From Acinetobacter sp. (GTDB lineage Bacteria > Pseudomonadota > Gammaproteobacteria > Pseudomonadales > Moraxellaceae): a stretch of 52,815 bases of DNA. Each line of letters starts with the position of its first letter. Position 1 is the first letter of the stretch. Made by a program: the position numbers and the translations under genes. Positions 1 through 52,815 of this stretch are shown piece after piece. The stretch covers positions 1 to 52,815 of the forward strand of contig JAITLL010000038.1 in NCBI GenBank assembly GCA_031277915.1, in the 5' to 3' direction. The notes under the pieces are model-generated. The model saw only the letters and a list, made by a program, of their open reading frames with translations. It did no database searches and had not been told where the DNA came from.

Positions 1-138
1 ATGTCCTATTCCATATTTTGGTTTTTTATTGAGTGCCTATAAAAGCAATAACCAAAATTACAACAGTTAGGATATGGGCCACTTTACATTTGACGACACA
101 AGCTTAACGTTTAATGACAAAGGATATTCGAAATATTG

Positions 139-891
139 CTAAACAGTATTCCCAGCAATTGCAGCAGACTTATGTAGATTGGCGCTATTAGAATTTTTAT
201 TTTCATTTAAGCTAAAACTCACCGCCTCTTTTGCATGAATGGCGGTCGTATCAAATAAAGGAACCGAGAATTTAAGCTCACCAATCAACATACAAATTTC
301 AGTACAACCCAAGATAATACCTTGGGCACCTTCAGCAATGAGCGTCTCAACAATAGTGATGTACTTTTTCTGGGAATCTGGGTTGATCACGCCTAAACAA
401 AGTTCTTCATAAATGATGCTATGAACTATCTTTCGGTCGGCTTCATTTGGAATAACGACATCAATTCCATAATCTTGTAATCGGGCTTTATAAAAATCTT
501 GCTCCATTGTAAAAGCTGTCCCCAACAGTGCAACTTTACCAATGTTTTGACTCAAAATTTCTTTTGCCGTTGCATCAGCGATGTGTAAGAAAGGAACGGT
601 AATTGAATCTTCAATCTGTGCAGCAACTTTGTGCATGGTGTTGGTACACACCAATATACAATCTGCCCCTGCTTTTTCTAAATTTAGCGCCTGCTCAGCT
701 AAATATGCGCCAGCTTCTTGCCATAAACCCTTCGCTTGCAAGGCTGCTATTTCTTCAAAATCAACACTATTAATAATGACCTTAGCGGAGTGCAATTTTC
801 CTAATTTATGATGAACCATTTTATTGATTTGTTGATAATAAAGGGCTGTAGATTCCCAACTCATTCCGCCTAATAAACCGATTGTTTTCAT
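139..891 (-). CDS. Aspartate/glutamate racemase family protein
   Basis: Cofactor-independent amino-acid racemase of the Asp/Glu/hydantoin racemase superfamily, 250 aa, cytoplasmic. The N-terminus reads IGLLGGMSWESTALYY, typical of the aspartate racemase branch. Two catalytic cysteines are visible, C82 in VCTNTMH and C196 in GCTEIC; family members use this Cys pair for two-base proton transfer at the alpha carbon. Length is normal for the family (about 230-250 aa). It is transcribed away from the GNAT gene at 1029, with about 137 bp between the two starts, so the promoters probably lie there. Substrate (aspartate or glutamate) cannot be decided from sequence alone. Confidence 0.88.
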   Translation of the reverse strand: MKTIGLLGGMSWESTALYYQQINKMVHHKLGKLHSAKVIINSVDFEEIAALQAKGLWQEAGAYLAEQALNLEKAGADCILVCTNTMHKVAAQIEDSITVPFLHIADATAKEILSQNIGKVALLGTAFTMEQDFYKARLQDYGIDVVIPNEADRKIVHSIIYEELCLGVINPDSQKKYITIVETLIAEGAQGIILGCTEICMLIGELKFSVPLFDTTAIHAKEAVSFSLNENKNSNSANLHKSAAIAGNTV

Positions 892-1028
892 TTTTTTCAG
901 TCCTTTTGTTTGATCTATTCTTTATATCGAGATAAAGTTGAGTCCGAATAGAACAAAATTGCTCTCTTTATTAAATCTATAAACTGTTTTATAAAATATA
1001 ATTTTTAAAACTCAGTCATAAAAAGTTT

Positions 1029-1523
1029 ATGTTAGAAACAGACCGCTTAATTTTGAAACCCTTTGTTCAAGAAAATTTATCTAGAGTGATTGAACTGTTA
1101 CAAGATAAAGATTTTATGGCTTTTTCACCTTATGGTGACTTAACAACTGAAGCTGCAAAGACTCGTTTTTTTGAAATATTAGAGCATTATAAAAACTATA
1201 ATTTTGGCAAAATGGCTGTGGTTTTAAAAGATACCTATCAAATTATTGGTTATTGTGGATTTGAAACCTGTGAAGTTGATGGCAAGACAGAAGCTGAACT
1301 AGGTTTTAGACTTATTAAAACTGAACGAAATAAAGGCTATATTGTTGAAGCTTCACTTAAGTTACTAGATGACATGAAAAATCGAAACTTTAAGCATGTG
1401 ATCGCTTTTTCAGAAAAAGATAATTTACCTGCTCATAACTTATTAGATAAATTAGGATTCATAAAAACAACTTCATCTCATTACTTAAATATGGATGTCA
1501 GTTTTTTTAAGAAAGAGCTTTAA
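1029..1523 (+). CDS. GNAT family N-acetyltransferase (RimJ/RimL-like)
   Basis: 164-aa acetyltransferase that should transfer an acetyl group from acetyl-CoA to an amine. The start LETDRLILKPF is the usual opening strand of the Acetyltransf_3 (RimJ/RimL) group. The middle carries the beta-strand block IIGYCGFE followed by AELGFRLIKTERNKGYIVEAS, equivalent to the acetyl-CoA pyrophosphate loop, and HNLLDKLGF closes the fold. The canonical Q/RxxGxG/A loop is altered to ERNKGY, so cofactor binding may be somewhat atypical. The acceptor substrate is unknown. It stands alone, divergent from the racemase and convergent with the pqi operon. Confidence 0.82.
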   Translation: MLETDRLILKPFVQENLSRVIELLQDKDFMAFSPYGDLTTEAAKTRFFEILEHYKNYNFGKMAVVLKDTYQIIGYCGFETCEVDGKTEAELGFRLIKTERNKGYIVEASLKLLDDMKNRNFKHVIAFSEKDNLPAHNLLDKLGFIKTTSSHYLNMDVSFFKKEL

Positions 1524-1547
1524 ATTTTATCGGTAAAAGCAACTAAG

Positions 1548-1572
1548 AAAGCCCCTAATCATAAGGAGCTTT
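1548..1572. terminator. Weak convergent hairpin between GNAT gene and pqiC
   Basis: AAAGCCCCT pairs imperfectly with AAGGAGCTTT across a six-base loop, between the ends of two converging genes. T-runs are short on both sides, so it is only a candidate bidirectional terminator. Confidence 0.4.
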
Positions 1573-1612
1573 AAATTAAACATAGAACAAAAAAGTCAAA
1601 GATAAGGCGTTA

Positions 1613-2317
1613 TTAGGAACAAACACCGTTATTAATAACTGATTTCTTATTTGAATCTAACGCCACAATTGAAGCAGAAACTGTATTAATAATTTGACTC
1701 ATGGCCTCACTTGAAGCGCTCACAATAGCTTCGAGTTTTTTAGCTTTTTGATCGATAGGCTGTTTAAAAGCAATTCGACAATTAAGTTGAGATCCAGCAT
1801 TCGTAATGACTTTGGCATTAGATGACTGTAATTGAGTCGGTGGTATTTGACGCTTCACAACCCAAGACACCGCAACATTAATATTGCTTTTATCGACAAT
1901 ATCAAAATGTGAAAAGTCTGTAGAAACTCGATATAAAGGCTGATTATTTCCAGCAAGCCCACTGCTATAACTATCAATTGCCCCTAACTTTTGTTGTAAC
2001 CCCGCAGATAAAGTGTCACGTAATTGCGTACTCATAGTCGAAGTCCAACGCTCGTTATCAAGTACGGTAGACTTACCATTACTGTCTTGTAGCACCAAAG
2101 GCGCACGGTCTAAGCGGTCTGGAAGTCCAACTGGTAAAACTTCAATAACTCGAATAGTTGAGTTAACTGACGGAGTAACTTTCGGGCTAATCGTATAATA
2201 GTTTGGTGTTGGCGAACTCGAACAGGCTGTTATGACGACTGCTGTCAAAACCATACTCCCCCCAAGCAGCCATGTGGCTGCTTTAGAGTGTAATGAGTGA
2301 TTCTTTTTATTTTTCAT
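1613..2317 (-). CDS. pqiC: PqiC-type outer-membrane lipoprotein
   Basis: Auxiliary lipoprotein of the Pqi MCE lipid-transport system (ABC-type transport auxiliary lipoprotein, DUF330 family), 234 aa from the preferred ATG at 2317. The N-terminus is basic, then hydrophobic, and ends in a lipobox (ITAC) followed by SSSPTPNYYTI; the motif YTI shortly after the lipid Cys is typical of PqiC/YmbA. In E. coli PqiC sits in the outer membrane and docks the end of the PqiB tunnel. The start overlaps the end of pqiB by 11 nt, so the two are translationally coupled. A longer reading from 2368 would bury the signal peptide behind 17 residues and is less likely. It is the last gene of the pqi operon. Confidence 0.88.
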   Translation of the reverse strand: MKNKKNHSLHSKAATWLLGGSMVLTAVVITACSSSPTPNYYTISPKVTPSVNSTIRVIEVLPVGLPDRLDRAPLVLQDSNGKSTVLDNERWTSTMSTQLRDTLSAGLQQKLGAIDSYSSGLAGNNQPLYRVSTDFSHFDIVDKSNINVAVSWVVKRQIPPTQLQSSNAKVITNAGSQLNCRIAFKQPIDQKAKKLEAIVSASSEAMSQIINTVSASIVALDSNKKSVINNGVCS

Positions 2318-3974
2318 CGTTGGCCTCTGGTCTCTTACCACGAATAATAGATTCAGGATGTTGCTCAATATAATCTGACATGAGTTGTAACGAAGCAGCC
2401 GCGCGAGTCATTTGTTGTAGTGCTTTGCGAACGTCTTGTTGTAACGGCGCATCGCTCGACAAAATAGACTCAGATGACCTTACAGTTTTACGAACATCGT
2501 CTAAGGTGGCTTGTAAACCAGGCGCAACTTTACCATCTAACTGTTTAACCAGCTTGTCTGTAGACTCAATCGCTGTATTCATATTTTTAAGCGTTTTTCG
2601 GACATCCTGCCCAATTTCAACTAATGGGAATTTAGTTAACTTATCAGCAATCTGAGAAACCTGTGCCTGTAAACCGCTTAGCTCTGTTGGCGTGGTTGGA
2701 ATCACTACACGGCCATCTTTTAAGATTTGTAAAGTTGCTGGTTTCGCTTTAGGGAATTTATCTAAAGCAATATAGTTTTGGCCAGTTAAAAGGTTTCCGG
2801 TTCTCATTTGCGCACGCCATCCGTGCTCAACAAAACCTTTAAAAACATTGCTGTTTGGATTGAGTGCCAACCCATTTTCAACTCGCGATGGATAAATAAC
2901 AGCCTCAACACGCATCCGAATTTGCGTGTAGTTGTTATAAAACTCTGCATTAATTGATTTAATGTTACCAATTTCAATACCCATGAAATCAATTGGTGCA
3001 CCAGCGGCTAACCCACGTAATGAATGATCAAAATACATAATCACGCTGCGAGGCTGCCCATCTGGATCTTTTAATGCCTCAGATTTTGAGTCCCAAAGAT
3101 TGAAGTGGCTCTTATTTACAGCCATAGTCGCATTTGAATTTTCAGGAAAACCAAAAGCAATACCACCTGCAACAATGCTTGCAAGAGATTGAGTATTTAA
3201 ATTAAAGCCTGAAGCGTTCAAGCTGACATCGATACCACTTGCCTGCCAAAAACGCGCGTCTGTGGTTACAAACTTATCATAAGGTGAACGGATAAAAGTT
3301 TGAAGCTCTACACTTTTACCGTCATTAGATAAGTTATAAGCCGTAATTTGTCCCACGTTAATGCGACGGTAGTAAATTGGTGAACCGATATCTAAAGACC
3401 CCAAATCATCAGCTTTTAGGAAAAATACTTTCCCCGGCACATCCGAGGTAATCACTGGCGGTATTTCTAGGCCTGTAAATTCAAGTTTTTCCTCGGGTGA
3501 CTTCCCACCATCTACCTCGATATAAGAACCTGATAACAAAGTATCAATTCCGGAAATTCCACTTGTCCCAATCCGTGGTCGCACCACCCAAAATCGTGAA
3601 TCTTGCGCGGCAAAGTTGCTTGCATCTTTACGCAAATCAATCCGAGCAATAATGTGTGAATGGTCTTCTGCAAGAGCAATTTGCCGTACCAACCCAATAT
3701 CTACTTGTTTATAACGTACTGTTGTTTTACCTGCGACTAAACCTTCGGCTGTAGGAAATGACACTTCAATGGTTGGTCCATTAGACAAAAGCGCTTTCAC
3801 AGCCAGTGAAAGAGCAATTAACAGTGCAACAAGTGGAATAATCCAAATTAATAAGGGTTTCCACCGATTTTTCTTTTCTTGGGGTTCTGGTAAATCATTC
3901 ATGTTTTCCAGTTCAACGTCTGTTTCATGATGATCTGAGTTACCACTGGTTGTTTTGTTTTCAGACATACTCAT
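2307..3974 (-). CDS. pqiB: PqiB, MCE-domain intermembrane lipid transport protein
   Basis: 555-aa inner-membrane-anchored periplasmic protein that forms a hexameric tunnel for lipid movement between membranes. One N-terminal transmembrane helix follows a charged cytoplasmic tail (LLIWIIPLVALLIALSLAV). Three MCE domains follow, beginning near TIEVSFPTAEGLVAGKTTVRYK, GKVFFLKADDLGSLDIGSPIYYR and VIMYFDHSLRGLAAGAPIDFMG. The C-terminal 120 residues are predicted coiled coil (repeated DKLVKQL, DDVRKTV, RKALQQM). Length matches E. coli PqiB (about 546 aa). The start at 3974 lies 7 nt after the upstream stop at 3982; a start at 4007 would overlap the upstream gene and adds an unlikely peptide. Confidence 0.93.
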   Translation of the reverse strand: MSMSENKTTSGNSDHHETDVELENMNDLPEPQEKKNRWKPLLIWIIPLVALLIALSLAVKALLSNGPTIEVSFPTAEGLVAGKTTVRYKQVDIGLVRQIALAEDHSHIIARIDLRKDASNFAAQDSRFWVVRPRIGTSGISGIDTLLSGSYIEVDGGKSPEEKLEFTGLEIPPVITSDVPGKVFFLKADDLGSLDIGSPIYYRRINVGQITAYNLSNDGKSVELQTFIRSPYDKFVTTDARFWQASGIDVSLNASGFNLNTQSLASIVAGGIAFGFPENSNATMAVNKSHFNLWDSKSEALKDPDGQPRSVIMYFDHSLRGLAAGAPIDFMGIEIGNIKSINAEFYNNYTQIRMRVEAVIYPSRVENGLALNPNSNVFKGFVEHGWRAQMRTGNLLTGQNYIALDKFPKAKPATLQILKDGRVVIPTTPTELSGLQAQVSQIADKLTKFPLVEIGQDVRKTLKNMNTAIESTDKLVKQLDGKVAPGLQATLDDVRKTVRSSESILSSDAPLQQDVRKALQQMTRAAASLQLMSDYIEQHPESIIRGKRPEANDEK

Positions 3975-3981
3975 TGTTCTT

Positions 3982-4791
3982 TTATTGACTGGGATTAATA
4001 GAATCATTATTCAATGGCGAGTGCTCATCTTGAATAATTGTGGTTTTTTCCGAAGAAAAACGGTTGGGCTTATTTGTATTTTGAGATACATAAAAATTAT
4101 CCCAAATAATACGTGGGTCAAAACTTAAAGATGCAAACATGGTTAAAACTACAACTGAGCCGAAAGCAATAGAACCCGGCCCTGCCAAAATCGTCGCAAG
4201 CGATTGAATTTGAATAAGCGCTGTTAATAAAGCGACCACAAACACATCAATCATGGACCAACGCCCGACAAACTCTACAATTCGGTAAAGTTTGATACAT
4301 TGCTCTGGTGAAAATTTCCACAGTGCAGATGACTGTATATATACAACCAACAGCAGAAAATACAAAATAAATAGCTTAAGCATCGGAATAAAAATACTGG
4401 CCATAAAAATGACCACCGAGACCAAATAATCACCATTTTGCCAAAAATAAATCACACCACTCATGATGGTATCTTGCTGGCTACCTAAAAGTGAGTCGGT
4501 TATCGTCATGGGTAGCATGTTTGCCGGCACATACAAAATAGTTGCAGCAACCACTAAAGCAAAGGTACGGTTTAAACTTCCCGGTTTACGCTCATGCAGC
4601 ACACTATGGCATCTAACGCAGCGTAAAACTTTATGGTTTTTATAAGCCGATGTTTGATCTACTTTTGATGAGTTTAATAACCCACAGCAGTGGCACAACA
4701 TCAGTGAAAGATCTTTGGCTCTTGGGTATTGTTTTAGAACCATATCGGTATTTACGGTTTTATGTGGAGTCACGTTTTTTATTATTTTCAT
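3982..4791 (-). CDS. pqiA: PqiA-domain membrane protein (second half of a split PqiA)
   Basis: 269-aa inner-membrane protein with one PqiA domain. Near residue 33 there is a zinc-ribbon-like pair, CHCCG and later CVRCHS, followed by four predicted membrane segments (for example TFALVVAATILYVPANMLPM and MFASLSF preceding the tail). PqiA works with PqiB in envelope lipid transport and was first known as paraquat-inducible. In E. coli PqiA is a single protein of about 417 aa with two such domains; here the two domains are separate genes overlapping by ATGA (4788-4791). The 45-residue tail after the last helix is polar and poorly conserved-looking. Confidence 0.87.
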   Translation of the reverse strand: MKIIKNVTPHKTVNTDMVLKQYPRAKDLSLMLCHCCGLLNSSKVDQTSAYKNHKVLRCVRCHSVLHERKPGSLNRTFALVVAATILYVPANMLPMTITDSLLGSQQDTIMSGVIYFWQNGDYLVSVVIFMASIFIPMLKLFILYFLLLVVYIQSSALWKFSPEQCIKLYRIVEFVGRWSMIDVFVVALLTALIQIQSLATILAGPGSIAFGSVVVLTMFASLSFDPRIIWDNFYVSQNTNKPNRFSSEKTTIIQDEHSPLNNDSINPSQ

Positions 4792-5402
4792 GGCTGTGCC
4801 CTATCAATTTCATTCCATATGTCACTGACCTTTATGGACGTAATATAAACCATCAATAGGCTCAAGGCCCCAAATGCCCACAAGGCAATTTCGGGAATCA
4901 CAAGTACCATATCCATTAATTTTACAAGTGTGACCAAAATTCCAATCAGGAACACCTCAACCATTCCCCACACTCTCATAAAATAAAGTGTTCGTAAGGC
5001 GCCGACTAAAAACTTTGGGCGTCTCTTTAATACACTCACCGTACCAAGGACATAACTGAGTAATAACAAATATGAAAGCGGCACAATGAACGTAGTCATT
5101 AAAATCAGGACACCGACAAATGCCCGATCATAATGAAACATGCCCCATACAGCACCCAGTAAAGTGGTTTCAGATATGTTCCCTTGCAATTCAATTTTTA
5201 CAATCGGAAAGCTGTTGGCAATAATAAATACAATTAAGGCCGTTAAAATTAGAGCTAACAACGTGGTAAACGGTTTAGTATGCCGATAAAGCTCTGCACC
5301 ACAGCAGACACAATAAGCTCTTTTTCCATAAGCAAGCGGGACTCTACGATAGACTGTATCGCACTCCTCACAACCTGCTAATTCTTTAAGCTTCATAGGC
5401 AT
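4788..5402 (-). CDS. pqiA: PqiA-domain membrane protein (first half of a split PqiA)
   Basis: 204-aa inner-membrane protein, first gene of the pqi operon. It opens with a zinc-ribbon-like segment (CEECD near residue 10, CVCCG near residue 32), then four membrane segments including LLALILTALIVFIIANSFPI and a conserved-looking RVWGMVEVFLIGILV turn, both typical of PqiA domains. Its stop overlaps the next ATG by four bases, so the two PqiA halves, pqiB and pqiC form one tightly packed operon. The 115 bp upstream to the LysR gene holds the probable promoter; no operator was recognised. Confidence 0.87.
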   Translation of the reverse strand: MPMKLKELAGCEECDTVYRRVPLAYGKRAYCVCCGAELYRHTKPFTTLLALILTALIVFIIANSFPIVKIELQGNISETTLLGAVWGMFHYDRAFVGVLILMTTFIVPLSYLLLLSYVLGTVSVLKRRPKFLVGALRTLYFMRVWGMVEVFLIGILVTLVKLMDMVLVIPEIALWAFGALSLLMVYITSIKVSDIWNEIDRAQP

Positions 5403-5517
5403 ACTCTAAGGTTTATCGTTTTACTGTGTCACACAAAACTCTTTTTATTACTAAGATAAATTAAAATATAAATCAATGTAAAAGCTATATCAGACAATGG
5501 AAATTTTAGAATAAAAA

Positions 5518-6402
5518 TTACCGTAGATACTGTTCAATATATTGTTGAAACTGCTGAATAATATGTAGAGATTGTGTGGTTGAATTGAAATAAAGACCAA
5601 AAGTTAAAGGCTTGAGCTGAGGTAAGACATTATTTTCTATGGTTTGAATGTCCGAAGGAATTTGAAAATATGATCTCAAGCTTATACCAATACCAGCTCG
5701 TACAGCAGGCCATAATGCTTGAACAGAATTACATTCATAAGCAATATGCCAAACCAGCCCAGCCTGTTCTAGTGCCTCAATCGCCATATGTCTTAAAATA
5801 CAAGGTTGTTGCAATACCACGAGTGGAATGGAAGTTTTATTTTCAATGATTTGCTGAATATGAGCATGGGCACAAAACAACCATTTTGTCTCGACAGTTT
5901 TGAGTTCATAAAAGTTTTCAATTACTGGGTTTTGCTGCCAAATAAGCGCTAAATCTAGCTCTTGCTTTTGTACTTTATCAATCAAATTCAGATTTCGGTC
6001 GACCTGAATTTGAAACTGGACATTCGGATGCTGCAACATAAACTGAGCGATGAGTTGCTGTAAGGTTCCCTCAGCAAAATCTTCTTGTAAACCGAAACGA
6101 ATGACGCCACTGGTTTGAGTCTGATGCAGCTTTAAAAGCACCGTATCATTAATGGCTAACATGTTTTTTGCATGGCTAAATAGCAATTCACCACTTGGGG
6201 TTAATTCTAATAACCTACCCTGTTTTCTAAGAAGCTGGCAGCCTGTTTGTTGCTCGAGTTTTTTTAATTGCGCACTAATTGCGGCCGGTGAACGACATAA
6301 GTGTTGTGCTGCTAGTTGATAACTCCCAAGCTCAATTCCCTTAACAAACGCACGTAGGGCATCTAAATCAAGATTGGTCGGAAGTTTGGCATAATCATTC
6401 AT
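5518..6402 (-). CDS. LysR-family transcriptional regulator
   Basis: 294-aa regulator with an N-terminal winged helix-turn-helix (LDLDALRAFVKGIELGSYQL, then AAQHLCRSPAAISAQLKKLE, residues about 12-70) and a type-2 periplasmic-binding-like effector domain. It is transcribed divergently from the carboxymuconolactone decarboxylase/tautomerase pair starting at 6495, with about 92 bp between starts, the classic LysR arrangement; by inference it controls that pair. The effector is unknown. Confidence 0.9.
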   Translation of the reverse strand: MNDYAKLPTNLDLDALRAFVKGIELGSYQLAAQHLCRSPAAISAQLKKLEQQTGCQLLRKQGRLLELTPSGELLFSHAKNMLAINDTVLLKLHQTQTSGVIRFGLQEDFAEGTLQQLIAQFMLQHPNVQFQIQVDRNLNLIDKVQKQELDLALIWQQNPVIENFYELKTVETKWLFCAHAHIQQIIENKTSIPLVVLQQPCILRHMAIEALEQAGLVWHIAYECNSVQALWPAVRAGIGISLRSYFQIPSDIQTIENNVLPQLKPLTFGLYFNSTTQSLHIIQQFQQYIEQYLR

Positions 6403-6494
6403 AAAAACAGAATTATTAGTTAGAAAAGTTTTGATTTTTTAAACTATAACAAACTGCCATATTAGCAACAACAGCATCAATGTGGAGTTTTATA

Positions 6495-6812
6495 ATGTTC
6501 AGAAAAATTGATATTCATAATTTAGAAAGTATTTCGCCCAAGCTTTATGAGTTCAGCAAAGACTATTTATTTGCAGGTATCTGGCAAAGGCCTGTGCTTG
6601 ATACTCAAACACGTTGTTTTATTACAATTACTGCACTTGTTTTACAAGGACGTTATTCACAGCTCGAATGGCATGTAAAAAATGCCTTAAACCAAGGCAT
6701 CACGAAAGAACAAATTATTGAAACCATTACGCATATTTCTTTTTATGCAGGCTTGCCTACTGCTATTTCAGCACTTGAACATATGCCAGAGGAGATATGG
6801 TCATGCCCATGA
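6495..6812 (+). CDS. Carboxymuconolactone decarboxylase (AhpD-like) family protein
   Basis: 105-aa single-domain protein of the CMD family. Recognisable pieces are DTQTRCFITITALVLQGRYSQLEWHVKNAL, broken here by the family pattern TRxxxxxxAL...L..H...AL, and the C-terminal FYAGLPTAISALE. The redox CxxC of true AhpD is absent, so it belongs with the decarboxylase/unknown-function branch rather than the peroxidase helper branch. The ATG at 6495 has GGAG 8 nt upstream; the ATG at 6480 has no ribosome site. It overlaps the tautomerase gene by 10 bp and is probably co-regulated by the divergent LysR. Substrate unknown. Confidence 0.85.
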   Translation: MFRKIDIHNLESISPKLYEFSKDYLFAGIWQRPVLDTQTRCFITITALVLQGRYSQLEWHVKNALNQGITKEQIIETITHISFYAGLPTAISALEHMPEEIWSCP

Positions 6813-7213
6813 TTCGCTTTACGACCAGTTATGCATATACAGATCTTGAAAAAACTCAGATTTCGAAAATTGTGCAGACTTGTATGGAAAGTTATTTCGA
6901 CACACCCCAAAATGATTGCTTCCATATTTTTGAGCAATTACCTCAAGGCAATGTACAGGTTAACCCTGACTATTGGGTGAAATCTCCCCGCACTGAAAAG
7001 TTTATGCTGCTGTACATCACTTCTGGCAAACCCAGAACAGCTCAGAAAAAATCAGATTTAATGCAGCATGTAACAGCACAGCTCCATCAAAAATTTAAGA
7101 TTCCTGAGCAAGATGTCATGTTTGTGATTGTGCAAAATAGTGCGGAAGATTGGTGCTTTGGTCATGCACAGCGTGCAGACCTTTACTTGAAAACGTTAGC
7201 TTTAGAAAATTAG
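6803..7213 (+). CDS. Tautomerase family protein (4-oxalocrotonate tautomerase superfamily)
   Basis: 136-aa tautomerase superfamily member. Starting at 6803 gives Met-Pro-Met, so that after Met removal Pro1 is the N-terminal catalytic base used by this superfamily; the alternative ATG at 6797 would bury it. GAGGAG lies about 8 nt upstream of 6803, which supports this choice. The length and the pattern FTTSYAYTDLEKTQISKIVQ suggest the longer Tautomerase_2 group. Its overlap with the upstream CMD gene implies a shared pathway, possibly degradation of an aromatic or unsaturated acid; the substrate is not readable from the sequence. Confidence 0.82.
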   Translation: MPMIRFTTSYAYTDLEKTQISKIVQTCMESYFDTPQNDCFHIFEQLPQGNVQVNPDYWVKSPRTEKFMLLYITSGKPRTAQKKSDLMQHVTAQLHQKFKIPEQDVMFVIVQNSAEDWCFGHAQRADLYLKTLALEN

Positions 7214-7297
7214 CGTCCAAACTGAAATAAATCTAACTTCTTATTTTTTGGTTTTAGAAAACCACACACAGAAGTTAAAAAATTCCTAACAAAAAAA

Positions 7298-7320
7298 TGA
7301 GGCTCTAGCAGCCTCACTTT
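7298..7320. terminator. Bidirectional terminator, tautomerase / SDR
   Basis: TGAGGCT CTAGC AGCCTCA forms a 7-bp perfect stem flanked by a run of A on the left and CTTTTT on the right, between two converging genes. Confidence 0.8.
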
Positions 7321-7331
7321 TTATTAACTAT

Positions 7332-8096
7332 CTAGTTTTTACAAATAGTCACTCCACCATCGGCAAGTAAAGCACTCCCTGTAATAAAGCTTGCATCATC
7401 GCTCACCAAGAAAAGTGCGGCCTTCGCAATTTCATCAGGTTCAGCTAAACGTTTCATCGCATGTATGCTTTTTATAAACTCTAAAACTTCTGGGGAAGAT
7501 GTCGCTTCTTGCCCCATTGAAGTGTTGGTTCCACCTGGTAGCAGTGCGTTTACTCTAATGCCTGCCGTTGCATATTCTGCGGCCATCACTTTAGTTAAGC
7601 CAATGAGTCCCGCTTTGCTTGCAGCATAAGCCGCCATTTGAGGGAACCCGATATGATGACCAACAAAGGACGATGTAAAAAGTATTGAGCCATAACCCTG
7701 CTTTAACATGACTTTAAGCTGCTCTCTGGCAGACTGAAACGCACTGGTTAAATTGCTCTGAAGAACATGATTCCAATTTTCATTGGTTGTATCGTGAGTA
7801 AGTTGGTACTCTCCCAACATACCGGCATTATTAAATGCGATGTCCAACCGTCCATAATATTGCGTGGCCAGATCAATTGCTTTTTGCATGGTTGTTGAGT
7901 CGTTAAGATCACCAGCTATGAAATGTGCAGCGACTCCGTATTGATTCAAGCTATTACAAAGCTGTTCTAAAATATTCTCACGGCGTGCAACAAGAATAAC
8001 TTTTGCACCTTCTGCTACAAATAGAGATGCGGCACTTAAACCTATACCTGAACTCGCGCCTGTAATAATAGCCACTTTGTCTTTTAATCTCGTCAT
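7332..8096 (-). CDS. SDR family NAD(P)-dependent oxidoreductase
   Basis: 254-aa classical short-chain dehydrogenase/reductase. The Rossmann motif is TGASSGIG (about residues 13-20), NNAG is present near residue 90, and the catalytic Ser-Tyr-Lys is seen as FTSSF followed by YAASKAG. The C-terminus DGGVTICKN is typical. The substrate is unknown; members with this length and pattern often act on hydroxyacyl or sugar compounds. It is a single gene between two terminator-like regions. Confidence 0.9.
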   Translation of the reverse strand: MTRLKDKVAIITGASSGIGLSAASLFVAEGAKVILVARRENILEQLCNSLNQYGVAAHFIAGDLNDSTTMQKAIDLATQYYGRLDIAFNNAGMLGEYQLTHDTTNENWNHVLQSNLTSAFQSAREQLKVMLKQGYGSILFTSSFVGHHIGFPQMAAYAASKAGLIGLTKVMAAEYATAGIRVNALLPGGTNTSMGQEATSSPEVLEFIKSIHAMKRLAEPDEIAKAALFLVSDDASFITGSALLADGGVTICKN

Positions 8097-8227
8097 AGTA
8101 ACAATTCCATCTTTATTTAAATTGATGGATGTAGTCTGGATGGTCCACAGAAAATAGACTCTCTGATTCTTGCTGTTTTGAAAAATTAACTTTATAAAAA
8201 CAGCAAGCTGACCCAGCTTCTATAAAG

Positions 8228-9295
8228 TTAGCTCCGTGCTAGTTCTGCTTCTTTCTCTAACAATGCACGTTTACGTTCAACACCCCAACGATAACCAGAA
8301 ATAAAACCATCATTTCGAATAACACGATGACATGGAATAGCAACCGCCAACATGTTTGCTGCACAAGCCCCAGCGACAGCCCGAACCGCTTTGGGTGAGC
8401 CTATTTTTTGGGCTATGTCAGAATAACTAACAGTCTGCCCCGCAGGAATTTCTTTCAATGCCTGCCACACTCTTTGTTGAAATGCCGTCCCTTGAATATC
8501 GAGCGGTAAATCTAATCCGATTTGTGGCGCTTCAATAAACCCGACAATATGGGCAATCAGTTGTTCAAACTCGTCATCGCACCCAATTAAATCAGCTTCT
8601 GGAAATTTATCTTGTAAATCATTTAAGAGCTTTTCTGGGTCATCGCCTAGTAAAATTGCACAAATTCCTTTCTGACTTTGGGCAACTAAAATGTCTCCTA
8701 AAGAGCACGCTCCTATGGCGAAAAAGATACGTACACCTTTACCACCAGATTTCCACTCTTTCGCTGTCATACCTAATAGCGAATTTGAATTTTCATAAAA
8801 CTGACTATTCGAATTAAAGCCTGCATTAAATATTGCATCAGTCACACTGATATTTTCATTTAGGTTTTCTCTTAGCTTTTTACTTTTATGTGCATCGGCA
8901 TAGCTTTTAGGTGTTAACCCCGTAATTTGCTTAAAAACTCTGTGAAAATGATATGCACTCATTCCAACATGATCTGCTACGTCTGCTAGAAATAAGTTGT
9001 CGTCATGCAGTTCAATATATCTACACGCTTTTTCAATTTTTTCTACAAGTTTTGGATCGTGTGCATTAGAGAGTCTATTTTGTATTTTTTGGCTTGCTCG
9101 ATAACCATTTTTTTCGGCTTGTGCTGAACTTTCAAAGAAAACTACATTTTCTTTTTTAGGCAACCTTTTTGTACTTGATGGTAGGCAGTACATGCCTGAG
9201 GTTTTCACACCATAAACAAAATATGCATCAGCTTCCACATCTCGATCTACAATTGCTTGCCATCTATCTTTGTCTGTTATCCACTGATTTTTCAT
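8228..9295 (-). CDS. ada: Ada-type protein: AraC helix-turn-helix plus O6-alkylguanine-DNA alkyltransferase
   Basis: 355-aa bifunctional DNA repair protein and regulator. Order: Ada N-domain (about 1-75), AraC-type HTH (about 85-185), ribonuclease-like and alkyltransferase domain (about 190-355). The C-terminal active site IPCHRVIR is intact, so O6-methylguanine repair should work. In the N-domain only C37 (GMYCLPSS) remains of the four zinc-binding cysteines found in E. coli Ada; the positions matching C42, C69 and C72 are S41, S68 and I71. Methylphosphotriester sensing, which needs the Cys4 zinc site, is therefore doubtful. Start: ATG at 9295 lies 5 nt after GAGGTGA; a GTG 9 nt upstream overlaps that ribosome site. 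Confidence 0.9.
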   Translation of the reverse strand: MKNQWITDKDRWQAIVDRDVEADAYFVYGVKTSGMYCLPSSTKRLPKKENVVFFESSAQAEKNGYRASQKIQNRLSNAHDPKLVEKIEKACRYIELHDDNLFLADVADHVGMSAYHFHRVFKQITGLTPKSYADAHKSKKLRENLNENISVTDAIFNAGFNSNSQFYENSNSLLGMTAKEWKSGGKGVRIFFAIGACSLGDILVAQSQKGICAILLGDDPEKLLNDLQDKFPEADLIGCDDEFEQLIAHIVGFIEAPQIGLDLPLDIQGTAFQQRVWQALKEIPAGQTVSYSDIAQKIGSPKAVRAVAGACAANMLAVAIPCHRVIRNDGFISGYRWGVERKRALLEKEAELARS

Positions 9296-9518
9296 TTTGC
9301 TCACCTCAATTGCAATTCAATACTTAATGACTTATTTTCGCAACTTTGTTAATAAGCAAAACTCTTGGTATTGCTATTTTAATCTTTTCAATGCAAAAAC
9401 ATTCCAATGCAACTTTAATTTTTTCAAGCCACCAACACTCAACATGATCATAGAAATTATAAAATTTCTTGAGAAAGTCAAAAATAAATATGATGGCATT
9501 ACAGTATTGGGCATTTAG

Positions 9519-9548
9519 AAACCCAAACTCAATAGCTTGGGTTTTTTA
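9519..9548. terminator. Hairpin terminator near end of TetR gene
   Basis: AAACCCAA pairs with TTGGGTTT across ten bases and is followed on the plus strand by a T-run. It lies just past the stop of the minus-strand TetR gene at 9557; it works best on the plus strand but the stem is symmetric. Confidence 0.6.
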
Positions 9549-9556
9549 AGAGCCTT

Positions 9557-10114
9557 TTAGGCAACCCTCACCAAAAAGTAATCTAACAACATAGTTTGTT
9601 CTTCAATTTTGTTTGACGTTAAAAGCTCTAAAATTGCCCCATCTATCATAAATACTAAAATCTCTGCTTCTGCATACGAAGCCATTTTTTTAGTTTCTAC
9701 CATGAGGCAGAAAACCTCATTTTTTAGCCAACGCCTATAACGCACAGCGCTTTGGTAAGCATGAGGATAAAGCGTTTTAGTTTCAAAAATTGCTTTAAAC
9801 AGTAGGTAATAAGCGCTATTTAAGTCGGCATGTAAAAGATAAATTTTCCTGAGTTTATCAATCAAAGTGGAATATTGAGTTGTTTCTAGCACCTCTCTTA
9901 CTTTTTCCATGAGCGTTTCTTTTTGCAGTAAGAGGCATATTTCAATAAGGCCTGCTTTTGAGTGAAAGTAATTGTAAAGCGTACCTTTCGGAATGTTGGA
10001 CTCTTTGGCAATCAGGTCTACGCCTGCGGTATGAAACCCATAGGTTGTAAATAGACGGATAGCCGTGCGAATAATGTGTAATTTTTTGGAAGACGTTTCT
10101 AAGTAATTTGGCAT
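9557..10114 (-). CDS. TetR-family regulator, paralogue of the gene at 39625
   Basis: 185-aa TetR regulator. The N-terminal HTH reads AIRLFTTYGFHTAGVDLIAK, then SNIPKGTLYNYFHSKAGLIE. It is clearly paralogous to the TetR at 39625-40191: both share GFHT.GVD.I..E, YNYFHSK, LRKIYLLH-type segment, the block LFKAIFETKTLYP and YR.WL.NE. Both genes also have the same bases around the start (GGTAAAACTATGCC) and the same structured repeat directly upstream, so gene and repeat form one cassette. The target is unknown; by position it may control its own promoter and the plus-strand transcript of the repeat. Confidence 0.85.
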   Translation of the reverse strand: MPNYLETSSKKLHIIRTAIRLFTTYGFHTAGVDLIAKESNIPKGTLYNYFHSKAGLIEICLLLQKETLMEKVREVLETTQYSTLIDKLRKIYLLHADLNSAYYLLFKAIFETKTLYPHAYQSAVRYRRWLKNEVFCLMVETKKMASYAEAEILVFMIDGAILELLTSNKIEEQTMLLDYFLVRVA

Positions 10115-10152
10115 AGTTTTACCGTTTTAAATTCTTGTTGTGTTAAAAAGCC

Positions 10153-10592
10153 TGTACCCTTTCTGGGAGAAAAAAAGGCACAGCAAAGCCGTAAGACAGT
10201 GCTTGGCACATCTCAAGTTTTGTTATTGCTAAGTTTTAAATAAAAATGACTTTAAGCCTGAAAACCCTAGAGGTCATCAAACTGTTTAAAGGTGATTTAA
10301 GTTGTGTCGTTATAGCTTTTGGCAAGGACTGCCATGAAATAATGAATGTGCAAAGCCAACTCCTTTTTATTGGGAGTTCTGCCAGACATTAAAATTATGG
10401 TGGCAGAACGGAAGAGGGTTGACAGACTAGTCACTCAACTAGCACACCATAGGTGTCCCTCTCCCGTCCTACCGCTACGGGAGGGAACGAGAGTACACAC
10501 AAAACTATCCCTCAGATGGAATAGCCCTGATGCGTGAGTGAAACGGCCTGTCAAAGCCGGCTGGCAATGTAGGCCAGCAGGCAAAGCATAAT
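10153..10592 (+). repeat. Structured repeat element, copy 1 (candidate C4-like regulatory RNA)
   Basis: About 440 bp with strong similarity to 40246-40678, highest over 10309-10420. It can fold into several stems: AACTCC/GGGAGTT, GTTCTGCCA/TGGCAGAAC (10376-10384 with 10401-10409, nine perfect pairs), CTCCCG/CGGGAG and CTGGC/GCCAG near 10561-10576. Stems are kept in the second copy. A small reading frame runs through the element. The mix of structured RNA and nested ORF recalls the C4 antisense RNA and Icd/Ash regions of P1/P4-like phages, but this likeness is from memory and unproven. Confidence 0.6.
10346..10537 (+). CDS. Small ORF nested in structured repeat (possible Ash/Icd-like peptide)
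   Basis: 63 codons inside the structured element. The first 22 or so residues (KANSFLLGVLPDIKIMVAER) are identical in the second copy at 40438-40605 apart from residue 2, and the frame is open in both, although the 3' halves differ in length and sequence. The segment IKIMV is reminiscent of the IIIMVGRAGQ region of Ash/Icd-type peptides. Conservation could equally come from RNA structure, because the best conserved stretch is also the hairpin core. No clear ribosome site was seen. Treat as a candidate only. Confidence 0.3.
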   Translation: MCKANSFLLGVLPDIKIMVAERKRVDRLVTQLAHHRCPSPVLPLREGTRVHTKLSLRWNSPDA

Positions 10593-11089
10593 CGGCAAGG
10601 TTTAGAGTGTCAATGTCGTACTGAATAGAAAGTGGTTAAATAATTATTATTTTTCATTCAATTAGATAGTTAAGCTAAATGTTAATTTAACTTAAATTTA
10701 AAGATACTACTGAATAGTCGATATAGGATAAATAAAAAATAAGATCGCAATATTATTTAAAGATATTTTCTTAATTACCGAGTACAAATAACTATTGTTG
10801 GCTTATCGGTGAGTTCTCAAAAATCGATATAAATAGAGTTATGACAATGGCCCCTACTTAAAGTTTGTATAAACACAATTAATAAAAGTAACTTTAGGGG
10901 TTAGGATAAAGCAAAGTAGCCCAAAATGAGACAGAAAAGCTGCCTTTTGGGGTTGTTTTAGGTTTTCCTAAAAATACACACTGATATATATTCAATAATA
11001 GAACACATTTAACACGCTAATTGTTTTCGCCACAAAGAGGTCTTTACGCAAGAAGTCTCTTTAGGTCCAAATTACTAACTAAAAGGCCC
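10593..11089. other. AT-rich intergenic stretch before the S9 peptidase
   Basis: About 500 bp without a credible gene. It holds one hairpin, CCCAAAA (10920-10926) with TTTTGGG (10945-10951), followed by a moderately T-rich tail, possibly a terminator or part of the peptidase leader. No inverted terminal repeats or transposase remnants were recognised. Confidence 0.5.
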
Positions 11090-13135
11090 ATGATGACGCA
11101 AAAGCATTTTCAGAATTTGCTCAGCAAACTTGAGCTACCTAACGATGAAGTAGCACTACACTGGGTAGCTGAACAAAACCAGAAAACTATAGAGAAATTT
11201 GCTCAAAGTAGACGTTTTCAAGAAACACAGCAAATCATTCTAAAGTCGTTAAATAATCAAGCAAAGATTCCTTGGGGCGAGCATTATCACGATACAGTTT
11301 ATAACTTCTGGCAAGATGATAACCACCCTCGTGGCATCTGGCGGCGAACCCAAGAAACATCGTATCTGACAGGAAAACCTGAGTGGGAAACTGTATTAGA
11401 TATTGATCATCTTAATGAAGAAGAAAATGCCAACTGGAGCTATCACGGTGCAGATCTGCTTTATCCTGATTTCACACGCGCACTGGTTTTTTTATCAAGC
11501 GGTGGTGATGCCTGCGAAATTCGCGAATTTGACTTGATCAACAAAACATTTATCAGTGACGGTTTTTTTCTACCGGAGAGTAAGAGTTCAGTCACTTGGC
11601 TTGACGAAAACAGCCTATTACTGGCACTAGATGCGGGCGGTGACACACTTACAACATCAGGTTATCCACGTTGCGTCAGTCTCTGGCAGCGAGGTACTAT
11701 ACCACAAGAAGCTGCCCTGATTTATGCTGGAGAAACCAGCGATATGATGGTTTCAGCATGGCGTACTCATACTCCAGGGTACGAAAAAACACTGGTACGT
11801 TGTTATCGAGATTTTTATCACAGTCTCACATACCAGCTTACCGCACAGGGAAAACTGGTATCTATAGATATTCCTGAAGATGCATCATGCGGCTTTTTTA
11901 ATGCTTGGCTACTTATTACACTCGCCACTCCTTGGAAAATAGCAGATAAAATGTATCCGGCTGGGGCCTTACTGGCGATAGATTTTGCATCTTTTCAAGA
12001 AGGTCAACGTAACTTCACCACGCTGTTCACCCCAGATGAGCAAACTACGCTACAAGGTTACAGTTCGACCCGTGACTATCTTATTCTCAACCTAACTTTG
12101 GATGTGGTCGGAAGAGTTGAAGTTTTAAAAGTGGAGAATGGGCTGTGGTGTCACGTTCAAATGTTGACACTACCTGACTTTACAACAATTTCTGCTTCAG
12201 GCATTGATATAAAGAACAACCGCTATCAGCTAATAAGTTATGGTTTTCTACAGCCTTATTGCTTGAGTTATGGTGATCTCGATAACAACACGCTCAGTGT
12301 GGTGAAACAAGAACCAGCATGTTTTGATAAGGCAAATTTTGAAGTCACCCGGCATTTTGCCCAGTCACCAGATGGTACTCTCATTCCCTATTTTCAAATA
12401 GCAAGCAAAGGTTTGGAACTTACGGGTGAGCATCCTACTCTACTCTATGGCTATGGAGGTTTCGAAGTCTCTTTAACACCTGAGTATCTTGGAGCGAAAG
12501 GTGCTACATGGCTGCAAAAAGGGGGTGTTTATATAGTGGCAAATATTCGCGGTGGCGGTGAATATGGTCCCCAATGGCATCAGGCTGCACTGAAACAAAA
12601 CCGACATCGTGCCTTTGAGGATTTCGCAGCGGTTGCCAAAGATTTAATCACACGCCGAGTGACCTGTTCTGCCCGACTAGCAGCACAGGGAGGAAGCAAC
12701 GGTGGACTACTCATTGGTAACATGTTGACCGACTACCCTACGTTATTCGGCGCTCTGTTATGCGAAGTCCCACTTCTAGATATGACCAACTATCATCGCT
12801 GGCTGGCAGGTTCCTCATGGATTGCTGAATTTGGAGACCCTGAAGTTGCTGAAGAGCGGCAATGGCTACAAAGTTACTCACCATTCGATAAAGTATCTTC
12901 TGATAAATGTTATCCGCCAGTGCTGTTTACCACAGGTACCAAGGACGATCGCGTCAGTCCTGCACATGCACGCAAAATGGTGGCTCGAATGCAGCAGCAA
13001 GGTCATCACAATATATGGCTATATGAAGAAACCGATGCAGGCCACGGTAGCGCACCGGAAAATGCCCAAATAGCATTTTATCACGCTATGACCGAAGAGT
13101 TTTTGTGGCAAATGTTGGAAAAAAATCAAAAGTAA
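11090..13135 (+). CDS. S9A-family prolyl oligopeptidase
   Basis: 681-aa serine peptidase from ATG 11090 (an equally good ATG is at 11093; the frame stays open upstream with a TTG at 11021 but no better start). The N-terminal two thirds is the beta-propeller gate; the C-terminal third is the alpha/beta hydrolase. Nucleophile S536 lies in GGSNGG, the acid is D619 or D620 in DDRVSP, and H652 lies in DAGHGS. No signal peptide, so cytoplasmic. The family cleaves after proline in short peptides. Base and codon use looks more G+C-rich (CTG, CGG, GGC) than neighbouring genes, and its 3' end cuts into the gene on the other strand, both pointing to acquisition by transfer. Confidence 0.88.
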   Translation: MMTQKHFQNLLSKLELPNDEVALHWVAEQNQKTIEKFAQSRRFQETQQIILKSLNNQAKIPWGEHYHDTVYNFWQDDNHPRGIWRRTQETSYLTGKPEWETVLDIDHLNEEENANWSYHGADLLYPDFTRALVFLSSGGDACEIREFDLINKTFISDGFFLPESKSSVTWLDENSLLLALDAGGDTLTTSGYPRCVSLWQRGTIPQEAALIYAGETSDMMVSAWRTHTPGYEKTLVRCYRDFYHSLTYQLTAQGKLVSIDIPEDASCGFFNAWLLITLATPWKIADKMYPAGALLAIDFASFQEGQRNFTTLFTPDEQTTLQGYSSTRDYLILNLTLDVVGRVEVLKVENGLWCHVQMLTLPDFTTISASGIDIKNNRYQLISYGFLQPYCLSYGDLDNNTLSVVKQEPACFDKANFEVTRHFAQSPDGTLIPYFQIASKGLELTGEHPTLLYGYGGFEVSLTPEYLGAKGATWLQKGGVYIVANIRGGGEYGPQWHQAALKQNRHRAFEDFAAVAKDLITRRVTCSARLAAQGGSNGGLLIGNMLTDYPTLFGALLCEVPLLDMTNYHRWLAGSSWIAEFGDPEVAEERQWLQSYSPFDKVSSDKCYPPVLFTTGTKDDRVSPAHARKMVARMQQQGHHNIWLYEETDAGHGSAPENAQIAFYHAMTEEFLWQMLEKNQK

Positions 13136-13712
13136 CCGTTTGATGTTCAACTTCTTCTGCTGAGTGCCAAGTAAATAGATCACTTACTGCTGGGTCACAC
13201 CCTTTTTCTTCCCAATGTGCTTTTGTCAAAATATATTGACCTAATGCACAAGTGTAATGCTCAGCGGCAGCGACAATACCTACACGGAACAATAACCAAG
13301 ACTTTTGCATGCGCTTTGGTAGAGCTTTGCCAAAAGGCTTATCTGCAAGCATAGAATCAAATAGCTCAATGACTCGCTGATATTGCTCTTCAATATCACC
13401 CCCATAACGCTGTATATATTTTTCGATAGATTCTTTATGCGCTTGAGCATGAATTGCCTCTTGCCGAATAAAAGTTTCTACATCTTTTTTTAATTTTTCA
13501 TCAGTTATGAATGACAATGCCTTATTAAAAATACGGCAGAAAAAGTACTCTCCTCGCACAAGTGTAAAACTGAAATGGTTTACCGCATGACTTGCTTTTG
13601 GAGATTGTGGCATCCAATGTAGAGGTGATTCATTCCAATCAAAAGCGACACGACGTGGAAATAAAGGCCATAAAGTTTTAGAAGCCATATCTTTGAATGT
13701 GTTTGGGTACAT
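13086..13712 (-). pseudogene. Metal-dependent hydrolase (PF10118-like), 3'-truncated
   Basis: Starts MYPNTFKDMASKTLWPLFP at ATG 13712. It has the features of the predicted metal-dependent hydrolase family found in proteobacteria: FIRQEAIHAQAH near residue 120 and WHSAEEVEH near residue 190, both Glu/His-rich segments likely to bind metal. After VEHQT the frame enters the reverse complement of the S9 peptidase 3' end and stops at 13086, so the last residues are not native. Family members I know of are close to 280-310 aa, so about 100 C-terminal residues appear missing. A longer start at 13748 is possible but has no ribosome site advantage. Confidence 0.75.
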
Positions 13713-14128
13713 GTTCTTTTTCTCTTCCTCAAGATAAGCACACATCAAGTTCCAAAAAAGAACTTATTAATATCATTAAAGGACAATTCTTATGTCAGAG
13801 CGGTCAAAACATAAAATTTGATTAAAAATAAAAAAGCCAATTCTTTCGAATCGGCTTAATTACAACAGACCAGCTTTCATTGAAAATTGCTTTTTAATAT
13901 TCTTGTTCGCAACAATCTTCATCTTTTCTTGTTATAGCCTTAACTTAACTTTTCATTATGACAATTCGGTTAAAAAAACACCACCCATCTGTATAAAAAC
14001 AAACCTGATGCACAAAATGGTGATTTTTGTGAACAACATCACGATTTAAAAGAGATAGATCTTTTAAATACATATTCCACTAAACAGTTAAGTCTATTAT
14101 GCTTGAATTATCTAATGGTTAAGTATGT
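13713..14128. other. Intergenic region with minus-strand terminator at 13834-13855
   Basis: No credible gene. AAGCCAATTC and GAATCGGCTT (13834-13855) form a hairpin followed on the minus strand by TTTTTTATTTTTA, a convincing rho-independent terminator. No minus-strand gene lies just upstream of it, so it may end a small untranslated RNA made from roughly 13860-14100 or be left over from a lost gene. Confidence 0.5.
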
Positions 14129-14365
14129 ATGATGGAACAGCAAACTTTATTACAAGAACTGAACTCACTCATTGAATACTATTCAAAAAGAACCGATTGC
14201 CCACCTGCTCGAATATGCATCGGCTATAGAGCTTATGCAAAACTCATGCAGTGCCCGCCTTTTGCGGATGAAGTAATGAACTCTGCACTAGATCCCAATA
14301 AACGTAAATATAAAAAGATAAAGATTAAAATTACCAAAGATGATGACCAATTAGAGCTTGAGTAA
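14129..14365 (+). CDS. Small conserved-looking hypothetical protein
   Basis: 78-aa protein, acidic and lysine-rich at the C-terminus (KKIKIKITKDDDQLELE). The N-terminal 45 residues could form a compact domain (LLQELNSLIEYYSKRTDCPP then ICIGYRAYAKLMQ). No signal peptide or membrane segment and no family recognised. It sits between the truncated hydrolase and the end of the csu operon, transcribed toward csuE. Confidence 0.6.
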   Translation: MMEQQTLLQELNSLIEYYSKRTDCPPARICIGYRAYAKLMQCPPFADEVMNSALDPNKRKYKKIKIKITKDDDQLELE

Positions 14366-14390
14366 ATTTATAAAAATTACGTATTTCTTT

Positions 14391-14420
14391 AAAAAAAAAG
14401 CCCATGAACTGAGCTTTTAT
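14391..14420 (-). terminator. Terminator of the csu operon
   Basis: On the minus strand AAAAGCTCA and CATGGGCTTTT pair partly around a short loop, followed by nine T. It lies just after the csuE stop at 14440. Confidence 0.7.
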
Positions 14421-14439
14421 CTTCTCTATAAAACAGCTT

Positions 14440-15459
14440 TTAAAACTCGACTTGTACTGTAACCGTGTCTTGATACGTTCCCGCTGGTGTGGTGTCTGCA
14501 TTTTCATCGACAATTTTTGTGGTAAACACATAGCTCTGCTGTGTTACTCCGTTATGCACCCCCGGGTTCAAGGTCGCATTTAAACTCGACCAACGCTCGT
14601 TACCACTACCCCATCGGTCATTCGATGAGTTTTTAAATATATCGTATTTTAAATATGTATTTCCCGTTTGTGACTTCATGGCTCGTTGGTTGCCATTTTG
14701 CGGGGAAAGTCCATTATTTAAACTGACATAATACGGTGTATTTACAGAGCAGCGTATTCCCATAGACGACTGCACAGGCTCAAGCTTGGACGCAAAAGCG
14801 GCCGTACCAAAGTTTAAGTCTTGAGTTAAAATTCGGCAGTCCGGAAGCACGGTAATTGAGAGCGAACCCAGTGAGTCCGCTCCACTTCCCCAGTTAAAAC
14901 CGATCCCTACTACACCCCGTTTAAACCCTGGACTTTCAAAGAAGGTCCCGATTCCAATAATTGCAACAGCGGGTACCGAATAAAACCATTTTACTTGTAA
15001 TGGTACATCGGCCTGATATACACCCGGTGATACGCTTTGCCCAGCCGGAAGGCGTATATAGAAAGGCAAATTACCATCTGGCCCACTAAAAAGATTGACT
15101 AGCGTAAAGCTACTCATGTCTTTCTCTTGGCCTAAACTAAGAATTTCATTGTTACTGTCTAAAATAATGGCATTGAGCTTTTCTCCGGTTTGAGCGTTGG
15201 TAAATGTATTCGACATTTGCTCAACCCGATATTTTAAATAAGTCATGTTAGCCAAAGCCAAGCTAAAACCACTACACGATAAACCCGAGTTAAACTGAGA
15301 AGAGTTCTCACCGTTTTCCATTAAATAGATGGATGGAACCGAAATAGAAGATGTACCCGAAGCACTTACACTACATGCAGCATGAGCCAAATTTCCAGCC
15401 AGCATCAGTCCAGAAAACATACACAAATGGCTGAGTAATTTTTTTGTTTTTATATTCAT
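14440..15459 (-). CDS. csuE: CsuE, tip adhesin of the Csu archaic chaperone-usher pilus
   Basis: 339-aa secreted protein with a signal peptide ending near LAHAA. It has two spore coat U (SCPU) type domains: an N-terminal half, which in A. baumannii CsuE forms the finger-like adhesive domain binding abiotic hydrophobic surfaces, and a C-terminal pilin-type domain beginning near LPDCRILTQDLNFGTAAF that completes the strand exchange with the shaft. It ends in QDTVTVQVEF, the usual terminal strand. Its ATG overlaps the csuD stop by four bases. Complete and apparently functional. Confidence 0.93.
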   Translation of the reverse strand: MNIKTKKLLSHLCMFSGLMLAGNLAHAACSVSASGTSSISVPSIYLMENGENSSQFNSGLSCSGFSLALANMTYLKYRVEQMSNTFTNAQTGEKLNAIILDSNNEILSLGQEKDMSSFTLVNLFSGPDGNLPFYIRLPAGQSVSPGVYQADVPLQVKWFYSVPAVAIIGIGTFFESPGFKRGVVGIGFNWGSGADSLGSLSITVLPDCRILTQDLNFGTAAFASKLEPVQSSMGIRCSVNTPYYVSLNNGLSPQNGNQRAMKSQTGNTYLKYDIFKNSSNDRWGSGNERWSSLNATLNPGVHNGVTQQSYVFTTKIVDENADTTPAGTYQDTVTVQVEF

Positions 15460-17954
15460 GGTAAAGATACCTCATGACACGTAACAGGCTTAACCACCAC
15501 AATTTGTTGCTTGGCTTGTTCTACATCTACAGAAAAATCTGCCTTACACACACTCTGATCCGATCGTTGAACAGTGACGGTATTGTTCGGTTTTAAATTT
15601 TCTAAATAGACAATGCCATCCATTCCCACATAAGACGACTCTTGGTCAGCTCTATGCACAACAGAACCTACAGGCATAGGTTTACCATCTGCTTGAGTCA
15701 AATAAACGTTAGCAGCAATAGACTGATGAACTGGGAACTTAATCACAACACCCGAACCACGTTTAGCAGAAATACGTTGTTCAACTTGCGTGATGGTAAA
15801 GTTGGAAGGTAAGTCGATTGGGTCGACACTATATTTACCCGAATAATAAGGCGTGACCGATGGCACAAAAATATGGCCTTTTTTATTACTTCGACCAATT
15901 AAACTGTTTTCATATCTGACCAAAACATCCGGTACTTGGTTTGTATCAATCAGTGCAAAAGACTCGCCTAAACGGTTTGAAGCAAACACGTCGCCTGCCA
16001 TATAGATAAGAGAACCGGATAGACCAAACCAGTAGTTATAGTCGTGATTTCCAGACATACCAAAGTCAGTATTAATATAGTTATTACGATAGTTAACCCG
16101 CGCCTGATTGAGATCTTCACTATTTTCATTAAAGCGTCGGGTTAAATCGACTCCAAAACCACCTTCAGACGGAACAGAACGGTTGAAGTTAAGATAGCCC
16201 GTATCGCCCTGCTTATTAAATGCATAACCCGAGTTTACAGTAGCATTTCGCTGGAATAGAGGGATCGAAAGTTGAAATGCGGCACTCCATTCTTTCTCAA
16301 TAAAATCACGGTTTGCACTGAGGGAAACTGTCACACCGTTCATATAACTCGGTAAAATAGGCGCCCATGACAAGTTCAAGAAACGGTTTTTAAAGTCATT
16401 TGCCTTGGTATTGATATAACCGACACCAAAGGTGCCTGAGTTTTTGGTCGCAAAGTAAGTATTGGCTGTTAGACTTTCATTACTATTGACCGAAATTAAA
16501 TTGCTATATTGCAGCCGTGAAAGGTCGGTGTATTCATCATCACGCTGGTTATGGTTAATACTAAAACCAAACCGATTACGGTTATAGCTGTATCCAACCG
16601 TATATTGTTTACCTTGTAAGTCTTTCGTCCGATCTTGAGACATCGACTTATCGGCTTTACTTTGGGTAAAAGAAGCACTAAGCACACCTAAGTTTGCAAG
16701 CTTAAGCACAGACCCTGCACCGAATAACTGTAGATCTGAAGAAAGTTCAGTCCGCCCTTCTACGGTAAACCAGTCATTTACCCCATAACGGGCATCGGCA
16801 GCACTTGCAAATTTCCCATAAGAAAAATTCTTCAGTCCATAGTCTTCACGAATTTTCCCTAAAGATAATGAGTAGTCAAATAGACCGGGCTTTAGCAAAG
16901 TATTGGAAATATAAAACGGTACAGCAGTCGTAACCTGTCGCCCGACCGCATCGGTCGTGACCACAACGGCTTCACCTTTACCATTAATAAAAGGAACATT
17001 ATTTAATATGAACGGGCCAGACTGTACTTCAGTTGAACTGGTCTTTTGCCCATTAATGATTAAATCGACTGTACTAGGCAAAGCAGCTTGTCCAATAAAC
17101 TGCGGTAATGGATAAGTAATTAAATCTGGTCGGGTTGAATAGTTTCTTTGTACCTGAAAACCACCTAGGCGGACAGAACTGCCCCAAGTGGTCTTGCTCC
17201 CAGTAATAATGTCACCCAGTACAAAAGATGTAGCACTCTTTTGGTTATCAAACTGCCAAGATGTGTCATAACGACGATAGCCGTCGTTGTCTAAAGACTC
17301 AGCATTACCTTCATTCTTATATTGATTTTTGACATAAACACCAGAGTTTTTAATTACCCCTAACGGAGAGAAAAAACGCTGCTCTGTAAATAAACTGCTG
17401 GTTGACCCACCCTGATGTGGTCTATAAGTATAAAAATCATAGTTATTGAGCAGCCCTATACCTGACTGGGCAACGACTGGCTTATACCATGAGTCTTTAC
17501 CCAAAACTTGAGTTGGCATCCAAGCAGGCGGAAAGTTAAGCTTAAAATATTGGTTTGATGAATTATATTCATAGCTTACATCTTTTAATTTATCTAAAGA
17601 TATCCAGTCGCTCGTATCGCCACTAAACCCCAAAGTTAAGAGATCTTGATTGGTTAAAGCAATCTCGGTATCCGTTAATAACTCTTGAGGAATCTGGATT
17701 TCTAACTCATCAATCAGTTTCTTTTTTTGTATAAAGTACTCATCATTTTTAACAATAACAGGTACAACTTGTTGCACTGAATATTGGTTTACAACCAAGT
17801 CTAAGTACAGCTTAAACAGTTGATTAATTTCGTTAATATCTTTGGGTGGCGGAGGCAAATCGCCAGCAAGAGCAATATTTGGAATATTTAAGCATCCACC
17901 CGACAACAAAATTAGCAAAATACTTTTGCATAAATTATTATGCCGAAGGATCAT
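15456..17954 (-). CDS. csuD: CsuD, outer-membrane usher of the Csu pilus
   Basis: 832-aa usher of the archaic (sigma) chaperone-usher class. A signal peptide is followed by an N-terminal domain, a 24-strand barrel with plug, and C-terminal domains; the signature of secreted subunit docking is seen as YSTRPDLITYPLPQFIGQAALPSTVDLIING, split by the PLPxxxGxAxxPSxVDLxxN pattern of ushers. The C-terminal region contains GxVVHRADQESSYVGMDGIVYLENL, equivalent to the CTD. Length is normal. Overlaps csuC by four bases at its start and csuE at its end. Confidence 0.94.
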   Translation of the reverse strand: MILRHNNLCKSILLILLSGGCLNIPNIALAGDLPPPPKDINEINQLFKLYLDLVVNQYSVQQVVPVIVKNDEYFIQKKKLIDELEIQIPQELLTDTEIALTNQDLLTLGFSGDTSDWISLDKLKDVSYEYNSSNQYFKLNFPPAWMPTQVLGKDSWYKPVVAQSGIGLLNNYDFYTYRPHQGGSTSSLFTEQRFFSPLGVIKNSGVYVKNQYKNEGNAESLDNDGYRRYDTSWQFDNQKSATSFVLGDIITGSKTTWGSSVRLGGFQVQRNYSTRPDLITYPLPQFIGQAALPSTVDLIINGQKTSSTEVQSGPFILNNVPFINGKGEAVVVTTDAVGRQVTTAVPFYISNTLLKPGLFDYSLSLGKIREDYGLKNFSYGKFASAADARYGVNDWFTVEGRTELSSDLQLFGAGSVLKLANLGVLSASFTQSKADKSMSQDRTKDLQGKQYTVGYSYNRNRFGFSINHNQRDDEYTDLSRLQYSNLISVNSNESLTANTYFATKNSGTFGVGYINTKANDFKNRFLNLSWAPILPSYMNGVTVSLSANRDFIEKEWSAAFQLSIPLFQRNATVNSGYAFNKQGDTGYLNFNRSVPSEGGFGVDLTRRFNENSEDLNQARVNYRNNYINTDFGMSGNHDYNYWFGLSGSLIYMAGDVFASNRLGESFALIDTNQVPDVLVRYENSLIGRSNKKGHIFVPSVTPYYSGKYSVDPIDLPSNFTITQVEQRISAKRGSGVVIKFPVHQSIAANVYLTQADGKPMPVGSVVHRADQESSYVGMDGIVYLENLKPNNTVTVQRSDQSVCKADFSVDVEQAKQQIVVVKPVTCHEVSLP

Positions 17955-18784
17955 GTTTGATCCTCCATTTTGGTGATTTCGATCAACTCTTGTTTTATAC
18001 CTGAGCTATCAACACCATAAATTTTAGATGTTTTTAATAATTCATTTGCAGTCGATTTATCAACTGCAAACTTCATGGTGCTATTTGATAAAACATAACC
18101 AAAAGCAGCCTTCCCTAAAGAAATATCATTGCCAGTTTTTGATGTTTTGAGTGCTGAAAGACGCGCAAATTTCTGACCATTATTTTTAAGATATAACTCA
18201 GGCTGACCCTGTTCATTGTTACGGATTGACCATTGTAAAACTGGTTTTGCTAAAGGATTTTTTGTATTCGCTTTTTGGCTTTCTTCATTTAATCCACTGC
18301 CTATACCTTTTCCATAAGCAAACAATGGAATTGAATAACGCATTTGGAAACTCACTTTAGAAGCATCCTGCTCACTTCCATCAGAAAGACGAATAGGTAA
18401 CTCATCTACAATCAAGCGATATGACTGTTCTTTGCCATCCGGCAAATTCATACTTTTGGTTAAACGAAGCATATGCTTCTCACCTGCTTTAATTTTCGCT
18501 ACAGGTGGGCTTGGTATAACCTCTGATTGCTCGCTATAGTTATCTTTTAAGCCATCTTGATTCCATTTAAATACGCGAATCTGAACCATGGCATCGGTCT
18601 TGCCCGTATTTTGGAGCCAAACTGCAGTTGCTTTTTCGTTGGCTTCAATTTTCGGATAAATTGGCCAAATTAAGAAAGTCGCTTGAGCCATCACAGGCGT
18701 CACAAGTGATAATGTACTTGCAAATAAAAAAGTTTTTAAAATTCCATTTTTAATAAGTGCAGAATTGTTCATACGAATCACCAT
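17951..18784 (-). CDS. csuC: CsuC, periplasmic chaperone of the Csu pilus
   Basis: 277-aa PapD-like chaperone. Signal peptide ends near PVMAQA; the mature N-terminal domain starts TFLIWPIYPKIEANEKATAVW, typical of archaic chaperones that donate a strand to SCPU pilins. Domain 1 carries RVFKWNQDG and MLRLTK; domain 2 follows after SIPLFA. The first ATG (18784) overlaps csuB by 7 nt; an in-frame ATG at 18772 gives a more normal signal peptide (MNNSALIKNG) and may be the true start. Confidence 0.92.
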   Translation of the reverse strand: MVIRMNNSALIKNGILKTFLFASTLSLVTPVMAQATFLIWPIYPKIEANEKATAVWLQNTGKTDAMVQIRVFKWNQDGLKDNYSEQSEVIPSPPVAKIKAGEKHMLRLTKSMNLPDGKEQSYRLIVDELPIRLSDGSEQDASKVSFQMRYSIPLFAYGKGIGSGLNEESQKANTKNPLAKPVLQWSIRNNEQGQPELYLKNNGQKFARLSALKTSKTGNDISLGKAAFGYVLSNSTMKFAVDKSTANELLKTSKIYGVDSSGIKQELIEITKMEDQT

Positions 18785-19311
18785 GAAATCATTATTGAAA
18801 CAGTATCTTTATAAATTCCGGCCGTATGTGATTCATTATTATTTCCTAAATCAACGACACCATATATTTGAAAATTTGCCAGACGGTTTGTAGGCGTTGT
18901 AGCAGGAAGTAAATATATACCACCTACGACATATTCATTTGTTAAACTACTCGAGCTATATAACTTATAAGATAAATAATTAGAAGATGAAGTATTTTTC
19001 ATGCGTCTAATATTATTATCAAGATTTTGACCACCATCTATAGAGATATTTACAGGTAAACTTTCTGTACACCGAATATTCCAGGAAGTTGTACTATTTA
19101 TAATATTAGCTATTACTTTATCTTTGGATAAAGCTGAGTATTGACCAAAGTCCATGTTTTGCTCGATATTATCAATTGAGCAACCATTTTCAATTTTGGC
19201 TTGAACTTTAAAACTCGAATTTAATTGAGGGTCTGCTGCATATATAAATTGGCTAACCGACAGCAAACATATTGCTTTAAAACAAAAGTATTTCATTTTC
19301 TTAAAACTCAA
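18778..19311 (-). CDS. csuB: CsuB, minor spore coat U domain pilus subunit
   Basis: 177-aa secreted SCPU-domain protein. The signal peptide ends near FIYAA; the mature part begins with CSIDNIEQNMDFGQYSALS, a Cys near the first strand and the DFG motif that marks this domain, and ends YKDTVSIMISW. It probably links the CsuA/B rod to the CsuE tip. Its start overlaps csuA by 11 nt. Confidence 0.9.
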   Translation of the reverse strand: MSFKKMKYFCFKAICLLSVSQFIYAADPQLNSSFKVQAKIENGCSIDNIEQNMDFGQYSALSKDKVIANIINSTTSWNIRCTESLPVNISIDGGQNLDNNIRRMKNTSSSNYLSYKLYSSSSLTNEYVVGGIYLLPATTPTNRLANFQIYGVVDLGNNNESHTAGIYKDTVSIMISW

Positions 19312-19852
19312 TCGTAATCGGCACTATATCTGTATATTCACCGTTAGATATACGACTACCATCATGGGTTGCCTGACCAAAAATATCGATATTCTTTTTA
19401 GTGTTCATATCATTAAGAATAAATATATCGTTTGCTTTAATGACTTGTTTACTTAACCCATAGAGTAAGTTATAAGCAATAAAGTCTCTGCCATTACTTA
19501 AGGCATGATAATAATTTTGTGAGAATGAAGCAGGAACATTACTATCATTATTTCCAGATCCAAAGGTTATTTTTAAAGTTGAAATACCAACACATTCAAT
19601 CTGTAAACCTGAGTTTCCACCATCAACTAAACTTGCCTCTAATATTCCATTAAAAGAAGTTGTATTTTCACCAAAATCAACAGTTCCTAAATTTAAATTT
19701 GTCGCATTATTTTCAACAACTTTATTATTAATAGAACAAGAAGGTAATAATTCAATTTGAGTATTTAATTTAGCTCCAATTTCTCTCGCATTAGTCGAGG
19801 AAATTAAAAAATACAAAAGTATAAATGCTGAACCGCGATTTAATATCATCAT
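19301..19852 (-). CDS. csuA: CsuA, minor spore coat U domain pilus subunit
   Basis: 183-aa secreted SCPU-domain protein with a short signal peptide (ending near STNA). It has the domain pattern CSINNKVVENNATNLNLGTVDFGE, broken by the VDFG motif, and ends in YTDIVPITIEF. A GGAGG-like ribosome site (ATGGAGGG) lies upstream of ATG 19852, with a second ATG directly after. It follows csuA/B after 70 bp that contain a hairpin, so its expression is probably lower than that of the main pilin. Confidence 0.9.
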   Translation of the reverse strand: MMILNRGSAFILLYFLISSTNAREIGAKLNTQIELLPSCSINNKVVENNATNLNLGTVDFGENTTSFNGILEASLVDGGNSGLQIECVGISTLKITFGSGNNDSNVPASFSQNYYHALSNGRDFIAYNLLYGLSKQVIKANDIFILNDMNTKKNIDIFGQATHDGSRISNGEYTDIVPITIEF

Positions 19853-19866
19853 CCCTCCATTTAAAA

Positions 19867-19894
19867 CAGGTTCACTCTTCTTCGAGTAAACCTG
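19867..19894 (-). promoter_or_regulatory. Intercistronic hairpin / attenuator between csuA/B and csuA
   Basis: On the minus strand CAGGTTTACTC and GAGTGAACCTG pair with a single mismatch around a six-base loop and are followed by TTTT. It resembles a leaky terminator, of the kind that keeps a major pilin transcript more abundant than those of minor subunits. Confidence 0.65.
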
Positions 19895-19922
19895 CTACTC
19901 AATTAATTATTTCTTTTTATAT

Positions 19923-20465
19923 TTAGAAATTTACAGTTACTAATAGAGTATCTTTATAATCACCTTGTGCTTTTGGTGTGCCTGTATTTGGCGCGATTGT
20001 ACCGAAAATTGGCACAGCCGTAGCTTGGCCACTAACAGTACTGAACTGTTGAGGTTGATTCACAACATATAGGTTTGTACGTGCAGCATCACGGTAAACG
20101 TTATATGCAACTACATCTGCAGATGCAGTATTTTTTAAAGTACGGTCTGTACGTTCACCACCATCAATTGCAACTGTAAAATCAACAGGATCAGTTCCGT
20201 CACAAGTTACAGAAATATTGCCACCTGTTGCTGCCGAAGCAACTTCAGCTGTTAATACGTTGTTCCATGTACCAGAAGTTTTACCAAAATCTAAAGTACC
20301 AAACTTGTTCATATTTCCTTCAGTTTGACTACCACCTACAGTACAGCCTGTTGAGATATTTAACTTAACATCAACTTGTCCAGTAACAGCTGCTTGAGTA
20401 TTTACCGCATAACCAGCAACTATTAATGCTGCAAGAAGTGATTTCTGAATGTTTTTCATATTCAT
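19923..20465 (-). CDS. csuA/B: CsuA/B, major shaft pilin of the Csu pilus
   Basis: 180-aa secreted pilin with one SCPU domain; it forms the thin zigzag rod of the archaic pilus used for biofilm on plastics. The signal peptide ends NTQA, followed by AVTGQVDVKLNISTGCTVGG with the disulfide Cys, LDFG near residue 58, and the final strand DTLLVTVNF. The sequence matches A. baumannii CsuA/B closely as I recall it. Two in-frame ATG codons exist; the second (20459) has better spacing from the AGG ribosome site and gives MKNIQKSLL. Confidence 0.95.
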   Translation of the reverse strand: MNMKNIQKSLLAALIVAGYAVNTQAAVTGQVDVKLNISTGCTVGGSQTEGNMNKFGTLDFGKTSGTWNNVLTAEVASAATGGNISVTCDGTDPVDFTVAIDGGERTDRTLKNTASADVVAYNVYRDAARTNLYVVNQPQQFSTVSGQATAVPIFGTIAPNTGTPKAQGDYKDTLLVTVNF

Positions 20466-20829
20466 AACCTACATATATAATGATTAGACTTGTAGAACAA
20501 AATGAACCAAACTTAATAAATAAAATGTGACCAAATTGTTTTATATATAAAACAAATTAGTATTTACTATTATGTGATTCCTTTCACAATTTAATAACAA
20601 TTATTCAACTTGTATACAAACATTACAAAAAGACTATGTTGAGTTATTTAAAAATCCATTTTTAATGCTTATAAAAACAACAGATTAAATACTCACCCCT
20701 CCTTTAGAAAATTTGCTAAAAAACATGAAAAATAAATATCTTTTCTTTAATAAGAAAACCAAAATAGTTATTTAAATACAACAATTTATAAATTTAAAAA
20801 TATTTAATACGATTTACACACATTAAAAT

Positions 20830-20947
20830 AGGTAGGGCGACCTATTTTAACTACTACTAAACAAACAAAATTAAGTCAGTTGACCTATTTTTTAGTTTTT
20901 AATTGAGTCATATGACCTATAGATAATTAATATAGGTCATATGACCT
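20830..20947. promoter_or_regulatory. Array of four operator-like palindromes between csuA/B and tetR
   Basis: Four 14-bp sites of the form xxGTnnnnnnACCT: AGGTAGGGCGACCT (20830-20843), AAGTCAGTTGACCT (20873-20886), GAGTCATATGACCT (20905-20918) and AGGTCATATGACCT (20934-20947). The last sits in a perfect 20-bp palindrome, TATAGGTCATATGACCTATA (20931-20950). Twofold symmetry and size fit TetR-dimer binding. They lie 365-480 bp upstream of csuA/B and 96-213 bp upstream of the divergent TetR gene, so control of one or both genes is inferred. The remaining 20466-20829 is AT-rich with no other signal noted. Confidence 0.7.
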
Positions 20948-21042
20948 ATATTTAGTTTAATAGAATTTAAATATTTTATTTATATTTTTCTAATTTCATG
21001 GTTTAGAATGACTTTTTTTAAATAGTACTTACAGGCTGGATA

Positions 21043-21681
21043 ATGATCAAAATTGATACCTTTGATACTATGCAAATAAAGAAGTCCTTTACCACACTAA
21101 AGGGACAAGAAAGAATAAAGCAAATCTTAAAAAATGCTGAACTCGTTTTTCTTACTAAGGGTTATTCAGGCTTTAGTATGAGAGGTGTTGCAAATCAATC
21201 TAATATTAGTTTAAGCACCTTGCAGCATTACTTTAAAAACAAGGATATTTTATTAAAAGCATTACTTACTAACTTAAGTTATGATTACATACAGCGAATT
21301 GAGCATTTAATAAACTTAAATGCGAATGAACCACCTTTACATCGTTTTATGAATATTATTGCTAATATAATTTATGAAATAGAGCAACCGGTCATTACCA
21401 ATACATTTAAAGAGTTTTTCTCAATTTCAGATCACTTACCCTATGTATATGAGGCTTTGTCAATCATACAAAAGTATAACTTTGAACTTATATATAAAAT
21501 TATTTTGCCTATTCATAATGAAATATCATCAGAAGAATATAAAGAAAGAGCGATTATTATAATTACTCAACTCAATGGGTATTTAGTGCAACATTCAAAC
21601 AAAAATACAGATGAGTCCTATAAAGAATTTCTAAGAAACATACTTTTAAAAAATATATCGAGATTAGTCAGTGAACCATAA
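21043..21681 (+). CDS. TetR-family regulator divergent from the csu operon
   Basis: 212-aa TetR regulator. HTH region: LVFLTKGYSGFSMRGVANQS then NISLSTLQHYFKNKDILLKA (residues about 32-75), with a variable ligand domain after. It is the known divergent neighbour of csu in A. baumannii. The palindrome array upstream is a good candidate for its operator. Start: ATG 21043; an in-frame ATG at 21070 is possible. No ligand can be read from the sequence. Confidence 0.9.
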   Translation: MIKIDTFDTMQIKKSFTTLKGQERIKQILKNAELVFLTKGYSGFSMRGVANQSNISLSTLQHYFKNKDILLKALLTNLSYDYIQRIEHLINLNANEPPLHRFMNIIANIIYEIEQPVITNTFKEFFSISDHLPYVYEALSIIQKYNFELIYKIILPIHNEISSEEYKERAIIIITQLNGYLVQHSNKNTDESYKEFLRNILLKNISRLVSEP

Positions 21682-21686
21682 GTTTG

Positions 21687-21716
21687 AAAACATAGGAGAA
21701 CTACTCCTATGTTTTT
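21687..21716 (+). terminator. Terminator of the csu-linked tetR gene
   Basis: AACATAGGAG and CTCCTATGTT form a perfect 10-bp stem followed by TTT, 6 nt after the stop codon. Confidence 0.82.
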
Positions 21717-21893
21717 AGTAAAAATTCGGTGTACTTTGGTTCGGTGAAATACTGACCTTAATTTTTTAATAGTTAAAAATTAACAAAGCCAATAAAAGCT
21801 GACTTCATTCATTGCTATTGAATAGTAAAATAAATCTAAAGATAATGGTTCAACACATGAAAACTGAATTTTTTAAAGATTTAGAGAATACTA

Positions 21894-22295
21894 ATGGCAA
21901 ATGCTAATGCATTAAAATTTATAAACGTTGTACTCGCTTTTCTATGGATTTATCAAGGATTGGTTCCCAAACTCCTTTTTATCAATGTTGATGAAATTTT
22001 TGTGTGGCAATGGATAGGATTATCTTTTGAAAATTCGAAACTTGCAGGTCATGCGAGTGGTATCGCCGAAATTATTTTTGGTTTATTGTTTCTGTTTTCT
22101 AGTCACAAATATATTCATTATTTAAGTATTTTAGGCTTATTTGGCCTACTTCTCTTAATTGGTTTTTTAATACCGTCCACGCTTATTTTGCCTTACAACC
22201 CTATCGTAATGAATATTTCGATGATAAGTTTATCAATTATCTATCTACTTTTATTAAAAGAGCAAACTACTCATTTGCATAGAGTCGGTCAATAA
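21894..22295 (+). CDS. DoxX-like family membrane protein
   Basis: 133-aa inner-membrane protein with four predicted helices (FINVVLAFLWIYQGLVPKLL; HASGIAEIIFGLLFLF; HYLSILGLFGLLLLIGFLI; MISLSIIYLLLL). Length, the WIYQGLVPKL motif and the helix order fit the DoxX-like group (PF13781). Function in the family is poorly defined. It is followed 27 bp later by an SDR gene in the same direction, a pairing seen in other Acinetobacter genomes as far as I recall. Confidence 0.78.
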   Translation: MANANALKFINVVLAFLWIYQGLVPKLLFINVDEIFVWQWIGLSFENSKLAGHASGIAEIIFGLLFLFSSHKYIHYLSILGLFGLLLLIGFLIPSTLILPYNPIVMNISMISLSIIYLLLLKEQTTHLHRVGQ

Positions 22296-22322
22296 CATTC
22301 TAATTTTTATATAGAGATTTCA

Positions 22323-23156
22323 ATGAGTTTATCTAAAAGCGATGTTTGTTGTGTAGTCATTACAGGAAGTACCAAAGGTATTGGCTTGGCACTCGCTGAA
22401 GCTTTTTTAAAGCTTGGATGTTCGGTTGTGATCGCTGGACGAAACTCAGAGCACTTAAATCATGCCCTCACCCACCTAGAAACTGATTTTAATAAAGAAA
22501 AATTTATGGGTCTATGCTGCAATGTGACTCAGATTTCCGACGTACAAACCCTTTGGAATAGTGCAATTGAACATTTTGGACATGTAAATGTTTGGATTAA
22601 TAATGCGGGAAGCTGCCATCCAACAAAAGACTTTATTGATCTTCAACCTGATGAATTAAACGCAGCCATTTCTACCAATATTTTAGGCACAATGCTGGGT
22701 TCGCAAGTCGCTTTAAAAGGCATGCTCAAACAAGGTTATGGTCAAATCTTTAACATGGAAGGTTGGGGAAGCAACGGCGAATGGAGTGCAGGCATGACTC
22801 CTTATGCAACTACCAAACGAGCGGTAAGTTATTTTAGTAAAGCACTTTATAAAGAGACCAAATCGACATCAATTTTAACTGGCACCCTAAGCCCGGGCAT
22901 GGTGGCAACCGATTTGTTAGTTTCGTCTTGGACCAATGGAAATATCCAAAATTGGAAAAAGATGAAACGGTTATTTTTCTTTGTGATTGATTCACCAGAA
23001 GTCGTTTGTGCGTATTTAGCAAAGCAAATTATGCAAAACAAAAAAGCCAACCGACGCATCGCGTGGATCACGCCGTGGAAGCTTTTTCTTAGATTTTTAC
23101 AACCTTATTACTGGCGTAGAAACCCTGTTAAAGGTACAGCATTAGAGCACTTATAG
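22323..23156 (+). CDS. SDR family oxidoreductase
   Basis: 277-aa short-chain dehydrogenase. TGSTKGIGLALAEAF is the cofactor loop, NNAG near residue 90, and YATTK gives the Tyr and Lys of the catalytic site; the usual Ser about 13 residues before the Tyr is not clearly in place (the segment reads NMEGWGSNGEW). The C-terminal 60 residues are basic and hydrophobic, suggesting membrane contact. Probably co-transcribed with the DoxX-like gene. Substrate unknown. Confidence 0.85.
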   Translation: MSLSKSDVCCVVITGSTKGIGLALAEAFLKLGCSVVIAGRNSEHLNHALTHLETDFNKEKFMGLCCNVTQISDVQTLWNSAIEHFGHVNVWINNAGSCHPTKDFIDLQPDELNAAISTNILGTMLGSQVALKGMLKQGYGQIFNMEGWGSNGEWSAGMTPYATTKRAVSYFSKALYKETKSTSILTGTLSPGMVATDLLVSSWTNGNIQNWKKMKRLFFFVIDSPEVVCAYLAKQIMQNKKANRRIAWITPWKLFLRFLQPYYWRRNPVKGTALEHL

Positions 23157-23195
23157 TCGAATTTAGCGCTTTAGGCTCTTTTCGCCATAAAATTG

Positions 23196-23238
23196 TTCAG
23201 TAAAAGTTCTCTTTAGAAGAGCTTTTACTGAATTTGAT
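23196..23238. terminator. Bidirectional hairpin between SDR and Kef-type antiporter
   Basis: TTCAGTAAAAG pairs perfectly with CTTTTACTGAA (11 bp) between two converging genes; the loop can extend the stem (TTCT/AGAA). Confidence 0.65.
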
Positions 23239-23243
23239 ATTCA

Positions 23244-25070
23244 TCAAGACTCGCTAGCTGAGTTATCTTCTTTATTTAAAAGCCGCCCTTCCCGTTTTGG
23301 TCGAATCAATGGCGCTGTTGGTCTTGGATGCGTATGTGTATATTGCATACCTACTCCCGCATTGACGTCATCTGCTGCAATTTCAGTTTCAAAACGCTCA
23401 TTATCCAGATCTCGAATTTCTTCGGTAATTCTTTCTACTTCGTCTTCATCTACGCCGAGTTCTTGTAAAATTACTCCGCCAAACTTAATCGCAGATTCAA
23501 AGGTTTCACGGATCATAAAGTCTACTTTTTGTTTGACTAAATGCAGTGAGTGCTCACGGTCATATGAGCGGACTAATAATTTCGCCAAAGGAAATTCATG
23601 AGTAACAAGTTCTACAATTCTATTTGTGGTTTCCTTGCTGTCGACACACACCACAATTGCCTGTGCTGTTGCAGCGCCAGAAGCATGTAAAATATCTAGA
23701 CGGCAACCATCGCCATAATAAATTTTAAAACCAAATTTTTCCGCGTTTTGAATCATGTCCGTATTATTATCAATAATGGTGACATCGACACCTCGCGCTA
23801 ACAACAATTGACTGGTTACCTGCCCAAATCGCCCGAAACCAATCATTAAAACACTACCGCTTAAACCCTCAGCAATATTGACATTTTCTAATGAAACATC
23901 CGCTTTAGTTTGAGTAAAACGTTTAAAAAGAATACCCACAATTGGGGTCAACACCATTGAAAGTACCACAATAGCAGTAAGGTTAGATTTAATAGTACTG
24001 TCTATGACTTGTGCACTTAGCGCGGCAGAGAAAAGTACAAAAGCAAACTCTCCACCTTGAGCCATAAGTAAAGCGCGATCCAATGCTTCAGTATGAGGAC
24101 TTTTGGTTAATCGGGCGACAATATAAATCATCAGTGCTTTAGCAAACATTAGGGCAATTACGCCACTCACAATGAGCTGCCAGTTTTGAGCAACAACCGA
24201 TAAATCCAATGACATGCCGACCCCAAGAAAAAAGAGGCCTAATAAGATTCCTCGGAATGGCTCAATATCTGCTTCAATTTGATGTCTAAAGGTCGATTCA
24301 GATAAAAGTACACCTGCCAAGAAAGCACCCATTGCCATGGACAAACCGCTGACTTGCATGAGTAACGCTGCACCCAACACCACCAATAATGCGGCGGCAG
24401 TCATGACTTCTCGGGCTTTAGCAGCAGCCAAGAGTCTAAATAATGGATTAAGTAACCAATACCCTGCCGCAATCAGACCTGTAATTGCAACTAAACCAAT
24501 TCCTATATTTTCTAGACGTACAGATGTGCTTTCGACTACATGATTCGGCGCCATAAAAGCGACAATAGCCAGCAAAGGTACAATGAGTAAATCTTCAAAA
24601 AGTAAAATGGCTACAATTTTTTGCCCACGAGGTTGAGTCAAATCGCCCCGATCGCCCAACAACTGCATCACAATCGCAGTCGAGGTTAATACAAACCCTG
24701 CCGCACCAATAAAAGCGACTTGCCACGTAAAACCAAATAACAGCCCGACGCCAGTCAAAGCCAGAGCACAAATAATAATCTGTAGTGTGCCAAGGCCAAA
24801 AATTTCGCGCCTAAGACTCCACAAATGTGATGGCTGCATTTCCAAGCCAATCAAAAACAAGTACATCACAATTCCCAACTCAGCAATATGCAAAATTGCA
24901 GTGGAATCTTGAAAAAAAGCAAAACCAAACGGGCCAATAATTAGACCCGCAATTAAATAACCTAATACCGAACCCAAGCCAATACGTTTAAAAATAGGGA
25001 CTGCAATAACAGCCGCTGCCAATAAAACCACGGGGGCAATCAAGCTAATTGAATGTGCTTCTGAGCTCAT
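23244..25070 (-). CDS. Kef-type monovalent cation:proton antiporter (CPA2) with RCK domain
   Basis: 608-aa membrane protein. The first 380 residues hold about twelve hydrophobic segments of the Na+/H+ exchanger fold (GLGSVLGYLIAGLIIGPFG; ELGIVMYLFLIGLEMQ; LLFEDLLIVPLLAIVAF; MAQGGEFAFVLFSAAL). Residues about 400-520 form an RCK-N Rossmann domain (MIGFGRFGQVTSQLLLARG, then IDNN). The pattern and length match KefB/KefC, glutathione-gated potassium efflux proteins; whether this one is glutathione-gated is not clear, and no KefF/KefG-type partner gene is adjacent. Confidence 0.88.
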   Translation of the reverse strand: MSSEAHSISLIAPVVLLAAAVIAVPIFKRIGLGSVLGYLIAGLIIGPFGFAFFQDSTAILHIAELGIVMYLFLIGLEMQPSHLWSLRREIFGLGTLQIIICALALTGVGLLFGFTWQVAFIGAAGFVLTSTAIVMQLLGDRGDLTQPRGQKIVAILLFEDLLIVPLLAIVAFMAPNHVVESTSVRLENIGIGLVAITGLIAAGYWLLNPLFRLLAAAKAREVMTAAALLVVLGAALLMQVSGLSMAMGAFLAGVLLSESTFRHQIEADIEPFRGILLGLFFLGVGMSLDLSVVAQNWQLIVSGVIALMFAKALMIYIVARLTKSPHTEALDRALLMAQGGEFAFVLFSAALSAQVIDSTIKSNLTAIVVLSMVLTPIVGILFKRFTQTKADVSLENVNIAEGLSGSVLMIGFGRFGQVTSQLLLARGVDVTIIDNNTDMIQNAEKFGFKIYYGDGCRLDILHASGAATAQAIVVCVDSKETTNRIVELVTHEFPLAKLLVRSYDREHSLHLVKQKVDFMIRETFESAIKFGGVILQELGVDEDEVERITEEIRDLDNERFETEIAADDVNAGVGMQYTHTHPRPTAPLIRPKREGRLLNKEDNSASES

Positions 25071-25182
25071 ACATTTCTCATTTTATTTATCTGCAATTGA
25101 TTCTATGTGAAACTATGTTTAAGGGCGATTATTAGTTTTGGGAAGAAGCATTCTAAAAAATAAATAAACTTTCACACCATTA

Positions 25183-25220
25183 AAAAAATAGGGTCCAGAC
25201 AGTACCTACTCTCTGGACCC
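25183..25220 (-). terminator. Terminator of the AKR-SDR-SRPBCC operon
   Basis: GGGTCCAGA and TCTGGACCC make a 9-bp stem (25191-25199 with 25212-25220), followed on the minus strand by TATTTTTTTAA. It lies 15 bp after the SRPBCC stop. Confidence 0.82.
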
Positions 25221-25234
25221 AACTTCAAACAATC

Positions 25235-25645
25235 TTAGAAATTATTTTTTAAGTCATTTAAACCATCTGTGTAAATACCTGTATATAACTCTACAACCTC
25301 AGCTTCAGTAACATTGACAGGGGAAAAACTACCTTTCCACTCAACAACAGAAACATTCGGTTTATCTGTTTCTTTAACTGTAATAGTGGCAAAGTAATTT
25401 TCTACAGGTGCTGGCCCTTTAAGAATAGAATAACTATAAGTTCTTTCTTTATAGTTAAAACTCTCTAAACGTTCAATGATATTACCGCCATCAGCTGCAG
25501 TAAGGTTGCGTATCATACCATTTTCTTCCCACTCGCTTTTTACGATAAAGGGTAGCCATTTAGGTAAATTATTAAACCCACCAATCAACTGCCATACTTG
25601 ATCAGGTGAAGCTGGAATTTCTAAAGTTGCGATTGCATTAGCCAT
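25235..25645 (-). CDS. SRPBCC family (polyketide cyclase/START-like) protein
   Basis: 136-aa protein of the SRPBCC/Polyketide_cyc2 group. It begins ATLEIPASPDQVWQLIGGFN, the typical first strand and helix of this hydrophobic-pocket fold, with LPKWLPFI following. Such proteins bind or transform small hydrophobic compounds. It is the third gene of an operon with an aldo-keto reductase and an SDR (38-40 bp gaps), so it probably acts in the same small-molecule conversion. Confidence 0.82.
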   Translation of the reverse strand: MANAIATLEIPASPDQVWQLIGGFNNLPKWLPFIVKSEWEENGMIRNLTAADGGNIIERLESFNYKERTYSYSILKGPAPVENYFATITVKETDKPNVSVVEWKGSFSPVNVTEAEVVELYTGIYTDGLNDLKNNF

Positions 25646-25683
25646 GAGTTTTCTCCGAATATTTCAGTAAATGAGTTAGTAAA

Positions 25684-26478
25684 TTAAACGAGTGTATCGA
25701 CAACACCGCCATCAACACGTAATGCGGCACCCGAAGTTGCAGATGAAAGTGGCGAAGCAATATAAACAACCATATTGGCAACTTCGTCTACTTCTGCTGC
25801 ACGTTGAATAATTGAACTTGGACGTGACACTTTGACAAATTCATCAGCCTGTTCACGTGTACTACGCCCAGCTTCTGCTGCTGCATCGCTAAGCATATTT
25901 TCTAGACCATCTGTAAATGTTGGGCCTGGTAAAACTGCATTTACGGTCACACCCGTACCCGCTAAACGTTTAGCCAAACCATGAGAAACTGCTAAATTGG
26001 CGCTTTTGGTCACACCGTAATTAATCATGTCACCTGGAATTGCTACACCTGATTCAGAAGAAATAAAGATAATTCTGCCCCAGCCTTGCTCAACCATTGA
26101 TGGAGCATAGTGTCGAGCTAAACGTACGCCAGATAACACGTTGACTTGGTAAAAGCGCATCCACTCATCGTCAGGTACGCTAAAGAAATCTTCGTCATTA
26201 AAAATACCTAGATTGTTGACCAAAATATCTGCCTTCGGTTCAGCTGCAAATAAAGCTGCTGCACCTTGTTCAGTGGTCAAATCAGCTTCAACACCACGTA
26301 GACTTGCCTCTGGAACACTTTGACGAATATGGGCAATTGCTTCATCTACACCAGCCTGTTTACGACCCACGACTACAACCGTAGCACCTGCAGATGCCAA
26401 GCCTTTGGCAATACCTAAACCGATCCCCGAAGTTGAACCACTGACAACGGCGACCTTATTTTGAAGATCTAATTTCAT
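25684..26478 (-). CDS. SDR family oxidoreductase
   Basis: 264-aa short-chain dehydrogenase from the ATG at 26478 (MKLDLQNKVAVVSG); a longer reading from 26601 would run into the aldo-keto reductase gene. Motifs: SGSTSGIGLGIAKGL cofactor loop, NNLGIF in place of NNAG, and a catalytic ISSESG with YGVTKSAN (Y-x3-K). DGGVVDTLV ends the protein. Second gene of a three-gene operon, downstream of the aldo-keto reductase by 40 bp. Confidence 0.88.
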   Translation of the reverse strand: MKLDLQNKVAVVSGSTSGIGLGIAKGLASAGATVVVVGRKQAGVDEAIAHIRQSVPEASLRGVEADLTTEQGAAALFAAEPKADILVNNLGIFNDEDFFSVPDDEWMRFYQVNVLSGVRLARHYAPSMVEQGWGRIIFISSESGVAIPGDMINYGVTKSANLAVSHGLAKRLAGTGVTVNAVLPGPTFTDGLENMLSDAAAEAGRSTREQADEFVKVSRPSSIIQRAAEVDEVANMVVYIASPLSSATSGAALRVDGGVVDTLV

Positions 26479-26518
26479 GATAAAAACTCGCTGTGGAGGG
26501 CTAACGCCCTCCTCAAAA

Positions 26519-27529
26519 TTAACGGATTGGTAGTGGTGCAAATTCAGATACAAGACCTTGGCGACGCATCTCTTCCCAAAACTCAGCTGGAATAACAGCA
26601 TCTAGCGCAGCTAAATCTTCTGCCATACGACCTGGACGGCTTGATCCTGGAATGACCGCAGCAACTGCTGGGTTTGCTAAAGAGAACTGGAGTGCAGCAG
26701 CTTTCACATCAACACCGAAACGCTGAGCAATCTGGTTAATTCTGGCAACTTTATCCAAAATTTCTGATGAAGCTTTTTGATATTCAAAATGTTCTCCACC
26801 AACCAATACGCCTGAGCTATAAGGGCCACCAACCACGATATCTACATTTTGGTGGAATGCTTCTGGCATCAAACGTTGTAAAGCACGGTCATGGTCAAGC
26901 AAGCTATAACGACCAGCTAACAAGAATGCATCTGGTTGAGCTTCGCTTAAATCCAAAGTTAACTCACATGGTTCAACACGGTTAACACCTAAACCCCATG
27001 CTTTAATAACACCTTCTTCACGTAAACGAGTTAAGGCACGGAATGCTCCAGTACGGGCAATGTTGAACTGTTCTAACCAATTGTCACCGTAGAAGTCTTG
27101 AGCTGGATCATGAATCCACACAATATCAAGGCGATCAGTTTTTAAACGTCTCAAGCTATCTTCGATTGAACGGTAAGTTGCATCAGCTGAATAATCGTTC
27201 AAAATTTTATTTTTTAAACCATATTCAAATAGACCACCTTTTTCACCTAAGTCTCGTGATGCAGCATCTTCTTCTTCATCTAACATGATGCGGCCAACTT
27301 TAGTACTGAGTACATAGTCATCACGTGAATATTGAGATAGAGCTTCACCCATACGGATTTCAGAAAGACCTGAACCATAAAGTGGTGCTGTATCGAAATA
27401 ACGTACACCTAAGTCCCAAGCGGCATGAACTGTTGCTTGTGCTTCTTCTTCAGGAATATTACGGAACATATTACCAAGTGGCGCGCCACCAAAACCGATT
27501 TTTCCTGGTAGTAAGTGTTTAATTGCCAT
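26519..27529 (-). CDS. Aldo/keto reductase (D-threo-aldose / pyridoxal dehydrogenase-like)
   Basis: 336-aa NAD(P)-dependent TIM-barrel oxidoreductase. The catalytic tetrad is visible: Asp in YFDTAPLYG, Tyr in the same motif, Lys in LSTKVGR and His in WIHDPAQD. The early GFGGAPLGNMF and the late IPGSSRPGRMAEDL (cofactor loop) place it near D-threo-aldose 1-dehydrogenase and pyridoxal 4-dehydrogenase. First gene of the operon with SDR and SRPBCC, divergent from the LysR gene at 27687, which is the likely regulator. Confidence 0.9.
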   Translation of the reverse strand: MAIKHLLPGKIGFGGAPLGNMFRNIPEEEAQATVHAAWDLGVRYFDTAPLYGSGLSEIRMGEALSQYSRDDYVLSTKVGRIMLDEEEDAASRDLGEKGGLFEYGLKNKILNDYSADATYRSIEDSLRRLKTDRLDIVWIHDPAQDFYGDNWLEQFNIARTGAFRALTRLREEGVIKAWGLGVNRVEPCELTLDLSEAQPDAFLLAGRYSLLDHDRALQRLMPEAFHQNVDIVVGGPYSSGVLVGGEHFEYQKASSEILDKVARINQIAQRFGVDVKAAALQFSLANPAVAAVIPGSSRPGRMAEDLAALDAVIPAEFWEEMRRQGLVSEFAPLPIR

Positions 27530-27686
27530 GATGTTTTCCTCAATTTATTTGTGCTCTTGAACAATGTTCTTAAGCGAATGACTTCGGCAGTTTTTCGGGC
27601 TGCCTTTGCGATGAAGAAAATATAGCTTGAACACTTGCGACATGATAGGACATAATTTAACTAACTTGAGTCCCTTAAGGTCTTAC

Positions 27687-28589
27687 ATGATTGATTTACG
27701 CCAATTGAAATATTTCGTGGTGGTTGCTGAAGAAGAACACGTTGGCCGTGCTGCTGAGCGCTTGTATATCTCCCAATCCCCACTAAGCCGCCAGATTTCT
27801 CAGTTAGAAGAAAAGCTTGGTCTTATGCTATTTGAACGAAATCAGCAGCGTATTCGTTTAACTTCTGATGGACAGATTTTCTTGGAGGAAGCTCGTGCGT
27901 TATTAGCACACGCCAAGCGATTGGAATCCTTAGGGCGACGTTTAGGTTGTGGTGAAGATGGAGGCTTATGCATTGGCTATATTGAAAATGCGATGTATGC
28001 CGGTGTACTGTCAAATACATTGAAATCATTACGTGATTCTCGACCTGATATACATATTGCATTGTATAATCAAACCAGCTCAACTCAGTTTGAGGGATTA
28101 AAGCAACGCAGTTTGGATATTGCGATGGTTAATTACCCACCTGACCAACTTGATGTAGATTTATGCTATACCCAAGTTTTAGATGATCGCATGTTGCTTG
28201 CTTTACCCGAACAGCATCCGTTAGTAAATAAAGCCGAGCTAGAAGCAAGTGACCTTGATGGTATTGCATGGATTTCTGTCATTCATGAAGAAGATGCCCA
28301 TTCACGTGATGACTTTATTGGTGCTTGTGCCAAAGCAGGTTTTACCCCTGACATTAAACTTGAAGCGGGGGCACCTTTAACTGCTTTAGGTCTAGTTGCA
28401 GCAGGTTTAGGACTCACTTTAATTCAGCACAGCTTGAGACAGCACGTTCCTGATGGTGTGGTACTCCGTGAACTACCGTGGATGTCCTACAACACTCAAC
28501 TTTGGGCAGTTTGGCATAAAGCTAATTTACGGCCGTTGGTCGTACATTTTAGACAAATGTTGACTAATGAGTTTACTATTGAAGAATAA
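27687..28589 (+). CDS. LysR-family transcriptional regulator
   Basis: 300-aa regulator starting MIDLRQLKYFVVVAEEEHVG at ATG 27687, with AAGG upstream; an in-frame ATG at 27627 would add 20 residues that do not belong to the HTH. HTH: RAAERLYISQSPLSRQISQLE. The effector domain is complete (about 90-295). It is divergent from the aldo-keto reductase operon with a gap of about 157 bp. Its last 97 bp and following intergenic DNA are duplicated at 29238-29500. Confidence 0.92.
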   Translation: MIDLRQLKYFVVVAEEEHVGRAAERLYISQSPLSRQISQLEEKLGLMLFERNQQRIRLTSDGQIFLEEARALLAHAKRLESLGRRLGCGEDGGLCIGYIENAMYAGVLSNTLKSLRDSRPDIHIALYNQTSSTQFEGLKQRSLDIAMVNYPPDQLDVDLCYTQVLDDRMLLALPEQHPLVNKAELEASDLDGIAWISVIHEEDAHSRDDFIGACAKAGFTPDIKLEAGAPLTALGLVAAGLGLTLIQHSLRQHVPDGVVLRELPWMSYNTQLWAVWHKANLRPLVVHFRQMLTNEFTIEE

Positions 28590-28750
28590 AAATTATAAAT
28601 ATTAATAATTTGCCTATTGATTAACTAAAGCATCTCGTGTGCTTTAGTTAATCTGAATCAATAACTCTATTTTTATTATTGACTAATACTCAATAATATT
28701 TTGAAGCCAATCGGATTTATCTTTTTTCTTATTGAATTAGACTTTTAAAT
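28493..28750 (+). repeat. Direct duplication, copy A (lysR tail plus intergenic region)
   Basis: The last part of the LysR gene, its terminator-like hairpin and the following promoter-like region are closely matched by 29238-29500. The two copies bracket the MoaF-like gene. Confidence 0.85.
28621..28651. terminator. Hairpin after lysR
   Basis: TTAACTAAAGCA and TGCTTTAGTTAA make a perfect 12-bp stem around seven bases. No strong T-run follows directly. The same hairpin occurs at 29373-29403 in the duplicate copy. Confidence 0.65.
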
Positions 28751-28770
28751 TATTTTAAAGGTACAAAGTA

Positions 28771-29085
28771 ATGAATAACAAATTCCCCTATGCAGGTCGT
28801 ACATTTCAGCTCACACTTGGTGAACTTATCGTCACCAATCACTATTCCAATGATGGTAAAAATATCAATATTGAGTTTTTAAGTAGTGATTTAAAAGGAC
28901 TACAAATGACGGTTCCATTTACTTGGAAATATTTGTCAGATGGGAATTATTTAATTTCTTGGCAAGAGTCCGATCAATCTACTGTTGTTCATTGCGATAA
29001 TTTTGAAAATAAAAAAAGTTATGCCTATTACACCACGATGAAAGGTGATTTCTATGTCTTAGAAGGTTCTATTACTGAAATTTAA
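28771..29085 (+). CDS. MoaF-like small protein
   Basis: 104-aa soluble protein. The opening FPYAGRTFQLTLGELIVTNHYS and the later beta-rich pattern TWKYLSDGNYLISWQESD are reminiscent of the MoaF-related lipocalin-like domain (small single-domain proteins in proteobacteria). No signal peptide. It lies between two copies of a duplicated segment, so it seems to have been added or separated by the duplication. Ribosome site AAAGG 9-10 nt before ATG. Function unknown. Confidence 0.6.
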   Translation: MNNKFPYAGRTFQLTLGELIVTNHYSNDGKNINIEFLSSDLKGLQMTVPFTWKYLSDGNYLISWQESDQSTVVHCDNFENKKSYAYYTTMKGDFYVLEGSITEI

Positions 29086-29237
29086 ATTAGAAAAAACTGC
29101 TATAGCAGCATAGTACTTGTGCTGCTATATTTATGGGTTTAAAAAGCCTTTTCCTTATATTTCAATAACTAGCTTTTTTCCCACACCTCCTAAATTCAAT
29201 CAGTCATCTCTACAATAAAAGTTAAAACTGCAAAAAG

Positions 29238-29341
29238 ATGTCCACACTCAACTTCGGGTAGTTTGGTATAAAGCAAACTTACATCCATTGGTTGTACATC
29301 TTAGACAAATGTTACCTAATAAATTTATGATCGAAGAGTAA
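29238..29341 (+). pseudogene. Remnant of the 3' end of the LysR gene
   Basis: About 100 bp that match the end of the LysR gene at 28493-28589, including its stop codon region (GAAGAGTAA against GAAGAATAA). Translated, the piece keeps LRVVWYKANLHPLVVHLRQM-type residues. It has no start and no HTH; it is a leftover of the duplication. Confidence 0.85.
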
Positions 29342-29500
29342 ATTTTATAAATATTAAACATTTAAGCATTATTTAACTAAAGCATTTTATGTGCTTTAGT
29401 TAATCTAAATCAATAATCTTATTTTTATTATTGACTAATAATCAATAATATTTTGAAGCTAATCGGATTTATCTTTTTTCTTATTGAATTAGACTTTTCA
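29238..29500 (+). repeat. Direct duplication, copy B
   Basis: Second copy of the segment at 28493-28750: lysR tail, 12-bp-stem hairpin (29373-29403) and about 100 bp of AT-rich leader that ends close to the start of the cyclase-family gene. Base differences are scattered, so the event is not very recent. Confidence 0.85.
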
Positions 29501-29510
29501 TAACATTTTA

Positions 29511-30494
29511 ATGAATAGAGTCATAATCTTGATTACTTCAAACGTAGGTCGTACCTCTTTATTACTATCGATGTTTCTCTCATTTTCGGCATTTGCGGCC
29601 GAACCTAAATCTGAAGCGACTACCAATTGGTACCCTTCTGTATATGGTGCAAATGATGAAATTGGTGCAGCAAACCTCTTAACTCAAGATGTCGTTTTAC
29701 AGGCGATGAAACTGGTAAAACAAGGTAAAACCCTATCTTTAGCAGTTCCGATCGACAAAAATTTTCCCGCATTTCGCCATCGTAGCTTTCGCTTATATAA
29801 TATCCAACCGGGTCAACAAGATGGTCAATCTTTAGGTCCAAATAAATTTACTTTTAATGATGAACTGGTTACTGCATGGACAGGAATTGGTACTCAACTC
29901 AATGGTATTGGGCATATCGGAATTAATAATGTTTATTACAATGGCAATAAAGCTGCTGATTTTGTCACTGTAGACGGCGTAAAAAAACTCGGAGTTGAAA
30001 AGGTTCCACCAATGGTAACCCGAGGTGTAGTCTTAGATATGACCTCATACTATAAAAAGGATATTGTTCCAGGTGGAACAGAGTTCTCAGTCGCAGATAT
30101 AAAAGCTGTACTGAAAAAACAAGGTATTAACTTACGTAAAGGTGATGTTGTTTTATTCAATACAGGTTGGCTAGAACTGGTTGGAAAAGACAATAAAAAG
30201 TTTTTAGAAGTTGAACCAGGTATTGGAATGGAAGCTGCCAAATGGTTAGCAGACCAAGGAATTGTAGCTTTTGGTGGAGATACGTGGGCTTCTGAGGTTT
30301 ATCCGAACCCTCATAACAATGAAGAGTTCCCAGTGAATCAATATTTATTGGCCAAACGTGGTGTTTATAATTTAGAACTTATTGATAGTCGTCCACTCGT
30401 ACGCAATAAAACTTGGGAATTTTTATTTGTTTTAGGTCAACCACTATATGTGGGTTCTACACAAGTGAATATTAACCCTGTTGCTATATATTAA
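29511..30494 (+). CDS. Cyclase-family (kynurenine formamidase-like) exported protein
   Basis: 327-aa member of the cyclase/arylformamidase fold (PF04199 type). An N-terminal signal peptide ends near SAFAAEPKS, so the protein is probably periplasmic. The metal-site region reads GIGTQLNGIGHIG; the kynurenine formamidase consensus is HxGTHxDxxxH, and a related subgroup has GTQxDGxGH. Here the Asp is Asn and only the last His is kept. A later segment VLFNTGWLEL and FGGDTWASE are family-like. Substrate unknown. The promoter region is the duplicated copy B. Confidence 0.8.
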   Translation: MNRVIILITSNVGRTSLLLSMFLSFSAFAAEPKSEATTNWYPSVYGANDEIGAANLLTQDVVLQAMKLVKQGKTLSLAVPIDKNFPAFRHRSFRLYNIQPGQQDGQSLGPNKFTFNDELVTAWTGIGTQLNGIGHIGINNVYYNGNKAADFVTVDGVKKLGVEKVPPMVTRGVVLDMTSYYKKDIVPGGTEFSVADIKAVLKKQGINLRKGDVVLFNTGWLELVGKDNKKFLEVEPGIGMEAAKWLADQGIVAFGGDTWASEVYPNPHNNEEFPVNQYLLAKRGVYNLELIDSRPLVRNKTWEFLFVLGQPLYVGSTQVNINPVAIY

Positions 30495-30513
30495 TATTCA
30501 TAAACAAGCACCC

Positions 30514-30541
30514 ATAAAAAAAGCCCTTACGGGCTTTTTTT
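30514..30541. terminator. Bidirectional terminator between cyclase gene and gltS
   Basis: AAAAAAAGCCC TTAC GGGCTTTTTTT: a strong symmetric hairpin with A and T runs on both sides, between converging genes. Confidence 0.9.
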
Positions 30542-30543
30542 GA

Positions 30544-31779
30544 TTAAACAACAAATTTCAACATGAGCTGAATAACCGTTGCATTAATTAAATCGACAAA
30601 GAATGCACCACAAAGCGGAACAATCAAAAATGCCTTATGCGATGGCCCATACATATTGGTAATGGCTTGCATGTTTGCAACGGCTGTTGGCGTTGCGCCC
30701 ATACCGAAACCACAGTGACCTGCTGACAACACCGCTGCATCATAGTTTTTGCCCATTACACGGAACGTCACAAATGCTGCATATAGCGCCATCGTAATCG
30801 TTTGTGCACCCAAAATAACCACAAGCGGACCAGCCAAATCTGCAAGTTGCCAAAGCTTTAATGAAAGCAGTGCCATTGCTAAATATAGTGATAAAGACGC
30901 ATTACCAAAAACATCAATTGCACGGTCAAAAATATCAATTTTCAACACGCTTTCTAAAATATTTCTTAAGATTACGCCACCGCCCAGTGCCCAAACGAAG
31001 GTTGGTAACTCAAACCAAGTTCCCTTACTAAAGCCAGTCATAAATTCAGCAAACGCCAAACATGCTGCAAACATACCCAGCGTGGTAATTGCATTATCGG
31101 CAGTAATTAAACGAACTTGATGAGGGTTTTCAAAAGGTGCAAGGTCATCCGAATTTTGCTCAACATGACCATCACGATGTTGGATTTCAGCATTGGTTTT
31201 TGCTTGTGCAAGGTTATAACGATTGATGAGTAATTTGGCTAAAGGCCCACCAATCACACCACCAATAATCAAACCAAAAGTAGCACTCGCCATACCTAAT
31301 GCTAAGGCACCTTGAATACCATGTTGACTTTCTAAAATTTCACCCCAGGCACCTGCTGTACCATGACCACCCGTTAACGTGATTGAACCCGCAATCAAAC
31401 CAATAAGTGGATCAAGCCCTAATAAGGTCGCAAGGCTCATGCCCACAGCATTTTGAACCACAATAAATGAAGCCACACAAATTAAGAAAATGATTAAAGC
31501 AGTACCACCTTCTTTGAGCTTCATAAAATTGGCACTTAAACCAATTGAAGCAAAGAACACGAGCATAAAGCTAGTTTGTAATTCACTACTAAAAACAATG
31601 CTGTACCCCCACAAAGTGTGGACAAGTAAAGAAACTACAGCAGCCACCAAACCACCGGCTACAGGTTCAGGGATATTATAACGTTTTAAAAAATCAATAC
31701 GATTAACAAGAAAGCGGCCTAATAATAAAACGATGACCGCTGAAATTAGTGTATAAAAACCATTAAAAACAAATTCCAT
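30544..31779 (-). CDS. gltS: Sodium/glutamate symporter
   Basis: 411-aa inner-membrane carrier of the ESS family that takes up glutamate with Na+. Ten or so membrane segments in two inverted halves are seen, with the re-entrant loop motifs GSITLTGGHGTAGAWG (first half) and CGFGMGATPTAVANMQ (second half) that are diagnostic for GltS. Length is close to E. coli GltS (401 aa). Single gene with its own terminator. Confidence 0.93.
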   Translation of the reverse strand: MEFVFNGFYTLISAVIVLLLGRFLVNRIDFLKRYNIPEPVAGGLVAAVVSLLVHTLWGYSIVFSSELQTSFMLVFFASIGLSANFMKLKEGGTALIIFLICVASFIVVQNAVGMSLATLLGLDPLIGLIAGSITLTGGHGTAGAWGEILESQHGIQGALALGMASATFGLIIGGVIGGPLAKLLINRYNLAQAKTNAEIQHRDGHVEQNSDDLAPFENPHQVRLITADNAITTLGMFAACLAFAEFMTGFSKGTWFELPTFVWALGGGVILRNILESVLKIDIFDRAIDVFGNASLSLYLAMALLSLKLWQLADLAGPLVVILGAQTITMALYAAFVTFRVMGKNYDAAVLSAGHCGFGMGATPTAVANMQAITNMYGPSHKAFLIVPLCGAFFVDLINATVIQLMLKFVV

Positions 31780-32122
31780 ATATACTACTTTCTGATTACA
31801 TTCCTAACGGATTGTAAAATAATTATATTTTAAATTTTAATATGTAAAAAAAACACAAATAAACTTTACAAAATTACCCTAGCAATAAAAATTTTCAACA
31901 TTCTTAAGAAAAGCTTAAATTTTTAAAATTTTACACAATAAATTTATTTATAATTTACTTTCAAACATTTACTTAAAATAATTCTTAATTAGAAAATTTA
32001 CCCCTTGATACCTTCAGCAGAAAATCCTGTCTTTTAAGTCACTGAACTCCCCTTTTATTCCATTTAATATTTATGTCAGACCAGCTCGTGATTGCTCTGG
32101 GTAACATCTGTTTTATATTCAA
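31780..32122. other. AT-rich divergent intergenic region
   Basis: About 340 bp between gltS and the PhaC-like gene. Very AT-rich with long A and T tracts (31840-31990), probably holding both promoters. No gene, clear palindrome or RNA motif was found. Confidence 0.5.
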
Positions 32123-33259
32123 ATGAGTTTATTGCTTAAAATGCGACAGTTACAATCGATTAGAAGATCTCTTAAAAAGCATGCTGGTCAAAACGTGCCT
32201 CGCATGCTAACCAATGCATCAGACCTGTTTTTTAGAGGCTCTCAAATTGCCTTATCCGGAAAAACACCTTTTGATGTCGTTTATGAGCATGAAATTATAA
32301 GTTTACGTCATTATAAAAACGAAGCTGAAGTCTCAGCACAGACACATCGTGTGCCCTTAGTTATTGTTCCGCCCTTGGCAGTGAATATGCTCATTTATGA
32401 CTTATTTCCTACACGCAGCCTTATACGTTATTTTTTAGCTCAAGGTTTTGATGTCTATTTAATAGATTGGGGTGTACCAACCCGACATCAGGCAAAATAT
32501 AATTTTGGAACCTACATTAAAGTCTTTATGCCTGAAATGTTAAAGCAGGTTCGTGCACATAGCGGGCAAAAACAACTTTCTTTACATGGCTGGAGTTTAG
32601 GCGGAGCACTTTCTCTCTGCTATACCGCGTTATTTAAAGATAAAGATATCAAAAATCTAATTATTCTTGCGTCTCCGATCGACACGCATAAAGCAGGCTA
32701 TATGGGTAAACTCTATGGAAGCCTAACTCAACCTGCACAATGGGTTCGTAAGCATACCCCTTTTCGTATTCAACATGTACCAAGTAAAGTGTTTCATATA
32801 CATGGATGGCAAAATACATTAGGTTTTAAATTAACAGACCCGATTGGAAACTTAAAAACCTATTGGCAACTTTTTAAAAATCTTGATAACCGAGAATTTA
32901 TTGTAGACCATGCCACCTCTAGTTCGTTTATAGATAACATGCTGGCTTATCCAGGCGGTGTTATGCGAGACATTATTCTTCGTTTCTGGATTGATAATGA
33001 ACTCTCAACAGGTGTAATCAAGTTTGGTGAACTTACCGCCTATCTCAAAGATATTGATTGTTCTGTATTAGCTGTTGGCGGTAGTACCGATATTATTGTG
33101 ACCAGTGATGCTGTGAAGCCACTTATGGAGTTAATTAGTAGCCAAGATAAAACTTTCATGGTTGTACCAGGTGGCCATATGGGTGTCGTTTCAGGCAGTC
33201 AGGCACCTACTTCTGTTTGGCCAGAAATAAGTGAGTGGCTAGTTAAACGTTCAGATTAA
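32123..33259 (+). CDS. PhaC-like alpha/beta hydrolase with Ser nucleophile
   Basis: 378-aa cytoplasmic protein related to class I/III polyhydroxyalkanoate synthases and PHA-synthase-like acyltransferases. PHA-synthase-like traits are VIVPPLAVNMLIYDL, YLIDWGVP and the region around the nucleophile. The nucleophile elbow is GWSLGG with S158, whereas true PHA synthases have Cys (GxCxGG). Asp lies in GGSTDIIV and His in VPGGHMGVVSG. It is shorter than class I synthases (about 560-600 aa). No phaA/phaB genes are nearby. It is likely an esterase or acyltransferase rather than a PHA polymerase. Confidence 0.82.
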   Translation: MSLLLKMRQLQSIRRSLKKHAGQNVPRMLTNASDLFFRGSQIALSGKTPFDVVYEHEIISLRHYKNEAEVSAQTHRVPLVIVPPLAVNMLIYDLFPTRSLIRYFLAQGFDVYLIDWGVPTRHQAKYNFGTYIKVFMPEMLKQVRAHSGQKQLSLHGWSLGGALSLCYTALFKDKDIKNLIILASPIDTHKAGYMGKLYGSLTQPAQWVRKHTPFRIQHVPSKVFHIHGWQNTLGFKLTDPIGNLKTYWQLFKNLDNREFIVDHATSSSFIDNMLAYPGGVMRDIILRFWIDNELSTGVIKFGELTAYLKDIDCSVLAVGGSTDIIVTSDAVKPLMELISSQDKTFMVVPGGHMGVVSGSQAPTSVWPEISEWLVKRSD

Positions 33260-33388
33260 TTAATTTAAAAAGTGGTAAAGCCAGTTCGATGCTGCTCAAA
33301 ATTATGTACAAGCCTTCTATCTCACTTTATTGATTTATAATGCTCTTGATTGCTTATCACAATTGATAAGTTAGATGTTTTTTGAAAA

Positions 33389-33424
33389 ATAAAAAGCTCC
33401 TTTTTCATTAAGGAGCTTTTTATT
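33389..33424. terminator. Bidirectional terminator between PhaC-like gene and permease
   Basis: AAAAAGCTCCTT and AAGGAGCTTTTT form a perfect 12-bp stem with A and T runs at the ends. Confidence 0.9.
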
Positions 33425-33458
33425 TATAAGGTTAGAATGTTTATTTATTATTTTTAAA

Positions 33459-34850
33459 TTAATCGAGGTTCATTACAACCGATCTGCTCGTTTTACGCTT
33501 TCGGGTCACAAACAATCCGCAAACCACCACAGCCAAAGTTACCCCTAGAGACAAGGTCGTTTCATAACTATATGCTGGTGATAAGAACATATAAGCGAGC
33601 ACACTTAAAATAATGATAATCACAAACCAAGTCAGCCATGGGAATAACCACATTTTAAATGGAATTTCTGCTCTAGCAGCTTCTAGCTTATGTCTTAAAC
33701 GCAATTGTGAAAATGCAATAACCAAGTACACCAGCAATGCAATAGAACCTGTACTTGAAAGCAATAAACCAAAAACTTTACCCGGAATTACATAGTTAAT
33801 GACACAGCATACCAACCCAATAAAAGTTGAAGAAAACACTGCAATTGCAGGTACGCCCGCGTAATTCAGCTTCGTCATTGCCTGTGGCGCCTCATTACGT
33901 GTTCCTAAGCGAAATAACATACGAGAAGACGTATAAATTGCGGCATTCATACAGCTCGCCACGGCGATAAACACGACTGTATCAATAATAAGTTTAGTGC
34001 CCGGTACATTTAAACTCATTAAAACATACTGGAATGTCCCGTACTTCTGTAAGTCTGGTGAACGCCAATCGACAAGTGAAACTGCAATAAACATTGAAAC
34101 CACAAAGAAAAGAATAATACGGTACAACACCAAATTGGTTGCACGTCTAATTTTTTGTTTAGGGTTAGATGACTCTGCTGCGGCAATCGAGACAATTTCT
34201 ACCCCAAAGAATGAAAATGCTGTAATTAAAATAGCAGATAAAACTCCTCCCATTCCATGTGGCATAAAACCAGTGTTATTGTATAAATTGGCAACACCGC
34301 TGACATTTTTAGCTAAAGGCCAAACCCCTGAAATTGCCAAAATACCAATAATAATAAACCCAATAATGGCAACCACTTTGACTAAAGAAAACCAGAACTC
34401 AAACTCACCAAAACTTTTGGTACTAAAAAAGTTAGCTAAACTTAGAAAAACAATAAAACAAAATGCGTAGATAGAAACTGAAACACCCGGAAACCACGAA
34501 TGTAAAATTTCAGCACCTGCAATAGCCTCGACCGGAATCGCAAGCACCCAAAACCACCAATATAGCCAACCTATGGTAAAGCCAGCCCAAGGGCCAATCG
34601 CTTTACGGGCATAGGTAGAAAATGAACCTGTGTCCGGCTCTAAAACGGCCATTTCACCTAACATGCGCATGACCAGAAAGACCATAATACTGGTGATCAA
34701 GTACGCAAGAATAACCGCTGGGCCTGCTTTGGCAATTGCAGAAGATGAACCGACAAATAAACCTGCACCAATAACACCGCCAATACTAATCATTGTGATA
34801 TGACGATTTGAAAGTCCTTCGCCTAATTTTTTTGTTGTATCGTTATTCAT
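33459..34850 (-). CDS. Amino acid permease (AAT/GabP-like)
   Basis: 463-aa inner-membrane transporter of the amino acid-polyamine-organocation superfamily with twelve predicted helices. The opening ITMISIGGVIGAGLFVGSSS is the substrate-binding first helix of the AAT family, and FSFFGVEIVSIAAAES is the helix 6 motif. Its nearest type is GabP (GABA/beta-alanine uptake) by position next to mmsA and an omega-aminotransferase, though specificity cannot be read directly. AAGGAA ribosome site upstream of ATG 34850. Confidence 0.88.
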   Translation of the reverse strand: MNNDTTKKLGEGLSNRHITMISIGGVIGAGLFVGSSSAIAKAGPAVILAYLITSIMVFLVMRMLGEMAVLEPDTGSFSTYARKAIGPWAGFTIGWLYWWFWVLAIPVEAIAGAEILHSWFPGVSVSIYAFCFIVFLSLANFFSTKSFGEFEFWFSLVKVVAIIGFIIIGILAISGVWPLAKNVSGVANLYNNTGFMPHGMGGVLSAILITAFSFFGVEIVSIAAAESSNPKQKIRRATNLVLYRIILFFVVSMFIAVSLVDWRSPDLQKYGTFQYVLMSLNVPGTKLIIDTVVFIAVASCMNAAIYTSSRMLFRLGTRNEAPQAMTKLNYAGVPAIAVFSSTFIGLVCCVINYVIPGKVFGLLLSSTGSIALLVYLVIAFSQLRLRHKLEAARAEIPFKMWLFPWLTWFVIIIILSVLAYMFLSPAYSYETTLSLGVTLAVVVCGLFVTRKRKTSRSVVMNLD

Positions 34851-34953
34851 ATTTCATTCCTTAAAAATATTTCCATTAAAACAACTTATTACATATTTGA
34901 AATCCTACAGTCATGAAAAAGGGAAAACTGCTGTTTTCCCTTTGTGGCAATCA

Positions 34954-36522
34954 TTAATTTAAAGTTGGCATTGCAAATTGCTTAGCTTCACGGACTTGAG
35001 CCGATGGCCAGCGTTGCGTAATGGTTTTACGGCGTGTATAGAAACGGACACCATCTGGGCCATACGCATGTAAGTCACCAAATAATGAACGTTTCCAGCC
35101 ACCAAAGCTATGGTATGCAACAGGTACTGGTAAAGGCACATTAATACCGACCATACCGACTTGAATGTGACTGCTAAAATAGCGTGCTGCTTCACCATCA
35201 CGGGTATAAATACATGTGCCATTACCATATTCATGGTCATTAATCAGTTGCATGGCTTCTTGCATGGTATCTACACGCATGACTTGCAGTACAGGGCCAA
35301 AAATTTCCTGTTGATAACTGGTCATGTTTGGTGTGACTTGGTCAATTAAAGTTGGCCCAACAAAGAAACCTTTTTCATAGCCTGCCGGTTTTGCATCACG
35401 CCCATCTACCACAATTTTTGCGCCTTGCTGCTCTGCACTTTGAATATAGGCTTGTACTTTGTCTTTATGTACTTGGGTAATGAGTGGGCCAAAGTCATTG
35501 CTTGCATCTGCATAGTGGCCGAACTTTAACTTTTTCATTTCCTGAGTCAGTTTATCAATCACAACATCGGCAACTTCATCACCAATAGCAACTGCTACTG
35601 AAAGTGCCATACAGCGTTCGCCCGAAGAACCAAAAGCTGCGCCTAACAAAGAAGTCACCACGTTATCAATATCGGCATCAGGCATAATAATCGCATGGTT
35701 TTTTGCACCGCCTAATGCTTGGCAACGTTTACCTGTTGAAGTTGCAGTACGGTAAATATATTCAGCAATTGGGGTCGAACCTACAAAGCTGACTGCCTGA
35801 ATACGAGGATGATGCAATAAGGCATCTACCGCTTCTTTGTCACCATTCACCACATTAAATACGCCATCAGGTAAACCCGCTTGCTTTAATAATTCTGCAA
35901 GGAATAAAACCACAGAAGGTGCTTTTTCAGAAGGTTTTAAAATAAAACAGTTACCGCAGACCAATGCCATTGGGAACATCCATAAAGCCACCATAGCGGG
36001 GAAGTTAAACGGTGTAATTCCCGTCACAACGCCTAGCGGTTGGAATTCGCTCCATGAGTCGATATCTGGACCGACATTTTTTGAAAATTCGCCTTTTAAA
36101 AGCTCTGGTGCGCCGCAAGCATATTCAACATTTTCAATACCGCGTTGCAATTCACCTTGGGCATCATGAGAAATTTTACCATGCTCTTGTCCAATCAAAG
36201 CACAAATCTTTTCGGCATTTTGCTCTAATAATTGTTTGAACTTAAACATAACACGCGCACGTTTAATGACGGGTGTATCTCGCCATGCAGGAAATGCTTG
36301 CTCGGCTACCTGAACTGCTTCATTTACCGTTTGCACATCTGCAATTTCGACTTCTTTGGTCATTTCACCCGTTGCAGGATTGTAAACTGGCTGTTTTTTT
36401 GCCGATTTAGAGACAATTCTTCCTTGAATGAAATGCCCTAGCACCTTTTTGGCTTGTTCACTATGCGTACTATTTTCAGTTGAAACGTCTTCATAGCTAA
36501 AATCTTCTAGGCCATTTGTCAT
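34954..36522 (-). CDS. mmsA: CoA-acylating methylmalonate/malonate-semialdehyde dehydrogenase
   Basis: 522-aa aldehyde dehydrogenase that oxidises malonate semialdehyde or methylmalonate semialdehyde to acetyl-CoA or propionyl-CoA with CO2 release. MmsA-type traits: catalytic Cys in SSGERCMALS, the cofactor region FVGSTPIAEYIY and GGAKNHAIIMPDAD, and FGGWKRSLFGDLHAYGPDG near the end. About 20 extra N-terminal residues compared with the usual 500 aa. An AGGAG ribosome site lies 9-10 nt before ATG 36522. With the aminotransferase upstream it forms a beta-alanine (and possibly valine-side) catabolic operon. Confidence 0.93.
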   Translation of the reverse strand: MTNGLEDFSYEDVSTENSTHSEQAKKVLGHFIQGRIVSKSAKKQPVYNPATGEMTKEVEIADVQTVNEAVQVAEQAFPAWRDTPVIKRARVMFKFKQLLEQNAEKICALIGQEHGKISHDAQGELQRGIENVEYACGAPELLKGEFSKNVGPDIDSWSEFQPLGVVTGITPFNFPAMVALWMFPMALVCGNCFILKPSEKAPSVVLFLAELLKQAGLPDGVFNVVNGDKEAVDALLHHPRIQAVSFVGSTPIAEYIYRTATSTGKRCQALGGAKNHAIIMPDADIDNVVTSLLGAAFGSSGERCMALSVAVAIGDEVADVVIDKLTQEMKKLKFGHYADASNDFGPLITQVHKDKVQAYIQSAEQQGAKIVVDGRDAKPAGYEKGFFVGPTLIDQVTPNMTSYQQEIFGPVLQVMRVDTMQEAMQLINDHEYGNGTCIYTRDGEAARYFSSHIQVGMVGINVPLPVPVAYHSFGGWKRSLFGDLHAYGPDGVRFYTRRKTITQRWPSAQVREAKQFAMPTLN

Positions 36523-36630
36523 TGTTGTTACTCCTTACTACAATTAATTTTCAGATCAAACTGTATTTTTCATTTAGTTTTTTAAAGAGCACCTATAAAC
36601 GCTACGGATGCTCATAAATATCTATAAACC

Positions 36631-38007
36631 TTAATTCACTTGATAAAGCGCATCGCCAACGGCATTCATTAAGCGGTCAATATCTGCTTCTGTACTGTTG
36701 AACATTGGGCCGAACTGAAGCGTGTCGCCTCCAAAGCGAACATAGAACCCTTCTTTCCAGAGTTTCATACCAATTTCAAAACCTCGGATTGTGGCATCGC
36801 CATCACGCGGAGCTAACTGCAAAGCACCAATCAAGCCACAGTTACGTATATCTAAAATGTGCGGTGCGCCTTTTAAGCCATGCAGCGTTTTTTCAAAGCT
36901 TGGAGCCAACGCTGCCGATTGAGCTAGCAGGTTTTTCTTTTCTAAAACTTCAAGCGCAGCTAAGGCGGCAGCACAAGCAACCGGATGTGCCGAATAGGTA
37001 TAGCCGTGAGTAAATTCAATGGCATGTTCGGGTAGGTCTTGCTGCATAAAGGCAGAGTAAATTTCATGGCTTGCCACCACACCACCTAAAGGAATGGCAC
37101 CATTGGTCACTTGTTTCGCAAAGTTCAAAATATCTGGCGTTACCCCGAAATATTCTGCTCCCGTCCACGTTCCTAAACGGCCAAAACCTGTAATCACCTC
37201 ATCAAAAATTAACAAGATGTCATGCTGATCACAGATCTCTCTTAAACGTTGTAAATAACCCGTTGGCGGAACAAGACAACCTGCTGAACCAGAAATAGGC
37301 TCTACAATGACGGCTGCAATATTTGAAGCATCGTGTAGTTCAATTAACTTAAGCATTTCATTGGCAAGTTCTACCCCGCCTGTTTCTGCACAGCCTTTGG
37401 TAAAAGTTAAATTTGGCTGCAAGGTATGCGGTAAATGGTCTACATCCATAAGCTGACCAAACATTTTACGGTTACCACCAATACCACCTAGGCTCGTTCC
37501 TGCAACGTTTACGCCATGATAGCCACGCGCACGACCAATCAATTTGGTTTTGCTTGGTTTGCCTTTAATACGCCAATAAGCACGTGCCATTTTAATAGAC
37601 GTATCTGCCGACTCTGAACCTGAGTTGGTAAAGAAAACGTGTTGTAGTTTTTCAGGCATATGCTGAACAATTTTATCTGCCAGCTTAAAAGAAAGCGGAT
37701 GACCAAACTGAAAAGCTGGTGAGTAGTCGAGCTGACCTAACTGAGCGCTCACCGCTTGTTGAATTTCGGGTAAGGTATGGCCTGCACCACACGTCCATAA
37801 GCCTGAAAGTGAGTCATAAATTTCACGGCCCGAATCATCAATCAGGTATGACCCTTTTGCACCGACAATCATGCGCGGGGCTTTCGCAAAGTTTCGATTT
37901 GCAGAAAAAGGCATCCAGTGTGCCTGATAATTTATGTGCATATTATTACTAGGTTGAACCGCATCCAAAGTACGCTCTGAGTCGCTAAATTTATCCGTAT
38001 CAAACAT
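36631..38007 (-). CDS. Omega-amino acid:pyruvate aminotransferase (class III)
   Basis: 458-aa PLP enzyme from ATG 38007 (spacing 8 nt to AGGA; the upstream ATG at 38013 is too close). Key residues: FDEVITGFGRLG with the Asp holding the PLP ring, and the Schiff-base Lys in NFAKQVTNGAIPLGG. SGSESADTSIKMAR and EPISGSAGCLVPP are typical. By motif and neighbours it is a beta-alanine--pyruvate transaminase (BauA/OapT type) producing malonate semialdehyde, which MmsA downstream converts to acetyl-CoA. Confidence 0.92.
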   Translation of the reverse strand: MFDTDKFSDSERTLDAVQPSNNMHINYQAHWMPFSANRNFAKAPRMIVGAKGSYLIDDSGREIYDSLSGLWTCGAGHTLPEIQQAVSAQLGQLDYSPAFQFGHPLSFKLADKIVQHMPEKLQHVFFTNSGSESADTSIKMARAYWRIKGKPSKTKLIGRARGYHGVNVAGTSLGGIGGNRKMFGQLMDVDHLPHTLQPNLTFTKGCAETGGVELANEMLKLIELHDASNIAAVIVEPISGSAGCLVPPTGYLQRLREICDQHDILLIFDEVITGFGRLGTWTGAEYFGVTPDILNFAKQVTNGAIPLGGVVASHEIYSAFMQQDLPEHAIEFTHGYTYSAHPVACAAALAALEVLEKKNLLAQSAALAPSFEKTLHGLKGAPHILDIRNCGLIGALQLAPRDGDATIRGFEIGMKLWKEGFYVRFGGDTLQFGPMFNSTEADIDRLMNAVGDALYQVN

Positions 38008-38110
38008 AACCATTCCTGTTTATTTTCAAATTATGGTTTGAGTGTACATAGCGATATAAGTTTGATAAATTCAAATTATCTTGAGTTTAGATTTAAAAAA
38101 ACAAAACTAA

Positions 38111-39028
38111 ATGAAACCTAAAAAATTAAATCAAGTCACTGATTTTGATATAAAACTTCTCAAAATATTTAAAACAGTTTGTGACTGTCATAGTTTTACA
38201 TCTGCCGAAAGTATTTTAGGTATTAGCCGCTCTGCAATTAGTTTGCATATGAGTGATTTAGAAAATCGTTTGGGCATTCGACTATGTCAGCGAGGCCGTG
38301 CCGGATTTGCCCTCACCGATGAAGGGCGGGAAATTTTAGAATATATAGAAGTGCTCACAGCAGCCATTGAAGACTTCCGCTCTAAAGTCAACCAAATGCA
38401 TAACCGCCTTAAGGGTGAGTTTAATATCGGCATTATTAACAACCTTGTGACTATGCCCAGAGGCTATATCACCAACACCTTGACACAACTTGCCGAGGAA
38501 CATGCGGAAGTTATTATTAATATTAGTATGAGTACTTTGTCAGATATTGAGTGTCGCGTGCTCGACAGCCGTTTGCATGCGGGCGTTATTCCCCTTGTGA
38601 CGCCTTTATCTGGTTTAGATTATTTCGATTTATATAGTGAAAGTTCATATTTATACTGCGGCAAAAACCATCCTTTGTTTAACCAATGTAGCAGCATCAA
38701 TTTAAATGAATTAAAAAAATGGCAAGCCATTCTTCCTAATTATGCGATTACCTCGGAAGCGGCAAAGTTGCATCAGCTTTTAGACTGTAAAGCGACAGCA
38801 AGTGACCGCGAAGGGATTGCCTTTCTAATTTTAACTGGAAAATTTTTAGGTTTTTTACCCGACCACTATGCAAAAAAATGGGTTGAAGATGGTGTAATGC
38901 AAGCCGTTGCAAAAGACAGTATGCACTACAGTACCCCTATATGCTTAATTACTCATAAGGGTAAAAACCACAATAATATTTTAAAAACCTTTATGGAGAT
39001 GCTTAAGAAAAGAATCAGCAGTGATTAA
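38111..39028 (+). CDS. LysR-family regulator of the beta-alanine cluster
   Basis: 305-aa regulator with N-terminal HTH (FDIKLLKIFKTVCDCHSFTS, then AESILGISRSAISLHMSDLE) and a full effector domain. Divergent from the aminotransferase gene with about 100 bp between starts, hence the probable activator of aminotransferase-mmsA-permease. Inducer likely an omega-amino acid, but this is inference. Confidence 0.9.
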   Translation: MKPKKLNQVTDFDIKLLKIFKTVCDCHSFTSAESILGISRSAISLHMSDLENRLGIRLCQRGRAGFALTDEGREILEYIEVLTAAIEDFRSKVNQMHNRLKGEFNIGIINNLVTMPRGYITNTLTQLAEEHAEVIINISMSTLSDIECRVLDSRLHAGVIPLVTPLSGLDYFDLYSESSYLYCGKNHPLFNQCSSINLNELKKWQAILPNYAITSEAAKLHQLLDCKATASDREGIAFLILTGKFLGFLPDHYAKKWVEDGVMQAVAKDSMHYSTPICLITHKGKNHNNILKTFMEMLKKRISSD

Positions 39029-39122
39029 AAATATTTATGTATAGGCATAAAAATATATAGAAATGACAATTTTATTTAACGATTTGATAAAATCACATAA
39101 ATAGTTAAAAAAGTAAGTAAAT

Positions 39123-39473
39123 ATGCATTTAAATAAAAATTTATTTTACGTTCATCGCTGTGTAACAGGCTTTTATATTTTAATGTTGATCATAGCCATT
39201 TTCATACTGGCAAATTATGGAATAAAAAAAGAAAACTTAATTTTTTCTGTTTTTATTCTTGGCATTTATGCGGGCTTAGGTGCTTTACACTTTAGAGCTT
39301 CAAATGAAGTATCTAAAGGGACTGAATCTGGCAAAAATTTATCACAGGGTGTTGGAGTATTACTATTGCTTGGATTCCCGATTGGTACAATTTTGGGTAT
39401 TATCATTTTAGTTCTAACGACTAAAAAACGTTGGCAGTGGGGAGAACTACCAGAATATGAAAACATTGAATAA
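39123..39473 (+). CDS. Small membrane protein of unknown function
   Basis: 116-aa protein with three predicted membrane segments (FYILMLIIAIFILANYG; LIFSVFILGIYAGLGALHF; GVGVLLLLGFPIGTILGIIILV) and a basic C-terminal tail ending KRWQWGELPEYENIE. No family recognised. Located 95 bp after the LysR gene in the same direction. Confidence 0.7.
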   Translation: MHLNKNLFYVHRCVTGFYILMLIIAIFILANYGIKKENLIFSVFILGIYAGLGALHFRASNEVSKGTESGKNLSQGVGVLLLLGFPIGTILGIIILVLTTKKRWQWGELPEYENIE

Positions 39474-39624
39474 AGTTTTATTTACAATATTAGTTTTCAG
39501 AAAAACTCTAGTAATTTTTTGATGACCTAAATTTATAATTTATTAGCTTTAGTTTCATAAGAGACTAAAGCTAAATTAATATCAGCTTAAGCCTCACTTT
39601 ATGCATATAGTTACATTTATAATC

Positions 39625-40191
39625 TCAAAAATAAACCAAACCAAGCTTTAGTAAAAAGTAATCCAGTACCTTCTCTGTTTCAGTCACAGTGCTGTTATCT
39701 AACAGTTGGATAATTGTGCCCTCAATCACATATAAAAAGAGTCTAGCCTCATTAAATGTTGCATCGGTTTTTAACTGTCTGAGATGGCTATAAATTTCAT
39801 TGATAAGCCACATTCTATATCTCACTGCGGTCTGAAAAGCGTTTGGATAGCTAATTTTTGTTTCAAAAATGGCCTTAAATAATATGTAATATGGCCCTTC
39901 TATATCGCTATGTAAAAAGTACAGCTTCTTAAGTTTATCTAGTGTACTTGTAGCGTGGTCATATTCGACCATTTCAATCACTTGTTCTTGAAGACGTTCT
40001 TTTTGCACGATTAAACAGATTTCAATGAAGCGCTCTTTAGAGTGAAAATAATTATAAAACGTCATTTTTGTGACTTCAGTTTCTCTCACAATCTTGTCAA
40101 CACCAACAGTATGAAACCCACCGTGATGGAAAAGATGAATCCCTTTTTTTACAACATTTAAAGCACGTGGTGGGAATGTTAAATTTGGCAT
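39625..40191 (-). CDS. TetR-family regulator, paralogue of the gene at 9557
   Basis: 188-aa regulator beginning MPNLTFPPRALNVVKKGIHL at ATG 40191. A reading from 40299 adds 36 residues encoded by the flanking repeat and is rejected, since the paralogue at 9557 starts at the same point (MPN) and both have GGTAAAACT directly upstream. HTH: GIHLFHHGGFHTVGVDKIVR and TFYNYFHSKERFIE. About half the residues match the first paralogue. Upstream lies structured repeat copy 2, so gene plus element is a repeated cassette. Confidence 0.85.
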   Translation of the reverse strand: MPNLTFPPRALNVVKKGIHLFHHGGFHTVGVDKIVRETEVTKMTFYNYFHSKERFIEICLIVQKERLQEQVIEMVEYDHATSTLDKLKKLYFLHSDIEGPYYILFKAIFETKISYPNAFQTAVRYRMWLINEIYSHLRQLKTDATFNEARLFLYVIEGTIIQLLDNSTVTETEKVLDYFLLKLGLVYF

Positions 40192-40245
40192 AGTTTTACC
40201 GTTATAAAATAAATTTTTTTTGTATATAAATGAGATATAAAAATC

Positions 40246-40678
40246 TGTGCCCTTTCTGGGAGAAAAAAAGGCACAGCAAAACCCATAAAGACTGTGCATG
40301 GCACATCTTGAGTTTTATAGTTGCTAAGTTTTTGGTCGTGACGATTTAAAGCTTGATAAACCTAATGGCAATCAAACTGGTTAATAAACTAAGCTGTGTT
40401 GTTATAGCTTTTGGCAAAGGCTGCCAAGAAATAGTGAATGTACAAAGCCAACTCCTTTTTATTGGGAGTTCTGCCAGACATTAAAATTATGGTGGCAGAA
40501 CGAAAAGGGGTTAGCAGACTGGTCAAACGTGGCCAGCACACCCGAAGGTGTCCCCCTCCCGTTCCGCCGCAGAGGGGGCACGAGGGCTCAACACTAAAAG
40601 TATGAAACTTTTAATGTACGTTTGATGCGGTCTGCTAAAACCGACTGGCAATGTAGGCCAGCACGCAAAGGATAATAG
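40246..40678 (+). repeat. Structured repeat element, copy 2 (candidate C4-like regulatory RNA)
   Basis: Matches 10153-10592 in order and orientation, best over 40401-40512. Predicted stems: TGTGCC/GGCACA at the left end, AACTCC/GGGAGTT, GTTCTGCCA (40468-40476) with TGGCAGAAC (40493-40501), ACACC/GGTGT with CGAA tetraloop, and CTGGC/GCCAG near 40645-40662. Some positions that differ from copy 1 keep the pairing. Carries a small ORF in the same frame as copy 1. Confidence 0.6.
40438..40605 (+). CDS. Small ORF nested in structured repeat copy 2
   Basis: 55 codons, ATG 40438 to TGA 40603. Its N-terminal KANSFLLGVLPDIKIMVAER is identical to that of the ORF at 10346, followed by K.V.RLV in both, then diverging Pro/Arg-rich tails. 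Kept open in both copies, which mildly supports a translated peptide; overlap with the conserved hairpin core weakens that argument. Ash/Icd-like identity is a guess from memory. Confidence 0.3.
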   Translation: MYKANSFLLGVLPDIKIMVAERKGVSRLVKRGQHTRRCPPPVPPQRGHEGSTLKV

Positions 40679-40691
40679 TCACTATATTGAT

Positions 40692-40712
40692 CGTCAAGCA
40701 CAAAAAGTGACA
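40692..40712 (+). repeat. 21-bp direct repeat, left copy
   Basis: Identical to 42608-42628. It lies just past structured repeat copy 2 and begins the block with the orphan immunity genes. The core contains CAAGCACAAAAAGTGACA. Confidence 0.8.
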
Positions 40713-40971
40713 ACTGTTTTAAAATAAATCAGACAAAGTATTTGATAAATCAGTGGGTTTTAAGATGAACTACAGAATCTACGAGTAAAATCAGATGTTA
40801 TTATTTTTATAGGTTTTTAAAAAATAATGATTTCAACAATAAAAAGATTGGACTAATTTCTATAGTAGTTAATTAGAATAAATTATAAAACTAAGCCCCT
40901 TACTCATAGTTGGTTTGAGGCTTGGTAAATTCATTTTAATAGCACCTATTTAAAAATGCTACACAAAATAA

Positions 40972-41355
40972 TTAATGCTTCTTTTTAGAGAATTTATGAC
41001 CTTTAGGAAGTGGAGCATCACATGGTTGATCCGTCTTTACATCGACCATTTTCACTGGCCCATCATTGTAGACCGTTACTTTACAGCCTTTTACAACATA
41101 TTCCTGTTCAATACCACCGTACCTTTCATCATCAGAAACAGGAGCTACAGAAGTTACACCATAACAAGCTCCATCAGCACCGCATTCAACCTCTACTCCA
41201 CTAACATCAGCTCCACCCGCTTCTGCCACTTCTGCTCCAGCAGCTTCCATTGCATCAACCTCTTCAACCTGTGTCTTTGCTGCATATGTATTTGAAAGAC
41301 TCATCATCAGAAAAACTGCAAGAAAGAACTTACTACTGCGATTTATTGAATTCAT
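40972..41355 (-). CDS. Small exported hypothetical protein
   Basis: 127-aa protein with a clear signal peptide (SSKFFLAVFLMMSLSNTYAA). The mature part starts with an Ala/Glu/Gly-rich stretch (VDAMEAAGAEVAEAGGADVS) and has four cysteines, among them CGADGACYG and CKVTVY, suggesting disulfides in the periplasm. A basic C-terminus (KKKH) follows. No family recognised. It lies next to the orphan CDI modules but its relation to them is unknown. Confidence 0.65.
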   Translation of the reverse strand: MNSINRSSKFFLAVFLMMSLSNTYAAKTQVEEVDAMEAAGAEVAEAGGADVSGVEVECGADGACYGVTSVAPVSDDERYGGIEQEYVVKGCKVTVYNDGPVKMVDVKTDQPCDAPLPKGHKFSKKKH

Positions 41356-41503
41356 GTTTTATCCATAGTTATTGATTTGAAATTGGTGCTTTCTGGGAAG
41401 GAAAAGCTTCAACTTTCCTATTTTTCAAAAATATTAAAAAAATTTTAGAAGTCATACAATGTCATATAATTAGGTTAATTGGGGAGTAATTTTTTAGGCT
41501 ATC

Positions 41504-41791
41504 TTAACTTTGATAGATAACGTCATACTGACCAGTTAATTCTTCTCTTAAAAGATCGAATAATTCACTTCCTAATAGTTTGAATTCCCTCTCATCCTGA
41601 ATCGATTTAAAGGCAGAATTAATAGGATCATCTAAACATAAAGTTTCATTATACATATCAGGCCATAAGATAAGCTTATCTATTAGTATTTCTGATATTG
41701 GTAAATCTTTTGGATTTAAATTAGCTACTAAGCCAAATTCATCATATTCCCATAAAGGATAATATTTATAATCTAGCATTAACTTAATCAA
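41504..41791 (-). CDS. Solitary CDI-type immunity-like protein
   Basis: 95-aa acidic soluble protein. The pattern PLWEYDEFG...LNPKDLPISEILIDKLILWPDMYN...L and the final VIYQS resembles a common small immunity protein found next to polymorphic toxins (PLW...NIDP..LPLS..L...L..W...YD). No toxin fragment is attached, so it may protect against a toxin no longer encoded here. The family likeness is recalled, not searched. Confidence 0.5.
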   Translation of the reverse strand: MIKLMLDYKYYPLWEYDEFGLVANLNPKDLPISEILIDKLILWPDMYNETLCLDDPINSAFKSIQDEREFKLLGSELFDLLREELTGQYDVIYQS

Positions 41792-41883
41792 TTTTTCACA
41801 TAATTTCCTAAATTTTTAAAAATTTATCTACTATTGATAGGCTTATTTTATAAAGTAATATTTCATTTATAACTCTTAGTAGT

Positions 41884-42437
41884 TTATGAAAAATCCAATT
41901 TTTTTGGCATTCCATCAAGTCTTTGGACAGAACCGTCTAAAGTACTTTCTAATGTAACTTCAATTCCATATTTATGAATGTAATAGTCAATAACTTTATA
42001 TAACTCCTGATAACTATCATCTTCTGAAACAGAAATAAACCATACTAATTTACTAGGATCTCGACTACACACAATGGTATTATATTTAAATCGATTACCT
42101 TTCTTTCCTTTTAATATAGCAATATTATTTACATCTTCCCATTTAAGGTTTTTTTCTTAAAAAATAAGGTTCTATAATGCCCACCACTTTCATCAATATA
42201 AATTGGAAATACTGAAGACAAGCCTGAAAGCATCATAAAGAACCATCCTACCAAGACACCTACTAAAACAATTGTTTCATAATTAAAATCAATGATTATA
42301 TCAGAAAAACCTGTTAGATAGATTTTCCTTAAAACAAAGAACAAACCTACAAAACCAATTACTGAGGCTAAAAATACTCCAACTCTATCAGAATCTTTAT
42401 GAATATAAGAAGGTGCCGAGTAATCTAAATCATCCAT
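41884..42437 (-). pseudogene. Membrane-anchored CDI immunity-like gene broken by a frameshift
   Basis: Frame 1 (ATG 42437 to 42129) encodes two membrane helices (VGVFLASVIGFVGLFFVL and TIVLVGVLVGWFFMMLSGL) and then a PH-like start, YIDESGGHYRTLFFKKK. At a run of A near 42152-42158 the frame is lost; with one extra A the reading continues NLKWEDVNNIAILKGKKGNR and on to a stop at 41884. The joined product of about 183 aa would be a membrane anchor plus a soluble domain. It follows the toxin tail at 42440 by 2 nt, so it is the immunity partner of that lost toxin. Confidence 0.7.
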
Positions 42438-42439
42438 TC

Positions 42440-42610
42440 TTATTTCCCTCCTCCTTTATTATTTAAATTAGTTTTTTTAGGTTTAACTTGCTGAATTTTC
42501 TCTGCGGCAACGCCAACTACAGCTGAATTTAAACTCACTACAGTTTGAATTTTCCCACTTGCTCCTGCTGCCGCAACCGCAGCCTCACCACTAATTGCTG
42601 GTTTTGACGT
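42440..42610 (-). pseudogene. C-terminal tail of a lost CdiA/polymorphic toxin
   Basis: Open frame of about 56 codons without a start, reading AISGEAAVAAAGASGKIQTV then ending NLNNKGGGK. It stops 2 nt before the frameshifted immunity gene, the spacing expected of a toxin-immunity pair. The 5' end is cut exactly where the 21-bp direct repeat (42608-42628) begins, so the rest was removed by recombination. Confidence 0.6.
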
Positions 42611-42628
42611 CAAGCACAAAAAGTGACA
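42608..42628 (+). repeat. 21-bp direct repeat, right copy
   Basis: Identical to 40692-40712, same orientation, 1.9 kb apart. It marks the cut end of a toxin reading frame. Confidence 0.8.
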
Positions 42629-42749
42629 TTTTCACTAAAATATAGCAATTAAAATAATCGACAGTTAAACAAGTAGTTAATAAAATTTTTTAGAATATCT
42701 AACTAAAAAATTTATAATTTCACAATATGCATAAGATTAACTAAAATCA

Positions 42750-42784
42750 GGCTTCTAATAATTAAAATAGAAGCCTCTTTTTTA
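42750..42784. terminator. Hairpin with plus-strand T-run
   Basis: GGCTTCTA (42750-42757) pairs with TAGAAGCC (42768-42775), followed by CTTTTTT on the plus strand. On the minus strand, past the small membrane protein gene, the tail is less T-rich. It may serve both strands. Confidence 0.55.
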
Positions 42785-42874
42785 TAAATTAAAGTAAAAT
42801 ATTTAAGCAATAAATTTCATAACGTAGTCACAGATTGTAACTGCTACACTACCACCCTCTACTAGGTTACCTCC

Positions 42875-43180
42875 TTAAAATATAGAATATGATATATATA
42901 AGAATATTGACAATGTCATTATTATGAATAAGGCTCGCATACTAATATCAAAATCATTAGAATCTATATTTACTGAAGGAAATCCAACTGGTGATCCATT
43001 ATATATTGCAACAATAAATGCAAAATAGGATAAAACTAAGGCAAAAAATTCCTCACCAAATATAAAATTATTAAAAACAATTAGATGCCCAACAATTAAA
43101 ACACCAATACATGTACAAATTATAACGATTATCTTTCTATATTTTCCCATAATATAATTCAGCAATATATTTTTAATCAT
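42875..43180 (-). CDS. Small membrane protein, candidate immunity partner of the VENN module
   Basis: 101-aa protein from ATG 43180 with three predicted helices (KIIVIICTCIGVLIVGHLIVF; FFALVLSYFAFIVAIY; ALFIIMTLSIFLYISYSIF). The ATG overlaps the stop of the preceding CdiA fragment by four bases (ATGA), so the two are coupled. Membrane immunity proteins are known for CDI toxins that insert in the inner membrane, hence the guess that the attached toxin acts there. No family recognised. Confidence 0.6.
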   Translation of the reverse strand: MIKNILLNYIMGKYRKIIVIICTCIGVLIVGHLIVFNNFIFGEEFFALVLSYFAFIVAIYNGSPVGFPSVNIDSNDFDISMRALFIIMTLSIFLYISYSIF

Positions 43181-44034
43181 TTTCCACACCCAATTTGTTT
43201 AGGATTTTTCTCACAACTTATAACTCCTCCAGGTACTTTTTCTGCAACTTTACCCGATGTTTCACTAAAAATCTTTTCTACTGTTTCGGAATATAACCTA
43301 TCTCCGTCTGGTGTTTTTACACCTTTAACAACTTTACTTGCAGCGCTTCCAGCTATTGTAGAAAGTCCAATTTCTGCTCCCTTTTGATATATAGATTTTT
43401 CGTCATCTAACAATGTACTTGCTGTACCTAATAAAGTACCAGCACCGAGCAAATAAGGTGATGCAGGTGTCGGATATAAACCTACTATAGTTGCACCATC
43501 ACTTAAATTTCCTAATGTACCAGATGCCTCTTTCCTTAGTTTCGCATCTTGGTATTGTCCACATGCCGCTGAATTTGGATTAATACCATTTGCTTGACAC
43601 TCCGCACGCATTTTAGCAATAGACTTCCCTGCTTGCTTGTTACTTGCATCTGTAACTATTGAAAACTCATTATTCTCCACCGCATTCTGCGCAACCTGCC
43701 CACTCTGTACTGTAGAACCAATATCACCCGTCGTTGCTCCAACTGCACTACCCGCTAAACCTACAATAGAACTAATTGTAGATTTCTGATCTGCTGTGAG
43801 GTCTTTGGCAGCTTTCCCATACAAGAAACTCGATAATATTGGTGCCGCTCCCTCTGCTCCGCCTGCTGAAAGTCCCGCAGTCAACGCATCATTACCACCA
43901 GCCGCGGCAACTGCTGCGCCAAGGACTGTATGAGCTAAAATATGTGCAGCACTACCCTCGGCATCTTTGCCTTTATTAACGTACTGGCCTATCTCATAAC
44001 TGATTTTCGGACTTAATATTGATGCTGTAATTGC
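43177..44034 (-). CDS. Displaced CdiA C-terminal piece with VENN motif (5' truncated)
   Basis: Open frame of about 285 codons that starts directly after the stop of the upstream immunity gene; no convincing start codon (a TTG at 43884 is only formal). The N-terminal part (SYEIGQYVNKGKDAEGSAAH, AHTVLGAAVAAAGGNDAL) and QVAQNAVENNEF carry the pre-toxin VENN signature that separates the CdiA filament from its toxin. The remaining 140 residues would be the toxin: a Cys-containing linker, a Gly/Ala-rich hydrophobic stretch (YLLGAGTLLGTASTLL) and a tail with CEKNPKQIGCGK. Toxin type not recognised. Confidence 0.7.
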   Translation of the reverse strand, partial: AITASILSPKISYEIGQYVNKGKDAEGSAAHILAHTVLGAAVAAAGGNDALTAGLSAGGAEGAAPILSSFLYGKAAKDLTADQKSTISSIVGLAGSAVGATTGDIGSTVQSGQVAQNAVENNEFSIVTDASNKQAGKSIAKMRAECQANGINPNSAACGQYQDAKLRKEASGTLGNLSDGATIVGLYPTPASPYLLGAGTLLGTASTLLDDEKSIYQKGAEIGLSTIAGSAASKVVKGVKTPDGDRLYSETVEKIFSETSGKVAEKVPGGVISCEKNPKQIGCGK

Positions 44035-44397
44035 TCACAAATCATATTTTCTAAATATTCTTTCGATCTCTTCTCTTCTTGAGGGTTGCTCTTTCAAAAC
44101 ATTTTCTAGGCCTTGTCTAATATGAAACTTTACAATATCTTCCTCATAATCTCCTTCATTTGGTTCCAGGCCCATCATTTCATGTACCCAGGCGCAATAA
44201 ATAGTTGTACCATCTTCTTGTAACTCAGGAGCTAAACTCCAACCTGGATCACCACCTACAGGTTCCAATGGATCTTTACCTAGGGTTCCTCTCAAATAAT
44301 ATTCTAGATCTTGCCCTCCTGTTATTCCAAAACCCAAACACCAAAGCAAAGGCATTAAGTCTGCCGAATAGCCCTCTTCATTAATATAACCTATCAT
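44035..44397 (-). CDS. Immunity protein of the EndoU-like module
   Basis: 120-aa acidic soluble protein (MIGYINEEGYSADLMPLLWC, later EGDYEEDIVKFHIRQGLENV). Its ATG overlaps the toxin's TAA by one base (TAATG), typical for cdiA-CT/cdiI pairs. The acidic surface suits binding to a basic RNase. No named family recognised. Its TGA is immediately followed, in the same frame, by the VENN module. Confidence 0.65.
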   Translation of the reverse strand: MIGYINEEGYSADLMPLLWCLGFGITGGQDLEYYLRGTLGKDPLEPVGGDPGWSLAPELQEDGTTIYCAWVHEMMGLEPNEGDYEEDIVKFHIRQGLENVLKEQPSRREEIERIFRKYDL

Positions 44398-45038
44398 TAT
44401 TTGGCTCCTCCAGAAATAGGATTTATAGGGAATGCTGATGGCACATAATTAGTCCCCTTATATGAGCTAATCGGCACTCTAAAAGTAATCCCATTCACGA
44501 TTACATGCTGTATTTTATTACCATTCACTCCATAATTTACGATAGCTTTTGATGCTGCCTCATTTGCCATCGCTGCCATTTGCTTATCAGTGTATACTTT
44601 TGGGTCATAAACTGTTTTTGTCTCAACTCTTCCATTTGGTAATTGATATTTAATATCCATAATTCCTTTGGAAACTTGAGTTGGATTACTAATTACTTTC
44701 CCCCCATTACTATTAAGGACTTCATAGAAATTATCAGAATTATGTCCACCTGAAATTACTTTCTGATTTTTACGCCCTGCAACTTCACCACTGATTAAAT
44801 GTTTTCCTAAAGGTGTATCAATCTGGCTTGTGCCTGGAGGAGTCAAACCATCTCTAGGTCTAACAGAAACCTGACCAGCGAAATTCGCCTCTGGTTCAAT
44901 AGTAACTGGTTCTCCTTTCTTCAGATTAACTTCTGCTACTTTCTCAGTTGTTTTGACCTCACTCTTAACACTTTGTGATAACTTCCCACCAACTTTACCG
45001 AGTAAAACAGCCTCAGCAACAGCTACCGCTCCATTCAA
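44397..45038 (-). CDS. Displaced CdiA-CT toxin with EndoU-like nuclease domain
   Basis: 213-aa product. The first 27 residues (NGAVAVAEAVLLGKVGGKLS) are the shared pre-toxin segment also found at 46180-46280. After about residue 80 the toxin domain shows the bacterial EndoU layout: first His in GKHLISGEV, second His in ISGGHNSDNF, and a C-terminal strand with TNYVPSAFPI resembling the EndoU Thr/Tyr motif. EndoU toxins cut RNA. The likeness is by motif reading only. It has no secretion region, and the part that should precede it is frameshifted at 45039-45210, so it is an orphan module. Confidence 0.65.
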   Translation of the reverse strand: MNGAVAVAEAVLLGKVGGKLSQSVKSEVKTTEKVAEVNLKKGEPVTIEPEANFAGQVSVRPRDGLTPPGTSQIDTPLGKHLISGEVAGRKNQKVISGGHNSDNFYEVLNSNGGKVISNPTQVSKGIMDIKYQLPNGRVETKTVYDPKVYTDKQMAAMANEAASKAIVNYGVNGNKIQHVIVNGITFRVPISSYKGTNYVPSAFPINPISGGAK

Positions 45039-45210
45039 AGCATCTTGGCTTAACTGGCTAAGCTCTTGCTTTCTATTAGGGTTATAAGAATCAATGACTT
45101 TTTTTTCCCTTCTTGAGAAGTATAATCCCCAAAAACTTGGTTTTTTCCTTCTATTGCTGTGCTTACACCACCAACTACACTCACCCCTGCCAATGGTGCT
45201 CTCACTGTAT
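44956..45210 (-). repeat. Pre-toxin direct repeat, copy in EndoU module
   Basis: About 255 bp highly similar to 46178-46432. Encodes APLAGVSVVGGVSTAIEG, GDYTSQEG and DALNGAxAVAEAVLLGKVGG. Provides the homology for exchanging toxin cassettes. Contains a run of 8 T (45099-45106) where the other copy has 6. Confidence 0.88.
45039..45210 (-). pseudogene. Frameshifted pre-toxin segment upstream of EndoU module
   Basis: Continues the CdiA reading APLAGVSVVGG...FGDYTSQEGKK in another frame and is separated from the toxin frame by a 2-base expansion of the homopolymer at 45099-45106. Its left end falls about 27 bp from the stop of the immunity gene at 45237, where homology to the upstream module begins abruptly. 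Confidence 0.75.
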
Positions 45211-45236
45211 AATCTTAACCGCTATCTGTATTTACA

Positions 45237-45641
45237 TTACTCGATACTCGCTAATCTAGTATCATATCGACTATCTCGTACAACATACGGCTCGACAATA
45301 TCTTCCCATACTTGGCGAGCCATATTCTGCCATTTAGCCATATCTATTATATAATCTCTTTTACCCCAATCCTCTATTTTCATATGCTTAAGATATTGTC
45401 TAATCAATTTAATAGATAAATTAAAGTTAACTCTGTCCAACTCTTCAAAAGTATAGAATTTTAAATACTGACCCTCTTCTGATTTTATGCTTTCATGTAA
45501 TTGAGGATAGTTTGGCAAAAGAACTTCATCCAATAAATCACCAAATGCATCCCAATATGAACTGTTGAGATACTCTATAGTCCATCTTTCTTCGATACTT
45601 TTAGCTTTATCTTGACTAAAAATAATATGCTCTGTACTCAT
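45237..45641 (-). CDS. Immunity protein of the second CdiA-CT module
   Basis: 134-aa acidic soluble protein with no signal peptide (TIEYLNSSYWDAFGDLLDEV, YLKFYTFEELDRVNFNLS). It follows the toxin stop at 45647 by five bases and is therefore the cognate immunity candidate. No family recognised. A new CdiA fragment begins about 27 bp beyond its stop. Confidence 0.62.
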   Translation of the reverse strand: MSTEHIIFSQDKAKSIEERWTIEYLNSSYWDAFGDLLDEVLLPNYPQLHESIKSEEGQYLKFYTFEELDRVNFNLSIKLIRQYLKHMKIEDWGKRDYIIDMAKWQNMARQVWEDIVEPYVVRDSRYDTRLASIE

Positions 45642-45646
45642 AAAAG

Positions 45647-47779
45647 TTACCTTACGATTATAATTTTATCTCGCTGAGATTTTGGTAGTGATTGAAGATA
45701 ATTTAAAAATATTTTTTGATTATTAGGGGTTAAAACTCTAAAATCTATAGGAACAAAATCAGCCTTATTAAGGTGTTCTTGAATATTTTGTTTACCAGAT
45801 CCCATTGTCATATTTTTTTCATAAAACTTATTCAACCCATCAATCTCTTTTTGTGAAAGATTATCAGTAGTATACATAGCATCTACTGTTTTACCTTTAT
45901 TTGGTCCTGATACTATTTCCCAATCAGGATTTTTATTTAACTGACCACCTGATAGTTCATATTTTTTCATTGGACCAAGCACGCTTTCTAATTGAGCACC
46001 AGTTGCAGCCTCAGCAGGTTTAAGTTTTCCTTGATCAAGCTTATTCAACTTATCATGACTATTCAGGGGAGTTGTTGAAGGATTTACTTCTTTTAAGCCC
46101 GTTATAGGGTTTACTGTAATTTCACTATTAGTCTTAGTACCTGATTTTGTACCATCATTCATTACCTGCTCAGAAGTTTTAGCCTCACTTTTTGCCCCTT
46201 GTGATAGCTTTCCACCAACTTTACCAAGTAAAACAGCCTCCGCAACAGCTATAGCTCCATTCAAAGCATCTTGGCTTAACTGACTAAGCTCTTGCTTTCT
46301 ATTAGGGTTATAAGAATCAATGACTTTTTTCCCTTCTTGAGAAGTATAATCCCCAAAAACTTGGTTTTTTCCTTCTATCGCTGTGCTTACACCACCAACT
46401 ACACTCACCCCTGCCAATGGTGCTCCGACTGCACAACCGAGTCCTGTGGTACATAACCCAGCACCTGCTGCACTACCACCAATTGCTGTAACACTACCAG
46501 TGATTACCTTTCCTGCACCTCCTACTCTTGTTACAGCTTCATCATGATTCGTCCGAATATCATTCGCTTTATCCCAATTTGAATAGGTAAATAACCCAGT
46601 TGCTTTTAAAGCATTTTGCTCTTTAATATAGGTTTTTCCTAGCGCTTCAAATGCTTTCAGAGTTTTATAATTGACATCACTTTCTGGAACACCTTCTGAA
46701 CAATGTACCAATGCACATGCGGCTGCTCTTAATCGAGTCTGTTCCACTTCCGTTTTACCTTCGGTTAGTTTTTTCAGAACTTTGGCTTCATCAACATGCA
46801 ACTGTCTGTTATTTGCATCTACATTCACTGCTGTTGCTGTACTACCCGTATTTAAACCTGATGCAACTCCTGCACCTGCAAGTGTCAAACTGGTTACACC
46901 ACTTGCAACAGCTTCGGCTGCTTTTTCACTCATACCCGTATGAGTTAAAGCCTGAGCTACACTGTTTTGGAAATCATTTATTTTAGGTGCTGAAGCTGCA
47001 ACCGTGCCTGTCGTAATCGCACCTTCAAGTGTGCCTGTACCTAATGCTCCCAAGGCGGTATGCATCGCTACACGATATATTCCCCCTTCATCCCACTTCT
47101 TCGCTTCTGCCTCATTACCTTGTGCTCGTAAAATCAATGCTTGTTTTTGAGCATAATCTGCAACAGCTTTAGGAGCATTTTCACCAAATTTTTGAGTTAC
47201 TGAAACTTGAGTATTAATCTCTTTTAGAACTTTATCTTTATCAAAGTTGTTTTGCAGTGCTCCACTAGTCTCACGTGCCGTATCTGTGGTTACAGACGTT
47301 AATATCTCAGATTTAATCTGTCCGGCAGTTTTACCCGTTAAGGCTTGCTGGCCTTGTTCATCTCGAATTGTAATGTTTTGAGTATTAATACCACTTTTGG
47401 TCACACTACTATCTTTATCGCTGTCTAGACCAAACCCAACAGATTTACTTACCCCTACTGTTGTTGAAGCGTGTTGGTCAATTTTGTTTGGTGTCGAAAG
47501 TACAGTGCCAGGTTCTTTGTTACCTGCCGTGCTAGTTTTTCCGGCATTAAAACCACCACCTACAGAAATACCCTTGGCATCATATTCAGTCACGTTTTGA
47601 ATGTTAGAAGATGTTAAAGTACCTGTATCTAGACTATTTTTCTTCAGGTTTTCCGCAGCTTGAGTCGAGGTAATAATCGCACCTTTTAAATCGGTGTTCT
47701 TATTTACCTTAATCTGGTAACCGTCATCTCCTGCATAAATACCAACTTGATCCTGTACTGATGCATAATGGGCATTCAC
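45647..47779 (-). CDS. Displaced CdiA C-terminal region with possible PD-(D/E)XK nuclease toxin
   Basis: 710-aa frame with a formal GTG start at 47779; the reading continues upstream to an in-frame TAG at 47846. The first half is CdiA filament end (SVQDQVGIYAGDDGYQIKVN, ISVGGGFNAGKTS) and the middle is Gly/Ala-rich (GVASGLNTGSTATAVNVDAN). The shared pre-toxin block (46178-46432) is followed by the toxin: AATGAQLESVLG, then PDWEIVSGPNKGKTVDAMYT and FVPIDFRVLTPNNQKIFLNY. E...D-x-E...K spacing is compatible with a PD-(D/E)XK nuclease, as in several CDI DNases and tRNases, but the class is uncertain. No signal peptide or TpsB-export region, so not secreted from here. Confidence 0.72.
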   Translation of the reverse strand: MNAHYASVQDQVGIYAGDDGYQIKVNKNTDLKGAIITSTQAAENLKKNSLDTGTLTSSNIQNVTEYDAKGISVGGGFNAGKTSTAGNKEPGTVLSTPNKIDQHASTTVGVSKSVGFGLDSDKDSSVTKSGINTQNITIRDEQGQQALTGKTAGQIKSEILTSVTTDTARETSGALQNNFDKDKVLKEINTQVSVTQKFGENAPKAVADYAQKQALILRAQGNEAEAKKWDEGGIYRVAMHTALGALGTGTLEGAITTGTVAASAPKINDFQNSVAQALTHTGMSEKAAEAVASGVTSLTLAGAGVASGLNTGSTATAVNVDANNRQLHVDEAKVLKKLTEGKTEVEQTRLRAAACALVHCSEGVPESDVNYKTLKAFEALGKTYIKEQNALKATGLFTYSNWDKANDIRTNHDEAVTRVGGAGKVITGSVTAIGGSAAGAGLCTTGLGCAVGAPLAGVSVVGGVSTAIEGKNQVFGDYTSQEGKKVIDSYNPNRKQELSQLSQDALNGAIAVAEAVLLGKVGGKLSQGAKSEAKTSEQVMNDGTKSGTKTNSEITVNPITGLKEVNPSTTPLNSHDKLNKLDQGKLKPAEAATGAQLESVLGPMKKYELSGGQLNKNPDWEIVSGPNKGKTVDAMYTTDNLSQKEIDGLNKFYEKNMTMGSGKQNIQEHLNKADFVPIDFRVLTPNNQKIFLNYLQSLPKSQRDKIIIVR
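46178..46432 (-). repeat. Pre-toxin direct repeat, copy in second module
   Basis: In-frame copy of the block repeated at 44956-45210, with 6 T at 46325-46330 keeping the reading frame. Confidence 0.88.
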
Positions 47780-47915
47780 ATCTGACTTACTAAAACTACC
47801 TGATACTGATGTTCCATAACCTACCGTTGCTTGTCCTGAAACGTTCTACTGTTTACTCTTATAATCAGCCTTATTTTGTAAACTTTCTACATTGTCTTTA
47901 AGCTTTGATTTAATA
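47780..47915 (-). pseudogene. CdiA coding remnant upstream of an in-frame TAG
   Basis: In the frame of the downstream gene it reads SIKSKLKDNVESLQNKADYK then SKQ, TAG (47846-47848), and NVSGQATVGYGTSVSGSFSK. A single base change from a CAG Gln codon would explain the stop. Homology seems to fade beyond about 47915. Confidence 0.65.
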
Positions 47916-47986
47916 GAATTTATAATTAAAAATTAGATACTACATTTCCCTTCAATTTCAAATCATGAATACTCTTTTATAAAAAT

Positions 47987-48016
47987 AAAAAACCTATCAA
48001 TATTGATAGGTTTTTT
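47987..48016. terminator. Strong terminator after the cdiI of the main cdi operon
   Basis: AAAACCTATCAA TA TTGATAGGTTTT is a perfect 12-bp stem with A and T runs. It lies 24 bp after the immunity gene stop and separates the main cdi operon from the displaced modules. Confidence 0.88.
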
Positions 48017-48039
48017 ATTGAATATTAAGATTCATAAAT

Positions 48040-48480
48040 CTATTTTTTATTTTTCTCTTTCAATTTTACCCGTTTAGCCCACTCATCAAAAGGAATGTTA
48101 TATTCATCTAATTCTTCTTCTTTCAGATCACTAACAGCTTTCATATACAAATTTACCCAGCTGTCTTCTCTTGGAATATAACCAAATTCAGTACTAAATT
48201 TACCACTATTAGTAAGTGTAATTTTAAAATGTGTCCATTTTTCTTTAAAAACATCTAATAATCTTAACTCTTCAATCAAATTGACTATTTGGTCTTCAAT
48301 TTCATATGGTCTTTGGCCCATTTCAAAACTAATTATCTTTCGTTCTTTAGTTAACCATTCAGCACCACCAGCTGAATAATCAGGATAAATACAACCTACG
48401 AAGTAAATTTCTAAAGCATCTTCTGGCATGATTGACCATAATAACTCACCAATTTTTTGGTATATTTCTTGATCTTTCAT
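48040..48480 (-). CDS. cdiI: CdiI immunity protein, YezG/DUF600-like
   Basis: 146-aa acidic protein. IYQKIGELLWSIMPEDALEI at the N-terminus and LLDVFKEKWTHFKITLTNSG, together with a short FSTEFGYIP stretch, fit the YezG/DUF600 immunity family, which in Gram-positive bacteria protects against nuclease-ended LXG toxins such as YeeF. It starts three bases after the cdiA stop, as expected for the cognate immunity protein of the nuclease toxin. Family call is by eye. It probably binds and blocks the toxin in the cytoplasm. Confidence 0.78.
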   Translation of the reverse strand: MKDQEIYQKIGELLWSIMPEDALEIYFVGCIYPDYSAGGAEWLTKERKIISFEMGQRPYEIEDQIVNLIEELRLLDVFKEKWTHFKITLTNSGKFSTEFGYIPREDSWVNLYMKAVSDLKEEELDEYNIPFDEWAKRVKLKEKNKK

Positions 48481-48483
48481 ATA

Positions 48484-51400
48484 CTATTTTCCTGTAGCAG
48501 TATTTTTTAATCTTAATGGTGGTAATGTTTTGCCACCTACGTTTTGTTCAACAACAAAAGAACTAGGTCTCTTACTGGTTCCTGAATAAACTGGAGTAAT
48601 ATTAACTTTAACTGATTGATTACTTTCTAAAGCATTCTTCCAAGACTTTTCCAATTCATACCATGCTCCACCTGAACCATTAAATTTAGCATTCATTGGA
48701 ACAAGATTGATGCCTTCACCTGGCCCGTTAAACATAGATGCAATTAGGTGGCCACCATGATCATCTTGTGCTCTATCAGCTCGCCCAGAAACTTTCTGTT
48801 GATAACTGTTTCTATCAATTTTACCTAATTCTAGATCAGCTTGGACTGAACTTACACGACCATTTGCATCAGTCTTATAAGTATAACCATTTTCGAATTT
48901 ATAAATGGTGTTCGACTCAGGCTTATTCGCTAATTTATTCCAATCACCTTTAGAACCAGCCTTTAACTCAATAACTTCAGGTGTCGTTTTAGGCGGTAAA
49001 GAAAAACCATTTGTCTGAACATTTAAACTTGGATCAAAATCAGCCTTAAGTTTAACCTTCTTAGCAGCCTCAACAACAATTTTGCCTCCTTTCTTAGCAA
49101 CCGTGACTGTACCAGAACTTACAGCATTTAAAACTGTTGTCATCTCGGCATTACCCATCTTTTCAAAATCTGCTGGGCTGTTACCAACTAAATTACCTTT
49201 TGTTATGGTCTTTCCTGTTTGCCATAACTCGCCTGGAATATTTTTGACTCCATCCCAAATCGCTGCCATTGTTCCCATCGGATCTTTAGTCAGTGCATCG
49301 TAAACTTCTTTTGGAACATTTGGCAGATTTTTGATGTCATTCATGAATTTTGTAGTTGCTTTAGCCTGACCAAGCCTAAATGCTTTTTCTTGTGCAGCAT
49401 CCATCTTTTGATAGGCAACCGTACATTCCTGACTCCAACATCCTAAGTGCTTTATATCTTGCCAGTATGATGTTTTTTCATCAATCTGATCTCCATGATC
49501 AGATATTGCGTCTAGTGCTTTAGTGTTGTCTTTTTCTAATACAGCTATATTTTGCGCTTGAGTAGAAACATCCTTTCCGTCACCTAATTGAACTTTATAT
49601 TGATCAATTGTGCCTTGGTTGTTTTTAACTCCTGACTCAAAAGCCCAATCAGTAGCCTGACCTACCAAATCTGCTGAAGTTTCATTGCTAATCCCTTGTC
49701 CATGCGCTATTTCATGACCTGTTGTGCTTATGATAGATGATCTGTTTTCATTATTTACGTCTAAAACAACAGTATTTGTTTGATGGTCATAAGCACCTTT
49801 AATACCAAGGAATGAAGTTATTGATGTTGTCAGTACATCCACATCTTGCCCTAATGCTTGAGCTAATAATTGAATGCTGCCTTTCATCTGTAATAAGCCG
49901 TCATAATTTCCATTTTTGAATTGTTCGAGCACCGTTGCTGCTTCCGGATGCTTCTGTACAAAATCGAAAGTTCGTGCAGGATTCATAACAGTGTCATAAG
50001 CTTGTTTTAGATTTTGGTCTCCACTTGCTAAAGCAGCCGTCGCCACGCCTAAACTTGTTACGCCTGCTGCTGTCATTTTTCCAACAATCTCAGCATTCTG
50101 TGGCAAATCTTTCTGCTGCTGAACAATCTCCGCTCTTCCACTTTCACTCAGTAAACGATGATCTACCGTCACACTACCATTTAACATTCCTGTAGTTTGA
50201 TCACGGGTAATCTCTTGAGTGCTGTTAACATCACGGTTAGTTGCAGTTGGAGCACCAGTAACTATTCCTAGTCCCATCGTGGCTTTGGTTAACTGCTCCG
50301 TTTCCTGCCCATTACTTTGTAAGCCTACCGTCGTACTACCATTCGGATATTTGCCTTTTTCACCGTCTTTCTCTTGAGTAGTCTTACCAATCGTCGTAGA
50401 TACATTTAGCCCACGGCTACTATTATAGTTATGGTCTTGAAGATCTTTGAGCTCTAACGCACCGCTATAATTCAGGCCTTTATGGTCAGTCAATGTACCA
50501 TCTGCATTCTTAGTCGCATTTGCAATCACACCACCAATATTCGTAACCTGTTTAACTCCCATCGCATTCAGATCAGCTGTATTTTGGGCATTACCAATCA
50601 ATAATTTACTGGTATTATTGACCCACGCGCTGTCGCTACTGCCCTTGCTTTGGTTATAGCTGGCACTAACATTACTGATTCCACTTGAACCAAAGCCTGC
50701 TCCAATACTGCCACCTTTGCTACTGTTACTACTTTTCGCGGTATCTTGTAAACTTTCTACATGGATTTGATTGACCTGCAAATTACCTCGGTCTGCAATG
50801 GAAACTTCGCCACCTTGAATATTGAGTTTATTCAACTGACCTTCTGTACGGTTTAATGCAACCTCACTGTTCACATGGGTGAGGCTTTCACTTTGTGATT
50901 GACTTGTTTGTTTGCCAATTGAAGCACTTCCACTACCACCTGAACTATAGCTAATACTTTGATTGTTAGTTTTACTGCTGCTTTCTTGTGAACTATGTTC
51001 TGTACCCGCCGTTACATTTAAATCTTTAGTTCCATTGAAGGTCGTTGTGCCTGTAGCACTTAAACGACTGCCCTGAATATTGGCATTTTGGTCTTCTGAT
51101 TTAAGTGTCAGATTATTCAGGTCTAAATTACTACCTTGCCAATGTCCCTGAGTCTGGTTGCTATTGGTTGTGGTTTCTATGCGCTCACCATTCGCACCAA
51201 TGGTAAAACCATAAGTTGCTGAACTGGCAGCTGCCGCGGCAGCTGAAGCACCTACTGCAATTTGTGCGCTGGCTAAGTTTGCTGTAGCCATCGCAACATT
51301 CGTTTTACTGTCATCTAATGCGTCTTTGGTGAGTTTGCCTGCTGCATAATCACGCTGTGCCTGACTATAAGCATCTTTGGCATCTTTCAAAGCCGAAGCC

Positions 51401-52815
51401 GCATCTTTCACCGCACCCACTGCGAGTGCAGCATCTAAATAAGCATTACGGACTCCAACCTCTACACTCGTTTTTTCATTTTTTGTTGTTTTTTCTGTGA
51501 TGGTTTTATTTTCATAACCACCAATATTAAGTTCTCCTCGACCATGGTCTATCGTAGTATCGCCTGTTGCCTTAATATTCTGTCCTAGAATATCAACGCC
51601 TTCAGCCCCATTAATACTTAGGTTATCTGTATTAATGCTACCCGCCTTACGAGTCGTTTCAGTCACCGTTAAAGTATTTTTATCTTTTTCAGAAACAAAA
51701 CCGCCTAAACGAATACTGTCCTTATTCAACTTAGCTCCTAAACCTTCTATGGTTTCAGTGCTATGGCTACTGCTTTCGATATTTTGCTCTTCCGCAGCAT
51801 TTAATGTCACTTTTTGACCTGATAGTGCAACATTTTTCGCCGTCAGATCTGCGCTAGTTAATGTGGTTTGCCCAGATGAACCAACCGCAATATTTGCTGC
51901 ATTTAGACTCGAACCTGTTTGACGAATCTGTTCTGTTCTTTGACTATTTGATTCACCCACAGTAATTTTCTTATCAAGTTTAAGTCCTGGGGCCAAAGCC
52001 TCTAAACCCGACATTCCTACTGCAAGACCTTTTACAAGTTCTTTAGCAATACCTCGGTACCCTTTTTGCTGCTCATCCCACTGTTGGTCGTGAGTTTCTA
52101 AGGTAGATAAGGTCACATTTTCAGGCATCACGGAACCATCAGCAGCTTTTAATGTTCCATCTGCCTGACGTTGCATCAGGGTATTACCGACATAAATACT
52201 TTGCCCAGCCTGAACATCATTCGCTTGGAGCTCAATATTCTTACCAGCATTTATATCAACCGTATTGCCTGCTTTTAAAGTTGTTTGGGCAACTTCTTGG
52301 TCGATATAACCAGATTGTCGATTGTTATAAGTGGCTGCATTCTTTTTCGAAGAAGTCGCACTTGAGCTCTTCTCATCGACTGCTGAAAGTAGATTGACAT
52401 CACCTTGCTCTGCGTGAATCTGAATATTATTTCCAGCATTAGCTTGTACATGAGTAGCGCTAATATTGCCTTGCTGGCTATTGATAATTATATTCTGGCC
52501 GGCATTAAGCTGATTTGCCTGTGAAACTGTTTCATGAGCATTATAGGTAGAAGATTTTTTACCCCCAAATGATCCTTTCCACGAGGCTTGACTATCTACA
52601 GAACTTTGCTTTAATCCGTTATCCAGCTGAATATCTTTTTGCGCGAGTAATTCAATATTTCCTGCCTGACTAGAAAGCTGGACTGCTTTACCACTAATAT
52701 TTTGCCCTTGAACAATGAGCGAACCGACACTCGAAATCTGACTACCCACATCCTGCATTTTCTGGCTGCTTGAGTGATTCCGGGCGTCTTGATAGGTGTT
52801 AAGCTGATACCCCGT
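48484..52815 (-). CDS. cdiA: CdiA, contact-dependent inhibition exoprotein (5' end outside window)
   Basis: At least 1443 codons; the frame runs through the window edge, so the TPS export domain and receptor-binding part are not seen. The visible part holds filamentous-haemagglutinin-like repeats (AGNIELLAQKDIQL, GQNIIINSQQGNISA, AGNNIQIHAEQG, AGKNIELQANDVQ), a Ser/Gly/Asn-rich stretch (GGSIGAGFGSSGISNVSASY) and a pre-toxin part with HEIAHGQGISNE (49681-49716), a zincin-like motif. The last 110 residues form a DNA/RNA non-specific endonuclease domain (Endonuclea_NS_2 type): DDHGGHLIASMFNGPGEG, split here by the His at GGH, and NLVPMNAKFN with the metal-binding Asn. The toxin enters target cells; cdiI protects the producer. 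Confidence 0.9.
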   Translation of the reverse strand, partial: TGYQLNTYQDARNHSSSQKMQDVGSQISSVGSLIVQGQNISGKAVQLSSQAGNIELLAQKDIQLDNGLKQSSVDSQASWKGSFGGKKSSTYNAHETVSQANQLNAGQNIIINSQQGNISATHVQANAGNNIQIHAEQGDVNLLSAVDEKSSSATSSKKNAATYNNRQSGYIDQEVAQTTLKAGNTVDINAGKNIELQANDVQAGQSIYVGNTLMQRQADGTLKAADGSVMPENVTLSTLETHDQQWDEQQKGYRGIAKELVKGLAVGMSGLEALAPGLKLDKKITVGESNSQRTEQIRQTGSSLNAANIAVGSSGQTTLTSADLTAKNVALSGQKVTLNAAEEQNIESSSHSTETIEGLGAKLNKDSIRLGGFVSEKDKNTLTVTETTRKAGSINTDNLSINGAEGVDILGQNIKATGDTTIDHGRGELNIGGYENKTITEKTTKNEKTSVEVGVRNAYLDAALAVGAVKDAASALKDAKDAYSQAQRDYAAGKLTKDALDDSKTNVAMATANLASAQIAVGASAAAAAASSATYGFTIGANGERIETTTNSNQTQGHWQGSNLDLNNLTLKSEDQNANIQGSRLSATGTTTFNGTKDLNVTAGTEHSSQESSSKTNNQSISYSSGGSGSASIGKQTSQSQSESLTHVNSEVALNRTEGQLNKLNIQGGEVSIADRGNLQVNQIHVESLQDTAKSSNSSKGGSIGAGFGSSGISNVSASYNQSKGSSDSAWVNNTSKLLIGNAQNTADLNAMGVKQVTNIGGVIANATKNADGTLTDHKGLNYSGALELKDLQDHNYNSSRGLNVSTTIGKTTQEKDGEKGKYPNGSTTVGLQSNGQETEQLTKATMGLGIVTGAPTATNRDVNSTQEITRDQTTGMLNGSVTVDHRLLSESGRAEIVQQQKDLPQNAEIVGKMTAAGVTSLGVATAALASGDQNLKQAYDTVMNPARTFDFVQKHPEAATVLEQFKNGNYDGLLQMKGSIQLLAQALGQDVDVLTTSITSFLGIKGAYDHQTNTVVLDVNNENRSSIISTTGHEIAHGQGISNETSADLVGQATDWAFESGVKNNQGTIDQYKVQLGDGKDVSTQAQNIAVLEKDNTKALDAISDHGDQIDEKTSYWQDIKHLGCWSQECTVAYQKMDAAQEKAFRLGQAKATTKFMNDIKNLPNVPKEVYDALTKDPMGTMAAIWDGVKNIPGELWQTGKTITKGNLVGNSPADFEKMGNAEMTTVLNAVSSGTVTVAKKGGKIVVEAAKKVKLKADFDPSLNVQTNGFSLPPKTTPEVIELKAGSKGDWNKLANKPESNTIYKFENGYTYKTDANGRVSSVQADLELGKIDRNSYQQKVSGRADRAQDDHGGHLIASMFNGPGEGINLVPMNAKFNGSGGAWYELEKSWKNALESNQSVKVNITPVYSGTSKRPSSFVVEQNVGGKTLPPLRLKNTATGK

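Follow-up and report, generated by a model that had tools for sequence, protein, structure and literature searches.

Stacked toxin-immunity modules behind a probable type II contact-dependent growth inhibition locus of Acinetobacter, with scars that suggest how they were joined

The closest described relatives of the locus analyzed here are the type II contact-dependent growth inhibition (CDI) loci of Acinetobacter. In the parts of De Gregorio 2019 (PMC6336857) available to us, type II CdiA proteins are giants of 3711 to 5733 aa with 20-mer repeats, a PT-LPEN pretoxin replaces PT-VENN in class 3, loci at "site D" have a tRNA-Trp neighbor and a cdiB-cdiA gap of 63 bp, and orphan cdi segments lie behind most type II operons. 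The present locus shares with that account the genus, the tRNA-Trp site, orphan segments made of CdiA-CT plus CdiI, their 5'-to-3' stacking, and a model of displacement, there by illegitimate recombination; the published arrays come from another strain and hold another set of modules. The enteric arrays are similar in that mixed toxin types lie behind cdiBAI and conservation runs from one VENN to the next, and that of E. coli EC869, with eleven orphan pairs, is larger than the present one (Poole 2011, PMC3150448, as far as the available text goes). Immunity arrays of the Vibrio cholerae type VI secretion system also show sequential displacement with old immunity genes kept, but they belong to another secretion system and their effectors are replaced, whereas here toxin parts remain (the portion seen of Kirchberger 2017, PMC5361080). 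An initial annotation of this DNA had considered such a dense mix of toxins in one locus noteworthy; set beside most type II operons and the eleven pairs of EC869, that view is not supported, and the array is ordinary in kind, as orphan arrays have already been published for such loci. What is new is a copied array border that lies inside the array and is cut in the promoter of a C4-like small RNA (sRNA) gene, a second scar of this type in A. nosocomialis, and a shared EndoU junction combined with a switch of VENN allele. The available part of PMC6336857 contains neither a preformed-cassette crossover in VENN nor a duplicated C4-like array border; the words sRNA and small RNA are absent from its main text, and it mentions target site duplications at island ends.

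The window, by which we mean the whole stretch of DNA analyzed (52,815 nt), is the entire contig C41 of an 83-contig genome, so that the main cdiA is cut at position 52815 and cdiB falls outside the view. The array and the main cdiA all lie on the minus strand, and the orphan units together occupy about 47893-41504 (-). It is highly probable, in our judgment, that an active nuclease/YezG-like pair is followed here by five displaced former modules that were stacked by successive recombination. The features, in the direction of reading, are as follows.

48484-52815, minus strand: main cdiA, 3' part, 1443 aa, 5' end lost at the contig end; PF13332 hemagglutinin repeats and PF13930
48040-48480, minus strand: cognate immunity gene, YezG-like; PF04634, E 2e-7; adjacent pair also in genome G050
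47984-48019, minus strand: terminator hairpin and T run, closing the active unit; -17.3 kcal/mol, z -7.1 versus 200 shuffles
45647-47893, minus strand: orphan 1, cdiA fragment with a C-terminal tRNase; PF18664, E 5e-41; 5j4a, E 1.4e-18
46163-46436, minus strand: cdiA body repeat in orphan 1; partner 44937-45212
45237-45641, minus strand: orphan 1 immunity gene with an open frame of 134 aa; 68% to a G102 gene beside a matching toxin
44397-45212, minus strand: orphan 2, cdiA fragment with an EndoU nuclease, frame interrupted near the start; PF14436; 5hkq, E 2.9e-14
44937-45212, minus strand: cdiA body repeat in orphan 2; partner 46163-46436, 89% and 96% in two stretches
44035-44397, minus strand: orphan 2 immunity gene with an open frame of 120 aa; matched in 7 further genomes among the 176
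43177-44031, minus strand: orphan 3, VENN pretoxin followed by a short C-terminal region; PT-VENN PF04829, E 1e-10; 53% to G163
42875-43180, minus strand: orphan 3 immunity gene, hydrophobic, 101 aa; 48% to G163, beside the matching toxin
42608-42792, minus strand: internal copy of an array 3' border, with a terminator-like hairpin and sequence from upstream of a C4-like sRNA gene; 185 bases match A. baumannii VB280821 at 96.2% identity
42440-42607, minus strand: orphan 4, tail of a glycine-rich toxin; 53 aa match A. baumannii 2021CK-01407 at 77%
41884-42437, minus strand: orphan 4 immunity gene, frame broken; two pieces, 85 and 94% to A. baumannii 2021CK-01407
41504-41791, minus strand: orphan 5, lone open ORF, immunity-like by position only; 80% copy in the array of G053
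40972-41355, minus strand: conserved chromosomal flank ORF, 127 aa, no module; also in the flanks of relatives
40488-40574, minus strand: C4-like antisense RNA gene bordering the array; RF01695, 63.5 bits, cut-off 45

The initial annotation had drawn the array from 40972 to 48480. All elements that it named are in place there, but the outermost ORF is chromosomal flank, and copies 97 to 99% identical adjoin the arrays of A. nosocomialis (G008), G053, and A. seifertii NIPH 973. The genes on this visible side encode, by translation, TetR, LysR, an aminotransferase, an aldehyde dehydrogenase, and a permease; all are also present in those three relatives, and A. baumannii 2021CK-01407 shares the first three. 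On the other side of the array, which in the window lies beyond the contig end, both G008 and G053 carry cdiB next to tRNA-Trp, with a cdiB-cdiA gap of 63 bases in G008, and it is through these two orthologous sites that the location beside tRNA-Trp is seen. The named relatives of the locus are Acinetobacter. Judged by sequence relationships, the host belongs to or stands close to the A. baumannii-nosocomialis-seifertii group of Acinetobacter, and the locus is most probably the 3' end of a type II CDI locus at site D.

The main CdiA ends in a DNA/RNA non-specific endonuclease domain (PF13930, E 8e-36 in the profile search), and its best solved match is Staphylococcus aureus EssD (8guo, E 5.5e-24; 8gun is of the same family). 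EssD is a nuclease of the same family as the active toxin but belongs to type VII secretion in a Gram-positive bacterium. Its antitoxin is presumably of the DUF600 type, the same immunity family as that of the window's active immunity protein, since we take PF04634 to be the former DUF600; the nuclease toxin with a DUF600-like immunity protein that had been proposed from the sequence was thus found. Between 52755 and 50096, the main cdiA shows 88% DNA identity to the cdiA of A. baumannii VB280821, which as annotated has 4876 codons plus a stop, and in G050 the active pair terminates a 2605-aa CdiA with ESPR and TPS. CdiA, a surface protein, would deliver this one DNA/RNA nuclease toxin, presumably by contact, and the YezG-like protein would protect the cell by neutralizing the toxin inside. 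Pfam did not report PT-VENN in the visible 1443 aa of the main CdiA. Its pretoxin part contains a HEIAH (HExxH-like) motif at 49702-49716 (-), at which Pfam gave no peptidase family. The strong terminator that had been placed behind the active pair is there as the hairpin at 48019-47984, though the consensus terminator scan did not list it. DNA similarity of the window to a remnant in G053, described below, stops at this hairpin. We considered the terminator palindrome as a recombination site and rejected it, because short matches in 15 of the 99 other genomes searched make it look like a common terminator.

Profile searches, which had been recommended as a check, found families for four of the toxin regions (PF13930, PF18664, PF14436, and PF04829); among the immunity proteins, the main one matched PF04634, and no family exceeded its cut-off for those of orphans 1 to 5, nor was a convincing solved relative found for immunity proteins 1 and 2. 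PF18664 (CdiA_C_tRNase) covers the whole domain in orphan 1 (positions 1 to 116 of 116, 140 bits, cut-off 26.5), and the solved match 5j4a is a CdiA tRNA nuclease; for this toxin the initial annotation had proposed a possible PD-(D/E)XK domain, and the searches returned PF18664 and 5j4a. The orphan 1 fragment has one in-frame stop in its first part and is open from 47779. The EndoU match of orphan 2 (PF14436, EndoU_bacteria) reached an E value of 2e-6 and 28.7 bits against a cut-off of 25.3, and 111 residues align with the CDI toxin 5hkq, with one His and one Lys coinciding. In A. baumannii 2021CK-01407, the counterpart of the orphan 4 toxin is a 380-aa fragment with VENN, and the immunity gene behind this longer fragment is intact, as it is in A. 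nosocomialis (G008). These results agree with the initial annotation, which had listed an EndoU-like toxin with an immunity gene, a VENN fragment with a membrane immunity gene, and a toxin tail with a frameshifted immunity gene. Its solitary immunity gene stands as a lone ORF (orphan 5) and not as an immunity gene beyond its position, there being no toxin adjacent to it in the window and none seen beside its copies in G053, G132, and G113. The copy in the G053 array is interrupted by a stop, and no cdi gene adjoins the relatives in G132 and G113; that in G113 (L118 8269-8562) adjoins what we take to be a toxin-antitoxin-like pair and mobilization genes, away from any cdi gene seen.

The immunity proteins were searched in 176 genomes of the genus, the window's own counted, and matched in 7 (main), 3 (orphan 1), 8 (orphan 2), 8 (orphan 3), and 5 (orphan 5); the first half of the orphan 4 protein, used as the query, matched in 3 of the 176. 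The window's toxins were then searched by tblastn against the fetched loci with immunity matches. Toxin and immunity gene were adjacent in G050 for the main pair, in G102 for orphan 1, in G110, G140, G102, G019, and G129 for orphan 2, in G163 for orphan 3, and in G151, besides 2021CK-01407, for orphan 4, and some loci carry the immunity gene without a detected toxin (main in G064, orphan 2 in G126). The relatives of orphans 2 to 4 that could be placed lie in arrays, and fusion to a full cdiA was seen for the active pair (G050). Because other Acinetobacter genomes hold the main pair and orphan pairs 1 to 4 side by side as well, the explanation that these are unrelated cytoplasmic genes is ruled out, and the proposal of displaced cdiA-CT/cdiI modules is supported. 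The window thus holds cdiA-CT fragments with adjacent immunity genes in the position downstream of cdiBAI, with cdiB itself beyond the contig. In G102 the orphan 1 pair sits behind a main-type cdiA body, at a contig end; because its toxin rides a different cdiA body there, exchange is not strictly one-way. PT-VENN is present in 40 of the 176 genomes, and clusters with at least three VENN copies occur in 4 of them (six copies in G036, four each in G163 and G140, three in G037), a count that underestimates arrays, as the window shows with its single VENN for five orphans.

Comparison across Acinetobacter genomes, another check that had been suggested, gave the same side genes with largely different, partially overlapping modules at one site in the window, G008, G053, A. 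seifertii NIPH 973, and A. baumannii 2021CK-01407. The cdiA of G008 ends in a PF18451 toxin; 2021CK-01407 has yet another cdiA end, followed by the orphan 4 fragment and its intact immunity gene. In G053 (L036 6039-6359), the cdiA frame continues straight into what is left of the immunity gene that is active in the window, broken and with a stop inside, and the broken orphan 5 copy comes after it, so the active immunity gene of one strain is a wreck in another. The sequence there reads as if the G053 strain has lost its toxin end.

In the reading that we favor, every uptake of a foreign cdiA end was followed by recombination upstream, in the cdiA body; the old toxin-immunity end was thereby severed and stayed downstream, and the youngest orphan is probably the first. 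Of three informative scars, one is the pair of cdiA body repeats that orphans 1 and 2 have in common; from the other two we infer two kinds of downstream crossover. The first kind concerns orphan 2. Its immunity gene meets the following VENN fragment at one and the same position in the window, G110, and G140, which amounts to one independent witness because G110 and G140 are near-identical there, and the orphan 2 stretch, junction included, is 84% identical to G110 over 1.5 kb. Past about 43950, in blocks of about 50 bases, the VENN of the window shows 94 to 98% identity to the cdiA that is active in G008 and 60 to 84% to G110, and the sequences behind VENN differ. Because the junction is shared with G110/G140 while the downstream VENN resembles the G008 allele, the EndoU cassette most likely came with its junction preformed and crossed over by homology inside the VENN that it carried. 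The linker at 44031-43951 is 77 to 81% identical to G110 and 77 to 86% to an orphan of G036 and, resembling both, does not pin down the donor or the crossover. As to a fixed start site for the orphan VENN fragments, a candidate that we rejected, the starts lie close together at the head of the pretoxin region but do not coincide.

Two other origins can be weighed. Tandem duplication within the cell's own genome, with no import, would fit the cdiA body repeats shared by orphans 1 and 2 (89 to 96%). However, the identified toxins belong to different families, a repeat search found no other direct repeats in the array than one 54-base pair beside these body repeats, and orphan 2 matches G110 across its junction, so that at most the shared body stretch could have arisen by duplication; this origin is unlikely for the toxin parts and, for the array, very improbable. 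That separate intact cdi genes were broken by assembly error is scarcely credible. The contig does end inside cdiA, but fragments start inside CdiA on different backbones, the junction is shared with G110/G140, junctions or scars are matched in independent genomes, and comparable arrays stand on multi-megabase contigs of G008 and G053.

The second kind of crossover in the proposed stacking by recombination, which would have joined orphan 3 onto orphan 4, is suggested by the copied border at 42792-42608. This segment, whose hairpin has a z score of -3.3, breaks at a promoter -35 element and gives way to the orphan 4 toxin, and the matched stretch of VB280821 precedes a C4-like sRNA gene behind a cdi array. 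It looks like incoming DNA that brought along the array border of its donor and was joined non-homologously. The published Acinetobacter model is one of illegitimate recombination; this junction fits it, whereas that of orphan 2 fits homologous recombination of a preformed cassette.

Whether the stack serves its host is a separate matter. With the same origin, the array might be neutral debris, decaying modules of which none is expressed or selected, and we regard this as possible but doubtful. In its favor, orphan 4 has been shortened and carries a broken immunity gene, the frames of the orphan 1 and 2 toxin fragments are interrupted or contain a stop, a stop also lies in the G053 copy of the active immunity gene, and the consensus counts of promoter-like sites in the window, like those of terminator-like sites, show no excess over shuffles. 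Against debris, the immunity genes of orphans 1 to 3 and the orphan 5 ORF are open, and E. coli EC93 expresses its orphan immunity protein (PMC3150448, in the part available). Compared with G110, orphan 2 has dN/dS values of 0.09 (immunity) and 0.14 (toxin), and across immunity and toxin genes of the window, G110, G140, and G102 the ratio was 0.09 to 0.26 in seven of seven comparisons, one of which (G110-G140) has almost no differences underlying it. Orphan 1 compared with G102 gave 0.11 (immunity) and 0.12 (toxin), with synonymous sites near saturation. These low values against G102 and G110 suggest that orphans 1 and 2 have been under constraint, possibly while active, as dN/dS may mirror the time spent in active loci. 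Retention of the immunity genes is likely, and these genes may be useful against neighbors that carry older toxins. None of the toxin fragments has the 5' part of cdiA, and those of orphans 1 and 2 also lack a continuous frame; they are most likely a recombination reserve only, and their reuse by recombination is possible. Orphan arrays are records of past arms races, of which the present one is fairly readable, and may give immunity to several toxins at once.

G008 has a second internal border copy (L035 3300-3619), in which 328 bases match the A. baumannii 2021CK-01407 border at 89% identity, and in the flank alignment its similarity ends about 7 bases from the breakpoint in the window. Because the breakpoints of two scars in two species are thus separated by about 7 bases and lie close to the -35 element, we offer the tentative and rather improbable suggestion that a C4-like sRNA gene is a fixed 3' border of cdi arrays at this site and that, on the 3' side, incoming cdi DNA preferentially breaks in its promoter and is attached there to the older array. 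If true, such a border would help to account for the growth of arrays in place of their replacement. The two scars are a lead and not a result. A C4 gene lies within 10 kb of VENN in at least 6 of 39 other VENN-positive genomes read by eye (G008, G037, G085, G134, G014, and G004), and one case was seen among 12 genomes added later, but this proximity was a post hoc idea in genomes that share sites by relatedness and is likewise a lead only. A text search for literature joining contact-dependent growth inhibition, C4 antisense RNA, and Acinetobacter found none; an abundant class of C4-like sRNAs has been published for A. baumannii (PMC5320573, seen in part). RF01695 (C4) has 26 matches in the window's genome, 25 of them above the cut-off.

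Some minor observations concern the surroundings. No second full CDI locus was seen on contig C78 within 24000-41718; that contig (of G000) has a short cdiA remnant at about 38195-38469, some 3 kb before a C4-like RNA gene at 41345-41429. The window contains a second C4-like antisense RNA gene (RF01695) at 10396-10479 (-), and both of its C4-like genes lie just upstream of a TetR-like gene. By their translations, the genes at 14440-20465 (-) have the look of a putative chaperone-usher fimbrial cluster.
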